In this document: one piece after another, positions 1-64,000 of the stretch
Layout: each line of letters starts with the position of its first letter
Position numbering within the stretch: the stretch's first letter is position 1
Assembly (NCBI GenBank): GCA_008933805.1
Contig: WBUH01000015.1
Coordinates: 1 to 64,000 of the forward strand
Reading direction: 5' to 3'
Length of the DNA stretch: 64,000 nucleotides
Origin: Bacteroidota bacterium
Lineage (GTDB): Bacteria > Bacteroidota > Bacteroidia > UBA8524
Program-made: the position numbers and the translations under genes
The notes under the pieces: model-generated
Databases searched by the model: none
What the model was told of the DNA's origin: nothing
What the model saw: the letters and a program-made list of their open reading frames with translations, nothing else

Positions 1-2
1 AA

Positions 3-1232
3 GGGGAAGATTATAAATACATTAAAAAAATTCTGGGTTATTTTTTGTGTCTTACCCTGCTTATTACTTGCAAGGATAAAAACGGGCACGAGGGACATGG
101 CACTGAAAACGAGGATTATTACACCTGCCCCATGCACTCTTCGGTAACTTCAGACAGACCAGGGGTTTGCCCGGTATGCGGGATGGACCTGGTAAAGAAA
201 AGCAATGGGTCAGGCATTGCTGATGAAGCAGGCAATCATGAAAATATGCTTCATATAAACGAATACCAACAGCGGCTGGCAAATATTAAAACAGATACGG
301 CGCGCATAAAAACAATGGCTTTGTATAATACGGTTACCGGAACGGTTGTGCCTGATGAAACTGAAATAAATACTATTTCGGCCAGAGCCGCTGGCAGGAT
401 TGAGAAATTATTTATCCGTAATCCCGGTGAGAAAATTGAAAAAGGTGTGCCGCTCATACAGTTATACAGCGAACAGCTATTGGCAGATGAAAACGATTAT
501 TTAAATACGCTTAAAAACAGGGAGAAATTTGGTACGCAGGAAAAACGAATAAATGAATTTATTGAGGCAGCAAGGCAGAAACTAGTGTTATGGGGCCTTA
601 CTGATACGCAAATACTTACACTAGAAAAAAGTAATGAGGTATCCCCTTTTATTACATTTTACAGCCCTGTGAGTGGCTATATTACTCAACTAAAGGTTCG
701 CGAAGGGCAATATGTGAATGAAGGGGATATACTGGCAGAAGTTTCGGGCCTGGAAACAGTATGGGTAGAAGCTCAATTTTACCAGGACGAATATTTATTG
801 GTAAAAAATTCACCACAAATATCTGTAGCATTTGAAGCATTTCCGAATGAGGAATACACTGGCGAAATAGTATTCTATAATCCTTCGATACAACAAAACA
901 GTAAAATAAACCTTGTACATATCCGTATTAATAACCCAAAAGAAAAATTAAAACCGGAGATGATGGGATATGTACAGGTAAAACAAAGCGAAGTAAAAAC
1001 ACTTACCGTTCCTAAATCAGCCATTTTATCTGAAAAAATGAGGACCATATGGGTACAGATACAGCCCGGTATGTTTGAGCTCCGTATGGTGCAAACCGGA
1101 ATTGAAAACAAACATGAAGTGGAAATTACAGAAGGTATAAAAGAGGGAGAAATTATAGTGGTTTCGGGCGTATACCTCTTAAACAGCGAATTTATTTTAA
1201 AGAAAGGGAATGCCATTAAACACCAGCATTAA
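3..1232 (+). CDS. Heavy-metal efflux RND periplasmic adaptor lipoprotein (CusB-like), 5' end uncertain
   Basis: Periplasmic membrane-fusion adaptor of a copper or heavy-metal efflux system. Counting from the TTG at 45, a lipobox-like LLITC puts the lipid-attachment Cys at residue 9. A heavy-metal-binding finger follows, with CPMH at 28-31 and CPVCGMDL at 42-49. Then come a barrel-sandwich/hairpin region of HlyD type and a beta-barrel domain, ending at a His-containing tail (KHQH). The TTG would leave too short a signal peptide. The frame is open to the left edge with no better start, so the true start probably lies outside the window. An alternative signal-like reading exists in frame 1, so an indel near base 70 is possible. 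It sits 2 bp before the CopB-like ATPase, which implies one transcript. The family is clear; the exact metal is inferred from the neighbour. Confidence 0.85.
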   Translation, partial: GEDYKYIKKILGYFLCLTLLITCKDKNGHEGHGTENEDYYTCPMHSSVTSDRPGVCPVCGMDLVKKSNGSGIADEAGNHENMLHINEYQQRLANIKTDTARIKTMALYNTVTGTVVPDETEINTISARAAGRIEKLFIRNPGEKIEKGVPLIQLYSEQLLADENDYLNTLKNREKFGTQEKRINEFIEAARQKLVLWGLTDTQILTLEKSNEVSPFITFYSPVSGYITQLKVREGQYVNEGDILAEVSGLETVWVEAQFYQDEYLLVKNSPQISVAFEAFPNEEYTGEIVFYNPSIQQNSKINLVHIRINNPKEKLKPEMMGYVQVKQSEVKTLTVPKSAILSEKMRTIWVQIQPGMFELRMVQTGIENKHEVEITEGIKEGEIIVVSGVYLLNSEFILKKGNAIKHQH

Positions 1233-1234
1233 TT

Positions 1235-3271
1235 ATGGAACATAATCACGATACCCACAACCAGCCTGCACATCAGGCCCATAGCCAAAGTTCGGGGCAT
1301 AACCCATCCCACGGTCATCAGGGACACGACCATCATTTAATGATGATTAATGATTTTAAAAAGCGATTCTGGGTTTCGCTGCTTATCACAGTTCCTGTGC
1401 TGGTGCTTTCTGAAATGATACAACTGTTTTTTGGATTTCATTTTTCATTCCTGGGAGATAAGTATGTATTGTTTGCAGGCTCTTCGGTTGTGTTTTTTTA
1501 TGGAGGCTGGCCCTTTCTGAAGGGGCTTCGCGATGAAGTTGCCGAAAAAAATCCGGGTATGATGACGCTGATAGGTATGGCTATTACGGTAGCTTACCTG
1601 TATAGCGCAGCAATAGTTTTTGGATTGAAAGGAATGGATTTTTTCTGGGAACTCGCTACGCTTATTGATATTATGCTGCTTGGCCACTGGATTGAAATGA
1701 AATCCATACTGGGTGCATCCCGCTCACTTGAGCTGCTTGTGAGCCTGATGCCTTCTGTGGTTCATAAAGTTCATGACGAACATATCATGGATATAAAATT
1801 AGAAGAATTAACTATTGGTGATGTAGTACTTATTAAACCGGGAGAAAAAGTTCCGGCAGATGGAATAATTACAGATGGAGAAAGCTACCTGAATGAATCC
1901 ATGCTTACCGGGGAATCAAAACCTGTTAAAAAAACAAAAGAGCAGAAAGTTATCGGAGGTTCTGTTAATGGCAATGGCTCTTTAAAAGTGAAAATCCTGC
2001 ATACCGGGCAGGATAGCTACCTGAATAAAGTAATAGCAATGGTGCGGGAAGCCCAGAATGCAAAATCAAAAATGCAGAACCTGAGTAACCGTGCAGCCCG
2101 GTGGTTAACCTATATTGCCCTTGCTGCGGGTTTCATCACCCTGTTTGTATGGCTTGCCGCAGGAAAAGAATTTGCATTTGCACTTGAGCGTATGGTTACG
2201 GTAATGGTTATTTCGTGCCCTCATGCGCTGGGGCTTGCAGTTCCTTTGGTAGTAGCCATCTCAACTGCTATTTCTGCTCAAAAAGGGTTACTTATTCGCA
2301 ACCGCACCGCATTTGAATATTCAAGAAAAATTACCACGATTGTTTTTGATAAAACAGGTACCCTCACAGAAGGCAGATTTGGTGTAACGCGGTATGAAAG
2401 CCTTACAGACAAATTTAACAGGGAGGTAATTCTTGGCATTGCATCAGCGCTTGAGCGGGAGTCAGAACATCCGATAGCAGCAGGTATAGTAGATAAAGCA
2501 AAACAGCTGGACTTAAAAATTCCAGATATTTCTAATTTTACTGCAATAACCGGTAAAGGTGTGAAAGCAGAAGTGGAAGGAAATGAAGTGCAGGTTGTTA
2601 GCCCCGGATACCTAAAAGAAAACAATATTTCAATTCCGGATGGGGCATATCCCAATGCCGCTGAAACAGTTGTGTTTGTAATAATAAATAAGGTATTAGC
2701 AGGGTTTATTGCCCTTGCCGATGAAATCCGGCCTGAATCTTTTGAAGCCATAAAAAAATTTAAGGATAACGGTATTAAAACCATAATGGCCACCGGGGAT
2801 AACAAAACGGTGGCGGCGGCAGTAAGCAGGCAACTAAATCTTGATGGCTATTATGCTGAAGTCCTTCCCCATCAAAAGGTCGAAATTCTAAAAGAACTGC
2901 AATCAAAAGGAGAATATGTTGCCATGACGGGTGATGGCGTGAACGATGCTCCGGCGCTTGCACAGGCAGATGTGGGTATAGCGGTGGGCAGCGGCACTGA
3001 TGTAGCTGCTGAAACCGCTGATATTATATTGGTAAATAGCAACCCGAATGACATACTAAATCTCATTCTGTTTGGAAAGGCCACCTACAAAAAAATGGTG
3101 CAAAATCTTTTATGGGCAACCGCCTACAATGCAGTTTCAATACCACTTGCTGCCGGGGTTTTGTATTCTTACGGAATAATGCTGAGTCCGGCAATCGGTG
3201 CTGTATTAATGAGCCTGAGCACTGTAATAGTGGCCATAAATGCACAATTGCTGAAAAGGCAGGTGAAATAA
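1235..3271 (+). CDS. copB: Copper-translocating P1B-type ATPase, CopB-like
   Basis: Inner-membrane P-type ATPase that exports copper to the periplasm. The N-terminus is His-rich (many H residues in the first 37) and lacks the CxxC metal-binding domain of CopA. Motifs are in order: TGES near residue 225 (actuator), CPH at about 328-330 in the transport helix, DKTGT with the phosphorylated Asp at about 372, SEHP in the nucleotide domain, and GDGVND at about 566-571. CPH rather than CPC marks the P1B-3 (CopB) group, linked to Cu(II) and sometimes Ag. Its 678 residues are normal for the family. It starts 2 bp after the adaptor, so ATPase and adaptor are probably made together to clear periplasmic copper. 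An outer-membrane partner may lie left of the window. Confidence 0.93.
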   Translation: MEHNHDTHNQPAHQAHSQSSGHNPSHGHQGHDHHLMMINDFKKRFWVSLLITVPVLVLSEMIQLFFGFHFSFLGDKYVLFAGSSVVFFYGGWPFLKGLRDEVAEKNPGMMTLIGMAITVAYLYSAAIVFGLKGMDFFWELATLIDIMLLGHWIEMKSILGASRSLELLVSLMPSVVHKVHDEHIMDIKLEELTIGDVVLIKPGEKVPADGIITDGESYLNESMLTGESKPVKKTKEQKVIGGSVNGNGSLKVKILHTGQDSYLNKVIAMVREAQNAKSKMQNLSNRAARWLTYIALAAGFITLFVWLAAGKEFAFALERMVTVMVISCPHALGLAVPLVVAISTAISAQKGLLIRNRTAFEYSRKITTIVFDKTGTLTEGRFGVTRYESLTDKFNREVILGIASALERESEHPIAAGIVDKAKQLDLKIPDISNFTAITGKGVKAEVEGNEVQVVSPGYLKENNISIPDGAYPNAAETVVFVIINKVLAGFIALADEIRPESFEAIKKFKDNGIKTIMATGDNKTVAAAVSRQLNLDGYYAEVLPHQKVEILKELQSKGEYVAMTGDGVNDAPALAQADVGIAVGSGTDVAAETADIILVNSNPNDILNLILFGKATYKKMVQNLLWATAYNAVSIPLAAGVLYSYGIMLSPAIGAVLMSLSTVIVAINAQLLKRQVK

Positions 3272-3391
3272 CCGCTATATATTTGATTGTCCTGGGTGTG
3301 GATATTGGCTAAGGAGCACTTAAACCACACAACTTGCTTAGAAAAATCTGCAAATAGTTCGATAATGAAATGCTCCCCGCTACTAAATTTT

Positions 3392-3426
3392 AAACCCCTT
3401 TTCTTAACCGAGAAGGGTTTTTTCTT
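3392..3426 (+). terminator. Rho-independent terminator after copB
   Basis: AAACCCCTT and AAGGGTTT arms flank a short loop and are followed by a T-rich run, about 120 bp after the copB stop. The loop and right arm match the terminator at 31168-31198. Confidence 0.7.
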
Positions 3427-3490
3427 TTAGGTGCATTATTCAGTGTAATGTATTAAACGGCTGCTACTACTTGTGACTATTAACCACAAC

Positions 3491-3530
3491 AAAAAAGGGC
3501 TGAAACAATCAATGTTTCAGCCCTTTTTTA
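3491..3530. terminator. Bidirectional terminator between convergent genes
   Basis: A near-perfect hairpin has arms AAAAAGGGCTGAAACA and TGTTTCAGCCCTTTTT and a 5-nt loop, with A- and T-tracts on either side. It can end both copB transcription and the minus-strand RCC1-protein gene. Confidence 0.85.
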
Positions 3531-3545
3531 ATGTCGGTTGGCGGG

Positions 3546-6500
3546 TTACATTTTTATCACCCTGAACACAATCGGTAGGCCGTCCTTTGCCTCGATGGAG
3601 ATAAAATAAACGCCATTACTTTGGTTACTTAAATCAATAGCTGAACTGGAGGTAAGCGTGGTTTGATACACCTGTTGTCCCATTAGATTAGTTACCCGAA
3701 TTGACCTGATTTGGTCGTCATTATTTTCAAACCGGATATTAAATGTGCCGTTGCTTGGGTTTGGATACACCAAAATACCCGAAGCAAGGTTGTACTCACT
3801 TATACCATTTGGTTTAAGGGTTAAATCTAAGGTTACAACACTATCGCACCCTGTTGCATTAACTAAAGTATCGATGTAAACTTTTGAAGTAAACAAAGTA
3901 TCATAATTCCATACATAAAAATTATTGCTTACCGTTAAGCTAATCGAGCTGTCATTGGTACAATCAAAGTTTTGAATAGTGGTTGTGTCGCCCGCATAAA
4001 ATTCACTGAATTTTGTTACCGGTACTACTGCCTTCCAATTTTTATCGGCACTTATCCATTTTGCGGTAATCGGACTGTGGATAATAGGCTCTCTTCCTCC
4101 GTTGGGCAGTTCGTGCATTTGCAGCACCGCCATTTGCATAGTTCCCGCTACGGTATCGTTTGAGATGGATGAGCCTGTACTTTGTTTATACAGCTCAATA
4201 TCATCAAACGTATAGTAGAAGGTAACTTCCACTTTCAGGGTATCAATATTATCGGCATTAATTTGGGTGGCTCTTCTGATTAATTTATCGTTGGCAATAA
4301 CACTAACCACAGGGTAAACGGTTTGCGAAATCTTAGTATAGCCCGGTGAGGTTCCCCCCAAGCTGTCGGCAATGTCAATAAGTTTCTCGCAGTTGTTGGC
4401 GTCATAGTATTTAATGGTTAACCCATCTTTTTGTTCCCCTTCAGAAGCACCTGAACCGGCTGCATTTTTTAGTCCGGTAGGATTAGTTACTCCAAAAGTA
4501 AACAGGGTTGAATCCGTTCCATAGGGAGTAGTTATTTTCACTTGGTAGGTTTGCGGCGCAGTTGCTTTTACAGGAGTACCTTCAATTTGTCCGGTGGTAG
4601 AATTGTACCATAACCCTTCCGGCAACTTGGGCGTAATTTGATAGCTCGCTCCAAACACCCTCAGAATCCTGTTTTGTCCTCTGTCTGCCACCCAAAACTG
4701 ATAAGCACTGCCAAAAGGAGTTGTTATAATTCCTACAGGGGTTACCGGTTTTATAGTAGATGTAAGTGAGGTATCAATATAATTTGTTGGGGAGCCATCT
4801 GAGTTAAGATAACTCTGGCCCGTACCAATCACGCCCGTAGTTGATGAACTAACTGTAAAGAAACTGAACAAGGTATCAGCGCTGATGAAATCTAAAGCCA
4901 TTCCTGCGGTAGCGGCAGAATCCACCAGATACTCGTTTTTATAATCCGGCGTGATTCCTGAAGGAGGATACAAGATTCTTGAGTGTAACGTGCTATTTGT
5001 TGGGTTTGCCAAAAGTGCCCGTTTATTTCCATAAAAATTATCTATGCTCATTGAAGTAGCCGGCGGTTCAGGGTAGGAGGGATATAAGTTAGAATTAGAG
5101 AACAGATCGTTATCAAAAGTATTTATACCGGTAATCAAATTTCCTGAACTTCGCTGCGCATCAATTAAAAATAGGTTTTCGGGATACGAAGTAGGGTCTA
5201 CAGGTGTAGTAAAAACAAGTTGATTGGCAGTGGTACTTTGCCATAATACAGATTGGGTATTTAGCAGTGTTCCGGTGCTATCGCATTTATAAATTTTACC
5301 ATCCCCGTTAAAAAGGTAAACATTACTATTATCATCTGCCGCAAAAGCCTTAATACCTGAAATGTTTAGATTGGGGTAGCATGAAGTAAGTTTACCATCA
5401 AAACCATAACGTGCAATGGCGTCATTATCATTTAATACAAAAACTGCATTAGAGTTTTTAGTAATTGCTTTGGGGTTATTTACCTGTATACTGTTATCTA
5501 CATGAACCGTAAACACGGGATTTGAACCACTGATATTGGGTGTTACATTAAGATTGCTTCCCAAACAAACACTTGTAGGAAAATTACTCATGTCAACAGT
5601 GGGTGGGTCAGGAGGGGCGCAAATTTCTCCAATATACTGGGGTTCTGTTTGATTAATTTTGTTACCTAAGCCCAATTGCCCATTTTTGTTATAGCCACAA
5701 GCCCATATACTGCTGTTATTCTTCACAAACAAAGAATAGATAGATCCGGCAAAAATAGAAGTAATACCGGTTAGGTTTTTTACCTGTACCGGAATAAATT
5801 GGCTTACATTGTTTCCTATTCCCAATTCTCCATATATATTATTTCCACAAGCCCAAACTGTGCCGTCATTTTTCAAAAACAAGCAATGTTTATCTCTAGT
5901 AGAAATAGCTTTTACTCCATTTAAATTGGGTACTTGGGTTGGAGAAATAACTAACCCTGCTTTACCAATCCCGGCTTGTCCACACGTATTCTCACCCCAG
6001 TACCAAACTGTACTGTCGTTTTTCAGAAATAATGTGGACCAATCCCCGGAAGATATTGCTATAACGCCGTTTAAACCGCTAAGAAGTTCAGGTGTGGGAC
6101 GTTCAGTATCCTCGATATGATTTTTTCCGCAGGCCCAAACTGTGCCGTCATTTTTTATAAAAAAAGAACTGTGTACTCCTGCTACTATTGCTTTAACACC
6201 TGTAAGATTGGGTATTTGTGCGGGAACCTTTTGGTTAATATAGTTGCCAATTCCCAATTGCCCTGTATTATTTATTCCGCAAGCCCAAACTGTGCTGTCA
6301 TTTTTCAAAAACAATGAATGATTTTCTCCGGCAGCAATAGCAATAATTCCGGTCAAACCATTTATCATAACCGGCTCATTGGGGGGGGTGAGATTGTCAA
6401 TTCCCAGTTGTCCATAAAAAACACTACCACAACCCCATACTGTACCGTCATTTTTTAAATAAAGATTAAAAAATTGACCGCATTCAATTGCAGTAATATC

Positions 6501-6701
6501 GGTAAAATTTGGAACCGGCTCCGGCAATATTTTTCTTAAATGGTTACCGATACCCAATTGACCGGCCGAATTATCACCAAACGCCTTTAGGGTTCCGTCG
6601 GGACATAAAGCAAGGGAATGATGGTGGCCACCGCTCACTTGCTGCCCGAAAACAAAACTGCACGAGACCAGTGCTATAATTGAAAAAAGTGTTTTTAGCA
6701 T
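3546..6701 (-). CDS. Secreted RCC1-repeat (beta-propeller) protein with T9SS sorting domain
   Basis: Large secreted protein. The ATG at 6701 is chosen because it gives a clean signal peptide (MLKTLFSIIALVSCSFVFGQ); the longer frame upstream adds an unlikely 22-residue extension. About seven RCC1 repeats follow over the first 370 residues, each with the pattern LKNDGTVWACG...GQLGIGN, and should form a beta-propeller. Next come a low-complexity stretch of repetitive beta structure, an Ig-like He_PIG-type segment (LPEGLWYNSTTGQIEGTP), and a C-terminal type A T9SS domain (VYPNPSNGTFNIRF ... GVYFISIEA). The protein is therefore expected to cross the outer membrane by T9SS and be anchored or released. 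No catalytic motif is visible; binding or adhesion is an inference. Confidence 0.88.
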   Translation of the reverse strand: MLKTLFSIIALVSCSFVFGQQVSGGHHHSLALCPDGTLKAFGDNSAGQLGIGNHLRKILPEPVPNFTDITAIECGQFFNLYLKNDGTVWGCGSVFYGQLGIDNLTPPNEPVMINGLTGIIAIAAGENHSLFLKNDSTVWACGINNTGQLGIGNYINQKVPAQIPNLTGVKAIVAGVHSSFFIKNDGTVWACGKNHIEDTERPTPELLSGLNGVIAISSGDWSTLFLKNDSTVWYWGENTCGQAGIGKAGLVISPTQVPNLNGVKAISTRDKHCLFLKNDGTVWACGNNIYGELGIGNNVSQFIPVQVKNLTGITSIFAGSIYSLFVKNNSSIWACGYNKNGQLGLGNKINQTEPQYIGEICAPPDPPTVDMSNFPTSVCLGSNLNVTPNISGSNPVFTVHVDNSIQVNNPKAITKNSNAVFVLNDNDAIARYGFDGKLTSCYPNLNISGIKAFAADDNSNVYLFNGDGKIYKCDSTGTLLNTQSVLWQSTTANQLVFTTPVDPTSYPENLFLIDAQRSSGNLITGINTFDNDLFSNSNLYPSYPEPPATSMSIDNFYGNKRALLANPTNSTLHSRILYPPSGITPDYKNEYLVDSAATAGMALDFISADTLFSFFTVSSSTTGVIGTGQSYLNSDGSPTNYIDTSLTSTIKPVTPVGIITTPFGSAYQFWVADRGQNRILRVFGASYQITPKLPEGLWYNSTTGQIEGTPVKATAPQTYQVKITTPYGTDSTLFTFGVTNPTGLKNAAGSGASEGEQKDGLTIKYYDANNCEKLIDIADSLGGTSPGYTKISQTVYPVVSVIANDKLIRRATQINADNIDTLKVEVTFYYTFDDIELYKQSTGSSISNDTVAGTMQMAVLQMHELPNGGREPIIHSPITAKWISADKNWKAVVPVTKFSEFYAGDTTTIQNFDCTNDSSISLTVSNNFYVWNYDTLFTSKVYIDTLVNATGCDSVVTLDLTLKPNGISEYNLASGILVYPNPSNGTFNIRFENNDDQIRSIRVTNLMGQQVYQTTLTSSSAIDLSNQSNGVYFISIEAKDGLPIVFRVIKM

Positions 6702-6823
6702 AGAATAATTTATTTGAAAAAATTGGCACAAATTAAAGCGAATGTCTTCCATAATGCAATACTCCAAAAAGACATTTTAAATGTAAAAAAACCTGTATTT
6801 AGCTTATTTTCACAGAAAAAAAA

Positions 6824-7888
6824 TTGGAAACCAACTTCTCCCATATCATTTCAGGCTGGTTAAAAAAATTTCAGCGTTTTAAGGTGACCTATAAGAAAGG
6901 CAGCTATCACCTAGCTAATTTGTTCCACTCTCCTGAGACTATGATAGATAGTTTTGACCAGATGCCTTTTTGCAAGCATGATAGAGAAAAAAAACGCTTA
7001 ACTACTAACACTATCTTTTTACGAGCCGGTATGTATTATTCCAACCCCGAAGAAGGATTTTGGATAATAGTATCCGAATTACATTTTAAAAAAAATGTGT
7101 TAATGCGAAATCTGTACGATAAAGAACTACCGTTGGAGTATCACTTCCTCAATATTCACTTCAAATCAACTAAGGTGGTAAGTAAATCATTGGTAAACGG
7201 TATGGTTATGAAGGACAAAACTTGGTCTATGTTCAAAGCCGGGCACTCCCTAACAGAGTATCACTTCAAAAACTCAGAAGAGCGGAATGTCACACTTTTC
7301 TTTACTGACCAGTGGCTTCGCAAGCAAAAAGAAGCTAACCCGGTTTTTGATAATCCTAAGCTGGCCTCTTTCTTTAGCTCTGCTAATACCTATATGGTAT
7401 TGGACGAAACGGAATCGGTCTATGAGCAGTTATGGGAACAAATGATAGAGTTGGCAATAGACAGCGTAAACACCAATCAAGAGTCAATTAAACAAACTGC
7501 TTATACTGTATTCCGTAATTTTATAGGGAAAATGGATGCTGAAATCATTTCAGATAACCATTACGAACTGAATGACACGGATCGGAAAAACATTCAACGG
7601 GCTGAACAATTTTTAAATGATAAATTGTTCGGTGATTTTCCGGGTATAGAAAAAGTCGCACGCAAAGTGGGAATCTCGCCCACCAAGCTAAAGAATGATT
7701 TTAAGAGTATGCACAGCACAACACTTTATCAATACTTTAGCTCCAGGCAAATGAAGGCTGCACACGAACTTCTTTTGCAAAAAAAATACTCTGTTAAAGA
7801 GGTATCCACTTTTTTGGGGTACGAGAATGCAAGTAAGTTTTCTGCCAAATTTCAAAAAGAACTGGGTAAACTGCCTTCGCAGGTGTAA
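6824..7888 (+). CDS. AraC-family transcriptional regulator
   Basis: DNA-binding regulator of 354 residues with no signal peptide. The C-terminal ~100 residues form two AraC-type helix-turn-helix units: the first around GIEKVARKVGISPTKLKNDF, the second around SVKEVSTFLGYENASKFSAKF. The N-terminal ~230 residues have no recognisable cupin signature and probably sense a ligand. The only initiator without an upstream in-frame stop is TTG at 6824 (a TAG lies at 6800-6802); ATT at 6806 is a less likely alternative. It is divergent from the RCC1-protein gene across 122 bp, so it may control that gene, itself, or both. The regulated pathway is unknown. Confidence 0.88.
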   Translation: METNFSHIISGWLKKFQRFKVTYKKGSYHLANLFHSPETMIDSFDQMPFCKHDREKKRLTTNTIFLRAGMYYSNPEEGFWIIVSELHFKKNVLMRNLYDKELPLEYHFLNIHFKSTKVVSKSLVNGMVMKDKTWSMFKAGHSLTEYHFKNSEERNVTLFFTDQWLRKQKEANPVFDNPKLASFFSSANTYMVLDETESVYEQLWEQMIELAIDSVNTNQESIKQTAYTVFRNFIGKMDAEIISDNHYELNDTDRKNIQRAEQFLNDKLFGDFPGIEKVARKVGISPTKLKNDFKSMHSTTLYQYFSSRQMKAAHELLLQKKYSVKEVSTFLGYENASKFSAKFQKELGKLPSQV

Positions 7889-8083
7889 TTCTACTTAGGT
7901 TGTGTAAGCAATAATTCACTTGATAATAAAGGAAAAGTAAGCACATTATTTTTCTATAACACAAGCACAAACATTTAGAGTCTGCTTTTTTGAGCTTTAT
8001 GTAATTCGGCTCATTAGTTTGCTGGCCCCCGACTGTACTATTACATAGCAATAGAAGACCTTTTTTTGAATTGGTATTACAAT

Positions 8084-8114
8084 AAAAATGCCTGCTTGTT
8101 TAAGCAGGCATTTT
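8084..8114. terminator. Bidirectional terminator
   Basis: AAAATGCCTGCTT and AAGCAGGCATTTT arms flank a 4-nt loop, with A- and T-runs on both sides. It lies between the convergent AraC-type regulator and OmpA-like genes. Confidence 0.85.
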
Positions 8115-8141
8115 ACCTTGTTTTTTTACTGAAGCTAAATT

Positions 8142-10163
8142 CTATTTGGCAAGAATATCAATCACTACAGTACGGTTGTATGATCGTTCTTCAGGATACT
8201 TGTTTTCAAACAGTGCTTTGCTTTCGTCTTCACCGTATCCCTGCACCTCAAACGTAACATCGGTTCGCCCTGCCTTTGCCAGGCTTTTCTCAATTATATC
8301 CTTCACTTCGTTTGCACGAGCAAGAGATAATTTTTTATTATATTCATTATCGCCAATAATATCAGAGTATCCTTGTATTATAACTCTCCCTCCCTTTGTT
8401 ATTTTTGGGGTTACTATTTCAGTAAGGTATTTTTCATAAAGGGTGATAGCTTTTGCATCATTAAACTCAAAAATCACACTGTAGCGCATACCCTCCTCAT
8501 TTTTAGGAGGGGTCCAAAGCACTATATGCACAGTGGTGTCTTTAGTCAGCGTTTTTCCGCTTTCAGTTTTGCCTATCAGGACTATCTTATAATCACCTTC
8601 GGCACGTGTGCCTAATATTGACTTACCCGGTAGGTTTACTTTTTGCTGAGTGTATGGGCCAAAATTCTGAACTTTTCCTTTTTCGTCCGTTACTTCAAGC
8701 GACCACGATTTATATGGCTCGTTATTGCCAGCAACATCAAAAGAAACATAGCTGCTAACCGGCGCATCGGTAAGTGGTAGTATTTCTACAGGTTTCAAAG
8801 GTGCATCGGGTCCACTCTGAAACTCCATAAGCATCTCAGGAGAAGAGCTTTCTATAGAAACACGACGGTCTCCTTCTTCAAGCAATTCAAGCTCTTGTGT
8901 TGCTCCCGGCTGTGTTGAAGGGATTTTTGGCTTGTCACGTCCTTCAGTAGTAATTCTTGATGGATTAATATCGAAAATATCAACAAGGTATTTCTTCACT
9001 GCCTCTGCCATATCTTTACCATCCTGTTGCCCAAGTTCAGATGAGCCGACCAGTGCAATAGTTGATGAAGGGTTTTTCTGCATACGGTTGCCTACAATAT
9101 TCAGCACATTGTAATATACAATCATCTGCCTTTCTGAGCGACCTGAAGGTCTTTTCGGTATGAATACCTCAAGTTGGTCTTCATTAAAATCCTTTACTTC
9201 TTTCTTTTTTAGCAAAACATAGCGGTCTGAGATTTCGGTAGAACCTTTATCAAAGTATACATAGTTGCGCAACGGGAATGTTTCTCTTACCCTGCGTTCA
9301 AGGGGCGCATTTTTGGGCGAGTTTACTGTAAGCCTTGCGGTTTGTGCAATAACCGGAGATGGTGTTGTTGCCTGTACCGGATTTATCTTGCGCCCGCAAC
9401 CTATTTTAAATGCAATGCCTGCCCTAATTGTCTCAACATTCCAGGTTTCTATAGAGCGTGGTGCCTGCCCAAATGATGGCTGGAAAGAAACAAACGGAGC
9501 CAGCACGTACTGGGTCTTTTGGTTTTGTGAGTTCAATGGTATATCATATCCCGCGCCAATCTGCATAGAAAGCAGCATTGAGTTCACATCGCTCAAATCA
9601 CCCTTCATGTCGGGGTTTTCTGCCTGACCGGGATAGTTTGGATTAGTGCCTTGCTTGTAGGTGAATGATTTTGCTAAGTTGAAAGCCAGTCTTGGACCGC
9701 CAAAAATGTAAAAGTGTTTTTTAAACGGTGCAAAGCGCAGGCTTGGTTCAACAGTTATATAGCTAAGTTTAGAGGTTAAATCAGCAGGGCAGTTGCACGG
9801 CGTTGTTATCTGTTTAAACTTTCCATAGCGGCTGTCATAACCTATTTGAAACATTCCGCCAAAGTTTGAGTTTGCAGGAGTGTATTCTATCAACGGTGCC
9901 ACGAATAAACCAGCTCCGTTGCCGTTGCCAAAAGCCTTTGGTACGGTTAAATCGGCATTCAGTTTTTGGGTATTTCCACTGTAAAAATTAAAATTAACAC
10001 CGGCTGCTGCTCCAAACCACCACGATGGTTTGGTATACTTGGCAATCTCTTGCCCCCTCAGCGGGGTTTGAATCAACATCACCATCAGCAATCCTAATGT
10101 AAGGGCTTTCAGAATATATGAAGGGTACATTAGTATTGACTGTTTATTATAGTTTGTAATCAT
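8142..10163 (-). CDS. Outer-membrane protein with OmpA-like peptidoglycan-binding domains
   Basis: Envelope protein of about 673 residues. The ATG at 10163 is used; a second ATG at 10130 gives an equally good signal peptide (MYPSYILKALTLGLLMVML). The N-terminal ~240 residues look like an outer-membrane beta-barrel (aromatic, alternating strands). A first OmpA-like module follows around YFDKGSTEIS ... IALVGSSELGQQDGKDMA, then an Ig-like linker, and a C-terminal OmpA domain (VIIQGYSDIIGDNEYNKKLS ... YNRTVVIDI) expected to bind peptidoglycan. It lies 11 bp after the ice-binding-like lipoprotein gene, so the two are probably cotranscribed and may form a surface complex. Having two OmpA-like modules in one chain is less usual. 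Confidence 0.85.
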   Translation of the reverse strand: MITNYNKQSILMYPSYILKALTLGLLMVMLIQTPLRGQEIAKYTKPSWWFGAAAGVNFNFYSGNTQKLNADLTVPKAFGNGNGAGLFVAPLIEYTPANSNFGGMFQIGYDSRYGKFKQITTPCNCPADLTSKLSYITVEPSLRFAPFKKHFYIFGGPRLAFNLAKSFTYKQGTNPNYPGQAENPDMKGDLSDVNSMLLSMQIGAGYDIPLNSQNQKTQYVLAPFVSFQPSFGQAPRSIETWNVETIRAGIAFKIGCGRKINPVQATTPSPVIAQTARLTVNSPKNAPLERRVRETFPLRNYVYFDKGSTEISDRYVLLKKKEVKDFNEDQLEVFIPKRPSGRSERQMIVYYNVLNIVGNRMQKNPSSTIALVGSSELGQQDGKDMAEAVKKYLVDIFDINPSRITTEGRDKPKIPSTQPGATQELELLEEGDRRVSIESSSPEMLMEFQSGPDAPLKPVEILPLTDAPVSSYVSFDVAGNNEPYKSWSLEVTDEKGKVQNFGPYTQQKVNLPGKSILGTRAEGDYKIVLIGKTESGKTLTKDTTVHIVLWTPPKNEEGMRYSVIFEFNDAKAITLYEKYLTEIVTPKITKGGRVIIQGYSDIIGDNEYNKKLSLARANEVKDIIEKSLAKAGRTDVTFEVQGYGEDESKALFENKYPEERSYNRTVVIDILAK

Positions 10164-10174
10164 AGTTTTAATAA

Positions 10175-12190
10175 TTAAGGCTTATTGATAATATTCGTGT
10201 TAGTAAGCACTACCGAGCCGTTTTGAACAAGCATACGACCATTGGCCGTTGCGCCGGAGTTCATGGCTATTGAAGTTAAGGCAAGTATAGTGCCTTGAAA
10301 TACTGTAAAATCTCCAATAGTAGCAGAACTGCCCGTTTGCCAAAATATATTTTTTGCTTGCGCGCCGCCAGTCAGTATAACATTACCTCCTGCGCCTCCA
10401 ACTGTAGTAAATCCTGATGCCACTTGGAAAATCCATGTTGCATTAGGATCGCCTTGTGCGTCAAGAGTCAAATCGCCTGATTGTATTAAAAGCGTAGAGG
10501 TTGACTTGTAAATGCCCGGGGCAAGCGTTGTCCCGCCTATATCTCCTGATACTATTGCCGGGGCGGGCGTGGTTGCTCCTTCAGCAAAAAGATAAGCATC
10601 GGTTAGGTCTTGTTTAGCTTGTGTAAGTGTTGCAGCTATACCCGGTGGGTTGGCATCGTCAGAAGCATATATAGCTCCGTTTACAACAATTCCGGGGGGA
10701 AATCCTGTAACGGATGAACGAATACCCGGACTAATGCCTACATCCATGTCGTTAATTATGCTAAACCCTGCATTATTACTTACACCTACACCAGCCATAA
10801 TACCAAACGGCTCTACCGATTTAAGATTAACAACTCCCGGGCCGGCCGGATTTTGAGTAGTAAAGCTCCATACATAGTCGTTTGCCAATGGCGTGCCTGT
10901 TGTGTTTTTAGCTCCGGTGGTAATAGTTGCCGTATAGGTACTGCCCGAAGAAAGATTAGATGTTGGATTGAATGTCGCAGTTGAGCCTGAGTAAGACACC
11001 AAACCGGCAATGTTTGTAGTGCCTTGTTTTAATGTAAACGTAGTTGAATTGATAGTTAACGCATCCATGGCCATATTAAATGTGGCTGAGATAGTTTTGT
11101 TAACCGTAACCCCTGTGGCGTTGTTGGCAGGGTCAGTAGAGTTTACGATAGGAGCAACAACATTACCCGTTGTAAATGTCCATTCGTATTCATTGGCAAG
11201 CGGTGTGCCCGAAGGATTCTTTGTCCCTGTGGTTATTGTGGCTGTATAAGTTCCTCCAAGTGCAAGGTTTACCGATGGTGTAAAAGATGCCGTTGTGCCA
11301 TTGTACGTAACGGTTCCGGTAATAGGGTTAGCGCCTTGTTTTAGCATGAAAGTTGCATTATTTACAGTGGCAGCATCCATAGGCATACTGAAGTTAGCCT
11401 GGATTACTTTGTTAATAAATACTCCGGTGGCGTTATCTGCCGGGTCGGTAGAGGTAACGGTTGGTGCCACGGTTGTTCCTGTAGTAAACGTCCAAACATG
11501 ATTGGCTGCCATTGCTGTACCCGCTTTGTTTTTTGCGCTGTTAGTAATAGTAGCTGTATAAACGGTATTTGCAGCAAGCTGACTAATTGGTTTAAATGAT
11601 GCAGTTACGCCGTTATAAGAAACAGAACCCGCTATTGCTGTCGCTCCATTTCTAACAATAAAGGTGGTATCATCAATGGTTGATGAATCCATTGGCATAT
11701 TAAAAGTTGCAGTAATTGTTTTGTTTAGTGGCACTCCCACAGCATTGTTAGCCGGGTCTGTTGCGATAACCATTGGCATTAAACTATCGCCGGTGCTGAA
11801 TGACCAAACATAGTCGGCTTGCAAGGCACTACCCATCAAATCTCTTACTGATGCAGATATTTTTGCAGTATAAGTAGTGTTTGGAGCAAGTTTTACATTA
11901 GGGGCAAAACTTGCAGTAGCATTGGTTTCATCATACGATATTGTACCTGAAATTTGTGATGAGCCACTTATTGTAAATGAGGAAGAATTGATAGATTCTG
12001 ACTTCATTGCTTCATTAAATGAGGCAGTTATTATTTGCGTATTGGGTACATTGGTTGCCAAATCAGTAGGGTTGGTAGATGTTACCAATGGGCAAACCCC
12101 TGTAATTTCTGTGAACTTATCTTTTTTACATCCGCCAGCCAGTATAAGGAAGGCTGCAATTGAAATAGTCCATATTTTGTTTATTTGCAT
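10175..12190 (-). CDS. Lipoprotein with four Big_5 Ig-like repeats and a DUF3494 ice-binding-like domain
   Basis: Surface lipoprotein. The ATG at 12190 is chosen because it gives MQINKIWTISIAAF followed by the lipobox LAGGC; the frame extends 14 codons further upstream without signal character. Four tandem bacterial Ig-like (Big_5) repeats of about 103 residues follow, each with an ATxxPxNxATGV start and an xWxFTT end. The C-terminal ~200 residues are a DUF3494 ice-binding-type beta-solenoid (DANPPGIAATLTQAKQDLTD ... GDLTLDAQGDPNATWIFQ ... GTILALTSIAMNSGATANGR). Such domains bind ice in psychrophiles, but many homologues come from non-cold species and may act as adhesins. It is followed closely by the OmpA-like gene. 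Ice binding itself is not shown here. Confidence 0.88.
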   Translation of the reverse strand: MQINKIWTISIAAFLILAGGCKKDKFTEITGVCPLVTSTNPTDLATNVPNTQIITASFNEAMKSESINSSSFTISGSSQISGTISYDETNATASFAPNVKLAPNTTYTAKISASVRDLMGSALQADYVWSFSTGDSLMPMVIATDPANNAVGVPLNKTITATFNMPMDSSTIDDTTFIVRNGATAIAGSVSYNGVTASFKPISQLAANTVYTATITNSAKNKAGTAMAANHVWTFTTGTTVAPTVTSTDPADNATGVFINKVIQANFSMPMDAATVNNATFMLKQGANPITGTVTYNGTTASFTPSVNLALGGTYTATITTGTKNPSGTPLANEYEWTFTTGNVVAPIVNSTDPANNATGVTVNKTISATFNMAMDALTINSTTFTLKQGTTNIAGLVSYSGSTATFNPTSNLSSGSTYTATITTGAKNTTGTPLANDYVWSFTTQNPAGPGVVNLKSVEPFGIMAGVGVSNNAGFSIINDMDVGISPGIRSSVTGFPPGIVVNGAIYASDDANPPGIAATLTQAKQDLTDAYLFAEGATTPAPAIVSGDIGGTTLAPGIYKSTSTLLIQSGDLTLDAQGDPNATWIFQVASGFTTVGGAGGNVILTGGAQAKNIFWQTGSSATIGDFTVFQGTILALTSIAMNSGATANGRMLVQNGSVVLTNTNIINKP

Positions 12191-12796
12191 ATTTTGTTTT
12201 CTACCGGTAAAAGAGTTTTTAGCGGTATACAAAGGTTAATCTGTAGATTTTAGCAATTGTTACATAACAAAATCCATAAGTTACATAATTCACTCATTTT
12301 GTGTCGATTATTGCAAAAATAGGACGATGAGCCCGTAACTTTTTTAATCCGGTTTGCAGTGGCAGGGTTATCAGTGTATATGGATGAGTGTAATAAAGCG
12401 TTCTATTTTCTCTAAAAATCCCAATAATAGGTTCGATAATCTGCTTGTTCAGGCTGAAAAACCCTTAAACCCCTTGCATAGCAGGTTTTTTTTCAGATTT
12501 TAGAACATAAGCACATTTGTAGCACAACAGTTTTGTATATAACCGCTACTTTTCATTTTTGAGAATATTTCATAATCTATGATTCATCCGAAACTATAGT
12601 TTAAAGCATTGCCAAATTGGTTGGGCATGAAGCCTAAAGCAAGTTTGCTATCGTTTTCACAAAGCAAATAGTGATAGACGTATAACACAAAATGTCTTAT
12701 CGGGCTTTCTTCTAAAACTCTAATGTTTTAATCTTGTATGTTAACAGAGCATTAACTTTAATGCATATTAACAAACCTAAGAGTTGATTTAAGATT
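12191..12796. other. Intergenic region between two divergent secreted-protein genes
   Basis: About 600 bp without a convincing gene. It is AT-rich and should carry the promoters of the flanking divergent genes, but no -33/-7 pair stands out. A weak inverted repeat (CTGAAAAACC ... GGTTTTTTTTCAG) lies at 12454-12496, just after a GTTCGATAAT that also occurs before the terminator at 3392. Nothing else was recognised. Confidence 0.5.
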
Positions 12797-14854
12797 ATGA
12801 AACACATTTTACTTACGCTAACTTTACTAATGTATTGTGGCCTCAGTGCACAGAACTATTCAGGCGGATCGGGTACTTTAAACGACCCTTTCAAAATAGC
12901 CACCAAATACGACTTAAAATATTTAAGCGAAAACTCCAGCGAATGGAGCAAGCACTTTATTCAAACAGCTAATATATTGTTTGACTCCTCTGACTTTGAA
13001 ACCAACGGCGACTTCTACAACAACGGAAAGGGTTTTATTCCCATTGCTCTTGGAAGCACTTTTACCGGAAGCTACGATGGCAATGGTAATATAGTTGACG
13101 GGTTAAAAATTTATATATTAACGGACAACAAGATAGGATTGTTTAGTTGGGGTCAAAAAGCAACCATAAAAAACTTAGGAGTAACCCATTGTTTAATTTA
13201 CGGCAGGTCTGATGTTGCTGGCTTATTGGGTGCGGGCAAGGATACAACAGTTATTTCAGATTGCTATGTAACCGGAAAAATTGTGTCAGTCGAAAATAAT
13301 GCCGGCGGCTTGGTAGGCACACAATTACGCGGCTCTGTAACCAATTCATTTTCATCCGCTGATATAGTATGTGCGGAATATAATAGTGGCGGTTTATTGG
13401 GACAATTTTTCGGTTCAGCAAACAGTGGTACACTTAAAAACTGTTATGCCACAGGCAATGTAGCAGGTAACAACCAAGCAGGAGGGTTAATTGGTGCTGC
13501 TGATCTTTTAAAGATAGAAAACTGTTATGCCACCGGTAAAGTTACAGGAAGCTCAACCTTAGGGGGCTTTGTTGGTTATATGGTAAATACTATGACGGTA
13601 ACTAACAGTTTTTGGGATGTGCAATCATCTACTCAAAATGTCAGTGTAGGAAGCGGAGCTAGCTTTCCCAGCGAGGAAGCAACCCCCAAAACCACTACAG
13701 AACTGCAAACTCTTAGTACTTTTATCAACGCAGGTTGGGACTTTTCGGGAGAAAGCACAAACGGAACGGATGATGTTTGGCAGCTTATTACTTCTGGTTG
13801 TTTAAGCGGATTGGGATACCCTACTCTTAATTATATCGACAATAGCGCACCCGTTATAAATAATACCTCTGGTGCTACTGCTTGTGCAAACAGGAAAACC
13901 ACCCTAACCGCTACCAGTAATGCAAAACTATTAGACTGGTACACAACACAAACAGGCAATGTAATTGCGGGAAGAGGAGCCAATTTTTTAACTCCGCCAA
14001 TCAGCAGCAATACAAGTTTCTGGGTACAAGCTACTAATGGTAATTGTTCTACTGCAAGGGTTGAAGTTGTGGCTACTGCCATTCAGCCTACCACAAGCAC
14101 TATATCACCCGCTGTTTGCGGCAGCTATACTTCTCCCAGCGGCAAAGTATGGACGGTATCTAACACCTATACCGATACGATACCCAATTCTATTAATTGT
14201 GACTCTGTAATTACTATTAACCTTACAGTAAACCAAGCTACTACAAGCAGTATATCACCCACAGCTTGTGGCAGCTATACTTCTCCCAGCGGTAAAGTTT
14301 GGACAGTATCTAACACTTATACCGATACGATACCCAATACCAATAGTTGTGATTCTATAATAACTATAAACCTAACCATTAGCACCGTAAACAATGCAGT
14401 AACCGTAGTATCAAACGCCACTTTACGTGCCGATGCAGCTGGAGCAAAATACCAATGGATAGACTGTAATAATGGCAACCAACCCATAGCAGGAGACACA
14501 AACCAGAATTTTGCAGCAACCGCCAATGGTAATTACGCAGTTATTGTAACAGAAAATGGCTGTACCGATACTTCAGCTTGTGTAGCGATTACCAGCGTGG
14601 GAATAAATGAGTTCATATTTAAGGATATGATAAGCATATATCCTAACCCAAGTAGGGGTGATGTAAACATTAGTTTAGGTGAGATAACCAATGCTACCGT
14701 AGAAGTATATAATGCTTATGGTCAATTAGTATTTAAAGAAAGTAAAATAGATGAACCTAATTTTGGGTTTAAGCTTAATGCAGCGGCAGGCATATATCTA
14801 GTTAGGGTAAGGGCAGAAGGAAACGAAGCCTGTTTCCATTTGGTTAAAGAGTAG
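12797..14854 (+). CDS. Secreted GLUG-repeat protein with T9SS sorting domain
   Basis: Extracellular protein of 685 residues with a signal peptide (MKHILLTLTLLMYCGLSAQ). The N-terminal half has GLUG-type repeats (GGLVGTQLRGSVTNSF, GGLLGQF, GGLIGAADLLKIENCYATGK), which normally form a beta-solenoid found in adhesins and peptidase-like surface proteins. An Ig-like segment follows, then two nearly identical 50-residue modules (CGSYTSPSGKVWTVSNTYTD) and an 'ADAAGAKYQWIDC' Ig-like module. It ends in a type A T9SS domain (SIYPNPSRGDVNISLG ... GIYLVRVRAEG). Adhesion or matrix binding is inferred. The strong terminator at 14911 makes it a single-gene unit. Confidence 0.87.
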   Translation: MKHILLTLTLLMYCGLSAQNYSGGSGTLNDPFKIATKYDLKYLSENSSEWSKHFIQTANILFDSSDFETNGDFYNNGKGFIPIALGSTFTGSYDGNGNIVDGLKIYILTDNKIGLFSWGQKATIKNLGVTHCLIYGRSDVAGLLGAGKDTTVISDCYVTGKIVSVENNAGGLVGTQLRGSVTNSFSSADIVCAEYNSGGLLGQFFGSANSGTLKNCYATGNVAGNNQAGGLIGAADLLKIENCYATGKVTGSSTLGGFVGYMVNTMTVTNSFWDVQSSTQNVSVGSGASFPSEEATPKTTTELQTLSTFINAGWDFSGESTNGTDDVWQLITSGCLSGLGYPTLNYIDNSAPVINNTSGATACANRKTTLTATSNAKLLDWYTTQTGNVIAGRGANFLTPPISSNTSFWVQATNGNCSTARVEVVATAIQPTTSTISPAVCGSYTSPSGKVWTVSNTYTDTIPNSINCDSVITINLTVNQATTSSISPTACGSYTSPSGKVWTVSNTYTDTIPNTNSCDSIITINLTISTVNNAVTVVSNATLRADAAGAKYQWIDCNNGNQPIAGDTNQNFAATANGNYAVIVTENGCTDTSACVAITSVGINEFIFKDMISIYPNPSRGDVNISLGEITNATVEVYNAYGQLVFKESKIDEPNFGFKLNAAAGIYLVRVRAEGNEACFHLVKE
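14089..14385 (+). repeat. 150-bp tandem duplication inside the GLUG-repeat gene
   Basis: Two copies of a 150-bp (50-codon) unit run in tandem; for example TATATCACCC starts at 14101 and again at 14251. The copies differ mostly at scattered, often silent, positions. Each encodes one 'SPxxCGSYTSPSGKVWTVS' module. Confidence 0.85.
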
Positions 14855-14910
14855 TGTTTTAATCAGCCGTTCTTTTTTACAATAAAGTAAACAGCTAATA
14901 ATAATTTTTT

Positions 14911-14943
14911 ATAAAACCCCGCTCTTATTGAGTGGGGTTTTAT
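14911..14943. terminator. Terminator after GLUG-repeat gene
   Basis: Hairpin ATAAAACCCCGCTC / GAGTGGGGTTTTAT with a 5-nt loop, flanked by A- and T-runs. It lies between the plus-strand GLUG-repeat gene and the minus-strand PhoD operon. Confidence 0.85.
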
Positions 14944-15061
14944 GTTTTACAGGTATTATCTTAAGAGTCGGTCAACCCTTACTAAACAAGATTTTTAGCG
15001 TTTTTCGGGTGCGACTCTTGCTCAGACTGTTTATAATAAATAGATGACAATTATGTAAATT

Positions 15062-16417
15062 TTACTTTTTATTTAAAAGAGATAGATCTGACCTGCTGAT
15101 TATTTTGTCCCATATTTTAATGCCTTTATCATCAAAAATTGTAATCAGCATTTTTCTTTCGGTGGGCTCCCCAATAAAATCTATAGTGGCAAATGAATGG
15201 CCCATTAAAAGTGTTCCGTCAACTCTCAATGGATTCTTCATGGGCTCCGCCTTGCTTGTTGATGTCAACGACGATGAGGTAAGTTCATACAGTGGGTAAT
15301 CGCCCGGTCTATCAAGTTTAGTCATTTCGGTATAATGTATATCACCTGAAAGAAAAATAACTCCTTCTATTTTTTCATCTTTTATGCGTTGCAATAAAGC
15401 GGCTCTTTCTTCAGGATAATTTGAATAAAGGTCTTTAGCGGGTGAAGGGTTTAGCACCTGTGTGCCTACCATTACAAGCTTAAAATTGGCATCACTCATT
15501 TTTAAAGCGCCAATTAGCCAGTCAATTTGTTCCTTGCCCAACATCCCCGGATTTTCAAAAGTTGATCCTAAAGGGGTGCGAAAATACCGATCATCAAGCA
15601 AAAAAAACTGGGCATCGCCCCACACAAAAGTACCGGTAGCCCCTTTTCCTAAAGCGCTGGCCACCCCATAGTTGGGGTTAGACCAAAAATACCTAAACGC
15701 CTCTTCTGTGGTTTCTTTGTTCCAAAATGTTCCGTCAGCGTTATTAGGTCCATAATCGTGGTCGTCAATACCGGCATAGTGGTGTACAGACCCGAAAAGC
15801 TTTTGCAATTCTGGTGTTGAGCGGTAAAATGTATATAATTCATCAATACCTGATTTTGAGTTCCACTCACGCGCACTCAAATAAAGATTATCGCCCATCC
15901 AAAGCATAAAGTCTGGGTGCTTTGTGTAAATAGAGTCGAATATTTCAATACTTCCGTAAGTTTTCTTAGGACTTTGTGAGCCTTCATAGTTTCGGTTAAA
16001 GCAGCTCCCTAAAACCATTCTGAAGTTTGGGGCTTGTGTTTCTGCCTCATTTGTCCAGTAAGGCGTTGATTGAAACTCAAGAAGATAGTCTCTTTTTACC
16101 GGCACATTATTAATATACAATTCGTAATTATATCTATTCCCGGGTTTCAACCCTGTAATCGTTATTTTTGTTGAGTATGCTTTGTTTTTATCAGTAATAA
16201 AATCTTCGCTGAATTTTTTTTCGACACTCCCTTTCTTCCAATAACTTATTTTCACTGTATCAGTTTTTTTGGTTTGCACCCATAGTTGCACTTCACGCAT
16301 TTCTGCATAGCCTACCATGGGGCCTGACACCAGTTGCTCTGCTTGTGCAGAAAGCAGTTTGGGAATAATTAAAAGCAACACACTTGCTATTGATAAAAAT
16401 ACGTTGTTATGTTTCAT
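15062..16417 (-). CDS. phoD: PhoD-like alkaline phosphatase/phosphodiesterase
   Basis: Exported metallophosphoesterase of 451 residues with a signal peptide ending near LLSAQ. The N-terminal ~120 residues are a fibronectin-like PhoD N domain (REVQLWVQTKKTDTVKISYW). Catalytic-domain motifs follow: GSCFN, LWMGDNLY, GIDDHDYGPNN and FLSGDIHYTEM, which supply the Fe/Ca-binding Asp, Asn, Cys and His ligands of this family. PhoD enzymes hydrolyse phosphomono- and phosphodiesters outside the cytoplasm. It is the last gene of a four-gene operon, 10 bp after the beta-helix lipoprotein and downstream of the TonB-dependent receptor, which suggests cleavage of a phosphorylated substrate near the outer membrane. 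The substrate is unknown. Confidence 0.88.
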   Translation of the reverse strand: MKHNNVFLSIASVLLLIIPKLLSAQAEQLVSGPMVGYAEMREVQLWVQTKKTDTVKISYWKKGSVEKKFSEDFITDKNKAYSTKITITGLKPGNRYNYELYINNVPVKRDYLLEFQSTPYWTNEAETQAPNFRMVLGSCFNRNYEGSQSPKKTYGSIEIFDSIYTKHPDFMLWMGDNLYLSAREWNSKSGIDELYTFYRSTPELQKLFGSVHHYAGIDDHDYGPNNADGTFWNKETTEEAFRYFWSNPNYGVASALGKGATGTFVWGDAQFFLLDDRYFRTPLGSTFENPGMLGKEQIDWLIGALKMSDANFKLVMVGTQVLNPSPAKDLYSNYPEERAALLQRIKDEKIEGVIFLSGDIHYTEMTKLDRPGDYPLYELTSSSLTSTSKAEPMKNPLRVDGTLLMGHSFATIDFIGEPTERKMLITIFDDKGIKIWDKIISRSDLSLLNKK

Positions 16418-16427
16418 GTCTTGTTAT

Positions 16428-17744
16428 TTAATGTTGATTACCGCTTCCATCGGTGGGGTAGGCTCCTAAATCAATATTTGGAGGTGTTATTACCGCTCCG
16501 GTTTGCGGTGCAACCATTTTCATAGGAATATTTTGAATGTTTGTTTTTCCTTTACCTATTGCCGGCGATGAGGACTGGAGATGTAAGTCGAGTCCTTTTT
16601 GCACCCTTGGGTTGTTATCGGTGATTTTGGCTACATCAAGCCCTTTAAATTTAGGGTCGTTGGCTCCGGGAGTGGTTGAGTATATATCGCCCATTTGAGG
16701 TGTAGCAATAAAGTTGGTATAAGTAGGGAAGAAATTATCAACTATATCTTTTGTAGTACCGTAGTATAAGTTATGACCGTGCTTTAAGTTTGCTGTATCT
16801 GCTACTGATGCGCCGCCTAATATGCGCATACCTATTTTGTTTTGTATGATAAGGTTATTGAAAGCATTGCCCGCCACTAGTTTTTCGAATGAAATGCCAC
16901 CGCCTTTAGTAAAATCAGGGTTTAGAAAACCGCAGTTGATAATGGTATTGTTATAAACATTAACAATGGATTGACTGGGCGCACCCGAGAGTGACTGACT
17001 TTTGATGCCTGAATTAAATCCGCCTATCACAACGTTGTAAGCAATATCTCCACGTGCGCCAAATTTTATGCTAATGGGTAACCCCTTTGTAGCGCCCACA
17101 TTTTCTATAGTGTTACGCATAATTGCCATTTTGGCATTGCGTACATATATGCCATCGTCTTGCGTGTGAGAAACCCATGAGTCTTCTACTACCAAATTAG
17201 TGAAACTACTAAGGCAAATAATGGCTTGATGTGAAGATGATATCGATGCTGATTCAGTTTGATAATCTCCCCAAGGGGCACCTGTATATTCAATGTGCGT
17301 CCACCGTAAAATAACATTTTCAGCACTGTCGCACGTTAAACCTCCCCAAGCCCCTCCGTTAGGAAAATTTAGTTTATTACTGTCAGTTATTGTAAACCAG
17401 TTGGGTTTATCTTTGGTGCCTTCAGAAATTAGGGTTCCCCTTACAAATAAACTGGGACTGCTGTTGGGTTTTCCATCTCCCAAAAAATACAAGGTCACAT
17501 TGTTGGGTATATACAGAGTGTCGCCTTCGTTAATAAATATGTCATTAATTACATAGTATATAGTGCCCGATTTCATCGAGCCTTTTATAGCTCCTGAAAT
17601 TGTATCGATGGGTTGTGTGGTGTCTATATTTCCTCCGCTAATCTTTTTTGCCGGTGAGATATATACTTCTTCTCGTTTTGAACATCCCAGCGCAAAGAAA
17701 ATCAGGAATAAAACAATATGAATTGTGCTTATTTTCTGCTTCAT
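16428..17744 (-). CDS. Right-handed beta-helix lipoprotein
   Basis: Lipoprotein of 438 residues with lipobox FALGC near residue 21. The body has parallel beta-helix character (RGTLISEG, GAWGGLTCDSAENVILRWTHIEYTG, AKMAIMRNTIENVG), and HDDGIY-like turns resemble pectate-lyase-type folds. No enzyme-specific catalytic residues could be fixed. It overlaps the TonB-dependent receptor stop codon by 1 bp (TAATG), so translational coupling is likely, and it sits 10 bp before phoD. It may bind the substrate at the outer membrane, a role SusD plays in other systems, but it shows no SusD features. Confidence 0.78.
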   Translation of the reverse strand: MKQKISTIHIVLFLIFFALGCSKREEVYISPAKKISGGNIDTTQPIDTISGAIKGSMKSGTIYYVINDIFINEGDTLYIPNNVTLYFLGDGKPNSSPSLFVRGTLISEGTKDKPNWFTITDSNKLNFPNGGAWGGLTCDSAENVILRWTHIEYTGAPWGDYQTESASISSSHQAIICLSSFTNLVVEDSWVSHTQDDGIYVRNAKMAIMRNTIENVGATKGLPISIKFGARGDIAYNVVIGGFNSGIKSQSLSGAPSQSIVNVYNNTIINCGFLNPDFTKGGGISFEKLVAGNAFNNLIIQNKIGMRILGGASVADTANLKHGHNLYYGTTKDIVDNFFPTYTNFIATPQMGDIYSTTPGANDPKFKGLDVAKITDNNPRVQKGLDLHLQSSSPAIGKGKTNIQNIPMKMVAPQTGAVITPPNIDLGAYPTDGSGNQH

Positions 17745-20515
17745 TAGTTTGTTTTGAATTTATATTTTACGCCAAGCATATACGTTTGCCCGTATTTGTC
17801 CTGCTGAACTATATAGCTGTTACTGCCAAGTTTCTGGAGCGGAAACTCGCCTTGTGCATAGGGGTAGGGTGAGTTAATTTCTACCGTAACGGGAGTGTTT
17901 AAAATGTTTTGTATCTTAATATAGCCCTCAAAATATTTACTTATTTTTTTCTCAACTGAGAATGAAAGCTGTGAGGTGGCTCTTTGCCAATAATCCAATC
18001 CTTCAAATTGTGATACCTGTATTATTCGCCTTCCCGTATAAACAAAGGCCAACTGAACGTTTAAACCTTGTTTTGGTTTTTTGTAAAATAACGAAACATT
18101 GGCAATGTGCTTAGACTGACCTTGTAGTGGACGCTTGCTGTTAACTGTCAATTGTTCAATTTGCCCGTTGGTTGGGTTTACAGCATTTTTAATTAACTGC
18201 ACCGATGTTTGCGAAAGGGTGAATGTATAATTGGTTGAGATACCCCAATGCTTTATATACTTTACCCCAACATATTCAAATCCCATATTTTGGGCATTTC
18301 CATAATTGTTGGGTTGTATTTGGCTTCCGTTTACTCCATATTCTATAGGATTTTTAATGTCTTTATAAAAAATGCCCAGATTAAGCTGATTCAAACCTCC
18401 GGGAAACCACTCATATTTCAAGTCGTAGTTAAGGGCAGTAGTATGCTTTAGGTACGGGTTTCCTACCTCACCGAAGTTATCACTGGCGGGTATGTTATAG
18501 GGTACTATTTCGAAATAACTGGGACGAGAAATAGCTTTGTATACTGAAAACCTAAGGTTTTTCTTTTCTGTTGCGCTATAAGTAAAGTGCAGACTTGGCA
18601 ATAGGTCTTGGTACTTTATCCAACCTGATTTTCCTGCTGCAAGTTCAGAAGCATTTGTATTAAAGGATTGGTAGGTATGCTCGGTTCTTGTACCTCCTAT
18701 AACTTTTAATTTTCCTACATTTATTTTAGCCTGCCAATACGCCGATGTTATATTTTCAATGGCGGTATAGTTTGATGCGTTAAAAACATTTCCCGTTGGG
18801 TTACTTACCTGCCATTGTGCTGAATATACATCTGTATATTGTGGAAATTGTGGCGGGTTTCCCGTTAAAACCGGCGACAGAATATAAGTATTGAAATAAT
18901 TATCCCTTATTTTATGCCTGTGTAACCCACCTACAGATACTTCTACTTTTTTATCAAAAAAGTTAGGTACATAAATCAGGTTAAGATAACCACTATAATC
19001 TTTGTCTGTATTTTTTTGCCAAATTCGTTCAAAAGGTTGCAACACAGCCGGACTTACTGCCGGTTTGCCTGTTGTACTATCAATGGTAACAGTGCTAAAT
19101 GTTTTCAATTCGGCCCAGTCGGGCAAATTTGTACCCGCTTGTGAAAATACCGCAGACCAATTGGCAGCGAACGTTTTACTAAAGTTGTGCTTACCTTGTA
19201 GGGTAATATTGTAGATGTATTGTTTTTTATCCCTCGAGCGGTACAGGCTGGTTACTTTGCCTGTGCCCGGCCCTGTGCGGGTAGAAGTTAGGGAAGTGTC
19301 GTATGATATTCTCGAATCAATATTAATCAAACTCATATAGGCTGTATACAGCTCTATACTGTGTTTGCTGTTGAAACGATAATCAATCTTTGTATGTGCT
19401 GTAGAGCGTATAACGTTTGAGTATAGTCTTCTGGCTATTACATCCTGAAAGAGTGGGGTATTGTTAACACTGGTAGTTGTAGTAAAGAAAACGTTTTGAG
19501 CTCCCCTTGTGGTGTTTTGGTATGATGCAGCCACCAAAATACCTAGTTTCTTATTAAAAAACCGGTTTCCTGCCGAAAAACTTACCAAAGCATAGGGCAA
19601 AGCTGTGGTGGGTTTAAAATCAAGATTAGAGCGGGTAAAATCGTTGCCAGTTGCGAAATAACTGTTGCCATAAATCTCTCGCGGCGATTTTTTGTTTATT
19701 GCCCCTCTATCAAATCTCTCATATTTATTATCAAAATAAAACTGGCTGTAACCACTGCCTAGGTTCATGTTTATCATAAACTTATTAGGGGCATTTTTCA
19801 TTATCATGTTTATACTCCCCCCTATGGCATCGCCCTCCATATTAGGAGTAAGCGAGTTGTTCACCTCAATTCTTTCTACCAATTCTGCAGGGAAAATATC
19901 AAGCGGCACGTACCTGTTTTTATTCTCAGGGCTGGGTATTTTTATTCCGTTAATTAATGTGTAGTTATACCTTTTATCCATGCCGCGTATAATGGCATGA
20001 CGACCATCGCCATCACTACTTTGCTCTATAGAAATGCCTGGCATGCGTTGCATAACATTGGCCACTGTTATGTCCGGAGATATTTCTATTGTTCGAGCAG
20101 ATATTACATTGATAATATTGTCGGCATTTTTCTGAGTTTTTGTAGCGTATACATCGCTCTCTTTACTATGCTCTGCGGTAACTATTACATCTTGTACTTC
20201 AGTTACAAGCGCTTTTAATGCAAACGAATGGATTATGGTTGTTGAATCGTTGAGTATTTGAAAAATAAATTCCTCAGACTTGTGATAACTTACATATTGT
20301 GTTTGCGCTGTGTATTTTCCTACTGGCAGGCCGGTAATTTTAAAATTGCCATCAAAATCGGTAGCAACAAAGTATTTTGTGTTTTCTAAATATACTACTG
20401 CGCCTATTAAGGGTTCACTTGTTTGTTCATCAAACACTTTACCCTTAAACTCTCCGCCATAAAGCATAGCGGAGAGTTGGGTAAAGAAGAATATCAACAC
20501 AAAAAACTTTTTCAT
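17744..20515 (-). CDS. TonB-dependent outer-membrane receptor
   Basis: Receptor of 923 residues importing a substrate across the outer membrane with TonB energy. After the signal peptide comes a carboxypeptidase-regulatory-like domain (GKVFDEQTSEPLIGAVVYLE) at about 25-110. A plug domain follows at about 130-250 (VMQRMPGISIEQSSDGDGRH ... IIRGMDKRYNYTLINGIKI ... DAIGGSINMIM), then a 22-strand barrel ending MLGVKYKFKTN. The plug resembles the TonB-Xanth-Caul type more than SusC, and no SusD gene is adjacent. It is cotranscribed with the T9SS protein 20 bp upstream and with the lipoprotein and phoD downstream. A phosphorylated organic ligand is inferred from the operon. Confidence 0.92.
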   Translation of the reverse strand: MKKFFVLIFFFTQLSAMLYGGEFKGKVFDEQTSEPLIGAVVYLENTKYFVATDFDGNFKITGLPVGKYTAQTQYVSYHKSEEFIFQILNDSTTIIHSFALKALVTEVQDVIVTAEHSKESDVYATKTQKNADNIINVISARTIEISPDITVANVMQRMPGISIEQSSDGDGRHAIIRGMDKRYNYTLINGIKIPSPENKNRYVPLDIFPAELVERIEVNNSLTPNMEGDAIGGSINMIMKNAPNKFMINMNLGSGYSQFYFDNKYERFDRGAINKKSPREIYGNSYFATGNDFTRSNLDFKPTTALPYALVSFSAGNRFFNKKLGILVAASYQNTTRGAQNVFFTTTTSVNNTPLFQDVIARRLYSNVIRSTAHTKIDYRFNSKHSIELYTAYMSLINIDSRISYDTSLTSTRTGPGTGKVTSLYRSRDKKQYIYNITLQGKHNFSKTFAANWSAVFSQAGTNLPDWAELKTFSTVTIDSTTGKPAVSPAVLQPFERIWQKNTDKDYSGYLNLIYVPNFFDKKVEVSVGGLHRHKIRDNYFNTYILSPVLTGNPPQFPQYTDVYSAQWQVSNPTGNVFNASNYTAIENITSAYWQAKINVGKLKVIGGTRTEHTYQSFNTNASELAAGKSGWIKYQDLLPSLHFTYSATEKKNLRFSVYKAISRPSYFEIVPYNIPASDNFGEVGNPYLKHTTALNYDLKYEWFPGGLNQLNLGIFYKDIKNPIEYGVNGSQIQPNNYGNAQNMGFEYVGVKYIKHWGISTNYTFTLSQTSVQLIKNAVNPTNGQIEQLTVNSKRPLQGQSKHIANVSLFYKKPKQGLNVQLAFVYTGRRIIQVSQFEGLDYWQRATSQLSFSVEKKISKYFEGYIKIQNILNTPVTVEINSPYPYAQGEFPLQKLGSNSYIVQQDKYGQTYMLGVKYKFKTN

Positions 20516-20535
20516 TGGTGTTTATAACTCTGCCG

Positions 20536-23109
20536 TTATTTCCTAATAATTAGTTTGTGGGTGTAAAAATTACCGTTGTTATCGTTTACAGTTATAAAGT
20601 ATAAACCGGTTTGCAGGGTATTTTGCGGTTGTATGCTTAGGGTGGTTGCAAATGGGTGGTTTTGGGTGTACACCCCATTACCTAAAATATCCTTAATTTC
20701 AACGGTTACAGAGCCGCTAATTACGGTGCTTTCAATGTTTATAATAATGTCTTCGCCACGGTTAGGGTTGGGATAAATGCTTATCATTCCTTTTGCAGGT
20801 TGTGCTATGCCTGTAGGGGCATTATAATTAAGATAAATAGTGCTATCATCAGCAGACACATTAAATTGTTTTGTAAATGATGGTGTGAAACCTGCTGTAT
20901 TAATATTGAACTTATCGGCACTAAATCCTTTTATGCTATTAGCTTTGGCAATAGGCCATGCGTAAGTTTGGTTATCGGCAAATCCACTTACCGTGGTACC
21001 GGTTACCAAAATATTTAGTTTAGAAGTGCTATTTAGGTTTGATAAATCTATTGTACCTGTAGCTGATATCGAATCCCAATCTGAGGCTGCATTAGCAATA
21101 TCCCACTTATAATATGAGCCTCCGTTAATAAGTATTTCTCCAAATGTTATGTTTGCAGTGCTGTTAGCATCTTCACCGGGGCTAAGGATTCCGTTTAAGG
21201 TAAGGCTACCTGTACCGCGGCCTGAGCCTCCTATAGTAGCATTACTACCTACCAATACTGTTGGCGAGGTAAGTGAGTCGTTAAAATAAAGGGCGCCGCC
21301 CATTACAGTGGTAGGGTAATCAATGGCTATGGCTTGGTATATTGTCAGCGAGCCTGTGTTGGCGGCATCTAACGTTAACGACATGTTGCCCGATGGTGAG
21401 TTGGCTCCTCTAAGGTAACCGTTTGAGCTGGCTGGTGAAATACGGCCTATTTTGCCATAAAATTTAGTGTTTTTGTTTCCGCTGATAGTAAGATTTGATG
21501 TGGCTGTGACTGAAGCGGCATTAGTGATGCCGTTTACCTGCTCGGCAACAATAGTGCTGTCTGATGAGATAGAACTTACTTTTACATTAAAACCATTTAG
21601 GTCTATTGCTCCCGATTGTGAGCCGGTGCCATTGCCAAAAACCACATCGGTAGTTGCAGGGATGGCATTGTTATCTCCTAATTGAAAACAACTGTTTTTG
21701 GTAGAACCGGCTATAATGGTTTTGCCTGTATAGCTGTTGGCAGGGTTTGAGAATATTGTGAGTCCGGCACCGCCGTATGTACCATTTCCCGTTCCATTTA
21801 CCAAACTCGATATAATAACATCACCATTGCCCGATATAATGCCGTTATAGGTTAGTTTTCCGCCACCACCGCCTGAACCTGCACCTACAGCCAATACAAA
21901 TGGCGACGACATATTATTGGGGTTAAGCACTATATTGTTCTCAATAATAGAACTGTTGGTGGCTGGGTCTGGACCGTTGGTTATTACCGATCCATTTTTT
22001 AAAACAGTTATAGTACCGGCTGTAGTTGAAGCACCGGTGGCTTTTTGATTAACATCAGCAAGGGTTAATCGTGCACCGCTATCTAAAGTAATGCCTTTTG
22101 AAAAATCGTTACTTCCGTACAACGATATGTATGATGTGCTATTATCACCATTAAAAGTAAGATTGTTTTCTGCTTTGATTACTGAACGAATGGTTTGTCC
22201 GCCCTTTATGTTTATATAAGGTGCGCTACCGTTTAGTGTAAGGGTATCGCCCGTAATAATATAACCTGAAACTTTAAAATCTATTCCTTTGGCTGCTATG
22301 GGTTCTGTAAGAGTTATAGTGCCGGCTGTGCCTTCAAGTATAGCAATTGAGGCAGTATCCCACGTTTTGTTATAAGTACCGCCGCTAATACCCGCCCAGC
22401 TCTGGGCTGAGAAATTCCAGTTACCTGTTCCGCTCCAATATTTTTTGGGGTAATAGTAGGTTTGGCCTTCAACGGTAATGTTTTCATATCGAACAGTGCC
22501 TGTTGTACCACTATTGGGAGTTCCCTGCTTTATCCTAAAGATAACGTTACTGTTATTGTTTACCTGTGGATTGCTTAAGCTAACGGTGCTTACATGCCAT
22601 TGCTGGTAGTAAACACTGTCATACAAAGTTGAAAGCCCTGTAGTTTGCCAGCTGCTACCGCCATTTATACTGTAATCAAAATGAACTGTTTTTGATGATT
22701 TTGTAGCGCTTGAACCTTGAGTAACAAACTTTATTACTATATCCTGAAATCCTGATGTGGGTACATATAATAATAGCTGCATACTATCGCTGGGGTTACG
22801 TACCCGCAAGCCATTGCCCGCCCCGGCACCCATTCTGGCATTAGAAGTATCGCCACTGCCACTGTTATTATCCCAATAGGTTAGGTAATTGGTTGATGTA
22901 CCGGGCACTTTTGAGTAATACAACAAAGCATTGTTAGTATCTAGCAAAGAAAAGTCGGCTTTGATGGGGGCTATGCTGTCAGGATTTACTCCCCCTAAAA
23001 GTCTTGAATCAAAGTTGTTGAAGCTCCAATAATGGATAAGTTGGGTTTGTGCACTAATAATTTTTACAGTACTAATTAAAAGTAGTAGTAAGAGGAGTTG
23101 TTTTTTCAT
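20536..23109 (-). CDS. Secreted beta-strand-repeat protein with T9SS sorting domain
   Basis: Extracellular protein of 857 residues with a signal peptide (MKKQLLLLLLLISTVKIISAQ). The N-terminal ~200 residues look like a lectin/jelly-roll module (LIHYWSFNNFDSRLLGG ... IVIKFVTQGS). The middle holds autotransporter-associated beta-strand repeats (GGAGLTIFSNPANSYTGKTI, TLDAANTGSLTIYQAI). The end is a type A T9SS domain (MISIYPNPNRGEDIIINI ... GLYFITVNDNNGN). It is first in the operon with the TonB-dependent receptor, beta-helix lipoprotein and PhoD, so it may present or capture the substrate at the cell surface. Confidence 0.85.
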   Translation of the reverse strand: MKKQLLLLLLLISTVKIISAQTQLIHYWSFNNFDSRLLGGVNPDSIAPIKADFSLLDTNNALLYYSKVPGTSTNYLTYWDNNSGSGDTSNARMGAGAGNGLRVRNPSDSMQLLLYVPTSGFQDIVIKFVTQGSSATKSSKTVHFDYSINGGSSWQTTGLSTLYDSVYYQQWHVSTVSLSNPQVNNNSNVIFRIKQGTPNSGTTGTVRYENITVEGQTYYYPKKYWSGTGNWNFSAQSWAGISGGTYNKTWDTASIAILEGTAGTITLTEPIAAKGIDFKVSGYIITGDTLTLNGSAPYINIKGGQTIRSVIKAENNLTFNGDNSTSYISLYGSNDFSKGITLDSGARLTLADVNQKATGASTTAGTITVLKNGSVITNGPDPATNSSIIENNIVLNPNNMSSPFVLAVGAGSGGGGGKLTYNGIISGNGDVIISSLVNGTGNGTYGGAGLTIFSNPANSYTGKTIIAGSTKNSCFQLGDNNAIPATTDVVFGNGTGSQSGAIDLNGFNVKVSSISSDSTIVAEQVNGITNAASVTATSNLTISGNKNTKFYGKIGRISPASSNGYLRGANSPSGNMSLTLDAANTGSLTIYQAIAIDYPTTVMGGALYFNDSLTSPTVLVGSNATIGGSGRGTGSLTLNGILSPGEDANSTANITFGEILINGGSYYKWDIANAASDWDSISATGTIDLSNLNSTSKLNILVTGTTVSGFADNQTYAWPIAKANSIKGFSADKFNINTAGFTPSFTKQFNVSADDSTIYLNYNAPTGIAQPAKGMISIYPNPNRGEDIIINIESTVISGSVTVEIKDILGNGVYTQNHPFATTLSIQPQNTLQTGLYFITVNDNNGNFYTHKLIIRK

Positions 23110-23247
23110 GATTCGTTTAGCTTTCGTTTTCGCAACAAATCTGTGGTGTGTATATTTCTGTCAGGTTAACCTGCGGGCAGCAAATAGGCAACCTGTTGTT
23201 TTATGGGTGTTACAAAAAGGCAACAATGAGTATTAAGTTGTTTTTTA

Positions 23248-24891
23248 TCAGGCGGTTAATACAAAGTTTCTGAGATTGTCTTTTTGGCTTAATCCTAATT
23301 TTTTTCGTAAACGATAACGGGCCACTCTGAAACTATCTATTGAAATACCCATTTGATGGGCAATATCTTTTGATTCAAGGTTCATTTTAATCAAAGCACA
23401 CATTTTCAAATCATTAGCAGTGAGACTGGGGTTTAAGGCCAATAAGCGGTCAAAAAAATCCTGATGCAACTGTTCAAAATTTCGCCTGAATTCTTCCCAA
23501 GTATCATCGTGATGAAAATTGAAATCGATTTTGCTGACTGCTTCTTTCAGTTTAGGTTTTAATGTGGTGGGTATAGAACCACCTATAATTTTTAGGCTCT
23601 CTTTTAAATCTTCAAGCAACTTGTTCTTTTCTGTTAGTTGAAGCATTTTTACTCCCAGCGATTTGTATTGAGATTCTAACTCTAGTTGCAGGTGTTTTTC
23701 TTGAAGATGCTTGTGTTCAAGCTCAATTTTCAGTCGTTCTTCACGTAACTTTATGTTTTCTACTTCTGATGCGTGTAGTTTTTTCTGCTGTTTAAATAGT
23801 TCTTGGTTTTTCCTGATTTTCAAGCGTTGCAGGTTCACAATTACACCGCCCAACAGTAACAACACTATGGAGCCTATAGTTATCCCTATAACTCGTATTT
23901 GTTGTATTTGTCGGTTACTTTCAAGTTGTTTTATCTCGTTGTTTTTGCGTTCAACTTCATAAAGTGTTTGCAGCAAAGCCATCTGGCGATTGCTTTCTTC
24001 AGAAAACACGTTATCATATATCACCCGGCTTTCTTCCAAATAATAGAATGTATTACTCAAATCGCCAATGAGCTTATAGGTGCGTCCCAAGTCTCTCAAC
24101 GCCAAACTTTCTTCGTATTTCAGCTTTAATTCTTGTGAAAGTCCTAACGCTGCATTGGTATAATACAGTGCGCTATCGTAGTGTCCTGTGTTGCGGTAAT
24201 AGTCGCCAATATTATTAAGATTACCCACTAAACTTATTTTGTTATCCAGTTGTGTGTTTATTTCAACAGCTTTCTTAAAATACCTAAAGGCCTGTTCGTA
24301 TTCTTTAAGGTCTTCGTGAATACTGCCTATGTTTTCATATATGTAAGCAATGCCTGTTTTGTCGTTTAACGATTCGTAAATGCGTAAGGCCGTTTGCTGA
24401 TATATCATTGCACTATCAAGGTTGTTCCATTTTTCATGCAAATGCCCTATTTCGCCCATTGTTTCAGCAATGTATTTCTGGGCATCTAGTTCTCTGTATA
24501 CCAAAAGTGCTTCGTTAAAATATTCGGCAGCTTCTTCCTTCTGCTTAATGTAATAATTTACTTTACCCAAGCTTAGCAAGCTATTGGCAATCCCCAGCTT
24601 ATTATTAAGCGTTGTGTAACGGGTTTTGGAAAGCAGGTAATATTCCATAGCCCTTGGAAACAGACCTTCTGAATAAAAGATATCTCCCAGCAATAGCGAA
24701 GCCTCTGCCTGTGTGGCTAAGTCTTCATTTTTCTCTGCTGCTAAAAACTCACGATTAGAAAGTATGTAAGCAGAATCAGGGGAGTTTTTATAGAGTTTTT
24801 CAGCCGTTTGTAATACTCCGTTGATTTGATTGGTTTGTGCCGTAACTACCTTAAAACTAATTAGTAATACAGCGCCAATAAATTTTAGCAT
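23248..24891 (-). CDS. TPR-containing transmembrane regulator with LuxR-like HTH
   Basis: Regulator of 547 residues. An N-terminal signal/anchor sequence (MLKFIGAVLLISFKVVTAQ) is followed by about six TPR units up to residue ~300, predicted periplasmic. One transmembrane helix follows (VIGITIGSIVLLLLGGVIV), then a charged coiled coil, then a cytoplasmic C-terminal helix-turn-helix (LNPSLTANDLKMCALIKMNL ... SIDSFRVARYRLRKKL). This layout is common in Bacteroidota and lets a periplasmic signal reach DNA without a kinase. It lies 138 bp upstream of, and in the same direction as, the PhoD/TonB receptor operon, so local control of that operon is the simplest proposal. Confidence 0.8.
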   Translation of the reverse strand: MLKFIGAVLLISFKVVTAQTNQINGVLQTAEKLYKNSPDSAYILSNREFLAAEKNEDLATQAEASLLLGDIFYSEGLFPRAMEYYLLSKTRYTTLNNKLGIANSLLSLGKVNYYIKQKEEAAEYFNEALLVYRELDAQKYIAETMGEIGHLHEKWNNLDSAMIYQQTALRIYESLNDKTGIAYIYENIGSIHEDLKEYEQAFRYFKKAVEINTQLDNKISLVGNLNNIGDYYRNTGHYDSALYYTNAALGLSQELKLKYEESLALRDLGRTYKLIGDLSNTFYYLEESRVIYDNVFSEESNRQMALLQTLYEVERKNNEIKQLESNRQIQQIRVIGITIGSIVLLLLGGVIVNLQRLKIRKNQELFKQQKKLHASEVENIKLREERLKIELEHKHLQEKHLQLELESQYKSLGVKMLQLTEKNKLLEDLKESLKIIGGSIPTTLKPKLKEAVSKIDFNFHHDDTWEEFRRNFEQLHQDFFDRLLALNPSLTANDLKMCALIKMNLESKDIAHQMGISIDSFRVARYRLRKKLGLSQKDNLRNFVLTA

Positions 24892-25016
24892 TCGTAATGT
24901 TAGAAGTTTTACATTATGCTACTGTTAAGTTTTTATAAAGTAACGGTTGGGGATAAATCTGCTATTCGATAGTAACTCAAACAGTTTGATAACAAAGAGT
25001 TCCCGCTACAAAAACT

Positions 25017-25052
25017 AAAAACCCCGCTTAGTAATAAGCGGGGTTTTGTTTT
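25017..25052 (-). terminator. Terminator after small gene A
   Basis: Hairpin AAACCCCGCTTA / TAAGCGGGGTTTT with a 4-nt loop, about 70 bp past the end of the minus-strand gene at 25124. Just left of it is GCTACAAAAACTAAAA, a string also found before the terminator at 31168. Confidence 0.8.
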
Positions 25053-25123
25053 AGAGTTCAGCATTTCCAATTGGTGTTTACTGGAATAAATGCTTTAGAA
25101 AAGCGACTTAACACAAATAAGAG

Positions 25124-25597
25124 TTATGAAACGCTCAATTGTATTAGCCTAAATTCAGAGCCAAGGCTTCCCAGCGGAACAGATTGTTGTATGTTTTCAC
25201 CGGTTACCTGCGCATGATGGCTGCCCCCACCATTTACCAGTTGTAATACGAAAAGGTTGGCAGTGGTTATATCTGCTGTTGACGATGGGTTAGTTGGGTC
25301 AACTAGTTTCCAACGTTCAAAATCTTGCATGGCATCCATAGTTGTAACCTGTACGTAGCCAGGGAAGCCAGACAGAAATCTGCTTGAGAAATTGTTGTTT
25401 TCAAAACTCACAATATCTCCGAATTTTACATTGGCAGTACTGCTGGGATCATTAAAGTTGATGATTTTCCATGCTTCCCAGACATTAATCCAAGGGGCTG
25501 CATGGATTGGTGTTTCTTTAGCACCCCCTCCTGGGCTCAAGAAATTAAAGAATTCGGCTGATTGAATTGCCACGGAGGCTTGGTAATTAATATTCAT
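25124..25597 (-). CDS. Small beta-trefoil/lectin-like protein, array member A
   Basis: Protein of 157 residues, not assigned to a family. It has no signal peptide or membrane segment. Two internal repeats are visible: WEAWKIINFNDPSSTA near residue 40 and FERWKLVDPTNPSSTA near residue 93. Each is followed by a hydrophobic beta-rich stretch, a pattern that fits a beta-trefoil or fascin-like carbohydrate-binding fold. It is the last of four small minus-strand genes, each preceded by the same leader repeat (here 25615-25738) and, for this one, its own terminator. Function unknown; a lectin-like binding role is a guess from fold character. Confidence 0.7.
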   Translation of the reverse strand: MNINYQASVAIQSAEFFNFLSPGGGAKETPIHAAPWINVWEAWKIINFNDPSSTANVKFGDIVSFENNNFSSRFLSGFPGYVQVTTMDAMQDFERWKLVDPTNPSSTADITTANLFVLQLVNGGGSHHAQVTGENIQQSVPLGSLGSEFRLIQLSVS

Positions 25598-25614
25598 ATT
25601 ATTTGATAGTTTTT

Positions 25615-25790
25615 CCTACTCGTAAGGCTTTTCGGATTCGCCTTCTGTGTTTAACCCCTCAGAAAAGGCCGTTTATTAAAGTGGGTTCTGCTCCACCGTC
25701 CGGTTAATGCGCAATGAAGTTTGGACGATTCAAAGGTATTTAGGGTGCATTCCCGAAAAATCAGTTAAATAACTGAATTTGAATAAATGG
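25615..25790 (-). promoter_or_regulatory. Leader repeat copy A: promoter plus structured 5' leader
   Basis: First of four related elements placed immediately upstream of the small array genes. On the minus strand it contains a -7 box TACCTTTG (25738-25731) and then a ~125-nt leader with four possible helices. P1 pairs 25723-25727 with 25697-25701, P2 pairs 25681-25684 with 25693-25696, P3 pairs 25643-25647 with 25660-25664, and P4 pairs 25624-25628 with 25640-25644. The 100 bp 25641-25740 match copy B (26461-26560) at about 94%. The upstream -41 to -65 region is degenerate relative to B and D. Confidence 0.82.
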
Positions 25791-25888
25791 TGGTTTTTCG
25801 TGAATCGTAAGTGAATTTTTAATGCAAACCTCAAGGGCTATATACTTGTAAGAAATGGTAATCAGTTAAGTTGGGTTATCTTTATAAT

Positions 25889-25927
25889 AAAAAAACCACC
25901 CGGAATATGTTACGGGTGGTTAAAAAA
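25889..25927 (-). terminator. Terminator after small gene B
   Basis: Arms AACCACCCG / CGGGTGGTT with a 10-nt loop; a T-run follows on the minus strand. It ends the gene at 25949 and separates it from leader copy A. Confidence 0.85.
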
Positions 25928-25948
25928 ACAAGTAGGTTATTTACTTAA

Positions 25949-26410
25949 TTAGGTAGTAACCCAATCGCCTTGAAATTGCCAGCGCTGTCTGCCGCTTCCA
26001 TCATCTGTATTCCATTGATCCACACGTCCATTCCCATTGGTGCTTAGAAAATAATTAGATTTTCCGGCTGGTTTGATATGAAATGTGCAGCAAGTGGGAG
26101 AATTTGGAACAGGCTCGATAATCCATTTTTGTTGTAGATCAACCTTACCCCCGGATAGATACACCCCATTGGAGTTGGCATCCCAAGACAGGTAACAGGT
26201 TGCAGGCTGCACACCCTTTTTCACTACCAAATAATAAAACCCATCATTGCTGGCTTCAACGTCCCAGGTCATCCGACCCGAGCCATCATTGCGAGGATAA
26301 AGAATAATATTTTGAGACCCTAGGGCAACTGCCAAAAGAGTGGCGTTATTGTTAAGCCCTCGCAAAACTTCAATATTGTGCGGTCCTGTAATTTCGCATT
26401 GATAATCCAT
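25949..26410 (-). CDS. Small beta-trefoil-like protein, array member B
   Basis: Protein of 153 residues without signal peptide. Three imperfect internal repeats point to a beta-trefoil: NDGSGRMTWDV near 46, QQKWIIEP near 93, and DDGSGRQRWQF near 138, with SNGVYLSGG and SNYFLSTNGNGR strands between. The DGSGRxxW signature recalls ricin-B-like or toxin-associated trefoil lectins, but no QxW triad typical of ricin B is complete. It has its own leader repeat (26434-26618) and terminator (25889-25927), so it is a separate transcription unit. Carbohydrate binding is inferred only. Confidence 0.72.
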   Translation of the reverse strand: MDYQCEITGPHNIEVLRGLNNNATLLAVALGSQNIILYPRNDGSGRMTWDVEASNDGFYYLVVKKGVQPATCYLSWDANSNGVYLSGGKVDLQQKWIIEPVPNSPTCCTFHIKPAGKSNYFLSTNGNGRVDQWNTDDGSGRQRWQFQGDWVTT

Positions 26411-26433
26411 TTTTTAATTTATTAAAAGTAATA

Positions 26434-26620
26434 CCTACTCGTAAGGCTTTTCGGATTCCGCCTTCTGCAATTAACCCCACAGAAAGGGCCGTTTGTTAAA
26501 GTGGGTTCTGCTCCACCGTCCGGTTAATGCGCAATGAAGTTTGGACGATTCAAAGGTATTGTGGCGGAATTTTCGGAAAATCAGTTGAATAACGGGTTTT
26601 GAATAAATACGGGTTTCCCG
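26434..26620 (-). promoter_or_regulatory. Leader repeat copy B: promoter plus structured 5' leader
   Basis: The -7 box is TACCTTTG (26558-26551, minus strand). The leader has P1 26543-26547/26517-26521, P2 26501-26504/26513-26516 and P3 26463-26467/26480-26484. Upstream, two direct repeats ACGGGTTT (plus-strand reading) start at 26592 and 26609, 17 bp apart, about -41 to -65 from the start site. The same pair occurs in copy D, so these may be activator sites. A CGGG-TTT-CCCG inverted repeat adjoins at 26610-26620. Confidence 0.82.
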
Positions 26621-26725
26621 AAAACAGTCAGGGATTTCTATAGAAAAAATCTTTTTAAAGAATCAAATGATATACTTATCTAATGGATTCTTGGTAACAA
26701 CAAATTTTAGCAAAACTCTTCTGCT

Positions 26726-26765
26726 AAAAAAAAATGGTCAGAGCAAAACGCTCTGACCATATATT
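26726..26765 (-). terminator. Terminator after small gene C
   Basis: Perfect arms ATGGTCAGAGC / GCTCTGACCAT with a 5-nt loop, followed on the minus strand by nine T residues. It ends transcription after the gene at 26818. Confidence 0.9.
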
Positions 26766-26817
26766 AAGCCAATTTCTACAGAAACAGGCTCTAAGCTTCA
26801 GTTAGCAAATAAGATAA

Positions 26818-27162
26818 CTATTCAGAAACAACTGGTTTTGCAACATCAGGCCCCATAGTCGCATCAGTGATTACTCTACAAAAGCTGACATATTGACTAT
26901 TATATGGGGACTGAGCCCCGCGAGCACAATGCCATCCTGTACCCCAAATAAGTCCCGTGTCCCATTCACCATCTGGCGAGTCCCAACGCCAGGCAGCTAA
27001 GTCCCTATTTGCCGGGGCCGAAGGAAATCCTTGTCCATTATAAACAAAGAGTTGTCCTTCTTGGTCTCGGAAAGGGCTGTTAGAATACCATTTTAACCAA
27101 AGTCTTCCTTGTCTCTCAAAAGCTTGTAAACTCCATTCAAACGCATCAATTTTAGTATCCAT
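26818..27162 (-). CDS. Small Trp-rich protein of unknown family, array member C
   Basis: Protein of 114 residues. The ATG at 27162 is chosen because it lies at the same distance behind the leader repeat as in the sister genes; the frame is open 19 codons further. It is unusually Trp-rich (WSLQAF, LWLKWY, AAWRWDSPDGEWDTGLIWGTGW) and has two Cys (WHCARG, SFCRV). There is no signal peptide or membrane helix. It is not recognised; the repeated short W-motifs suggest a compact beta fold. Its leader (27184-27272) lacks the promoter half, and no terminator follows gene D, so it is probably transcribed by read-through from D. Confidence 0.7.
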   Translation of the reverse strand: MDTKIDAFEWSLQAFERQGRLWLKWYSNSPFRDQEGQLFVYNGQGFPSAPANRDLAAWRWDSPDGEWDTGLIWGTGWHCARGAQSPYNSQYVSFCRVITDATMGPDVAKPVVSE

Positions 27163-27183
27163 TTTATTTAATTTTTGATAACT

Positions 27184-27272
27184 CCTACTCATATGGCTTT
27201 TCGGATTCGCCTTCTGCAATTAACCCTACAGAAAAGGTTCGTTTATTAAAGTGGGTTCTGCTCCACCTGTCC
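27184..27272 (-). promoter_or_regulatory. Leader repeat copy C: RNA half only
   Basis: This copy keeps the leader half nearest the start codon, including P2 (27251-27254/27263-27266), P3 (27212-27216/27229-27233) and P4. Similarity stops abruptly at about 27272. The P1 5' arm, the -7 box and the upstream repeats are absent, and no other -7 match is obvious in the following 115 bp. Confidence 0.8.
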
Positions 27273-27387
27273 TTATCGATCAACTATTAATTAGGGAGTT
27301 GATATCAAGTTCACTGTCTATTTTTTGCGGTTTGTTAACATATAGAGATATTCTTTAAGGAATACCCCAGATGATAAGGGTCTCTTA

Positions 27388-27705
27388 CTAGGCGGGACCC
27401 ATGATTATGAAGCTGAAGTTGCGGTTTTGACCATTTCCTGTATTGTCTCCTGTTTTGAAAACCGCGTTTCCAGTATCAATAGCAACTAAGACAACGTTAT
27501 CTAAAGTGCTACCTCCAGTGAAATTAAACTCAGGCCAATCGATATAATTTTGAATGGCCGTTGCACTGGGCATGGAAGAAAACTTATGGTTAAATACCAC
27601 GGTGTAATAACCTGGTTTTCCCGGATCATGTTTAATGGTAAATCCCGAGCCAGACTTGATGCTGCCATCCTTGTTTACATTACCATACAATTGAATAATA
27701 CTCAT
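27388..27705 (-). CDS. Small tail-fibre/H-lectin-like beta-sandwich protein, array member D
   Basis: Protein of 105 residues without signal peptide. The pattern SGSGFTIKHDPGKPGYYTVVF followed by FNHKFSSMPSATAIQNY resembles the repeats of phage tail-fibre or collagen-like C-terminal beta-sandwich domains and some H-type lectins, but the match is weak. It is the gene nearest the divergent sensor operon and has a complete leader repeat (27728-27912). No hairpin-plus-T-run terminator separates it from gene C; only a short ATTCTTTAAGGAAT palindrome is present. Function unknown. Confidence 0.72.
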   Translation of the reverse strand: MSIIQLYGNVNKDGSIKSGSGFTIKHDPGKPGYYTVVFNHKFSSMPSATAIQNYIDWPEFNFTGGSTLDNVVLVAIDTGNAVFKTGDNTGNGQNRNFSFIIMGPA

Positions 27706-27727
27706 AATATCTAAGTTTTTGATAGTT

Positions 27728-27912
27728 CCTACTCATAAGGCTTTTCGGGTTACGCCTCCTGAAATAACTGTACAGGAACAGTCCGTTTATTAAAGTGGGT
27801 GCTGCTCCACCGTCCGGATAGTGCGCATCTGATTGGACGGAACAAAGATGTTGAGCTAGGATTCCCTAAAAATCAGTTGAAAAACGGGTTTTGAATAAAT
27901 ACGGGTTTCCCG
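27728..27912 (-). promoter_or_regulatory. Leader repeat copy D: promoter plus structured 5' leader
   Basis: The -7-like box is CATCTTTG (27850-27843, minus strand). P1 is extended to 6 bp (27835-27840 with 27810-27815). P3 pairs 27757-27761 (TCCTG) with 27773-27777 (CAGGA); the other copies have TTCTG/CAGAA, so one T-A pair has become C-G with pairing kept. ACGGGTTT direct repeats start at 27884 and 27901. This is the most diverged full copy, which makes the conserved parts informative. Confidence 0.82.
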
Positions 27913-27954
27913 AAAATCTAACCGTGGTTTTACAAACAGCAATTGTAGGAGTAT

Positions 27955-27968
27955 AAATACCCGTATTT
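27955..27968. promoter_or_regulatory. Palindrome in the divergent region, possible regulator site
   Basis: AAATAC-CC-GTATTT is a perfect inverted repeat with a 2-nt spacer. Half of it (ACCCGTATTT) is the reverse complement of the AAATACGGGT present upstream of leader copies B and D, so it may be one more site for the same regulator. Confidence 0.4.
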
Positions 27969-28081
27969 TAGTCAGGGTTTTTACTGATTTAAATGTTTAA
28001 ATAACTAGCTTAATAAGCACTTATATTGTTGGTTTTCAATTGTTTGTGTTAATTTTATTAAAATAGATTAAATGGGAGCAC

Positions 28082-28113
28082 TTGTCTTTCTAAGCAGTAA
28101 AAGAGCATCTTTG
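28082..28113 (+). promoter_or_regulatory. Putative promoter of the sensor operon
   Basis: TTG at 28082-28084 and CATCTTTG at 28106-28113, 21 bp apart, fit the Bacteroidota -33/-7 arrangement. The -7 box is identical to that of leader copy D. The ATG of the first gene is 40 bp downstream. Confidence 0.55.
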
Positions 28114-28152
28114 TTTCAGTAAAAACTATTAATTCACTTAATTAAAACAATC

Positions 28153-28974
28153 ATGGCAGCACAACAATCTATGGATCAGTCTTCAATCAAACCGCTTGAA
28201 AAAGAGCCTGCAACGAGGCTTATGGATAATTATCGTAACGAAATAAATCTCAGGTTATCAGGAAATAGATCAATTGATGATTTACTTTACTGGGGCAATC
28301 AAAATGAAAATAAATTATCGGCTTTTTCAGTGCCGGTAAATGAGCTAGGGGTGTTTAACAACCTTGTAGGGATTACTAAAATTATATTTTCGTTTGGCTT
28401 GGAGGATGCTAAAACAGCTTATGCACCGAGATTAACGGTATTAATTCAAGGAAGAAATGATAATGGGACTATCCAAAGTGATTATTACCAACTCCTGAAA
28501 GGAATTCCTACATCACAAAGTCTTCCTGTATATGGAACTCCAACCACATCATCCGGATTAGCTGTGCCAAAATTTTTATTTGATACATGGACTTTATCTT
28601 GGAAAGAAATGTCTGATTCATCTGCTATGAAAGCTAAGTTCTGTACAATTGATGTGATTGATACTTTTATTAATGTGGGTGATCAAGATATTGTAACAAA
28701 ACCGCTTGAAAAGTATATTTTCAATATTAGTGATGCAATTAATATTCTGTATCCTGGTCAGCTTACAATTTCTCAAAGTTCCATTACAAAACTTTACCTC
28801 TGCATGGTTAGCCACATTGCTACTAACACCAATGGGAATGTAGAAAATTTTGATAAGGCAAGGATAGGGATGGTTATGGGTATAGCAGAAAAAACTAACC
28901 ATAATCCTGAAACGTATGAGTTTATTTCATCCGGTTACGATTTCTCAGCACCCTGTCCCCCAACCTGCCCATAA
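28153..28974 (+). CDS. Unknown protein opening the two-component operon
   Basis: Protein of 273 residues, family not recognised. There is no signal peptide or transmembrane helix. It has an acidic/amide-rich N-terminus, mixed alpha/beta character (LGVFNNLVGITKIIFSFGL, RLTVLIQGRNDNG) and a Cys-Pro tail (CPPTCP). The stop codon is 2 bp from the next ATG, so it is cotranscribed with the membrane protein, kinase and response regulator, and it is divergent from the four leader-repeat genes. It could be a ligand-binding input, an effector or another structural member; nothing in the sequence decides. Confidence 0.75.
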   Translation: MAAQQSMDQSSIKPLEKEPATRLMDNYRNEINLRLSGNRSIDDLLYWGNQNENKLSAFSVPVNELGVFNNLVGITKIIFSFGLEDAKTAYAPRLTVLIQGRNDNGTIQSDYYQLLKGIPTSQSLPVYGTPTTSSGLAVPKFLFDTWTLSWKEMSDSSAMKAKFCTIDVIDTFINVGDQDIVTKPLEKYIFNISDAINILYPGQLTISQSSITKLYLCMVSHIATNTNGNVENFDKARIGMVMGIAEKTNHNPETYEFISSGYDFSAPCPPTCP

Positions 28975-28976
28975 GG

Positions 28977-29669
28977 ATGAGTAAGTATTATATGCAAAAA
29001 ATACTTTTAACAATCACTCCACAGCAATGGGTTATTTTAGGGGCCTTTTTGGTGATATTAATACCCATTGCTGTGGGGTTTTCTCGCTACAAAAAACTAT
29101 CGGTAATACAGCAGCGTATTCTTTTGTTTTGTGTAGTAGCCTTTTGTTTAGATGGTGTTGGGCGCGTATTTTGGATTTTTAGTATTCCCAATTTGTTTTT
29201 GGGGCATCTTAGCACCATAGCAGAGTTTCTTTTGCTTGCCAATGTTTACCGTTTTGCATTGCGGGGTTTTATAAAACCAAAAGTAATTCCTGTAGCTATG
29301 ATCTTATTTACCGCGTTAGCCATTACAAACACACTTTTTTTGCAAGGGTTTAAATTTAACAACTCAAACATAAAAATTATAGAATCGGCAGTATTAATAA
29401 TATTTACGCTAATATTCTTTTATAAGCTGGCTAGTGAAATGATTGTGAAACGATTAGAACAATACCCGATGTTTTGGATAAATAGCGGAGTGCTTATATA
29501 TTTTTCAAGCAGCCTGTTTGTGTTCCTATACAGTAATTATTTGTTGTTATACTCAAAACAATTAGGCATACAAATATGGTTTATTCACGCTTTGTTCTTT
29601 ATTTTGTTTTATATCATTTTGGCATTTAGTCTATGGATCGTCCCCCGGAACTCGAATTCGCATGGTTAA
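28977..29669 (+). CDS. Seven-helix membrane protein associated with a sensor kinase
   Basis: Integral inner-membrane protein of 230 residues with seven predicted hydrophobic helices (for example WVILGAFLVILIPIAVGF, ILLFCVVAFCLDGVGRVF, FIHALFFILFYIILAF). It is not assigned to a named family. The 3' end overlaps the kinase gene by 37 bp, so the two are translationally coupled. Because the kinase has only one short N-terminal helix and no sensor domain, this protein is the likely sensory partner. An alternative ATG lies 15 bp downstream (28992). Confidence 0.75.
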   Translation: MSKYYMQKILLTITPQQWVILGAFLVILIPIAVGFSRYKKLSVIQQRILLFCVVAFCLDGVGRVFWIFSIPNLFLGHLSTIAEFLLLANVYRFALRGFIKPKVIPVAMILFTALAITNTLFLQGFKFNNSNIKIIESAVLIIFTLIFFYKLASEMIVKRLEQYPMFWINSGVLIYFSSSLFVFLYSNYLLLYSKQLGIQIWFIHALFFILFYIILAFSLWIVPRNSNSHG

Positions 29670-30439
29670 TGTTTGTTGGCATTTTGCTTATGTTCCTGCT
29701 TTCAATGGCGGTGGTAATATTTTTTGTGTATTACCAGCGCAAGCTATACAAACAGCAAACAGCCATGGAACAGTTAAAACTGGAAGAGCAGAAAAAACGC
29801 CTGCAAACAGAGATTGCGGCTAGGGAAAATGAACGGGCGCGCATAGCACACGATTTGCACGACGAAGTTGGATCTTTATTATCAACCACAAAACTATATT
29901 TAACCGTACAACAACCGAGTAAGGATATTACAGAACACGCAAAAAAAACCGCCGCAGATTTATTGGATGAAGCTGTATTGAAATTGCGCGCTATTGCACA
30001 AAATCTACTGCCTGAAAACCTTAAACTTTTTGGGCTAGTAAAGGCAATAGAGCATAGTTGCAGACAAATGGAAAACGCGGGTTCTTTCTCAATAGATTTT
30101 CAACACCATTTAGAACGCCGATTGCCTACTGAGGCTGAAATTCACCTATACCGTATTGTACAAGAGTTGCTAAACAATGCTATAAAACATGCAAAAGCCA
30201 CACAAGTAATATTGTCCCTATTTCAACAGACTAGCGATCTTATTTTAACTTATGAAGATAACGGGGTAGGTTTTGCAGTTGAAGAAAACAAAAAAGTAGG
30301 AAGTTTAGGGCTAACCACACTTAGCAGCAGGGTACAGCTGCTACACGGCGAAATGCAGCTAAAGAGCACACCGGGTAAAGGGGTAAGCATTGCAATCATC
30401 TTTCCCTCATTTACTACACATACACAATTGGAAATATGA
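29633..30439 (+). CDS. NarL-type sensor histidine kinase (HisKA_3)
   Basis: Membrane-anchored kinase of 268 residues. One transmembrane helix lies at about 10-33 (LMFVGILLMFLLSMAVVIFF), then a short coiled coil. The dimerisation/phosphoacceptor box ARIAHDLHDEVG has the likely phospho-His at about residue 76. The HATPase_c domain shows HRIV-like HLYRIVQELLNNAIKHA (N box), EDNGVGF (G1) and GSLGLTTLSSRV (G2). It lacks a sensor domain of its own and overlaps both the seven-helix gene and the response regulator (ATGA), so the three proteins form one signalling unit. Confidence 0.92.
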   Translation: MDRPPELEFAWLMFVGILLMFLLSMAVVIFFVYYQRKLYKQQTAMEQLKLEEQKKRLQTEIAARENERARIAHDLHDEVGSLLSTTKLYLTVQQPSKDITEHAKKTAADLLDEAVLKLRAIAQNLLPENLKLFGLVKAIEHSCRQMENAGSFSIDFQHHLERRLPTEAEIHLYRIVQELLNNAIKHAKATQVILSLFQQTSDLILTYEDNGVGFAVEENKKVGSLGLTTLSSRVQLLHGEMQLKSTPGKGVSIAIIFPSFTTHTQLEI

Positions 30440-31098
30440 GAAAAGAAACTATCAAAGTTGCCGTTGCAGATGACCACACTCTTTTTAGAGAAGGTTTAAA
30501 GCTAATTGTGAACAGCTGTGATGGCTTAGAACTAATTTTTGAAGCTGAAAACGGCCAAGTATTACTAGAGGGTATTACTAAGATAACTAAACTGCCAGAT
30601 GTTGTTTTGCTTGATTTAAGAATGCCTATAAAGGACGGTATCGAAACCACAAAAGAACTAAGACAGCAATATCCCGACATTAAAATATTGGTTTTAACCA
30701 TGATAGACCAAGACGACTACATTATTCACTTATTGGATATGGGTGCTAGTGGCTACTTGCTCAAAAACTCATCTGCGGATGAGGTACAAAAAGCTATTTT
30801 TTCTGTAATGGAGAGTGGGTTTTATTTTAATGATCATGTATCGAAAGTGATGTTGAATGGGCTTAAGCGAAAGCGAACCTTACCCCCAATGCTAGATGCG
30901 ATGACAAAAATAAGCGCACGGGAAATTGAAGTGTGTGAGCTAATGGCAGAAGGGTTTACCACACAAGAAATAGCAGATAAGCTTTTTATAAGTGCCCGTA
31001 CTGTTGAAACACACCGAAAGCACTTGATGGAAAAACTGGACGCTAAAAATACGGCGGGAATTATTTACAGAGCTTTGAAAGAAGGATTACTCCAATAG
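30436..31098 (+). CDS. NarL/FixJ-family response regulator
   Basis: Cytoplasmic regulator of 220 residues. The receiver domain (1-~125) has the acidic pair DD near 12-13, the phospho-acceptor Asp at about 60 (LLDLRMP), Thr in LVLTMID and Lys in YLLKN. The C-terminal LuxR-type helix-turn-helix is ISAREIEVCELMAEGFTTQE ... SARTVETHRKHLMEKL. It overlaps the kinase by 4 bp. Direct repeats upstream of leader copies B and D, 17 bp apart, are plausible binding sites for a dimer of this type, but that link is an inference. Confidence 0.92.
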   Translation: MRKETIKVAVADDHTLFREGLKLIVNSCDGLELIFEAENGQVLLEGITKITKLPDVVLLDLRMPIKDGIETTKELRQQYPDIKILVLTMIDQDDYIIHLLDMGASGYLLKNSSADEVQKAIFSVMESGFYFNDHVSKVMLNGLKRKRTLPPMLDAMTKISAREIEVCELMAEGFTTQEIADKLFISARTVETHRKHLMEKLDAKNTAGIIYRALKEGLLQ

Positions 31099-31167
31099 GT
31101 GATCAAAATGCTTGCCCAAGTTTACCGCCACGTTAACTGCTTGATAACCTGCTACAGCTACAAAAAC

Positions 31168-31198
31168 TAAAACCCTTTTCTTAACCGAGAAGGGTTTT
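31168..31198 (+). terminator. Terminator after the two-component operon
   Basis: AAACCCTT / AAGGGTTTT arms with the loop TTCTTAACCGAG, the same loop and arms as at 3392-3426. GCTACAAAAACTAAAA precedes it, as at 25005. Confidence 0.65.
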
Positions 31199-31263
31199 AT
31201 CTAAAGTAAGTCTTGAAATTATAAACTGCAACTTGTTCACAGCCCACCCTGATAACGTTGCTT

Positions 31264-31298
31264 AAAAACAAAAAAAAGGCTGCCTTTTTGGGGCAGCC
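31264..31298 (-). terminator. Terminator after katG
   Basis: GGCTGCC / GGCAGCC arms with a 7-nt loop, followed on the minus strand by eight T residues, about 25 bp past the katG stop. Confidence 0.85.
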
Positions 31299-31321
31299 AT
31301 AACACATTCTTACTAATAAAC

Positions 31322-33679
<2,358 letters not shown>

Positions 33680-33680
33680 T

Positions 33681-33694
33681 CAATAACATTATTG
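33681..33694. promoter_or_regulatory. Candidate OxyR operator
   Basis: CAATAA-CA-TTATTG is a perfect inverted repeat lying between the katG -33 box and the oxyR start, with the T-N11-A feature of LysR-type sites. Confidence 0.45.
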
Positions 33695-33703
33695 ATAGCA
33701 TAG

Positions 33704-34639
33704 ATGAACATTCAACAAATACAATATACGCTTGCTGTAGCAGAAAACAAACATTTTGAGCAAGCGGCTGAGAAATGTTTTATCACTCAATCAACGCTTA
33801 GTACCATGATATCTAAGTTTGAAGACGAGATTGGCATAAAAATTTTTGATAGAAAAAAGAAGCCTGTGGAGTTGACGGCAGAGGGGCAGGTAATTATTGA
33901 GCAGTTGAAGGTAATTTGGAAAAACATTGAGCAGTTTACCGAGCTTACTAAAGAAATAAAGGGTGAAATAAAGGGAACGCTTACTATTTCGGTAATCCCG
34001 ACAGTTGCGCCGTTCTTACTCCCATTATTTCTACAAGATTTTGCCGCTAAATTTCCCCAGCTGGTTATTAAAGTAAAGGAACAAACTACAGGAGAAATTA
34101 TCAGGCAAATAAAATCACGGGAATTAGATATCGGTATCATTTCAATACCCGTTAAGGATAAAGATATTGTTGAGGTGAAACTGTACGATGAGCCGTTTGT
34201 TTTTTATGATGCTAAGAACAAAAAGGCATCTAAAAAAGCGATAAGTAAAATTGATTTGAGCAATTTATGCTTGTTGGAAGAAGGGCATTGTATGCGTACG
34301 CAGATTGTGAAGCTATGCGAAATACACAACAAGGATTTTGCATCAAAACTAAATTTTGAATACAAGGCAGGCTCTATAGATAGCTTATTACGGTTTGTAA
34401 AAGCCAATAGCGCTACTACATTACTGCCCTATTTGTCAGTGGTTGATTTATCAAACGAAGAGAAGGCACTTATCAGCAACTTTATCGACCCTGCCCCGTA
34501 TCGGAGCATTGGTTTAGTAACCCATCGACATTTTGTAAAGAAAAAGATTTTGGATATGTTACAGAAAGAGATTCTAGCTAAAACAGAACCGCTGTTGCCA
34601 AACAATCAGATTAATGGAGAAAGGCTTTTACCCGTTTGA
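33704..34639 (+). CDS. oxyR: Hydrogen-peroxide sensor OxyR (LysR family)
   Basis: LysR-type regulator of 311 residues. The winged helix-turn-helix is at 1-60 (NKHFEQAAEKCFITQSTLST), then a linker helix and the substrate-binding-like domain. The redox pair is recognisable: LLEEGHCMRTQIVKLCE holds Cys at about 196 and 205, the same C-X8-C spacing as Cys199/Cys208 of Escherichia coli OxyR. That motif separates OxyR from other LysR proteins. Divergence from katG supports the assignment. Confidence 0.94.
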   Translation: MNIQQIQYTLAVAENKHFEQAAEKCFITQSTLSTMISKFEDEIGIKIFDRKKKPVELTAEGQVIIEQLKVIWKNIEQFTELTKEIKGEIKGTLTISVIPTVAPFLLPLFLQDFAAKFPQLVIKVKEQTTGEIIRQIKSRELDIGIISIPVKDKDIVEVKLYDEPFVFYDAKNKKASKKAISKIDLSNLCLLEEGHCMRTQIVKLCEIHNKDFASKLNFEYKAGSIDSLLRFVKANSATTLLPYLSVVDLSNEEKALISNFIDPAPYRSIGLVTHRHFVKKKILDMLQKEILAKTEPLLPNNQINGERLLPV

Positions 34640-34774
34640 CGGTATTGGTAAATAGGGCTAATAAAATTCAAACGCAGAAGTAACGACATTTTTTTGCATA
34701 TACTTTTTGTTTCTTTGAGCTTATGAAGCGGTAGGGCTACGTCAACGTTTCCCCAAAGAGCAGATAAATGTTAA

Positions 34775-35311
34775 ATGTACAATGCAATGAATAATATTAT
34801 AGAATATTTTGGGGATAGATTAGTAAAGCCAGCACTAAGTGAAGAGGTGCTGAAAATTCTGCCTAAAATTTCCCTTACAAACCAAAAAATTTTGTTGGAG
34901 GTGGGATTGCCTGAAAGACATGATGGGTACGCAGGAGTTTACACTATATTGGATCAACTTTCGCTACATAAAAGTAAATATATCAAGCTTTATACAAGAG
35001 AACTGCTAGAAGATTATTTTTCAATATTTTTAGATGTTGAATCAGATAGGATTATTTATCACTTTGATTATGAAGGCTCAGAGAAACAATACCTGCTTCT
35101 CAATAGTAGTTTATTAGTTTTTTTAGAATTTTGGAAAGCGTATGAGATATTCTCAGAAAAAATTGACTTGTTAGGTATGAAAGAATATTATGGTAACAAA
35201 AAAATATATTCTACAGAGTTAAGGAGCGAGTTTGAAAAAATAAATAAAGACGATACTAATACAAGTTGGTGGGGCAGTTTGTTAGAAGAAATGGAGAGTG
35301 GCCCCCTGTAA
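34775..35311 (+). CDS. SUKH-superfamily-like protein (possible immunity protein)
   Basis: Cytoplasmic protein of 178 residues. ILLEVGLPERHDGYAG and the later FYLDxx-like DVESDRIIYHFD and LLLNSSLLVFLEFWKAYEIF segments resemble SUKH-4-type immunity proteins, but no signature is decisive. It stands just upstream of three SMI1/KNR4-type genes on the same strand, which supports membership in an immunity-like array. ATG 34787 is an alternative start. No toxin gene is visible nearby. Confidence 0.55.
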   Translation: MYNAMNNIIEYFGDRLVKPALSEEVLKILPKISLTNQKILLEVGLPERHDGYAGVYTILDQLSLHKSKYIKLYTRELLEDYFSIFLDVESDRIIYHFDYEGSEKQYLLLNSSLLVFLEFWKAYEIFSEKIDLLGMKEYYGNKKIYSTELRSEFEKINKDDTNTSWWGSLLEEMESGPL

Positions 35312-35413
35312 AATTGAATTAGATACGATGTAAGATCTATAAATATAAATTGCAAGTAATCATATCACACACAGCACAAATAAACTAAATACGAGGTAAT
35401 AGTTAGTGATTTT

Positions 35414-35890
35414 ATGGAAAAAGATAATTTGGAGAAACTCGAAATGTTCTTGAAAAGGGAAAAGTGGACAGGATATGAAGTTCCTGAATCAGATGTTGAA
35501 AGAATAGAAATATTGATTCAGCAAAAATTTCCGATTACTTATAGGAGATTTCTTTTGATTACAGGTCAGCACTTTCGAGCAATGCCAATCAGCAATGGAT
35601 TTAGCTACTTGCTGGAGCATAACATGCAGTTATTGGCAAGAAAAAATCTAAAAGAATATGGCATATCACTTAAAAGCGATGAGTTTTGGGTATTTGCTGA
35701 AAATGAAGGGGCTGAAGTGATTTTCTTTTTCTATTTTGATGAGGGAGACGACCCGCCGGTATATGTATGTGAAATGGCTCAAAAGGAAGAAGATCCTGAT
35801 TACCCATACTTACGCAAGTCAAAAGAGCACTTGAGCGACTTTTTTAACTATTACGTTGATCTGTATGATCAAACAAAAAAATATAAATAA
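35414..35890 (+). CDS. SMI1/KNR4 (SUKH) family protein
   Basis: Protein of 158 residues with a typical SUKH core: FPITYRRFLLITG near residue 40, then EFWVFAENEGAEVIFFFYFD and DDPPVYVCEM, and a C-terminal helical segment (LSDFFNYYVDLYD). SUKH proteins act mostly as immunity proteins against polymorphic toxins. Bases 35551-35736 are identical, apart from one position, to 36164-36349 in the next gene, so the central part was recently copied. This is the only full-length intact SMI1-type member of the array. Confidence 0.82.
   Translation: MEKDNLEKLEMFLKREKWTGYEVPESDVERIEILIQQKFPITYRRFLLITGQHFRAMPISNGFSYLLEHNMQLLARKNLKEYGISLKSDEFWVFAENEGAEVIFFFYFDEGDDPPVYVCEMAQKEEDPDYPYLRKSKEHLSDFFNYYVDLYDQTKKYK
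35551..35736 (+). repeat. 186-bp duplicated SUKH core, copy 1
   Basis: Identical to 36164-36349 except at 35567 (C here, T at 36180). It covers the conserved core of the SMI1/KNR4 domain. Confidence 0.92.
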
Positions 35891-36026
35891 TTAGATAACA
35901 ATGTACTGTACAAAATATTTGATTACATAACAGAGTTAGGAAAAAAATATTTAGTTGACAACTAATAACAACTCCTGTGATTGTGTCATTTACCCTCAAT
36001 AACCTTCATAAACAATAAACAGACTA

Positions 36027-36545
36027 ATGGAACCAAAATACCTTCCGAAATTAAAAAAGTGGACAGATAAGTTCGGTTCAAAAGAAAACAAAGTGCCAGA
36101 AGCTCAGATTATTGCCATGGAGGCGGAACTGGGTAAAAGGTTCCCACAAGCGTACAGGGAGTATCTTTTGATTACAGGTTAGCACTTTCGAGCAATGCCA
36201 ATCAGCAATGGATTTAGCTACTTGCTGGAGCATAACATGCAGTTATTGGCAAGAAAAAATCTAAAAGAATATGGCATATCACTTAAAAGCGATGAGTTTT
36301 GGGTATTTGCTGAAAATGAAGGGGCTGAAGTGATTTTCTTTTTCTATTTCGACGAAGGCGACGACCCACCGGTATATGTCTGCGAAATGCAAATGAAAGA
36401 TGAACCTGATTATGAATATTTAAGGAAAAGGCCATCCTTTAGTGAGTTCATAAATTTCTATGTTGATATTTACAATCCTATATACGATAGACCAAATATG
36501 CCGTGGATTTATAAGATATTCACTTTCTGGAAAAGGAATAGGTAG
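36027..36545 (+). pseudogene. SMI1/KNR4 family gene interrupted by an in-frame TAG
   Basis: The frame begins at ATG 36027 (MEPKYLPKLKKWTDKFG), reaches the conserved YREYLLITG and then hits TAG at 36180-36182, where the upstream paralogue has CAG (Gln). The frame continues to 36545 with a complete remaining SUKH core. The N-terminal part is unlike the paralogue, while 36164-36349 matches it with a single difference, the C-to-T change that makes the stop. A shorter protein from ATG 36195 is possible. The gene looks like a recombinant immunity gene later inactivated, or one needing read-through. Confidence 0.8.
36164..36349 (+). repeat. 186-bp duplicated SUKH core, copy 2
   Basis: Second copy of 35551-35736, offset 613 bp. 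The single difference creates the in-frame TAG at 36180-36182. Confidence 0.92.
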
Positions 36546-36569
36546 GGTTATCCTCATTATGATAAAACG

Positions 36570-37027
36570 ATGCAGATAAATTATCTGAAAAACCTCCAGT
36601 CTTTTATGGATAAAAAGAGGTGGAGAAGAGACACTAAAGGGCTTGATGAAGCTGAAATAACTAAAGTTGAATCCCAGATGGAAAAAAATTTCCTCAGGCA
36701 TATAGAGAGTTTCTCTGGCTCACTGGTAAGCAAGGGTTTCGTGCTTGGAGTGAAAGTCATGAGATAGATTACTTGATAGAAAAAAAGGTAGCTGAAATAG
36801 TACCTAAACTCCTTAAAGAATATGGGGTAAATCTCCCAAAAGATAACTATTGGGTAATGGCGATTGAAAATGGGTCCATCGACTTTTTCTATTTTGATGA
36901 AGGAGAAAACCCTCCTATATATGTTTGTGAATATGAAGGTAAAGAGTATATAGAGAATTATTTGAGAAAAGCGACAAACTCCATTACCGAGTTTATGGAT
37001 CGAAGAATATACTACACGGCACGCTAA
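36570..37027 (+). pseudogene. SMI1/KNR4 family gene with frameshift in an A7 tract
   Basis: The first frame starts at ATG 36570 (MQINYLKNLQSFMDKKRW) and runs to the seven-A tract at 36682-36688. After it the SUKH consensus (FPQAYREFLWLTG, then DNYWVMAIENGSIDFFYFD and NPPIYVCEYEG) continues only in the next frame, to the stop at 37025-37027. Eight A residues would restore a 152-residue protein. It may be a real frameshift, a phase-variable tract or a sequencing error in the homopolymer. Confidence 0.8.
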
Positions 37028-37059
37028 TAATCTATTCCTGCACTTTTACCGCCCGCGCA

Positions 37060-38196
37060 TTAACTCTCCCTCATATCCACCGTGCCGTCTGCATATTTGG
37101 CAAAACGTTTGTTTTCCCTTGCGTGTACTTGGTCGGCTTTGGGCCAAGGCCAGCCCCCAAACTGGGTTTTTTGGTAATCTTCAAACGCATCGTGTATTTC
37201 CTGCTTGGTGTTCATCACAAACGGCCCGTACTGTATCACAGGTTCAGCAATGGGTCGGCCTTGCAACAGTAAAATTTCGGCAGGTTTTGCACCAGCAGTT
37301 ATAGTTACCTCAACATCGGCCACAAGCTCTACCGAGTGGTAGCGTTGTACCTTAGTATCAGCAATGGTAATTTCGTCCCCTTCGTAAAAATAAATAGTGC
37401 GGTTTATGCCCTTAGCAGCTTTGGGCAGTGTAAAAATAGCTCCCGCTTCCATATTAAAATTCAACACCGCAACTTCATTTCCTTTTTCAGCCGCCCACGA
37501 GTTGGGGGGTGGTGCAGGGGCAGTTATACCATTCAATTCGCCTGCAATAATCTCTACCGTGGTTTTCTTTTTATTTACATCCTCGTGCACCAAATTACCG
37601 ATAGATTCCTTCCAAAACATCTTAAAGTGCGGCTCAACCATTTTGTTTTTAGCCGGCAGGTTCAGCCATATCTGAAACAACTCCATCGGGTTGTCTTTGT
37701 CTTTGTTTATCAGCGGAAACATTTCAGAGTGTTGCACCCCTTTTCCCGCCGTCATCCACTGTACATCACCGTTGCCGTAGCGGCCGGCCGCACCCATTGA
37801 GTCAGCGTGGTCTACAATCCCTTTACGTACCACCGTAATGGTTTCAAACCCCCTGTGCGGGTGGCCGGGAAAGCCGGGTACATTCATCCCGTGGTACATC
37901 CTGAAACCGTCTTTAATAATAAAATCATCCCCCATGTGGCGACCTTCCAAATACCTTATATCGGGAGCCATCTCATCATTACCGCTTGGAAAAGCGTCTT
38001 CGTGGTGCACACAAAACAAAAACGGATCGGAGGTTTCCCAAGTAAAACCAAGGGCTTTAGTGTTTAATATCGGATTCACGGCTTCTTTATTCTTCATAAA
38101 ATTACGGGCAAAAGGGATGGAGGGCAAGGCAACTGAAGAAGCTGCCAACAAAAAGGCTTTACCTAAAAAACTTCTTCTTTCTTTATTGTTTTTCAT
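37060..38196 (-). CDS. Pirin family protein with Tat-like signal
   Basis: Bicupin of 378 residues. The ATG at 38196 is chosen because it begins MKNNKERRSFLGKAFLLAAS, a twin-arginine-like signal; the longer frame upstream adds 36 unlikely residues. Pirin motifs are clear: the metal-binding HPHRGFETIT, and GKGVQHSEMF, which supply the three His and one Glu ligands. The C-terminal cupin follows (VQRYHSVELVAD, ILLLQGRPIAEPVIQYGPFV). Bacterial pirins can be quercetin dioxygenases or regulators; export by Tat is unusual for the family and argues for an enzymatic role outside the cytoplasm. Confidence 0.85.
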   Translation of the reverse strand: MKNNKERRSFLGKAFLLAASSVALPSIPFARNFMKNKEAVNPILNTKALGFTWETSDPFLFCVHHEDAFPSGNDEMAPDIRYLEGRHMGDDFIIKDGFRMYHGMNVPGFPGHPHRGFETITVVRKGIVDHADSMGAAGRYGNGDVQWMTAGKGVQHSEMFPLINKDKDNPMELFQIWLNLPAKNKMVEPHFKMFWKESIGNLVHEDVNKKKTTVEIIAGELNGITAPAPPPNSWAAEKGNEVAVLNFNMEAGAIFTLPKAAKGINRTIYFYEGDEITIADTKVQRYHSVELVADVEVTITAGAKPAEILLLQGRPIAEPVIQYGPFVMNTKQEIHDAFEDYQKTQFGGWPWPKADQVHARENKRFAKYADGTVDMRES

Positions 38197-38315
38197 GGTT
38201 GCACAGGGTATTAAAACAACTTCTAATTTATCATTTTTATTGAAAACAGTTGTTGATACAATACAAAAATGATGCAAAAATTGTTTTCGCGGGTGCAACA
38301 GCAATTAGTTTAGAC

Positions 38316-38891
38316 TTATGCCGATGGCTTTTCTTTTCGGGCAGCTTGTTCAGCTATTTCAACTATTCGTTTTTGCCTTGTTTCAGGGCGTTTTACAACA
38401 GCAATCTTGTACAAAGCCAGTTTTCGTACAGAAGGACTATGGTTAATAAAAAACTCTTTTGCGCCCGGCCTTGCCTCAAGTTCTTTCATCAAATCATCGG
38501 GAATGATTAATTCTTCAACTTCATCTAATATACTCCAATACCCGTTTTGTTTGGCAATATCAATGCAGCGTTGGCCTGCCGGTGTCATTAGCCCTTCCTC
38601 GGTCAATCGCTTCACCTTCTCTTTATTTATTTTAGACCATACACTTTTGGGTTTTCGCGGGCAAAAAAACTGTTTGAAAGACCCTTCGTCAATCGAAACC
38701 GCTTTACTGTCTATCCACCCGAAACAAAGGGCTTCATCAACGGCTTCACTCCACACCAGGCTTGATTTACCCGTTTTCACCTTGTAATAAATAAGCCAAA
38801 CCGACTGCTTTTTGCTGTGGTTTTCTTGCAACCACTGTCTCCATTCTTGTCGGCTTGCGGGGCAAAAGGTATCCGCCTCTTTATTTTCCAT
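38316..38891 (-). CDS. YdeI/OmpD-associated family protein
   Basis: Cytoplasmic protein of 191 residues. It has the YdeI-type order SRQEWRQWLQENHSKKQSVWL, LVWSEAVDEALCFGWIDSKA, FFCPRKPKSVWSKINKEKVK and a C-terminal ETRQKRIVEIAE segment. Members are small, widespread and poorly characterised; some are linked to stress resistance. It lies 119 bp from pirin on the same strand and may be cotranscribed with it. Confidence 0.85.
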   Translation of the reverse strand: MENKEADTFCPASRQEWRQWLQENHSKKQSVWLIYYKVKTGKSSLVWSEAVDEALCFGWIDSKAVSIDEGSFKQFFCPRKPKSVWSKINKEKVKRLTEEGLMTPAGQRCIDIAKQNGYWSILDEVEELIIPDDLMKELEARPGAKEFFINHSPSVRKLALYKIAVVKRPETRQKRIVEIAEQAARKEKPSA

Positions 38892-39046
38892 ACGCTAATA
38901 ATACTGCTTTTTTAATGGTATGATGCAAACATAGGGATACCCACTGACAGCTGTATGTCAACAGTAATTAACGGTAACAGGCAGCTAAAAATGTTTTGTT
39001 TTCACCCCTGTTTTTTTTGTACTTGCATACAGAGGAGAACCCTGTT

Positions 39047-39469
39047 ATGGCAAAGAACAAAACCACTGAAACCCAAGCAAGCGTGGCAGACTATTTTGCA
39101 GCAATAAGCAACGACAAAAGAAGAGAAGATTGTATAGCCATAGCAAAGCTAATGACGGCTTGTACCGGATACGAAGCCAAAATGTGGGGCCCTAGCATTG
39201 TAGGTTTTGGGAGTTATAACTATACCTACGACAGCGGCCATTCGGGTTCGGCTCCGCTGGTTGGTTTTTCATCAAGAGCCAATGCCATTACATTATACCT
39301 TTCGGGTGGTGAAGAACGCGAGGCACTATTGGCCAAACTGGGTAAACACAAAACAGGCAAGGGTTGTGTGTACATTCAGAAAATAGAAGACATTGATACG
39401 GATGTGTTGGTACATTTGGCTAAAAATACGGTGGAAGAAACCCTAAAGAGATTTCCCAATCAACCCTGA
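39047..39469 (+). CDS. DUF1801 family protein
   Basis: Protein of 140 residues. The ATG at 39047 is chosen over an upstream start because it has a clear Shine-Dalgarno AGAGGAG at 39031-39037, unusual in this window, and begins with the family-like MAKNKTTETQASVADYFAAI. The DUF1801 core is visible (EAKMWGPSIVGFGSYNY, ANAITLYLSG, HKTGKGCVYIQKIEDI). The family is of unknown biochemical function, often beside stress and antibiotic-response genes. Confidence 0.85.
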   Translation: MAKNKTTETQASVADYFAAISNDKRREDCIAIAKLMTACTGYEAKMWGPSIVGFGSYNYTYDSGHSGSAPLVGFSSRANAITLYLSGGEEREALLAKLGKHKTGKGCVYIQKIEDIDTDVLVHLAKNTVEETLKRFPNQP

Positions 39470-39567
39470 CCTTTTTAGGTTAATGGATTTTTACTTTTGA
39501 TTGGTCTAAGAATTTGCGCAAAGGCGCGGTATTAAATTTTACTTGCTGCTGTAAATCAACATAAACT

Positions 39568-40536
39568 ATGAAAGCAGCCATCAGGGTTCAATACGGCCGC
39601 CCCGAGTCGATAACTATTCAAGATATAGCTATACCAACACCTAAAGACAATGAAGTGCTGGTGCAGGTGTTTGCTACTACCGTTAACCGCACTGATTGCG
39701 CCATACTTACAGGTAAACCCTTTGTTATCCGCTTTTTCTCCGGCTTATTTAAGCCCCGATTTCCCAGCACGGGAACTGATTTTGCAGGCAAGGTGGCAGC
39801 TGTGGGCAAAAAGGTTAGCAAGTTTAGAGTAGGTGACAGGGTTTGGGGGTTTAATGATACCGGGCTGGGTTCTCACGCCCAATACATTGCTGTTCCTGAA
39901 AATATGGCCATGCTAAGCATCCCCGAGGGGATAACCTATGAGCAAGCCGCAGCAAGTGCCGAAGGCGCACATTATGCCTATTATTTTTTATCGAAGGTAA
40001 AAGTTGCCCCAAATGATAAGGTGTTGGTAAACGGTGCCACAGGAGCGATAGGTTCTGCCACGGTGCAGTTTTTAAAGTATTACGGGGCACACGTAACAGC
40101 TGTTTGCAGCACTGAACATATTGAAACCGTAAAAGGATTGGGGGCTAATGTGGTGATAGACTACACGCAGGAAGATTTTACAACAGAGAATGAAAAATAC
40201 CGCTATGTTTTCGACTCGGTGGGGAAGAGCACCTTTGCCCGATGCAAACCCATTTTAGAGGACGGGGGTATTTATATGTCGTCAGAATTAGGTCCCGGAA
40301 TGGAGAACACATACCTACCGCTTATTACCACCATCAAGGGGGGTAAAAAGGTAAAATTCCCGATACCGTTTAATATTATGAAGAGTTTGGTGTTTATTAA
40401 GCGACTGCTTGAATCCAACCAATTTAGACCTTTGATTGACAGGGCATACCCGCTGGAGAAGATAGAAGAGGCGTTTTATTACGTAAACAGCGGCCAAAAA
40501 ACAGGAAATGTTTTAATAACGTTTGAGGAAGAATAA
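39568..40536 (+). CDS. NAD(P)-dependent medium-chain alcohol dehydrogenase/quinone oxidoreductase
   Basis: Cytoplasmic MDR-superfamily enzyme of 322 residues. The GroES-like N-terminal domain (VNRTDCAILTGKP, TGTDFAGKVAAVGKKVSKFR) lacks catalytic zinc ligands. The Rossmann domain carries the nucleotide-binding motif VNGATGAIGSATVQFLK near residue 152. This zinc-free layout fits quinone reductase-like or reticulon-4-interacting-like members. The substrate cannot be told. It starts 98 bp after the DUF1801 gene and ends before a convergent terminator. Confidence 0.85.
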   Translation: MKAAIRVQYGRPESITIQDIAIPTPKDNEVLVQVFATTVNRTDCAILTGKPFVIRFFSGLFKPRFPSTGTDFAGKVAAVGKKVSKFRVGDRVWGFNDTGLGSHAQYIAVPENMAMLSIPEGITYEQAAASAEGAHYAYYFLSKVKVAPNDKVLVNGATGAIGSATVQFLKYYGAHVTAVCSTEHIETVKGLGANVVIDYTQEDFTTENEKYRYVFDSVGKSTFARCKPILEDGGIYMSSELGPGMENTYLPLITTIKGGKKVKFPIPFNIMKSLVFIKRLLESNQFRPLIDRAYPLEKIEEAFYYVNSGQKTGNVLITFEEE

Positions 40537-40537
40537 A

Positions 40538-40567
40538 AAACCCCCGCTTACACAAAAGCAGGGGTTG
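40538..40567 (-). terminator. Terminator between convergent genes
   Basis: AACCCCCGCTT / AAGCAGGGGTT arms with one mismatch and a 6-nt loop; six T residues follow on the minus strand, so it mainly serves the gene at 40577. Confidence 0.75.
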
Positions 40568-40576
40568 TATAGTGCC

Positions 40577-40990
40577 TTATCGGCTTGTTTTCATAGCTTT
40601 TACAACAGTAAGTGTTTTGTCATTGGCAAAACGTTCATATTCAGGGGTGCCGCTGGCATACAATGCTATTTTGCCTTCGGCGTTGCTGTGTACTCCCCAT
40701 CCGTAACGTTTGGTTAGAGGCGATGCTCTAAAGCAGGCTTGCCCTTTTGAGAAAAACTGTTTCCAGCCTTCTTCGCGTTCACTTTCCGTTAAATCGTTTT
40801 TCTCGGCAAACACCTCAAACAACACCTCATCGGAGGTGTACTTGTAGGGGTTTTTCAACACCATTTCAAATTGTATGTTGGCGGCTGTGCGTTTATCTTC
40901 TTTTACAGGAGGCATTTCACCCATAGCAGCAGGACAATCGTCGGCAATCAGTATAAAAGCGTTGTGATAATTTGTGGTGTGTACTTTCAT
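40577..40990 (-). CDS. DUF6157-like small protein
   Basis: Protein of 137 residues. The start MKVHTTNYHNAFILIADDCP at 40990 is favoured over a 7-codon extension. Conserved-looking segments are NPYKYTSDEVLFEVFAE, SKGQACFRASPLTKRYGWGV and the C-terminal YERFANDKTLTVVKAMKTSR. This corresponds to a small family without known function (DUF6157 as I recall it). No signal peptide. Confidence 0.7.
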   Translation of the reverse strand: MKVHTTNYHNAFILIADDCPAAMGEMPPVKEDKRTAANIQFEMVLKNPYKYTSDEVLFEVFAEKNDLTESEREEGWKQFFSKGQACFRASPLTKRYGWGVHSNAEGKIALYASGTPEYERFANDKTLTVVKAMKTSR

Positions 40991-41061
40991 TGTTTCTGCC
41001 TTTTCAAACACAAATTTAGAGCCCTTACTGACAACCGTATGTCAGGAGTATAAAAACCGGA

Positions 41062-41472
41062 TTAATTTTCCAGCCTAATCATGCACCGCATATCTTTATT
41101 GGTAATGTACCACTCAACACAATAGCCTTGAGGGTCTAACCCGGGATGCTCAAGCAGTTGGCTAAAGGTACGCTCCACGCTTGGCAAGTCTTTCAAATAA
41201 TCTTTCAAAACAATGCTAACGTAAGTGCCCTTTTTCAGCACAACGGTGCCACAGTTCAATGCTTTCCCCTCGCCTTCGTGCATTTCTTCAGCGCAGGCTT
41301 TGTAGCGTATTCCCTCCCCGTTCTCAGGTCTGGAAATACCGAAGTATTTTCTTTCGGGTGAAAAAGGGATTAATGAATGTAAACTCTCGTGCGCTTCCAA
41401 AATCCCATCGGGGTAAGAAGCCGCCTCCACATAAAAAACGGTAATGTCATTGTCAAGCGTAATTGTTTCCAT
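41062..41472 (-). CDS. GyrI-like small-molecule-binding domain protein
   Basis: Protein of 136 residues from ATG 41472 (METITLDNDITVFYVEA); the frame is open 45 codons further but without coding character. The pattern YFGISRPENGEGIRYKACAE, KKGTYVSIVLKDY and CVEWYITN resembles the GyrI-like/AraC effector-binding domain, here standing alone. Such proteins can bind or hydrolyse small hydrophobic compounds. It lies 71 bp upstream of the DUF6157-like gene on the same strand. Confidence 0.6.
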   Translation of the reverse strand: METITLDNDITVFYVEAASYPDGILEAHESLHSLIPFSPERKYFGISRPENGEGIRYKACAEEMHEGEGKALNCGTVVLKKGTYVSIVLKDYLKDLPSVERTFSQLLEHPGLDPQGYCVEWYITNKDMRCMIRLEN

Positions 41473-41585
41473 AGTTCTGGTTTTATAAATAGTATGATCC
41501 AAATGTATGTGACAAACGGTTGAATGATGGGTGGCAAAACGGCATAGTAGGGGGCTGTTTGCGACATTAATACTTTCTCCGTTTT

Positions 41586-41622
41586 GTAATAAAAAACCCC
41601 ACTGCAAACAGGTCGCAGCGGG
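41586..41622 (-). terminator. Terminator after the envelope operon
   Basis: Arms AACCCCACTGC / GCAGCGGGG with a 9-nt loop and six T residues on the minus strand, just past the stop of the gene at 41646. Confidence 0.8.
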
Positions 41623-41645
41623 GCTTACAAATTATTTCGAAAGAA

Positions 41646-43100
41646 TTACTTAGTTATCCAAACCTCGTAAATTTTACTGTTGGCAAACGTTGGGTTCATC
41701 TCGCTGCTTTGCTCGGCAGTTGAGAGAATACCACCGTACATCCAACCTACAAGCGTTCTACCGCTGGGCACTTGCGAGTAATCAATCATTTCGTCCATGC
41801 CGCCGTATGTAGCCAGTGCGGGGTTGGGTATAAACTCAGCATCAGAGCCGATATATCCGGGCAAAGCAGGGCTTTGTTGCGGATACTCCACCGATGTTTT
41901 GCTGGTTCCGTTTCTTACCACCGTAGTTGCGTTTTTACTAAACGGCAAAAAGTTCATTATGCTGCCGGGGGTTAAAACTCCGGCTTTGTCGTAGTAATAA
42001 TCGGTGATGCCACCTAAAAAGCTGGTGTACATATTTTTTGCAGTGGGGTCGTACATGGTAACATTGGCACACTCATACAAGTTTAGCTTTTGAGCAAACC
42101 CTTGGTCGAAAGCAAAAGCCGTATTACCTGTATTGTCCTGCGAAATGTAAATAGGATTAGGGAATCCGTTTCCGCCATTGGTGCTAAATACCCCGCCATA
42201 CACGGTAATACCATGAGTCCCGTCGTCCATAATAGTTTCCGACACCGTTAAATCGCGGCGGTGAAACTGGTCATTAAGTGGCGGTGTACTCCAAGGCACA
42301 TCGTATGCGGTATAGTTGTTAATCGTCAGTTGTCCGCCTGTATTCCCTATTTGGAACTTGCGTACTTGCTGGGTGTAAATACCTGTTACCGCCCCTTTGT
42401 ACTTCTTATCATAGTTTTGGCCCATCACTAAGTAAAACCAGCCTCCAATTTTGCGCAAGGCACCGCCGGTAACCCGCATACGCTCATCAGTAATAGATGT
42501 AATGCTGGCCTCTAATGCCTGAGCATTGTTTGAGGTGATGGCAGCAATGGCATTGGGTACATTGATGGCAGTTAGGTTAGGGAATGTTTGGTAACACTCG
42601 GGTGAATCAGTAGCGCAGGATGAACCGTAACCGCCGATGCAATACAAGTAATCACCATCCTGATAGCAGTTCATATTGGTGCTTTGCAGTTGCAGTTTGA
42701 AGACCGCAGGAATTTCCAACCTCCACGATTTTTTTGAGGTGGGGTCAACCACAAACATATTGGTGTTGCCAAACTTGGTAGGGAACGTGCTTTCGTTATC
42801 AGATGTTCCGTGGAAACCATTCGTACGGCCACCCACCAGCAACCATTGACCGCCGCTTTGCCCAAACCCGAACGATTGCAAGGTAGGCGCAAAAGCTGCT
42901 TTTGTGTCTATCACTTCAATCGTGTAGGGAGCAGTAGCAGCGGGTTGACCCACTGCCGTTAGCACGGTGGCGTTGGCAGCGGTATTCATGCTGTCTTTTT
43001 TGGTAGTATCGCTACCGTTTTGGCCGGATTTATTTCCCCCGCCTCCGCAGGCCGCCAATGTTAATAGCGGTAGCAGGTATAAAAGTGTTGTCTTTTTCAT
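41646..43100 (-). CDS. Kelch-like beta-propeller lipoprotein
   Basis: Lipoprotein of 484 residues with lipobox LAAC near residue 18 followed by a Gly/Ser linker. The body has repeated Kelch/propeller-like blades (WLLVGGRTNGFHG, DYLYCIGGYGSS, WFYLVMGQNY, ITVYGGVFS, YTSFLGGITDYYYD). The four Cys in the second blade (NMNCY, YLYCIG, SSCATDSPECY) may form disulphides. It is last in a four-gene operon, 31 bp after the unknown 682-residue protein. No catalytic residues were identified. Confidence 0.75.
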   Translation of the reverse strand: MKKTTLLYLLPLLTLAACGGGGNKSGQNGSDTTKKDSMNTAANATVLTAVGQPAATAPYTIEVIDTKAAFAPTLQSFGFGQSGGQWLLVGGRTNGFHGTSDNESTFPTKFGNTNMFVVDPTSKKSWRLEIPAVFKLQLQSTNMNCYQDGDYLYCIGGYGSSCATDSPECYQTFPNLTAINVPNAIAAITSNNAQALEASITSITDERMRVTGGALRKIGGWFYLVMGQNYDKKYKGAVTGIYTQQVRKFQIGNTGGQLTINNYTAYDVPWSTPPLNDQFHRRDLTVSETIMDDGTHGITVYGGVFSTNGGNGFPNPIYISQDNTGNTAFAFDQGFAQKLNLYECANVTMYDPTAKNMYTSFLGGITDYYYDKAGVLTPGSIMNFLPFSKNATTVVRNGTSKTSVEYPQQSPALPGYIGSDAEFIPNPALATYGGMDEMIDYSQVPSGRTLVGWMYGGILSTAEQSSEMNPTFANSKIYEVWITK

Positions 43101-43131
43101 AACAGTATGTTTTTTGATAGTAGTTTTAATA

Positions 43132-45180
43132 TTAACCCTGAATAATTTTTAAGCACCAGGCAGCAAGCAAATCGCGACGGGTTTGCGATAAGTCGCGAGT
43201 ACGCGGCATGGCTTCCGAACGTCCCCAATACTCAAGACTGATGCGTTGAAACAATGTACGCGCCATTACCGGGTCGGCCCAATATTGGGGGTCGTTCAGG
43301 GGTACCCGTTGGCTCATGGCGGGGTACAGCAGGTAGTAGTTACGCAACACCTCGTTATAAATCACATCAAACGTAAGCGAAGCATTTCCAACAGGCGGGT
43401 TTGCAGTTGGGTCTACATAATACTGGCTGTAATCCACGTCGTTGGGCAGTATGCGAATGTTGATGATGGGCATATAATTCATTGGAAAGTTGGCATAGCT
43501 TGCCGGAGGTGGTGCATCGGTAGAAGCCACGGCAGTAATCAAACGGTTACCCGCGCTACCTACCGGCAGTGATATGCTTTGACCGGGTTTGTATCCCGAA
43601 ACTAACAGTGTTGCATTGCCGGGAGCTTGATTGGGGGTGGTATCATATACCCACAAATCAAATGTATCAGGGTCAGAAGCGGTTAGTTGCACCCCTTTTT
43701 TATAGGCATTAAAGCTGATACTTACGGGCACACCGTCCTCATCTAAAAACGAACTGGTGCTGCCGCCTGCGGCTATTTGTTCAGTAAATACTGTTGATTG
43801 GTCGGATACAATCATGTAAGGTGTTTCTTGCAGCAAAATGCCGTATTGCGAGTTTGAAACCGTGAACAGTCCGCTTTCAAGCTTTTCCATCAAACCGGGT
43901 ATAGTTGGGTCGAAGGGGAAAATAAACACCCAACCCATACCGTCGTTTACCATGGTTGAGTATAAAATATCGGCAAAGGGTTGGTTCACACCATCGTTAC
44001 TGATACCTAATGACAGCTGGCCAAAGTCATATTTGGCATTGTTTGCAGTGCTCAAAGGGTCATACTGGCCTTTGTATAACTCAGGAAACGAAGCGGTAAA
44101 GTTTACAACGATGTTATTGTTTACGGTATCGATTTGCAGGGTAGCCGGAGCCAGCGAAAGAGCCGGACCGTTGGCTTGGCATCCCGGAGGAACGGGAATG
44201 GTATTATTGGTTGGAATAAGGTATCGACCTTCTGCTATTGATTTCATTTCACCCTCAAACCAAGGGGCGATAGTGCCTTGCAGTTGGACGTAGGTTGGGT
44301 TTAGTCCTTTTGATTCATACAGCTTAGTAATGGCATCAAACCACGCTTGACCTTGGTATTTGAAGGTGTTGATGGCTTGCATACTGCGGAACATACTGTA
44401 CTGGCACACAACGCCTGCCAATGCCTGCCCTGTGGGCGATGTTTGGGGCATACCCGCTAATATGGGCTGGCCTTGCAATTCAGAAAGCGGGATTACGCAT
44501 TGAAAGGTTGCCGCAGCCCCGTTGGGTCCGGTAAGGTTGGCATTACGCTGAAAGTTAATCCAACGGGTAGATGCTTTGCTGGGCTTGCCCGACATTAAGA
44601 ACTCCTCGTTAAACGTAAGCGATAAAAAATCGGTAAACACCTGCGAGCACGAAGGGTCTTCGGGGTTCACGTCAATCAGCATACCCGTTGTACGGCCTGT
44701 ACTGTCGGGGCGATTGTTGTAAGACAATGATGCCCCGCGCAGTTGCGTCATAAGACTTGCAGGGATAACATTAGCAGGGTCGTCAACGCCTACAACATTA
44801 ACTCCCATCATGGTTAGTCCCATGTCGCCGTAGTAGTTCCATTCGCCGGGGATAAGCTGTACAGGGGTTTCGGTAGGAGTAGCAGCTGTTGAGGCTCCCC
44901 CTTCCGAACGGCTGCTGTTGGCAATTTTTGCAGCCACAGCAGTTGATTGTGAAGGTTTTGCGAAAGTGCCTTGGGTTTGCGCCCATGCAATCCAGTCCGA
45001 ATCGTTCATTCCGTACGTTATTGCCTGCACATTAATAGAATCGGCCAATCGTACAGGTTGACCCGCATAAGGGCTTCCGGCAGGGAACACATCACTCGAG
45101 TAATCGTCGTTATTCGCTGTGCCCACATTCACCATTAAAAGACCTGTGAAATTAATTCTCGGATAGTTAAAGATGCTCAT
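43132..45180 (-). CDS. Unknown 682-residue protein
   Basis: Large protein without signal peptide or membrane helix, not assigned to a family. It starts MSIFNYPRINFTGLLMVNVG and has an NNDDYS motif at 23-28, then alternating beta-rich segments and Pro/Gly-rich linkers (VIPASLMTQLRGASLSYNNR, INFQRNANLTG). The C-terminal part has an Arg-rich helical end (AMPRTRDLSQTRRDLLAAWC). Its place between a surface-antigen-like barrel gene and a lipoprotein gene suggests an envelope link, yet it carries no export signal. It may be exported non-classically or act inside the cell. Confidence 0.8.
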   Translation of the reverse strand: MSIFNYPRINFTGLLMVNVGTANNDDYSSDVFPAGSPYAGQPVRLADSINVQAITYGMNDSDWIAWAQTQGTFAKPSQSTAVAAKIANSSRSEGGASTAATPTETPVQLIPGEWNYYGDMGLTMMGVNVVGVDDPANVIPASLMTQLRGASLSYNNRPDSTGRTTGMLIDVNPEDPSCSQVFTDFLSLTFNEEFLMSGKPSKASTRWINFQRNANLTGPNGAAATFQCVIPLSELQGQPILAGMPQTSPTGQALAGVVCQYSMFRSMQAINTFKYQGQAWFDAITKLYESKGLNPTYVQLQGTIAPWFEGEMKSIAEGRYLIPTNNTIPVPPGCQANGPALSLAPATLQIDTVNNNIVVNFTASFPELYKGQYDPLSTANNAKYDFGQLSLGISNDGVNQPFADILYSTMVNDGMGWVFIFPFDPTIPGLMEKLESGLFTVSNSQYGILLQETPYMIVSDQSTVFTEQIAAGGSTSSFLDEDGVPVSISFNAYKKGVQLTASDPDTFDLWVYDTTPNQAPGNATLLVSGYKPGQSISLPVGSAGNRLITAVASTDAPPPASYANFPMNYMPIINIRILPNDVDYSQYYVDPTANPPVGNASLTFDVIYNEVLRNYYLLYPAMSQRVPLNDPQYWADPVMARTLFQRISLEYWGRSEAMPRTRDLSQTRRDLLAAWCLKIIQG

Positions 45181-45213
45181 GATATTTTTGGTTTAGTGTA
45201 TGTAAGTTTATTT

Positions 45214-46293
45214 TTAAAAAGCTTCGGCAAAGGCCACATAAAATCCGCTTGTTTTGTATCCCACCGCATAGTCAAAGCGCATATTTACGTTACTTTTCTT
45301 ATCCACCCGCACGCGCAGTCCTCCGCCGGCAGTATATTTAAACACCTGCATGGTGTAGGGTTTCCCCCATTCAAAAACCTCGCCTGCTCCGCCAAACACT
45401 GCAAAGCCAAGCCCCCATTTCACAGGTACACGCCACTCGGCCTGCAAAGCAAGGTAGTTTTGGTTGCGGTAGCGGCCTTGGTAGTATCCTCGCATATCGC
45501 GGTCGCTACCCATTAAGCCCATCAGCCTAAAGGGAGGTGTCCCTTCGTTTAGTACCGTGTATGCCTGAAAAGCCAACATGGTTTTCTTCACCTTCACATA
45601 GGTGCGGGCATCCGCTTCAAAACGGTTAAAACTGTAGTTGCTGCCCAGCGATTTGCCAAAATGCATAGCACTGGCAGCTATAAACAACCCTTGTTGGGCA
45701 TTAAGGGCATTTTTACGGCTATCGTACAAAAAGGCAGGACCAATGCCAGATGATATTCCGCCCTTTGCCCCATACTTACTGCTGTTTTCAAGCAGCCCGC
45801 CTTGTTTGGGTTCTACCCCAAACATATTTTGCAAGCGGTAGCGCAAGCCTATAAATGTATTCTTGCCTACCAATTTCAGCGAGCGTATGTCGGCCTCAAT
45901 ACGGCTGGCACTGTAAAGCTCCTTCACGCTATCCTCTGTGGCCGCCCCGACACCCCAATACAACTCAGGGAATTTGCGGTAGCCCAGCACCCCTTCGTGA
46001 TACCATTGGCCGCTTTTGGCAAAAGCATTCCATTGTATCTCGGCAATAAACTGCTTGTTTTGGGTATAGTTCACCTCGGCCTTTGCGCTCGAAACACGCG
46101 AAAGAGAATCTTTTTGCAGAAAGCGTAAATCAAACAAGGCCACTGCGCCCACATACCAACGTGTTTCAGGCGCGTAACCGAAAGCTGGCACCGGAAAAAC
46201 ACCAATGGGTCGCTTTTTCTTAGTGGTATCGTTTGCTGCTGCTGTAATGACAAGCAACAACAGAAAGGATGTTATGGATAGTTTTTTAAGCAT
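45214..46293 (-). CDS. BamA/TamA-like outer-membrane surface antigen barrel, POTRA-less
   Basis: Outer-membrane beta-barrel of 359 residues with signal peptide (MLKKLSITSFLLLLVITAAA). It resembles the C-terminal Bac_surface_Ag domain: the lid-loop motif MRGYYQGRYRN (VRGF-like) lies near residue 268, strands alternate throughout, and the last residue is Phe (FAEAF). Short barrels without POTRA domains occur widely in Bacteroidota and are not the essential BamA. It is second in an operon with the VTT-domain membrane protein 21 bp upstream. Confidence 0.8.
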   Translation of the reverse strand: MLKKLSITSFLLLLVITAAANDTTKKKRPIGVFPVPAFGYAPETRWYVGAVALFDLRFLQKDSLSRVSSAKAEVNYTQNKQFIAEIQWNAFAKSGQWYHEGVLGYRKFPELYWGVGAATEDSVKELYSASRIEADIRSLKLVGKNTFIGLRYRLQNMFGVEPKQGGLLENSSKYGAKGGISSGIGPAFLYDSRKNALNAQQGLFIAASAMHFGKSLGSNYSFNRFEADARTYVKVKKTMLAFQAYTVLNEGTPPFRLMGLMGSDRDMRGYYQGRYRNQNYLALQAEWRVPVKWGLGFAVFGGAGEVFEWGKPYTMQVFKYTAGGGLRVRVDKKSNVNMRFDYAVGYKTSGFYVAFAEAF

Positions 46294-46314
46294 GAATAAG
46301 TACGGTGTTATGCT

Positions 46315-46956
46315 TTACGAAGCAGTTTGTTGCAGTTTCTTTTGAAAGTAAGAACTGATTAGCCAACCCGCGGCTGAAATACCGATAACGGTTAAGAAAG
46401 AGACGATTCCGCCCTCAATATCCAGCGCATAAGCACCTGCTAACGAATAAATAACCGATGAAGGAATTAAACCCAACAAAGAATATAACGCCATTGGCAT
46501 TGGTTTCACTTTGCTCATGCCTGCTACAACGGCAATGGCCTCAGAAAGTAAAGGAACAGGCCGTGTAATGGCAATGATGGGCAATCCCCAACGCTCAAAA
46601 AACTTGGCCGATTGTTCAATATCTTGTTGGGGAATGAAACGCAGCAAAAACGTTTGTCCTTTCTTACCCGCATAGTACCCCGTAAATGTGGCACCCATTC
46701 CCCCGATAACTGAAAGAACAGCCCCCCACACAGGCCCGAACAATACTCCGTGGTAAATCATTATCAGGCTCGAGGGAACGGGAAGAAAAAAGTCGATAAT
46801 TAATAAGCCTACCCCTGCCAATGCTGCCCAAAGGCCGTTGTTCGATTTCATAAAGGCCTCTGTCCCTGAAAAATCAAGACCAATAAAAGGGCTTAGAAAA
46901 AAAAGTATCAGGAAAAAGGAAATAAGCACGAAGCTGAACAAAGCAATGCGTTTCAT
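46315..46956 (-). CDS. VTT-domain (TVP38/DedA-like) membrane protein
   Basis: Inner-membrane protein of 213 residues with about five hydrophobic helices. The VTT/SNARE-associated core is visible: DFFLPVPSSLIMIYHGVLFG, GGMGATFTGYYAGKKG, ITRPVPLLSEAIAVVAGM. DedA/VTT proteins have been linked to lipid scrambling and carrier recycling in the envelope. It is the first gene of the minus-strand operon 46956-41646, divergent from the DUF4382 lipoprotein. Confidence 0.85.
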   Translation of the reverse strand: MKRIALFSFVLISFFLILFFLSPFIGLDFSGTEAFMKSNNGLWAALAGVGLLIIDFFLPVPSSLIMIYHGVLFGPVWGAVLSVIGGMGATFTGYYAGKKGQTFLLRFIPQQDIEQSAKFFERWGLPIIAITRPVPLLSEAIAVVAGMSKVKPMPMALYSLLGLIPSSVIYSLAGAYALDIEGGIVSFLTVIGISAAGWLISSYFQKKLQQTAS

Positions 46957-47040
46957 AAACTTGAATAGAGTGTAAATACAAAACTATACGAACGGTGTTA
47001 AAATACAAGTGTATTTAAGGGATAAAAAGGGTAATTAAAA

Positions 47041-47075
47041 TCCCAATTTGGCACTGTTCATCCCAATTTTGGAAA
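47041..47075. promoter_or_regulatory. Paired sites resembling the palindrome at 52458, possible enhancer
   Basis: TCCCAATTTGG at 47041 and TCCCAATTTTGGAAA at 47061 start 20 bp apart and match the inverted repeat TTTCCCAAATTGGGAAA at 52458. They lie about 160-200 bp upstream of the DUF4382 gene, a normal distance for sigma-54 enhancer sites, and about 85 bp from the VTT gene start. Confidence 0.45.
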
Positions 47076-47237
47076 ACTGCGCACACTCGTAACGCTTTAA
47101 CGCTACAAATAAAGCACAGGTAAGACTTTATTATATAGGTATTTATATCTGTTTTTTTGGCGATGTGTTAATCGGGCACACAGTTCGTATTTAAGTAAAG
47201 TGTTAACCTAATTGTTTCACCCTAAAACAGTAACACC

Positions 47238-48080
47238 ATGAAAACTCTAAAAAATCTATTCGTTATGACTTTTGCATGTATGTTTCTTATGACAGCCTGC
47301 AAAAAAGAAGAAAATGCTGCCCCTGCACCACAAGATAACCCCGGTGCAGCAGGACAATCGTTTACTGTGAAAATGACAGATGCTCCCGGTGATTTTGAAG
47401 CCTTGGATGTAAAAGTGGTGAGCGTTGAAGCCTATCTTGAAGGCCAAGGCTGGGTAACTATTGATAACAGGGCAAAAGCAATAAATGTGGTAAGCCTTAC
47501 CAATGGTATTGAAACCGAAATTGCCGTAAAAAACAATGCACAGGCAGGTGTTTACACAAAATTGAAAGTGAAGTTTGACCCACAGGCTGAGCTTAAATTA
47601 AATGCCTATGCACTGGCAAACTATGGCGGGATTATTAAAAGCGATAACAGGGTTGATTTAGTGTGGTTGTACAGCGGGGCCAACGAGGTTGAAATAGCCA
47701 TCAATGAAACCGTCACTGCCCAAACCGGAGCCGAAGTATTGCTTGATTTTGATGCCGCGGCCTCTGTTATTGAAGATGGTAACAAATACTTATTACAACC
47801 CGTTATACGTGAAATAAAGGATGCCCGTACCGGCATACAAGGCGAAGTTGAGGGTCAAGCCAACGCAGCCATTGTAATTACCGACGGCACCAACACTTTT
47901 GCCACTTACATAAATGCTGAAGGGAAGTTTATGCTGAAGGGAATAAAACCCGGAGTATATAAACTAATAATTGACCCTGCAGCCAAAGCGATTGATGATG
48001 TTGAAAAACAGAATAAAGAACTAAGCGGAGTGGTGATTGTTGAGGGACAAATTACCCAAATGGGTAAGATAGCCCTATAA
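47238..48080 (+). CDS. DUF4382 lipoprotein
   Basis: Lipoprotein of 280 residues with lipobox LMTAC near residue 21 and a KKEE tail signal. The DUF4382 domain follows (FTVKMTDAPGDFEALDVKVV ... LDFDAAASVIEDGNKYLLQP), then a carboxypeptidase-regulatory-like domain (GIQGEVEGQANAAIVITDG ... FMLKGIKPGVYKLIIDP). A paralogue lies at 53176, on the other side of the phosphorelay genes. The function of DUF4382 is not known. Upstream sit two palindrome-like sites and a weak -24/-12-like sequence (GGGCAC near 47174). Confidence 0.85.
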   Translation: MKTLKNLFVMTFACMFLMTACKKEENAAPAPQDNPGAAGQSFTVKMTDAPGDFEALDVKVVSVEAYLEGQGWVTIDNRAKAINVVSLTNGIETEIAVKNNAQAGVYTKLKVKFDPQAELKLNAYALANYGGIIKSDNRVDLVWLYSGANEVEIAINETVTAQTGAEVLLDFDAAASVIEDGNKYLLQPVIREIKDARTGIQGEVEGQANAAIVITDGTNTFATYINAEGKFMLKGIKPGVYKLIIDPAAKAIDDVEKQNKELSGVVIVEGQITQMGKIAL

Positions 48081-48096
48081 CACTGTATGGTGGGTA

Positions 48097-48121
48097 AAGG
48101 GGGGCTTCGGCCCCCTTTTTT
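48097..48121 (+). terminator. Terminator after DUF4382 gene
   Basis: AAGGGGGGC-TTCG-GCCCCCTTTTTT, a compact hairpin with a stable TTCG tetraloop and T-run. Confidence 0.9.
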
Positions 48122-48150
48122 ATAAATGTTTCACTCTAATAAATACCGTT

Positions 48151-48585
48151 ATGATACCTACAAAAAGATATAGGATAACCGTGTTAGAAGACAATGAGTT
48201 TTATAACAGGCTCCTTTCAAAACAGTTGAAAAACTATACCGATATTATTTCGGCCCAAAAGAATTATGATTTCGAAATCAGCTCATTTATGAGCCCTTAT
48301 GATTTTTTGGCCAACTTAAAAGAAGATACCGATATAGCCTTTGTTGATTTTTATTTGGGCAGCCTTACCGCGCTTGAAATAATTACTAAAATACGCGAAA
48401 AATGCCGCGACTGTAAAATCATAGTGATATCGCAGGTGCGCAACCCTCAAAGTATGTACAATACAATAAGCCTCGGTGCCTTTGAGTTTATTTATAAAGA
48501 TACCGCAGCTCTTGCCCGCAGCTGTTTTATAGTAGAAGACATTATAAACAGCACACTTAACAATAACACGCATTTGTATAACTAA
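48151..48585 (+). CDS. Single-domain response regulator (REC only)
   Basis: Receiver protein of 144 residues without an output domain. Features are ED at 14-15, the phospho-acceptor in IAFVDFYLG, the Ser/Thr position in IIVISQ and Lys in FIYKD. It precedes the hybrid kinase on the same strand by about 45 bp and may accept or relay phosphoryl groups in the same pathway that ends in the sigma-54 activator. The N-terminal VLEDNEFYNRLL resembles the VVEDNEWYNKLL of the activator at 51081, so the two receivers are related. Confidence 0.85.
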   Translation: MIPTKRYRITVLEDNEFYNRLLSKQLKNYTDIISAQKNYDFEISSFMSPYDFLANLKEDTDIAFVDFYLGSLTALEIITKIREKCRDCKIIVISQVRNPQSMYNTISLGAFEFIYKDTAALARSCFIVEDIINSTLNNNTHLYN

Positions 48586-48630
48586 AACAACGGTATTTAC
48601 TCTCCAAAAACCCGAACTTTGAAAGTATTG

Positions 48631-51057
48631 ATGAGACAAAAAGTGTTTTCATTTGAGCTGCGGATTATCGTAATACTTTCGCTGGTACTGGCTATGGTTA
48701 CTGCCATCGGGGTGTTTACTTTTAACAGTTTGCACGGCATTATCATTGATGCCAAAGAAGCCACCCAGCCCAACTCAAAGATTGACTTACTGAAACAAGT
48801 GGTAGGCGATTTAACAGATGCGGAAAGCAGTATGAAATCGTACCGGCTTACCAATGATGACAGCTACCTCACTCCGTTTTATGAGTCAATCTCTCAGGTA
48901 GACGGGCGAATGGCTTTGCTGAAACAACAAAGCAGCGGCGATGAATACCAAGTGAAACTTGCCGATAGCGTAGCCCAACTGGTTGAAATTAAATACTCGC
49001 TATTAAACAGGTTATTGCTGTTAGAAAACAATGAAAAAGTAGCCGACGAATTGCAGAAAATTGCCCAAAAATTATCGGCACAAGAAAAACAACGGCAAAA
49101 AGACGCGTCAAAAAAAAGCACCAATATTTTTGATAAAATATTCGGCCCCTCAAAAAAGGAAGATAAAAAATCAGGACTTACTATAAAAGATGTTGAGAAA
49201 GAGATAAATAAGGCCAAAACCAACCAGTTATCTCAGCTAAAAGAGTTGAAAGAGCAGGAGTTGTACCTTACCAAAGAGGATAAAATAGTAATGGATAAAA
49301 TACGCTCACTCATAAAAAAAATGGAGAACTTTGAGCGTACTTCCAACTCACGCAAGGCCATAAAAATTACTAAGCAAGCAAACCAAACTAATTTTTATAT
49401 AATAATATTTTGTGTGCTGGCAACCGGTCTTTTGGCAGTTACCAGCTTTTTTATCTTAAGTTATTCAAAGAAAAATAAAGCCTATCGTGCTGCTTTGCGC
49501 GATGCCAAAATACAAGCCGAAAATCTGGCAAAAACCAAAGAAACCTTTTTGGCCAACATGAGCCACGAAATACGCACCCCAATGAATGCCATTGCGGGGT
49601 TTACCGGGCAACTGCTGCAAAGCAAACTAACCAAAGAGCAAAAAGAACAACTGCAAATTGTTAAAAAATCATCCGACCATTTATTACGGATAATTAACGA
49701 TATACTGGACTATTCAAAAATACAATCAGGCAAACTCGGGTTTGAGTCCGTTGGATTTAAGCCCGCTGAATTGTTGCACGAATCAGCCTTGTTAATGCAG
49801 CCTGCGGCTACTGATAAGGGTTTGAAAATCCAAACCTCGGTGTCCGATGCCGTACCCGAAATTTGTATTGGCGACCCTGTCCGCCTGCGTCAAATTATAC
49901 TCAACCTAATGGCAAACGCCATTAAATTCACCGAAAAGGGAGAAGTAAGTGTGCGTTTCACCGCCTTGCCCAAGGGTACTGATGCGGTTTCTTTGCAAGT
50001 AACCGTGCAAGATACGGGCATAGGCATTGAAGAGGAAAAACTGAAAACCATTTTTAACGAGTTTGAGCAAGCCGATAGCAGCAATGCCCGCAAATATGGC
50101 GGCACAGGGCTTGGGCTTACCATCTCGAAAAAGCTGACAGAATTATTAGAAGGCAGTATTGATTTGAGCAGTGTAGTGGGCAAGGGTACACGGGTAACCG
50201 TTATTATCCCCTATGCGATAGGCACCGAAAGTGATTTAGAAACCACTGAAGTAGTAGAAACTAAAAACAGCGAGTTAAAGGGCATTAGCATATTGGTAGC
50301 GGACGATGAAGAATACAACCGCAGATTAATCAGCACAATTCTTAAAAAGTGGGGTGTTGAGGTAACCGTGGTTAATAACGGTGCAGAAGCCGTTGGAGCC
50401 GTTATCAACCATACCTATACCGCCGTATTAATGGATGTGCGGATGCCTGTACTGAGCGGTATAGAAGCAACTAAGCAAATACGCCAGTTACCCGACCCTA
50501 ATAAGGCGCAACTTACCATTATTGCACTAACAGCCACCACACAGCAAGCTGAGATTGAAGGGTGCAAGCAGGCAGGTATGCAACACGTATTATCTAAACC
50601 GTTTAATGAAGGCCGCCTGTATAGGCTACTGGTTAACGCCGCAGTTAACAAGCCCGATGAGCAGGCAAATACTGATAATGATGCAGCAGAGGCAAAATCA
50701 GCAGAAAACGCCGATAAAAAGTATGATTTAGAGGAGCTAAGGGCACTATCAAACGGCGATATTAATTTTGTGCGTGAGATGGTGCAGGTGTTTATAACCA
50801 CCACCCAAAGCGGCATTGCCGGAATGGAAACCGCCCTTGCCCAAGAAGACAGCGAAGCATTGGCCGATGCGGCGCATAAAATAGTGCCGCCCTGCCGCCA
50901 TTTGCAAGCCAATACATTGCTTAAAAAACTAAAAACTATTGAACTGAGTGCCCGCGAACAAGGCAGCACCCTCAACATGGAAGCTGAGGTAGCAGATGCC
51001 AAAGCCGAGGCGGCCCTTATAATAGGCTTGCTTGAGACCGAGTTGAAGCACCTGTAA
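48631..51057 (+). CDS. Hybrid sensor histidine kinase with REC and HPt domains
   Basis: Membrane kinase of 808 residues from ATG 48631; a TTG 12 bp upstream is an alternative. Two transmembrane helices (about 10-35 and near 260-280) flank a helical CHASE3-like periplasmic region. Then come HisKA with SHEIRTPMNA (His about 312), HATPase_c (NLMANAIKFTEKG, DTGIGI, GGTGLGLTIS), a receiver (VLMDVRMP, Asp about 602) and a C-terminal HPt-like domain (DAAHKIVPPC, His about 749). All phosphorelay sites are in one chain. It is between two response regulators on the same strand, and the HPt probably donates to one or both. Confidence 0.92.
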   Translation: MRQKVFSFELRIIVILSLVLAMVTAIGVFTFNSLHGIIIDAKEATQPNSKIDLLKQVVGDLTDAESSMKSYRLTNDDSYLTPFYESISQVDGRMALLKQQSSGDEYQVKLADSVAQLVEIKYSLLNRLLLLENNEKVADELQKIAQKLSAQEKQRQKDASKKSTNIFDKIFGPSKKEDKKSGLTIKDVEKEINKAKTNQLSQLKELKEQELYLTKEDKIVMDKIRSLIKKMENFERTSNSRKAIKITKQANQTNFYIIIFCVLATGLLAVTSFFILSYSKKNKAYRAALRDAKIQAENLAKTKETFLANMSHEIRTPMNAIAGFTGQLLQSKLTKEQKEQLQIVKKSSDHLLRIINDILDYSKIQSGKLGFESVGFKPAELLHESALLMQPAATDKGLKIQTSVSDAVPEICIGDPVRLRQIILNLMANAIKFTEKGEVSVRFTALPKGTDAVSLQVTVQDTGIGIEEEKLKTIFNEFEQADSSNARKYGGTGLGLTISKKLTELLEGSIDLSSVVGKGTRVTVIIPYAIGTESDLETTEVVETKNSELKGISILVADDEEYNRRLISTILKKWGVEVTVVNNGAEAVGAVINHTYTAVLMDVRMPVLSGIEATKQIRQLPDPNKAQLTIIALTATTQQAEIEGCKQAGMQHVLSKPFNEGRLYRLLVNAAVNKPDEQANTDNDAAEAKSAENADKKYDLEELRALSNGDINFVREMVQVFITTTQSGIAGMETALAQEDSEALADAAHKIVPPCRHLQANTLLKKLKTIELSAREQGSTLNMEAEVADAKAEAALIIGLLETELKHL

Positions 51058-51080
51058 GTAGTTTTCTATATACTTGTAAT

Positions 51081-52427
51081 ATGAAGCAACCTCCTTTTAC
51101 AGTATTTGTGGTTGAGGATAACGAGTGGTACAATAAGTTGCTGGTGTACACCCTGTCGTTAAATCCCGATTATTTAGTAAAGAGTTTCTTTTCGGGAGGG
51201 GAAGTACTGAAACACATCGACGAAAACCCTTCGGTTATCACCATTGACTATCGTTTGCCCGATATGGACGGCGAAGAATTGATGGGTAAGATAAAAGCCA
51301 AATGCCCTGATGCGGAAGTAATTATTATTTCTGAACAAGACGATATAAAAACAGCCGTAAACCTTTTGAAGGAAGGGGCTTACGATTACATTGTGAAAGA
51401 AAAAGACATACGCGAACGGTTGCTTACTACAGTAAATAACGTCCGCAAAAACAGCCACCTTAAAGAGCGCATCGTTACGCTGGAGCGCGAGGTACAAAGC
51501 AAGTACGATTTCAAAAAGACAATTATAGGCGAAAGCCCTGCCGTTGAAGGGGTGCTGAACTTGCTCGAAAAGGCTTCGGGCACCAATATCACGGTTTGCA
51601 TTACGGGCGAAACAGGCACGGGCAAAGAAGTGGCAGCAAAGGCCATACACTACAATTCACCCCGCAAAAACAATCCGTTTGTGGCCGTTAACGTGGCCGC
51701 ACTTCCGTCAGAACTTATCGAAAGCGAACTCTTCGGGTACGAGAAAGGTGCATTTACAGGGGCATTAACCCGCCGCATCGGAAAATTTGAAGAAGCCAAC
51801 GGCGGTACTTTGTTTTTGGACGAGATAGGTGAAATGGACATTGCTTTTCAGGCAAAACTGCTACGTGCGTTGCAAGAAAAAGAAATTACACGGCTGGGCA
51901 GCAATACCCCTGTAAAAACCGATTGCCGCATTATTGTTGCCACCAATCGCAACCTGCAAGAGTTGGTGAAACAAAAGCAATTCAGAGAAGATTTATACTA
52001 CCGCTTGTTTGGCTTGCCCGTTCATTTACCTCCGTTGCGTGAGCGCGGAAAAGACGTGCTGTTGCTGGCCAAATACTTTATCAATGCCTTTTGCAAAGAA
52101 AACAAAATGCCGCCCGCAGGGATTGCTGAAAGCGGGCGCACCAAGCTGCTTTCGTACGCATACCCGGGCAATATCCGTGAGCTTAAATCGATGGTAGAGC
52201 TTGCTGTAGTGATGAGCAACGGCGCGGATATTACCGCCGATGATATTACTACTGCCCACGCGGACAGTATGCCGGATACTTTGGGCGGTGAAATGACATT
52301 GAAAGAATACGAATACCGTTTAATAGAACATTACCTGAAAAAGTACAATAACGATGTGAAGTTGGTAGCCGATAAGTTGGATATAGGCAAATCGACCATC
52401 TATCGTATGCTTAAAGAGCGGGAATAA
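51081..52427 (+). CDS. Sigma-54-dependent response regulator (NtrC family)
   Basis: Activator of 448 residues. The receiver (1-~120) has the phospho-Asp in ITIDYRLPDMDG. The AAA+ domain follows with Walker A GETGTGKE near 176, the sigma-54 contact loop GAFTGA at about 223-228, and Walker B LFLDEIGEM. The C-terminal Fis-type helix-turn-helix is NNDVKLVADKLDIGKSTIYR. GAFTGA is required for sigma-54 activation, so target genes should carry -24/-12 promoters. One such sequence lies 112 bp downstream, before the small barrel gene, with a palindrome about 65 bp further upstream. Confidence 0.94.
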   Translation: MKQPPFTVFVVEDNEWYNKLLVYTLSLNPDYLVKSFFSGGEVLKHIDENPSVITIDYRLPDMDGEELMGKIKAKCPDAEVIIISEQDDIKTAVNLLKEGAYDYIVKEKDIRERLLTTVNNVRKNSHLKERIVTLEREVQSKYDFKKTIIGESPAVEGVLNLLEKASGTNITVCITGETGTGKEVAAKAIHYNSPRKNNPFVAVNVAALPSELIESELFGYEKGAFTGALTRRIGKFEEANGGTLFLDEIGEMDIAFQAKLLRALQEKEITRLGSNTPVKTDCRIIVATNRNLQELVKQKQFREDLYYRLFGLPVHLPPLRERGKDVLLLAKYFINAFCKENKMPPAGIAESGRTKLLSYAYPGNIRELKSMVELAVVMSNGADITADDITTAHADSMPDTLGGEMTLKEYEYRLIEHYLKKYNNDVKLVADKLDIGKSTIYRMLKERE

Positions 52428-52457
52428 CCCTGCTTTAATTCTTAGTTTGGCAATCAC

Positions 52458-52474
52458 TTTCCCAAATTGGGAAA
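52458..52474. promoter_or_regulatory. Palindromic candidate enhancer site
   Basis: TTTCCCAA-A-TTGGGAAA is a perfect inverted repeat around a central A, 65 bp upstream of the -24/-12-like promoter at 52539. Related sites occur at 47041-47075. Confidence 0.55.
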
Positions 52475-52538
52475 ATGGCAAGCCTACACGAAAATCATAA
52501 TTTCTTATTTTTCAGCAAGTTGTAAAATATTTTTTGGC

Positions 52539-52554
52539 TGGCACCGTGTTTGGG
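52539..52554 (+). promoter_or_regulatory. Candidate sigma-54 promoter
   Basis: TGGCACCGTGTTTGGG matches the consensus TGGCAC-N5-TTGC except for G in place of the last C, with the correct 10-bp gap between the GG and the -12 pair. The start site would be about 18 bp before the ATG at 52583. Confidence 0.5.
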
Positions 52555-52582
52555 TTTATCAAACCAACCAACACCTACAGCC

Positions 52583-53128
52583 ATGAAACCATTAACTAAA
52601 CAACTATTACCCCTTTTTATTGCAGGTATTGCAATATTGGGTTTTAAAGAGGCAGCAGCACAACGCCCAGCCATCAACACCGGTAATTACCGCACTGCAA
52701 TCGGTATGCGTGTAGGACACACTTCTGGCCTTACCATCAAGCACTTTATGGGTAACGGTAATGCTATTGAAGGAATTATAGGGGTTTGGCCCAGTGCCTT
52801 CAGCATCACCGGTATGTACCAGTGGCACGTTGCAGCACCATCAGCACCCGGTCTTAAATGGTACTACGGTATCGGTGCCCACGCTACTTTTTACAACGAC
52901 AGGTATTACTACTACCGCGAAGGCCGCAGAGGCTATTGGTACCGCTACTACCGTTATCAGGAAGGCGGGGCAGGAATTGGTATCGACGGTACATTGGGTT
53001 TAGAGTACAAAATCCCTCCCATACCCTTTGCATTAAGCTTTGACATAAAACCCTACGTTGAGTTTACCACCCACAACCACGTATTTATGGCCTTCGACCC
53101 CGGCTTGGGCATTAAGTTCACTTTCTAA
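52583..53128 (+). CDS. Small outer-membrane beta-barrel protein with Tyr/Arg-rich loop
   Basis: Protein of 181 residues from ATG 52583 (MKPLTKQLLPLFIAGIAILG), signal peptide ending near AAAQ. An 8-strand-like barrel follows and ends in Phe (GLGIKFTF). A striking internal stretch is rich in Tyr, Arg and Trp (YNDRYYYYREGRRGYWYRYY), probably an external loop. It follows the sigma-54 activator gene with its own candidate -24/-12 promoter and precedes a DUF4382 lipoprotein, with which it is probably cotranscribed. The role is unknown; regulation by the adjacent phosphorelay is inferred. Confidence 0.82.
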   Translation: MKPLTKQLLPLFIAGIAILGFKEAAAQRPAINTGNYRTAIGMRVGHTSGLTIKHFMGNGNAIEGIIGVWPSAFSITGMYQWHVAAPSAPGLKWYYGIGAHATFYNDRYYYYREGRRGYWYRYYRYQEGGAGIGIDGTLGLEYKIPPIPFALSFDIKPYVEFTTHNHVFMAFDPGLGIKFTF

Positions 53129-53175
53129 CAAACGGTAATAACTATTAATAATAAGAACACTAAACCAATACGATT

Positions 53176-53721
53176 ATGAAAACCCAAAAACTGATTTTAG
53201 CACTATTGTTTGCCGCCTTTGCTCTTGTATCATGTAAAAAAGACCCTTCGCCCGAAGGACAAGGCAGCATGAGGGTACACATGACCGATGCACCCGGCGA
53301 TTTTAAAGAAGTAAATGTTGAGGTTGTGGCGGTGGAGATTAAATATAACGACGGCGATAGTGTAAACGGATGGATTACACTACCCACCAACGCAGGGGTT
53401 TACGACCTGCTTACCCTAAGGGACAGTGTTACTGCACTTATCGCATCAGGAACTGCGCTTGACCCCGGTAAGGTAAACCAAATGCGTTTGATTTTAGGCA
53501 CCAACAACACCGTAGTGATTGACTCGGTTGGTACCTTCCCGCTTACTATCCCAAGCGGCGATAAAACAGGGCTTAAAATCAATATCAACCAAACCATCCC
53601 CATTGACCAAACCCTTGATATCACCATTGATTTTGATGCTGCGGCATCTGTTATCAAAACCGGTGAAGGCGATTATAAATTAAAACCTGTGATTAAAGTT
53701 AAAGACGTAAGAGTTCTGTAA
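53176..53721 (+). CDS. DUF4382 lipoprotein, second copy
   Basis: Lipoprotein of 181 residues with lipobox LVSC near residue 20 and a single DUF4382 domain (MRVHMTDAPGDFKEVNVEVV ... TIDFDAAASVIKTGEGDYKL). It shares MTDAPGDF and DFDAAASVI with the 280-residue protein at 47238 but lacks its C-terminal domain. It follows the barrel gene by 47 bp and ends before a strong terminator, so the two form a short operon. Confidence 0.87.
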   Translation: MKTQKLILALLFAAFALVSCKKDPSPEGQGSMRVHMTDAPGDFKEVNVEVVAVEIKYNDGDSVNGWITLPTNAGVYDLLTLRDSVTALIASGTALDPGKVNQMRLILGTNNTVVIDSVGTFPLTIPSGDKTGLKININQTIPIDQTLDITIDFDAAASVIKTGEGDYKLKPVIKVKDVRVL

Positions 53722-53755
53722 CACTCATAAACAGCTTACTTCATATCATCTCCAG

Positions 53756-53790
53756 AAAAAGCGGCGCGAAGGGATTCGTGCCGCTTTTAT
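53756..53790. terminator. Bidirectional terminator
   Basis: AAAAAGCGGC and GCCGCTTTTA arms, with an inner CGAA/TTCG pairing, lie between the DUF4382 gene and the convergent TraB/GumN gene. Confidence 0.85.
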
Positions 53791-53795
53791 TTTGT

Positions 53796-56700
53796 TTAAT
53801 AATCATAGCTGTTTCCTTTTCGCATCAGCATTGTTTTCTTCAACAGTATGGTAAACTGCTTTTCAACGCTGATATTTTCGTTAAACTTGTTATTAAAGCT
53901 GTTATTTATCAAGGTATTGGTATTTACTTTAGTAGTGTCATCGGGTTGTAGCCCGCACACCCCTGTGTACCAATTATCACCGCGTTCAGATTTATACTTG
54001 AAGAAGTACACCCAGCCCTTTTGCCCTTTAAACTCCACCATTCGCTTATCCAGCATTACAAAGGTATCAGCATACGATTCCTCTGCCTTAAACAGCGATT
54101 GCACTATCAGTTCTTGTGTTTCAAACTTCTTAGGAAAGCGTTCGCTTTGTTCAAGTGCCGCTAAGGTTTTATACAGTTTTGCCCGGTACAAGGTGTGTTT
54201 AGCAAACGGAGTAAACAAGCTGTCGGCCACTTTAATGTCGTTCCTAAGCATTTGGTTTATAATTGTGAGTTTTATATTCAGGTTGTTTAAGCCCATTAAC
54301 TTCTCATAAAACCCTTTTATTTTTTTGTCCTTATAAAAAGGCAATAAAGTACTCGAAAGATTCTCTAAATATTGGTTTGCGTAATAACTGCTATTAGTTC
54401 CGTTGCTTAAATCCTCACGGGTTTGGCGTTTAAGAGCAATCTTAGCTTCGGTTAGTAATTGCGGATACATATTTTTGTACACCTTGGGTTTAATCTGGCT
54501 GCTGTCAACCAATTTAGCCAGCAGTAACACCAACTCTTTCTTGTACTCTGTATAAGGCATTAACTGGAAGAAATCGGGATAAAACGATTTGCTCAGTTGC
54601 AGCGAATCGTCAAAATACCTGAAAATATCACTGGTATTATATTCTGAAACCAACGGAGTTTCTTCTAAAATAAGCTCACGTATCTTTTTATATGATTTTT
54701 CGGTTTTGATTGCTGCCATTGAATACAAGGCAGCCATTTGCAACGCCGAGGTATCGCCTGCTTTGTAATACAACGAGGTAAGGTAGTCCACATTTTCGGG
54801 CAGCTTTATTTCGCGTATTTTATTAATGATTTTTACTTTATAATCTATGTAGTTTTTCTTGCGGCTGTCGCAGGTATCAATCAGCGTTTTCCATGCTTCA
54901 ATATCCTCAGGGAACAAATCCATCTGTCCCATTGATTCTAACGCCTGCGCCCTGTGCGCACTATCCCCGTTCAAATCATTTATGTACACATTGGCACGAC
55001 TGGTAAACAGGTTTTCACCCACTGTGGTATCGGGTAATGGCTCAAACGTGGCATAAAACGTTTTCAAAAATTCACTAGGGCCTTCCGCAGTATCATATTG
55101 GCTGGTAAGCGTGTATTTCACACTGTTTTTAATAATCACTTTACTCCATTTAACCACACTGCTTCCGGTATCGGCATATTTAGTTTCTACAGAAGTATAC
55201 CCGTCTTTGTGTTCAAGCTTACGATAACTGGTTATAAAATCAGAGTTATTGCCTGTGTTTTTCCAATATTTGGCTGAGTCTACGAGGTTATAATATTTTC
55301 CGTAGCGGTAATAATCAACATACACCCCGTTATAACTGTTAGGCGGGAAAAACGAAGCCGTTCTCGAGTCGCCTTTATGTTCTTTTACTTTTTTGGTGGT
55401 GTAACGCCCTTGAAAGTTCCCCGTTTTCTTAGGGGTATATCCTGTTTTAACCCTGAACAAAAGGGTAGAGTCTACGTACTCTTCGGCATTGGGGTAATCC
55501 CTCTGCATGATGGCAAAAGAATTAATGTAATTGTCTGCGGCTGTTGAATCTTTACTGTATTTACAAGCAATCGTATAATGTGTAGTGAGTTTAATGGTAA
55601 AGCGCACTTTCAATCGGTTACTGTCAGGAGTAAGGAACAAAATATCCAGTACAGGGCGGGTATTGTTGTAATAAAACTTACGGCTTATTTCTTCAAGGTT
55701 ATTATTGTCTAAAAACTCAAAAGCAATCCGCTCCACACGTATTGAGTCTTCTTCCAAAAACTTGCCCTGCGAAATATTCTGTTTAATTAAATAATACTGA
55801 TTACGGTTTTCAAAATCAATGGCACTGTACTCGTGGCCGGGCAACCATTTGCTAAAAACGGTAGTGTCGTTATAATACAATGGCGCATGGGGCATACGAA
55901 TGGTGAAAAGGCTATCGGGTGCATAAAAGTTTTGCCAGTTGGTTTTGGCGGGTACCTCTATCCGTATAGAGTTGAAAAAGCGTTCCGCCTCAGGTCCGTT
56001 TACATATTCACCATTACCTGCCAGTTTAAAAATAAAGATTTCGGCAGGGGTTACAAAAATCTGGTATCGTTGCAAGTGTCCGCCTTTGCGCGTGCGGTTG
56101 GTAATATCAAACCCTTCAAATCCAAACTTTGTAATCTTCTTTTGGCTCAATATTTCACCGGGTATGTTTTCATACAACAAACTGTCGATGGTTTTGTATA
56201 AGTACTGGTTATCGTTATTAAGCAACTCAGCAAATGTTTTAACACGCATCACACGGTAGTACGCACCGTTAATCATATCGGCACACAAATATTGCTTCGA
56301 CGTTTCGTTACCCGGAAACTCAAACAGCTTGCCGGGGGTTTCTACCTTGCAATACCCATCGAATGAGGTGTAAGGAGAAAACGTAACCCCAAAGCGAAGT
56401 GTATCCAGTTTTTTCTTTTGGTCGGCATCCCGTTCTCCGATAGTTACAGGGCGCACCGTGTAACCCATTTTGCGCAGCAATTCTATAATACCCTTTTCGC
56501 CCGGTAAATGGGCAGCCCCCACGCCAGTAAACAGGGTTTGGTCTTTCATAATAGAATCCATGCGGTTGGCCATGTTGATGTTTCTGCGGAATAGAATATG
56601 CTCAACAAACGCTTTGCTGGCACCTACCACATTTAGCGAGTCAAGCAAATCAAGGTCGCCTCGGCGATAAGCATCCTCCACCCTTTCACCAAACGAAAGC

Positions 56701-57320
56701 GGGTTGTCATCGTCGCCACTGTAGCGACTGCTACCGGGTATGTAATCCTCTGTTTGGTCGTCATTAGCCAAATCTTCATTTATCTGGTCAAGCTCTTCAA
56801 AACTTTCAAGACCTTTAAACCGTTTGTTTAGTTTTCTGGCTGTCTGAAAAATGTATAAATCCAGATAAGTATCTTCTTCAAAGTTGTCGGAGTATTCGTC
56901 GTTGCGGAACATTAGATAGTTCAGCACCTCTAAGTCGCTCGAAAGGGCAATTTTCAACGCCCTTTTCCGTTTTTCGGCAAGGTGCTTGGTGTGCCCTATA
57001 CCTCCTTCGTTATCTTTATCCCTGTAGTTCCAATGGTCTGATAAAACCGAAGGTTCATTTTCATAAATATAGTCAAGCCAAATGCGGGGGTCAATTTCCA
57101 ATGCGGCCATATCCACATTGTTCAGTGCGATGAAGAAAGAATCGCTTAAGTGAAACGCCACCTTATTGCTCACGTGCATGGTACCGTATAAGTACGATGG
57201 TTTTTTAAGCGAGTTGCCCGTAATTTCCCAAAGCAGTCCTTGGTATTTATTTTTCTTTTGCGCCACAGAGGGTAGGGCAATGGCAAGCAGCAACAAGGCA
57301 CACGTCAGGTATTTCTTCAT
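53796..57320 (-). CDS. TraB/GumN-domain protein with long C-terminal extension
   Basis: Exported protein of 1174 residues with signal peptide (MKKYLTCALLLLAIALPSVA). Residues ~25-300 form a TraB/GumN (Tiki-like) domain: LLWEITGNSLKKPSYLYGTM with the conserved GTMH, then AALEID, and finally GVGAAHLPGEKGIIELLRKM with GxxHLPG. Tiki/TraB proteins include metal-dependent proteases, and the His/Glu positions are present. The remaining ~850 residues are not recognised and look like repeated alpha/beta segments and helical HEAT-like stretches. Family members are usually about 300 residues, so this is a large fusion. Confidence 0.8.
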   Translation of the reverse strand: MKKYLTCALLLLAIALPSVAQKKNKYQGLLWEITGNSLKKPSYLYGTMHVSNKVAFHLSDSFFIALNNVDMAALEIDPRIWLDYIYENEPSVLSDHWNYRDKDNEGGIGHTKHLAEKRKRALKIALSSDLEVLNYLMFRNDEYSDNFEEDTYLDLYIFQTARKLNKRFKGLESFEELDQINEDLANDDQTEDYIPGSSRYSGDDDNPLSFGERVEDAYRRGDLDLLDSLNVVGASKAFVEHILFRRNINMANRMDSIMKDQTLFTGVGAAHLPGEKGIIELLRKMGYTVRPVTIGERDADQKKKLDTLRFGVTFSPYTSFDGYCKVETPGKLFEFPGNETSKQYLCADMINGAYYRVMRVKTFAELLNNDNQYLYKTIDSLLYENIPGEILSQKKITKFGFEGFDITNRTRKGGHLQRYQIFVTPAEIFIFKLAGNGEYVNGPEAERFFNSIRIEVPAKTNWQNFYAPDSLFTIRMPHAPLYYNDTTVFSKWLPGHEYSAIDFENRNQYYLIKQNISQGKFLEEDSIRVERIAFEFLDNNNLEEISRKFYYNNTRPVLDILFLTPDSNRLKVRFTIKLTTHYTIACKYSKDSTAADNYINSFAIMQRDYPNAEEYVDSTLLFRVKTGYTPKKTGNFQGRYTTKKVKEHKGDSRTASFFPPNSYNGVYVDYYRYGKYYNLVDSAKYWKNTGNNSDFITSYRKLEHKDGYTSVETKYADTGSSVVKWSKVIIKNSVKYTLTSQYDTAEGPSEFLKTFYATFEPLPDTTVGENLFTSRANVYINDLNGDSAHRAQALESMGQMDLFPEDIEAWKTLIDTCDSRKKNYIDYKVKIINKIREIKLPENVDYLTSLYYKAGDTSALQMAALYSMAAIKTEKSYKKIRELILEETPLVSEYNTSDIFRYFDDSLQLSKSFYPDFFQLMPYTEYKKELVLLLAKLVDSSQIKPKVYKNMYPQLLTEAKIALKRQTREDLSNGTNSSYYANQYLENLSSTLLPFYKDKKIKGFYEKLMGLNNLNIKLTIINQMLRNDIKVADSLFTPFAKHTLYRAKLYKTLAALEQSERFPKKFETQELIVQSLFKAEESYADTFVMLDKRMVEFKGQKGWVYFFKYKSERGDNWYTGVCGLQPDDTTKVNTNTLINNSFNNKFNENISVEKQFTILLKKTMLMRKGNSYDY

Positions 57321-57460
57321 ATATCAGAGATTTGTAATGTTAAAAGAACGCTTAAAATAGCTTTATCGTGCAAAGAACAAAAAAATGGTCAGTTTCTCAC
57401 AAAACAGCGCGTGTAACTTTTGTTTTTTCGATAAATAGAATTGAGAACGAGGGAATTATT

Positions 57461-57480
57461 ATCGGACAAACTTGTCCGAT
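57461..57480. promoter_or_regulatory. Palindromic operator of the Rrf2 regulator
   Basis: ATCGGACAA-AC-TTGTCCGAT is a perfect 9-bp inverted repeat with a 2-nt centre. It overlaps the -33 box of the promoter just downstream, the position expected for repression by the adjacent Rrf2 protein. Confidence 0.75.
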
Positions 57481-57502
57481 AATAATCAGAAACCTACCTT
57501 TG
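57472..57502 (+). promoter_or_regulatory. Promoter of the Rrf2-globin-kynA operon
   Basis: TTG at 57472-57474 lies in the right arm of the palindrome and is followed after 20 bp by TACCTTTG at 57495-57502, an exact Bacteroidota -7 match. The start site would fall about 8-10 nt before ATG 57517, giving a very short leader. Confidence 0.7.
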
Positions 57503-57516
57503 CCACAACAAAAAGT

Positions 57517-57948
57517 ATGTTTTCAAAAGCTTGTGAATATGCAATAAGGGCAACGCTCTATTTAGCAACAAAGGCTGAACAGAGTCAGCGGGCAGGTCTT
57601 AAGGATATCGCCGAAAGGATAGATTCGCCCGAAGCGTTTACGGCTAAAATATTACAACAGTTAGTTAAAAGCGGTATCGTTACATCTATTAAAGGCCCCG
57701 CAGGGGGCTTTGCTATTGAGCCTGAAAGAGTGCAAACCATCACCTTACAGCACATTGTAAAGGCAATAGACGGGGACTCGATATACGTAGGTTGCGGTTT
57801 GGGACTGAAGGCTTGCTCTGAGAAAAACCCTTGCCCGCTGCATAATCAGTTTAAGGCCATACGCGACGGTTTGCGCGAAATGCTGGAAACCACGACTCTT
57901 TACGACTTGAGTAACGGATTGAAAACAGGAATAACCTTCTTAAAATAA
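57517..57948 (+). CDS. Rrf2-family iron-sulphur regulator (NsrR/IscR-like)
   Basis: Regulator of 143 residues. ATG 57517 (MFSKACEYAIRATLYLATKA) is chosen because the longer frame would include the promoter; the start matches the family. The winged helix-turn-helix is followed by three Cys at about 93, 100 and 106 (VGCGLGLKAC, NPCPLH), spacing C-X6-C-X5-C, as in cluster-binding Rrf2 proteins. Its first neighbour is a truncated globin, so a nitric-oxide- or oxygen-responsive NsrR-like role is likelier than IscR. A palindrome overlaps its own promoter, indicating autoregulation. Confidence 0.9.
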   Translation: MFSKACEYAIRATLYLATKAEQSQRAGLKDIAERIDSPEAFTAKILQQLVKSGIVTSIKGPAGGFAIEPERVQTITLQHIVKAIDGDSIYVGCGLGLKACSEKNPCPLHNQFKAIRDGLREMLETTTLYDLSNGLKTGITFLK

Positions 57949-57974
57949 GAGTTGAAAATGAAAGGAGCATGGAG

Positions 57975-58364
57975 ATGAAAAAGGAAATTGAAACGCTTGA
58001 AGACATACAATTGCTGGTAAATACATTTTACGACCGAGTGAGGGCGGATGAATTATTAGGCCCCATTTTTAATGGTGTGATACAAAACCGCTGGCCTGAA
58101 CATTTGGAAAAGATGTACCGCTTTTGGCAAACGGTGTTGCTGGAAGAGCACACTTATTTAGGCAGCCCCTTTGCTCCACATGCCAAACTTGAGGTAGCCA
58201 AAGAACATTTTGACCGTTGGCTGGCCCTTTTTGAAAACACAGTTGATGAACATTTTACAGGCTTAAAAGCACAGGAGGCCAAATGGCGCGGAAACCGCAT
58301 GGCCGAAATGTTTTTACACAAGATAGAATACATTAGAGTTAACAAAACAACAACCATACTATGA
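57975..58364 (+). CDS. Group III truncated haemoglobin
   Basis: Haem protein of 129 residues. The ATG at 57975 is favoured over the ATG 6 bp upstream because AAAGGAG at 57961-57967 is then at a normal 7-nt spacing. Truncated-globin features include FYDRVRADELLGPIFNG, HLEKMYRFWQTVLL, and the proximal His in KEHFDRWLALF at about 78. Group III globins are thought to handle nitric oxide, peroxide or redox chemistry. It is between an Rrf2 regulator and tryptophan dioxygenase, and its stop overlaps the kynA start by 4 bp (ATGA). Confidence 0.92.
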   Translation: MKKEIETLEDIQLLVNTFYDRVRADELLGPIFNGVIQNRWPEHLEKMYRFWQTVLLEEHTYLGSPFAPHAKLEVAKEHFDRWLALFENTVDEHFTGLKAQEAKWRGNRMAEMFLHKIEYIRVNKTTTIL

Positions 58365-59269
58365 CTGACCAAGAACAACTTATTGCGGCCATTAACGAAA
58401 AGTACAAAGCCCTTGGCGAGAACCCCGACACTTATTTGAAAGGCCTGCTGCAAGCAAAGCCGATAAACTACTGGGACTATATTGAGGTGGATACCTTACT
58501 CTCATTGCAAAAGCCTAAAACAGGGTTTAAGGATGAGGAAATTTTTATCATGTACCATCAGGTTACTGAGCTGATGTTGAAACTGGTGCTGCACGAGGTG
58601 AAACAAATTTGTGCAGAAACACAGCCCGATGAATCGTTTTTGATTACCAAAATAAGCCGCATCAACCGCTATACGGCCATGCTGATAAACTCATTTGATA
58701 TAATGAAAGACGGCATGGACTATGATGACTATAACACCTTCCGTACGGCGTTGGCGCCTGCAAGCGGTTTTCAAAGCGCACAATTCCGCTTTATTGAAAT
58801 TTACTGCACCCGTTTAGAAAATCTTGTAAACGAGGCAGGTAAACAGCATTTGCAGGCTAACCCAAGTATTGAAGAATGTTTTGGGCATATTTATTGGAAA
58901 GATGCGGGGCTTAATCGCAAAACGGGTGAGAAAACCCTTACTCTTCGACAGTTTGAGGAGAAGTATCATGCCCAATTCGTGGCGCTGGCCTACCAAATGA
59001 AGGGGAATACAGTAGAAGATAAGTTTAATGGCATCAGCAACCCCTCGGAAGAGTTGAAACAAAAATTCAGAGAGTTTGACCGTTTGTATAACATTGAATG
59101 GCCGTTGGTGCACCTAAATACCGCAAAACACTACTTAGACAGTAAGGGAGAGAATAAAGCCGCTACAGGCGGTTCTGAATGGAAGAAATACCTTCACCCG
59201 CAGTTTCAGCAACGCAAGTTTTTCCCTTCGTTGTGGAGCGACACTGAGAAACAACATTGGGGCGAATAA
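58361..59269 (+). CDS. kynA: Tryptophan 2,3-dioxygenase
   Basis: Haem enzyme of 302 residues opening the indole ring of tryptophan with oxygen to give N-formylkynurenine, the first step of the kynurenine pathway. The family motif EIFIMYHQVTELMLKLVLHE carries the distal active-site His at about 66. Later motifs include RTALAPASGFQSAQFR and the tail ATGGSEWKKYL. The proximal haem His is likely in TAKHYLDSK. It overlaps the globin gene, so its expression is probably tied to the Rrf2 signal. No other kynurenine-pathway gene is visible in the window. Confidence 0.94.
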   Translation: MTDQEQLIAAINEKYKALGENPDTYLKGLLQAKPINYWDYIEVDTLLSLQKPKTGFKDEEIFIMYHQVTELMLKLVLHEVKQICAETQPDESFLITKISRINRYTAMLINSFDIMKDGMDYDDYNTFRTALAPASGFQSAQFRFIEIYCTRLENLVNEAGKQHLQANPSIEECFGHIYWKDAGLNRKTGEKTLTLRQFEEKYHAQFVALAYQMKGNTVEDKFNGISNPSEELKQKFREFDRLYNIEWPLVHLNTAKHYLDSKGENKAATGGSEWKKYLHPQFQQRKFFPSLWSDTEKQHWGE

Positions 59270-59314
59270 TAATCGTAATTACAATTTTTACAACCACTAA
59301 CCGAGACTAAACAA

Positions 59315-59348
59315 AAACCCCGCTGCAGAAGAGTATCCGCAGCGGGGC
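59315..59348 (-). terminator. Terminator between convergent kynA and the giant T9SS gene
   Basis: CCCCGCTGC / GCAGCGGGG arms with a 12-nt loop; a T-run follows on the minus strand, so it mainly ends the gene at 59378. Confidence 0.8.
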
Positions 59349-59377
59349 AAGGTATAGGTAGATATGGTAGGTTGGTC

Positions 59378-62300
59378 TTAGTTAGTGATTGCCAGTTTTT
59401 TGTTGGCAACACCGTCAGCACCTTGTACACGGATAATGTAATTACCTGCGTTAAGGTGTTGAAGGTCTAATTCAACTACTTTCGACTGGAAGTTGCCTTC
59501 TGGGCTTACTTCCAATACTTTTTGGCCAATCATGTTGTACACGCTAATTGTGGCCGAAGTTTCACGGATGAATTCCATTGAAACATATGCTTTTTCAGTC
59601 GTTGGGTTTGGATATACTTTAACCGCAGCGTCATTAATTACAGCAGGCATAATACCTGTAGCAGTTTTCACTACTACAAGGCCTTTACCAACGGTGCTGG
59701 TATTGCCTGATGGGTCGGTTACGGTGTATTCAACAGTATAATATCCTTCAACGTTCACATCAATGCTTTCTGTAATATTCAGAGTTAGGGCTGCTTTTGG
59801 GTAATAGTTATCAGTGTAATCTACTGAGTCGGCAAGACTGGGTTTAGTTTGTGTGCGTTCAATCACAATCGGGTTATGAACAATCACCACAGGGGCTACC
59901 CTATCCAATACACGTACTGTGCGTATCACAGTGTCAGAAGTATTGTTTTCGCTGTCAGTTATCACATACTTCAAGTCATAATCACCAACCACGGCAGTAT
60001 CAACAACACCCACCACAGAAACTGCGCCTAGTGCTTTGTCGTAGTTATCGGTAGCTGATGAGCCGAACTCGTAGTATGAAGTAAACACATCCATTTCAAC
60101 TACTGATGGACCAATGATGGTAACCACAGGTTTAATGGTATCAGAAACAACCACGTCACGGATTACAGTAGTAGCACTTGCACCGCTGTTATCAGTTACG
60201 TTAAAGAACAATTGGTAAGTACCGGTTACTTTTTCGTTAACGGTGCCGGTAATGGTAGCAACCAACGAAGTATCGTAGTTATCAATTACCTGATGGCCCG
60301 GGTCAACATAAGCAACGTCTACTGCCCAAATCAATGGGTTGTTACCTAATAGAACAATTACTGGTTTAGCAGTATCCAATACAGTTACAAACCTGCTGAT
60401 AGTTCCGGTATTACCCGATGCATCAGTTACAGAATAAGTAAGGGTGTATGTACCTACTTTAGCAGTATCAACCGCACCCGAAACAAGGATTGCAGAAGTT
60501 AGGTTACCGTCAACTATATCAGTAGCAGTAGCTCCCAAATCAGTGTATGAACTGAATACAATAATTGTGTCGCTGGCGTTGCCGTTAAGTGTTACATCAG
60601 GTTTGGTTACATCAGGAGTAACAAGTACCGTGCGGGTAACTGTTGTGGCAGCATTACCTGTACTGTCAGAAACATTGTAGCTAATGGTGTAAGAACCAAC
60701 AACCATAGTATCTACGGTACCAGTCATAACAATATTTGCACTTATATCGCCATCAATATTGTCAAGTGCAGTTGCGCCAAGTTCAGTATAACCACGGCCT
60801 CTCTCAACAGTTATCGGGTTTGAACCAATAAGGGTGATAACGGGTTTAATATCATCGCGGATGATAATAATACGGTAGTCTTCAAACTCACCTACAAAGT
60901 TAGAGCCGCAAGCATTTGGAGAATTGTTAGAGAACGATGCACCAACACGCAAACGGGTATATCCTGTGGGAACAGTTTTAGATACCTTAAAGTTAGCTTT
61001 AAACACTAAGGTTGAAGCATTGGTTTCTGTTGCAATAACCTCTGAGGCATCAAAAGTTCCGTCTTGGTTATAGTCAATCCATGCTTTGCGGCTTATGGTG
61101 TTTTTAGTAGTAGGCCTTTCAAGCGTTAGCTCATACACACCACCCAATACAAGCTCAGTGCTGTATATGTTGGTATAATTTGTATATGCTGATGTACCTG
61201 CGGCACTTTGGTTATCAATAGTGTTTAGCTTCATACGGCTAATGCCTATGTCAGCGTTTAACTGCGATACGAAAGGCTTGCACATAGTTTTTACGTTGAA
61301 GTAGCAGGTACGGACTAATGTATCGTATCCAACACCATTCCAAGTAATAAGGGTTACGTTGTAGCAACCGGGAGCGTTAAACACTAACTCAGGATTGGCG
61401 CTAGAAGCACCGGTACCGTTGCGGTATGAGAAAGTATTTGGAGTAATTATCCAGTTAAACCCTTGTACACAACCGGGAGTTGTATTTGACAAGTGAACGA
61501 AATCACCAACAGAAGGGTTAGTAATGTCAGCTGCAAAATTTGTAGCAGGTTTAACTGAAGGGTTTTGTATTACTATTGATTTGTAAACAGTATCAGAACC
61601 AATACAGTTAGTGGCTACCAGCCTTATGGTGTAATTTCCGGGAGTTGTGTATTGGAAATCAAGTTCTTTGGTAAAGTAGTCGTCTACGTTATCCGCATCA
61701 ATATCCCAATAGTAGCGGGTGTATCCTTCTTCGTTGGTATTGTTTTTCACAACAATATCGGTAGAAGTACAGAAAGTATCAGGAGCAGCAAACGCAGCAG
61801 CTGATTTTTGTGTGGCATTCACACTCCAGTATTCAATTTCAAAACCTTCGGCTACGTTTGCGCCATCTGCAGTAAATACAACAGTAACACGGCCTTGGGT
61901 TGCAACCATAGTTGATGGCATATTCAATACTTGGTTAAGATTTCCACTCAATCCATTTGGATATAAGTTAGCATCCCACAAAGGAGTTCCGGTTGTCTCG
62001 TCACCGTCGTATATACGCAGATAATCAGCGTTAAACTCAGTAACAAGTTTGTTCAACTTCAAGAAAATAGTATCTGCACATTCAGGCTCAATAGCAGAAG
62101 TACAGTTATCACTATTTGAGTAATTAGTGTTACCCAATCCCGAGTCGAAAACTTTTCCGGTAGGGAAAGGAACAGAAGAGTATCCGCAAATATCAAACTG
62201 GTTGTGAACCGTTAAATATTCCTTTTTGCAAAGGGTATCTATACCGTTTACATTTTCAGCAATAAGGCATACGTCAAACTTATCTCCTAAATAGAAGAAC

Positions 62301-64000
62301 AAATCAGCATCAGGTGTAGTAGTTGAGGTAGGCGCTATGAAAGAATAGTTTTGAGCAGGTATTTGTGAGATATAATCAAACCCGATTTCAGGAGTGATTA
62401 ACCAGGTCCATGCAAAGGCACCGTTACCGGTTAAGCTGGTTATTTTAATGTTGTCACCCACACCGGCTACATACTTATTAGCGATAAAGTCAATGGTAGG
62501 TAGGCCAATTGGAGTTACTATCTCGATAGGGATAATAATGGTGTCTATTTCAGCACAAGTAGCGGCAATAAGTTTAATTTCATGGGTACTGTTGGTCATC
62601 CATGAAGTAGAGTACTCGCCGTTTAGGCTATCAACAAGAGTATTGTCTAAATACCAGCGGTGTTCAACACCTACGCGTCCTTTAGTGCTTGCACTAAACG
62701 TATAAGGAGCTTGTATAAAACCGGTATCGTTTTGCAAACCGCTCAAAACGCTAAGCGTACCCAGTGGAGGATAGAATTCAACCGCAACGCTGTCAATAGC
62801 AGCACCATCGTAAGTAGTTACACTACCATCAGTACCCATTAAGAACCTAAAGCGCACTAATGGAGCATTTTTGTATGCTGTTAAATCTGCGCTATAACGT
62901 TGCCAGTTATTATTATTACCTGAGAACTTAGGAGGAGCAACAGGTCCGTTTGCACTGGCATTGTTATATGCTGGTGTAAGGCCGGTTAGTTTCGTCCAAT
63001 TTACGTTATCGGTAGAAGCTTCTACAATCACAGCATCGTAGTTGTTTTCAAGCTCAAACCTCATCAACCAAGTAAGCGAAGGTTGGCAAGCAGTTGAAAA
63101 ATCAAACAAAGGTGAGTACAGGTAGGCACTCATGTTGTTGCTGTATTGGCCGGTTAACCCTTGGCTAACCCATGCGTTGTTGCCGCTTCCGGCAGTGTTA
63201 ATATTTGTTTTAGCAGGGGCACCAAGCACCCAACCACCACCTGTTTCAGTAAACCCGTCTGCTCCACTTTCAAAATCAGCGATAAAAGGAGTAGTATTTA
63301 AACAGTTATGGTTACTTAGGGTTGTGGTGGCAGAGTCGTTACCGCCAAATTGGTCTTTGCTGCTATAAAAGCCAGCAACCACCGTGTAGTTTCCAAATGC
63401 GGAGAAATTAGCAGGTTGTGTAAAGCTAAACTGCATTGAGTCTCCGGGAAGCCACATACTGCTTATAAATATAGAATCTCTGCTATATGTGCCACCGTTT
63501 ACTCGGTACCACATAGCAACGGTATCTCCTGAAAAGATGGTGTCAACACCCTTATTTCTGATCACAGCTTTGACAGTTTTTGTGCCAAGGTTACATCCAG
63601 AATTAAGACTCACAATTCTTTCTAATGAAATGTTGTACCTCGGAGGAGCATACTCACTTGCTCCAATATCAGGTTTTGTTAGGTTTCGTGTGACACCATC
63701 AATATCTTTAGTAACACCTACAGGAGTTCCGGCCATATCAAGGTCAAAACTTAGGGTGTGTAAATCGTTGTTAGCAATATACTGGGGGTCTATATACATA
63801 GAATTCGCTTCTACACCCAGTGCTGTCCAGTTTGCAAATGTGGTATAATCTGTACCGGCAACTCTTGCCACCACATTCGTGTTATTTGATCCGTTAACAT
63901 ACAAGGTGTTGTTACTACACAAACCGCCGTTGCTGGGGTGCAATGGGTTTAATGTTGTGTGTTGTGCGTGGTATATAAGTGCTTTAGCATTACCTGGTGT
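59378..64000 (-). CDS. Giant secreted multidomain adhesin-like protein with T9SS domain, 5' partial
   Basis: At least 1540 residues; the frame stays open to the right edge, so the start is outside the window. In order from the visible N-terminus: a beta-helix end (CSNNTLYVNGSNNTN), a MAM-like module (FIADFESGADGFTETGGGWV), Ig-like segments, a CUB-like domain (DYLRIYDGDETTGTPLWD), a PKD-like domain (TRYYWDIDADNVDDYFTKEL), a GEVED domain (FVGEFEDYRIIII), and five HYR/DUF5011 Ig-like repeats (YTELGATALDNIDGDIS and similar). It ends in a type A T9SS domain (VKVYPNPTTEKAYVSME). It is probably a cell-surface adhesin or matrix protein. Confidence 0.9.
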   Translation of the reverse strand, partial: TPGNAKALIYHAQHTTLNPLHPSNGGLCSNNTLYVNGSNNTNVVARVAGTDYTTFANWTALGVEANSMYIDPQYIANNDLHTLSFDLDMAGTPVGVTKDIDGVTRNLTKPDIGASEYAPPRYNISLERIVSLNSGCNLGTKTVKAVIRNKGVDTIFSGDTVAMWYRVNGGTYSRDSIFISSMWLPGDSMQFSFTQPANFSAFGNYTVVAGFYSSKDQFGGNDSATTTLSNHNCLNTTPFIADFESGADGFTETGGGWVLGAPAKTNINTAGSGNNAWVSQGLTGQYSNNMSAYLYSPLFDFSTACQPSLTWLMRFELENNYDAVIVEASTDNVNWTKLTGLTPAYNNASANGPVAPPKFSGNNNNWQRYSADLTAYKNAPLVRFRFLMGTDGSVTTYDGAAIDSVAVEFYPPLGTLSVLSGLQNDTGFIQAPYTFSASTKGRVGVEHRWYLDNTLVDSLNGEYSTSWMTNSTHEIKLIAATCAEIDTIIIPIEIVTPIGLPTIDFIANKYVAGVGDNIKITSLTGNGAFAWTWLITPEIGFDYISQIPAQNYSFIAPTSTTTPDADLFFYLGDKFDVCLIAENVNGIDTLCKKEYLTVHNQFDICGYSSVPFPTGKVFDSGLGNTNYSNSDNCTSAIEPECADTIFLKLNKLVTEFNADYLRIYDGDETTGTPLWDANLYPNGLSGNLNQVLNMPSTMVATQGRVTVVFTADGANVAEGFEIEYWSVNATQKSAAAFAAPDTFCTSTDIVVKNNTNEEGYTRYYWDIDADNVDDYFTKELDFQYTTPGNYTIRLVATNCIGSDTVYKSIVIQNPSVKPATNFAADITNPSVGDFVHLSNTTPGCVQGFNWIITPNTFSYRNGTGASSANPELVFNAPGCYNVTLITWNGVGYDTLVRTCYFNVKTMCKPFVSQLNADIGISRMKLNTIDNQSAAGTSAYTNYTNIYSTELVLGGVYELTLERPTTKNTISRKAWIDYNQDGTFDASEVIATETNASTLVFKANFKVSKTVPTGYTRLRVGASFSNNSPNACGSNFVGEFEDYRIIIIRDDIKPVITLIGSNPITVERGRGYTELGATALDNIDGDISANIVMTGTVDTMVVGSYTISYNVSDSTGNAATTVTRTVLVTPDVTKPDVTLNGNASDTIIVFSSYTDLGATATDIVDGNLTSAILVSGAVDTAKVGTYTLTYSVTDASGNTGTISRFVTVLDTAKPVIVLLGNNPLIWAVDVAYVDPGHQVIDNYDTSLVATITGTVNEKVTGTYQLFFNVTDNSGASATTVIRDVVVSDTIKPVVTIIGPSVVEMDVFTSYYEFGSSATDNYDKALGAVSVVGVVDTAVVGDYDLKYVITDSENNTSDTVIRTVRVLDRVAPVVIVHNPIVIERTQTKPSLADSVDYTDNYYPKAALTLNITESIDVNVEGYYTVEYTVTDPSGNTSTVGKGLVVVKTATGIMPAVINDAAVKVYPNPTTEKAYVSMEFIRETSATISVYNMIGQKVLEVSPEGNFQSKVVELDLQHLNAGNYIIRVQGADGVANKKLAITN

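Follow-up and report, generated by a model that had tools for sequence, protein, structure and literature searches.

A candidate Rrf2 operator at the promoter of a globin and tryptophan dioxygenase operon of Bacteroidota, and its possible link with nitric oxide damage and NAD supply

The window, i.e. the whole stretch of 64,000 nucleotides of Bacteroidota DNA analysed here, carries consecutive genes for a predicted repressor of the Rrf2 family, a group III truncated globin and a tryptophan 2,3-dioxygenase (TDO), preceded by a promoter whose −33 element is embedded in a candidate operator. Sequence comparison among relatives shows the operator, its overlap with the promoter, the conserved ligands of the regulator, the linkage of the genes, neighbours concerned with nitric oxide (NO) and Fe-S repair, and the downstream enzymes of the kynurenine route. 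We lean, by a modest measure, towards an autoregulated response to NO/Fe-S damage, in which an NsrR/IscR-like repressor would derepress defence functions together with a haem-dependent quinolinate/NAD route bypassing NadA. Beyond what a preliminary description of this DNA had noted, the TDO is a paralogue, the gene cluster is widespread in Bacteroidota, and operators of the same type also precede genes for RIC, an iron-sulfur repair protein, and RIC-nadA-nadB operons.

Operator and promoter of the operon

The candidate operator (57455-57486, without strand assignment) is a perfect inverted repeat, ATTATTATCGGACAA-AC-TTGTCCGATAATAAT. In a repeat search, its arms (57455-57469 and 57472-57486) are 15 nt each, 100% complementary and separated by a 2-nt centre. 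The perfect palindrome holding the −33 TTG, first placed at 57461-57480, is thus real but larger than described, the earlier positions being its core. The TTG of a Bacteroidota-type promoter can be read from the sequence at 57472-57474 (+ strand), within the right arm. As had also been described, a −7 element, TACCTTTG (57495-57502, +), is found 20 nt past the TTG, at a position conserved in homologues. The arrangement TTG-N20-TACCTTTG fits the pattern of Bacteroidota sigma promoters, TTG-N19-20-TAnnTTTG. Judging from the promoter position, the transcription start and a very short leader would lie within 57503-57516 (+), the 14 nt that separate TTTG and ATG. The leader would then measure about 8-10 nt, and the positions of the elements agree with the near-leaderless promoter previously proposed. 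In homologous promoters, the distance from TAnnTTTG to ATG is 4-24 nt, with a median of 18.

With up to 3 mismatches allowed, the operator is matched once in the window, for 0.01 expected, and once in the 4.29-Mb genome. Upstream of orthologous Rrf2 genes, the motif GGAYAANNTTRTCC, with the core GGAYAAnnTTRTCC, is present at 0-2 mismatches in 28 of 34 cases, as compared with 1.5% of mononucleotide-shuffled upstream regions. Its position is typically 43-63 nt 5′ of the ATG and, in 26 of the 28 promoters with a good match, the right half-site is followed by N19-22-TAnnTTTG. The motif was partly derived from these same sequences, so that the mismatch counts favour it, but the fixed position and the promoter spacing are independent of that. 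The recurrence of operator and geometry in 28 of the 34 promoters is far beyond chance. The motif, its fixed place and the promoter spacing, kept across orthologous Rrf2 promoters, argue strongly, by comparison, for autoregulation through an operator that would occlude the −33 element. The idea that an Rrf2 operator over this element controls the globin and the dioxygenase is supported by the comparison with relatives.

The genes for the regulator (143 aa, 57517-57948, +) and the globin (131 aa, 57969-58364, +) are separated by 20 bp, without overlap, whereas those for the globin and the TDO (302 aa, 58361-59269, +) share 4 bp (ATGA, 58361-58364), the TDO start being inside the globin stop codon. 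The overlapping genes of the preliminary description are thus restricted to the second pair; the identities that it gave to all three products are borne out by the profile and structure matches reported below. Upstream, a gene for a 1174-aa protein is divergent from the operon (53796-57320, −). Downstream, a strong hairpin resembling an intrinsic terminator (59317-59348, −), with its T-run on the minus strand, serves the convergent gene, and the operon may stop there too.

The regulator, the globin and the signal

The regulator belongs to the Rrf2 family (PF02082, 91.9 bits for a cut-off of 30, E 4.9e-26). It remains below the equivalog cut-offs of NsrR (36.5 of 182 bits) and of IscR (59 of 207.55 bits). 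Its putative ligands, C93-x6-C100-x5-C106-x2-H109, align with the three cysteines and the histidine of IscR, C92/C98/C104/H107, and E7 may be added to them. The C-x6-C-x5-C-x2-H arrangement is invariant in the 35 orthologous Rrf2 proteins scoring above 140 bits (35/35). This set resembles that of IscR as much as that of NsrR. Among solved structures, the best profile matches are 6y45 and 6hsd, recorded only as Rrf2-family regulators, which we take to be probably RsrR. Rrf2 proteins are also known as sensors of oxygen, iron or Fe-S supply.

In other bacteria, NsrR is an NO-sensing repressor of genes for an NO-detoxifying globin and for Fe-S repair (PMC4432287, PMC2577008). The Rrf2 fold, three cysteines and autoregulation, predicted here, would be common to NsrR and the window protein. 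Unlike NsrR, the latter has, besides its low equivalog score, a cysteine spacing of x6/x5 with an additional C-x2-H, the operator GGAYAAnnTTRTCC and a TDO among its predicted targets. With IscR, a regulator responding to Fe-S status, it shares the aligned ligand positions, but its predicted targets are globin, TDO and RIC, and no gene was recognised as isc or suf among the listed neighbours of the Rrf2 loci. The redox regulator RsrR of Streptomyces venezuelae is likewise an Rrf2 protein with an operator at its own promoter (PMC5015018); it is actinobacterial and its ligand spacing differs.

The globin is recognised by Bac_globin (E 1.8e-7), and among solved structures it comes closest to the group III globin of Campylobacter (2ig3, E 5e-15). 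Residues Y21 (B10), H45 (E7), H71 (F8) and W84 (G8) are kept, as in Ctb of Campylobacter jejuni, with which it also has an association with NO stress in common. Unlike Ctb, it stands behind an Rrf2 operator and is linked with a TDO.

Related clusters occur in unclassified Bacteroidota MAGs as well as in Acidiluteibacter, Arenibacter, Pseudozobellia and Flagellimonas. The recurring order is Rrf2, an optional cbb3-like oxidase pair, an optional small membrane protein, group III globin, a protein family labelled SMP, TDO, RIC and hemerythrin, individual loci holding subsets of it. RIC scores above the TIGR03652 cut-off. The oxidase pair is CcoN/CcoO-like and could act as an NO or an oxygen reductase; naming its subunit an NO reductase was abandoned, as the position of the cross-linking tyrosine is retained in the alignment. 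Variants of this pair that carry an additional cytochrome c domain are found at eight loci (L036, L052, L117, L118, L140, L151, L293, L294; L and G numbers denote our loci and genomes), mostly adjoining Rrf2. The SMP family (L040:8394-8828) and a COX4-like family (L040:7691-8005), for which no Pfam or NCBIfam match was obtained, are small, conserved membrane proteins and recurrent companions of globin and TDO.

From these elements we infer repression itself, the signal, the activity of the TDO and the purpose for NAD. A dimeric Rrf2 repressor carrying an Fe-S cluster on Cys93, Cys100 and Cys106, with His109 and possibly Glu7, would bind the palindrome and cover the −33 box, thereby keeping RNA polymerase off. 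NO, oxidation or cluster loss would disturb the cluster and release the protein, so that Rrf2, globin and dioxygenase would be made together. The globin would then dioxygenate or bind NO. NO is the likely signal, as suggested by the gene neighbourhoods. Alternatively, the regulator might sense oxygen or Fe-S status, in the manner of IscR or RsrR; the operon would tune oxygen-dependent tryptophan degradation and oxygen handling at low oxygen, and NO would be incidental. The alignment of C-x6-C-x5-C-x2-H with the IscR ligands is in line with such a role, a cbb3-like oxidase, hemerythrin and a group III globin would suit oxygen handling, and TDO requires oxygen. However, RIC and NO-reductase-like genes recurrently adjoin this regulator family, and both the score below the IscR cut-off and the listed neighbours, none of them recognised as isc or suf, speak against it, so that we judge an oxygen sensor rather unlikely.

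The dioxygenase and its clade

The TDO of the window matches Pfam Trp_dioxygenase with 84.9 bits (cut-off 34.9, E 8.7e-24). It falls short of the TIGR03036 equivalog cut-off (99.7 of 390.7 bits), but the canonical TDO of the same genome does so as well (108.3 bits); this cut-off therefore cannot separate Bacteroidota TDOs. Positions F51, H55, Y113, R117, S124, H240 and T254 of Xanthomonas TDO, which we take to be the catalytic/haem and Trp-contact residues, correspond to F62, H66, Y124, R128, S135, H251 and T269, and all catalytic and haem residues are retained. When an AlphaFold monomer is compared with known structures, those of TDOs come first, but over their whole length the structures superpose poorly (TM about 0.5), which is not surprising for an intertwined tetramer, and this match was not counted as proof.

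Kynureninase (kynU) and 3-hydroxyanthranilate dioxygenase (HAAO) are above cut-off in 18 of the 18 genomes examined that possess this TDO clade or the cluster, and the view of the TDO-like protein as an orphan devoid of a pathway was discarded on this ground. Furthermore, the clade TDO is the sole TDO match in six near-complete genomes (G083, G203, G077, G038, G141, G069). The protein is thus most likely a working TDO. The NAD route from tryptophan to quinolinate has been described in Bacteroidetes (PMC4217691). The TDOs of this route in Xanthomonas and Ralstonia (2nw7, 2nox) share with the window TDO all active-site residues and the presence of downstream enzymes in the genome; the window TDO differs in belonging to a separate clade, beside a canonical copy, and in its placement with NO/Fe-S repair genes. 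This close linkage to NO genes, and the changed chemistry of other haem enzymes of the TDO superfamily such as PrnB (PMC11791213), might suggest that the clade consists of haem proteins handling NO with the globin as partner, through NO dioxygenation or through nitration or nitrosation of tryptophan, rather than serving kynurenine synthesis. The full retention of the Trp- and haem-contact residues, and the six genomes that combine kynU and HAAO with a clade member as their sole TDO match, make this improbable.

The second, canonical TDO of the window's genome (G000) is encoded on another contig (G000:C12:56193-57080) and is 43% identical to that of the window. A TDO-family match exists in 234 of 295 genomes of the class, the window type (64-74% identity) in 16 others only. 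A tree of 111 TDO sequences has two sides (support 94), the window TDO standing apart from the canonical one. Among loci with enough context, Rrf2, globin, SMP or RIC lies beside the TDO in 42 of 65 on the window side versus 1 of 37 on the canonical side (Fisher p 8e-11), near relatives in these counts not being independent. As the sequences were sampled for their resemblance to the window protein, these fractions do not stand for population frequencies. On the tree, linkage must have been gained or lost several times at the least. In about a third of the loci of the window clade linkage is lost, in Aequorivita, Mesonia, Psychroflexus and others, and the TDOs of these three have unrelated gene contexts; regulation has probably been rewired in Aequorivita and Mesonia. 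Examples of clade TDOs outside the Rrf2 cluster are found in the Aequorivita group (L114, L126, L127, L129) and in Mesonia (L108, L123, L128, L134). Such clades, and the other TDO in the genome, could be accounted for by genomic hitch-hiking, a redundant TDO copy having settled 3′ of a globin and a regulator to which it has no functional tie. However, linkage, gene order and operator persist across many families despite protein divergence to about 60-75% identity, and we regard hitch-hiking as very improbable.

NadA, quinolinate supply and the operator at other loci

NadA, the quinolinate synthase, is a [4Fe-4S] enzyme, and its oxygen sensitivity has long been known (Gardner and Fridovich 1991, in the reference list of PMC4279996). 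The kynurenine route uses haem, flavin and PLP and no Fe-S cluster. In the damage response that we favour, the dioxygenase would open this route to quinolinate, and NAD synthesis would continue while NadA is damaged. We propose that, as Fe-S damage would both derepress the operon and disable NadA, the kynurenine route would take over. On the other hand, haem dioxygenases are inhibited by NO, which counts against TDO as an enzyme for times of NO exposure unless NO is removed first. In mammals, NO controls IDO1 and TDO activity via haem allocation (PMC10220489). The link between NO and TDO would thus be common to both cases, post-translational there and, by prediction, transcriptional here. Since NO acts on the mammalian enzyme, an NO-lowering globin may be proposed as a sensible partner of TDO; the preliminary description had suggested that the globin might protect or supply the dioxygenase.

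The six genomes with a clade member as sole TDO all contain nadA (6/6), so that the clade TDO would provide, there at least, a conditional quinolinate route beside the aspartate route. The window's genome has both a second TDO and nadA; the operon is therefore not its only quinolinate route. A second TDO match, shown to be canonical for only part of the genomes, is absent in 6 of 10 nadA-containing genomes versus 0 of 6 complete genomes devoid of nadA (Fisher p 0.034; p 0.19 with two incomplete genomes included), a result no more than suggestive of strict complementarity of canonical TDO and nadA.

Good operator matches are also found 5′ of RIC-HHE (G083, L197), of RIC (G199, L283; G010, L285), of Rrf2-RIC-HHE (G078, L282) and of a cbb3-like pair (G002, L293). 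The operator likewise precedes Rrf2-RIC-nadA-nadB (G073, L238), Rrf2-RIC-P592-nadA-nadB (G038, L192) and RIC-P592-nadA-nadB (G141, L190). A weaker palindrome (score 8.2) belongs to Rrf2-COX4-globin-RIC-ferredoxin-HHE-kinase-P592-nadA-nadB (G077, L191), where ferredoxin and kinase were named by eye from the sequence. In the window's genome, another weaker palindrome, AATAAAAGACTATTATATCTTTTATT (score 15.6), precedes RIC-Rrf2b, which lies directly 3′ of nadA-nadB (order nadA-nadB-RIC-Rrf2b) and faces NorB/NorC-like genes. Linkage to RIC or Rrf2 is absent at the majority of the nadA loci sampled from the class. At 1-2 mismatches, genome-wide counts of the operator pattern equal those of a control pattern, with no enrichment; only promoters of chosen genes were therefore interpreted, on the strength of where the match lies in the promoter and of what the genes encode. 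An exact-core match at G000:C18:87074 (L077) was taken as chance, no promoter context being seen in the 3 kb inspected.

The preliminary description had linked kynurenine formation to NO or redox signals. RIC, hemerythrin and NO-reductase-like neighbours are consistent with NO/Fe-S damage, but the operators before RIC and RIC-nadA-nadB suggest that what matters is the supply of quinolinate and NAD, not kynurenine itself. The NAD role of the operon would thus follow from gene association. More broadly, it may be imagined, as a tentative extension, that Bacteroidota switch their de novo NAD synthesis through an Rrf2 regulon when NO or Fe-S damage occurs, a dedicated TDO isozyme bypassing NadA here and similar operators driving RIC-nadA-nadB repair-and-replace operons elsewhere. 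In the open literature searched, no bacterial TDO was reported to be controlled by Rrf2 or NO, nor was a link between NAD precursor synthesis and NO damage met. If true, NAD precursor synthesis would join the processes that bacteria protect against the destruction of Fe-S clusters by NO, many Bacteroidota would have a reason for keeping their second TDO, and a group of Rrf2 regulators with its operator would be defined for a phylum that seldom has flavohaemoglobin (PMC6950321). The proposal is directly testable in cultured carriers, among them Acidiluteibacter ferrifornacis and several Arenibacter species.

A separate recurrent RIC cluster (L284, L286, L288, L290), where the present operator was not found, combines a RIC of about 320 aa with a more distant Rrf2, a 107-aa protein, two further proteins (about 270 and 430-450 aa) and, in many cases, hemerythrin. 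At L189 (G000:C8:137000-156500, 2656-14302), a Crp/DNR-like regulator stands together with nadA-nadB, RIC, the second Rrf2 paralogue and NorB/NorC-like genes of convergent orientation. Finally, P592, which is conserved, about 592 aa long and without Pfam match, is located between RIC and nadA in L190, L191 and L192, and near nadA in G220 (L227).
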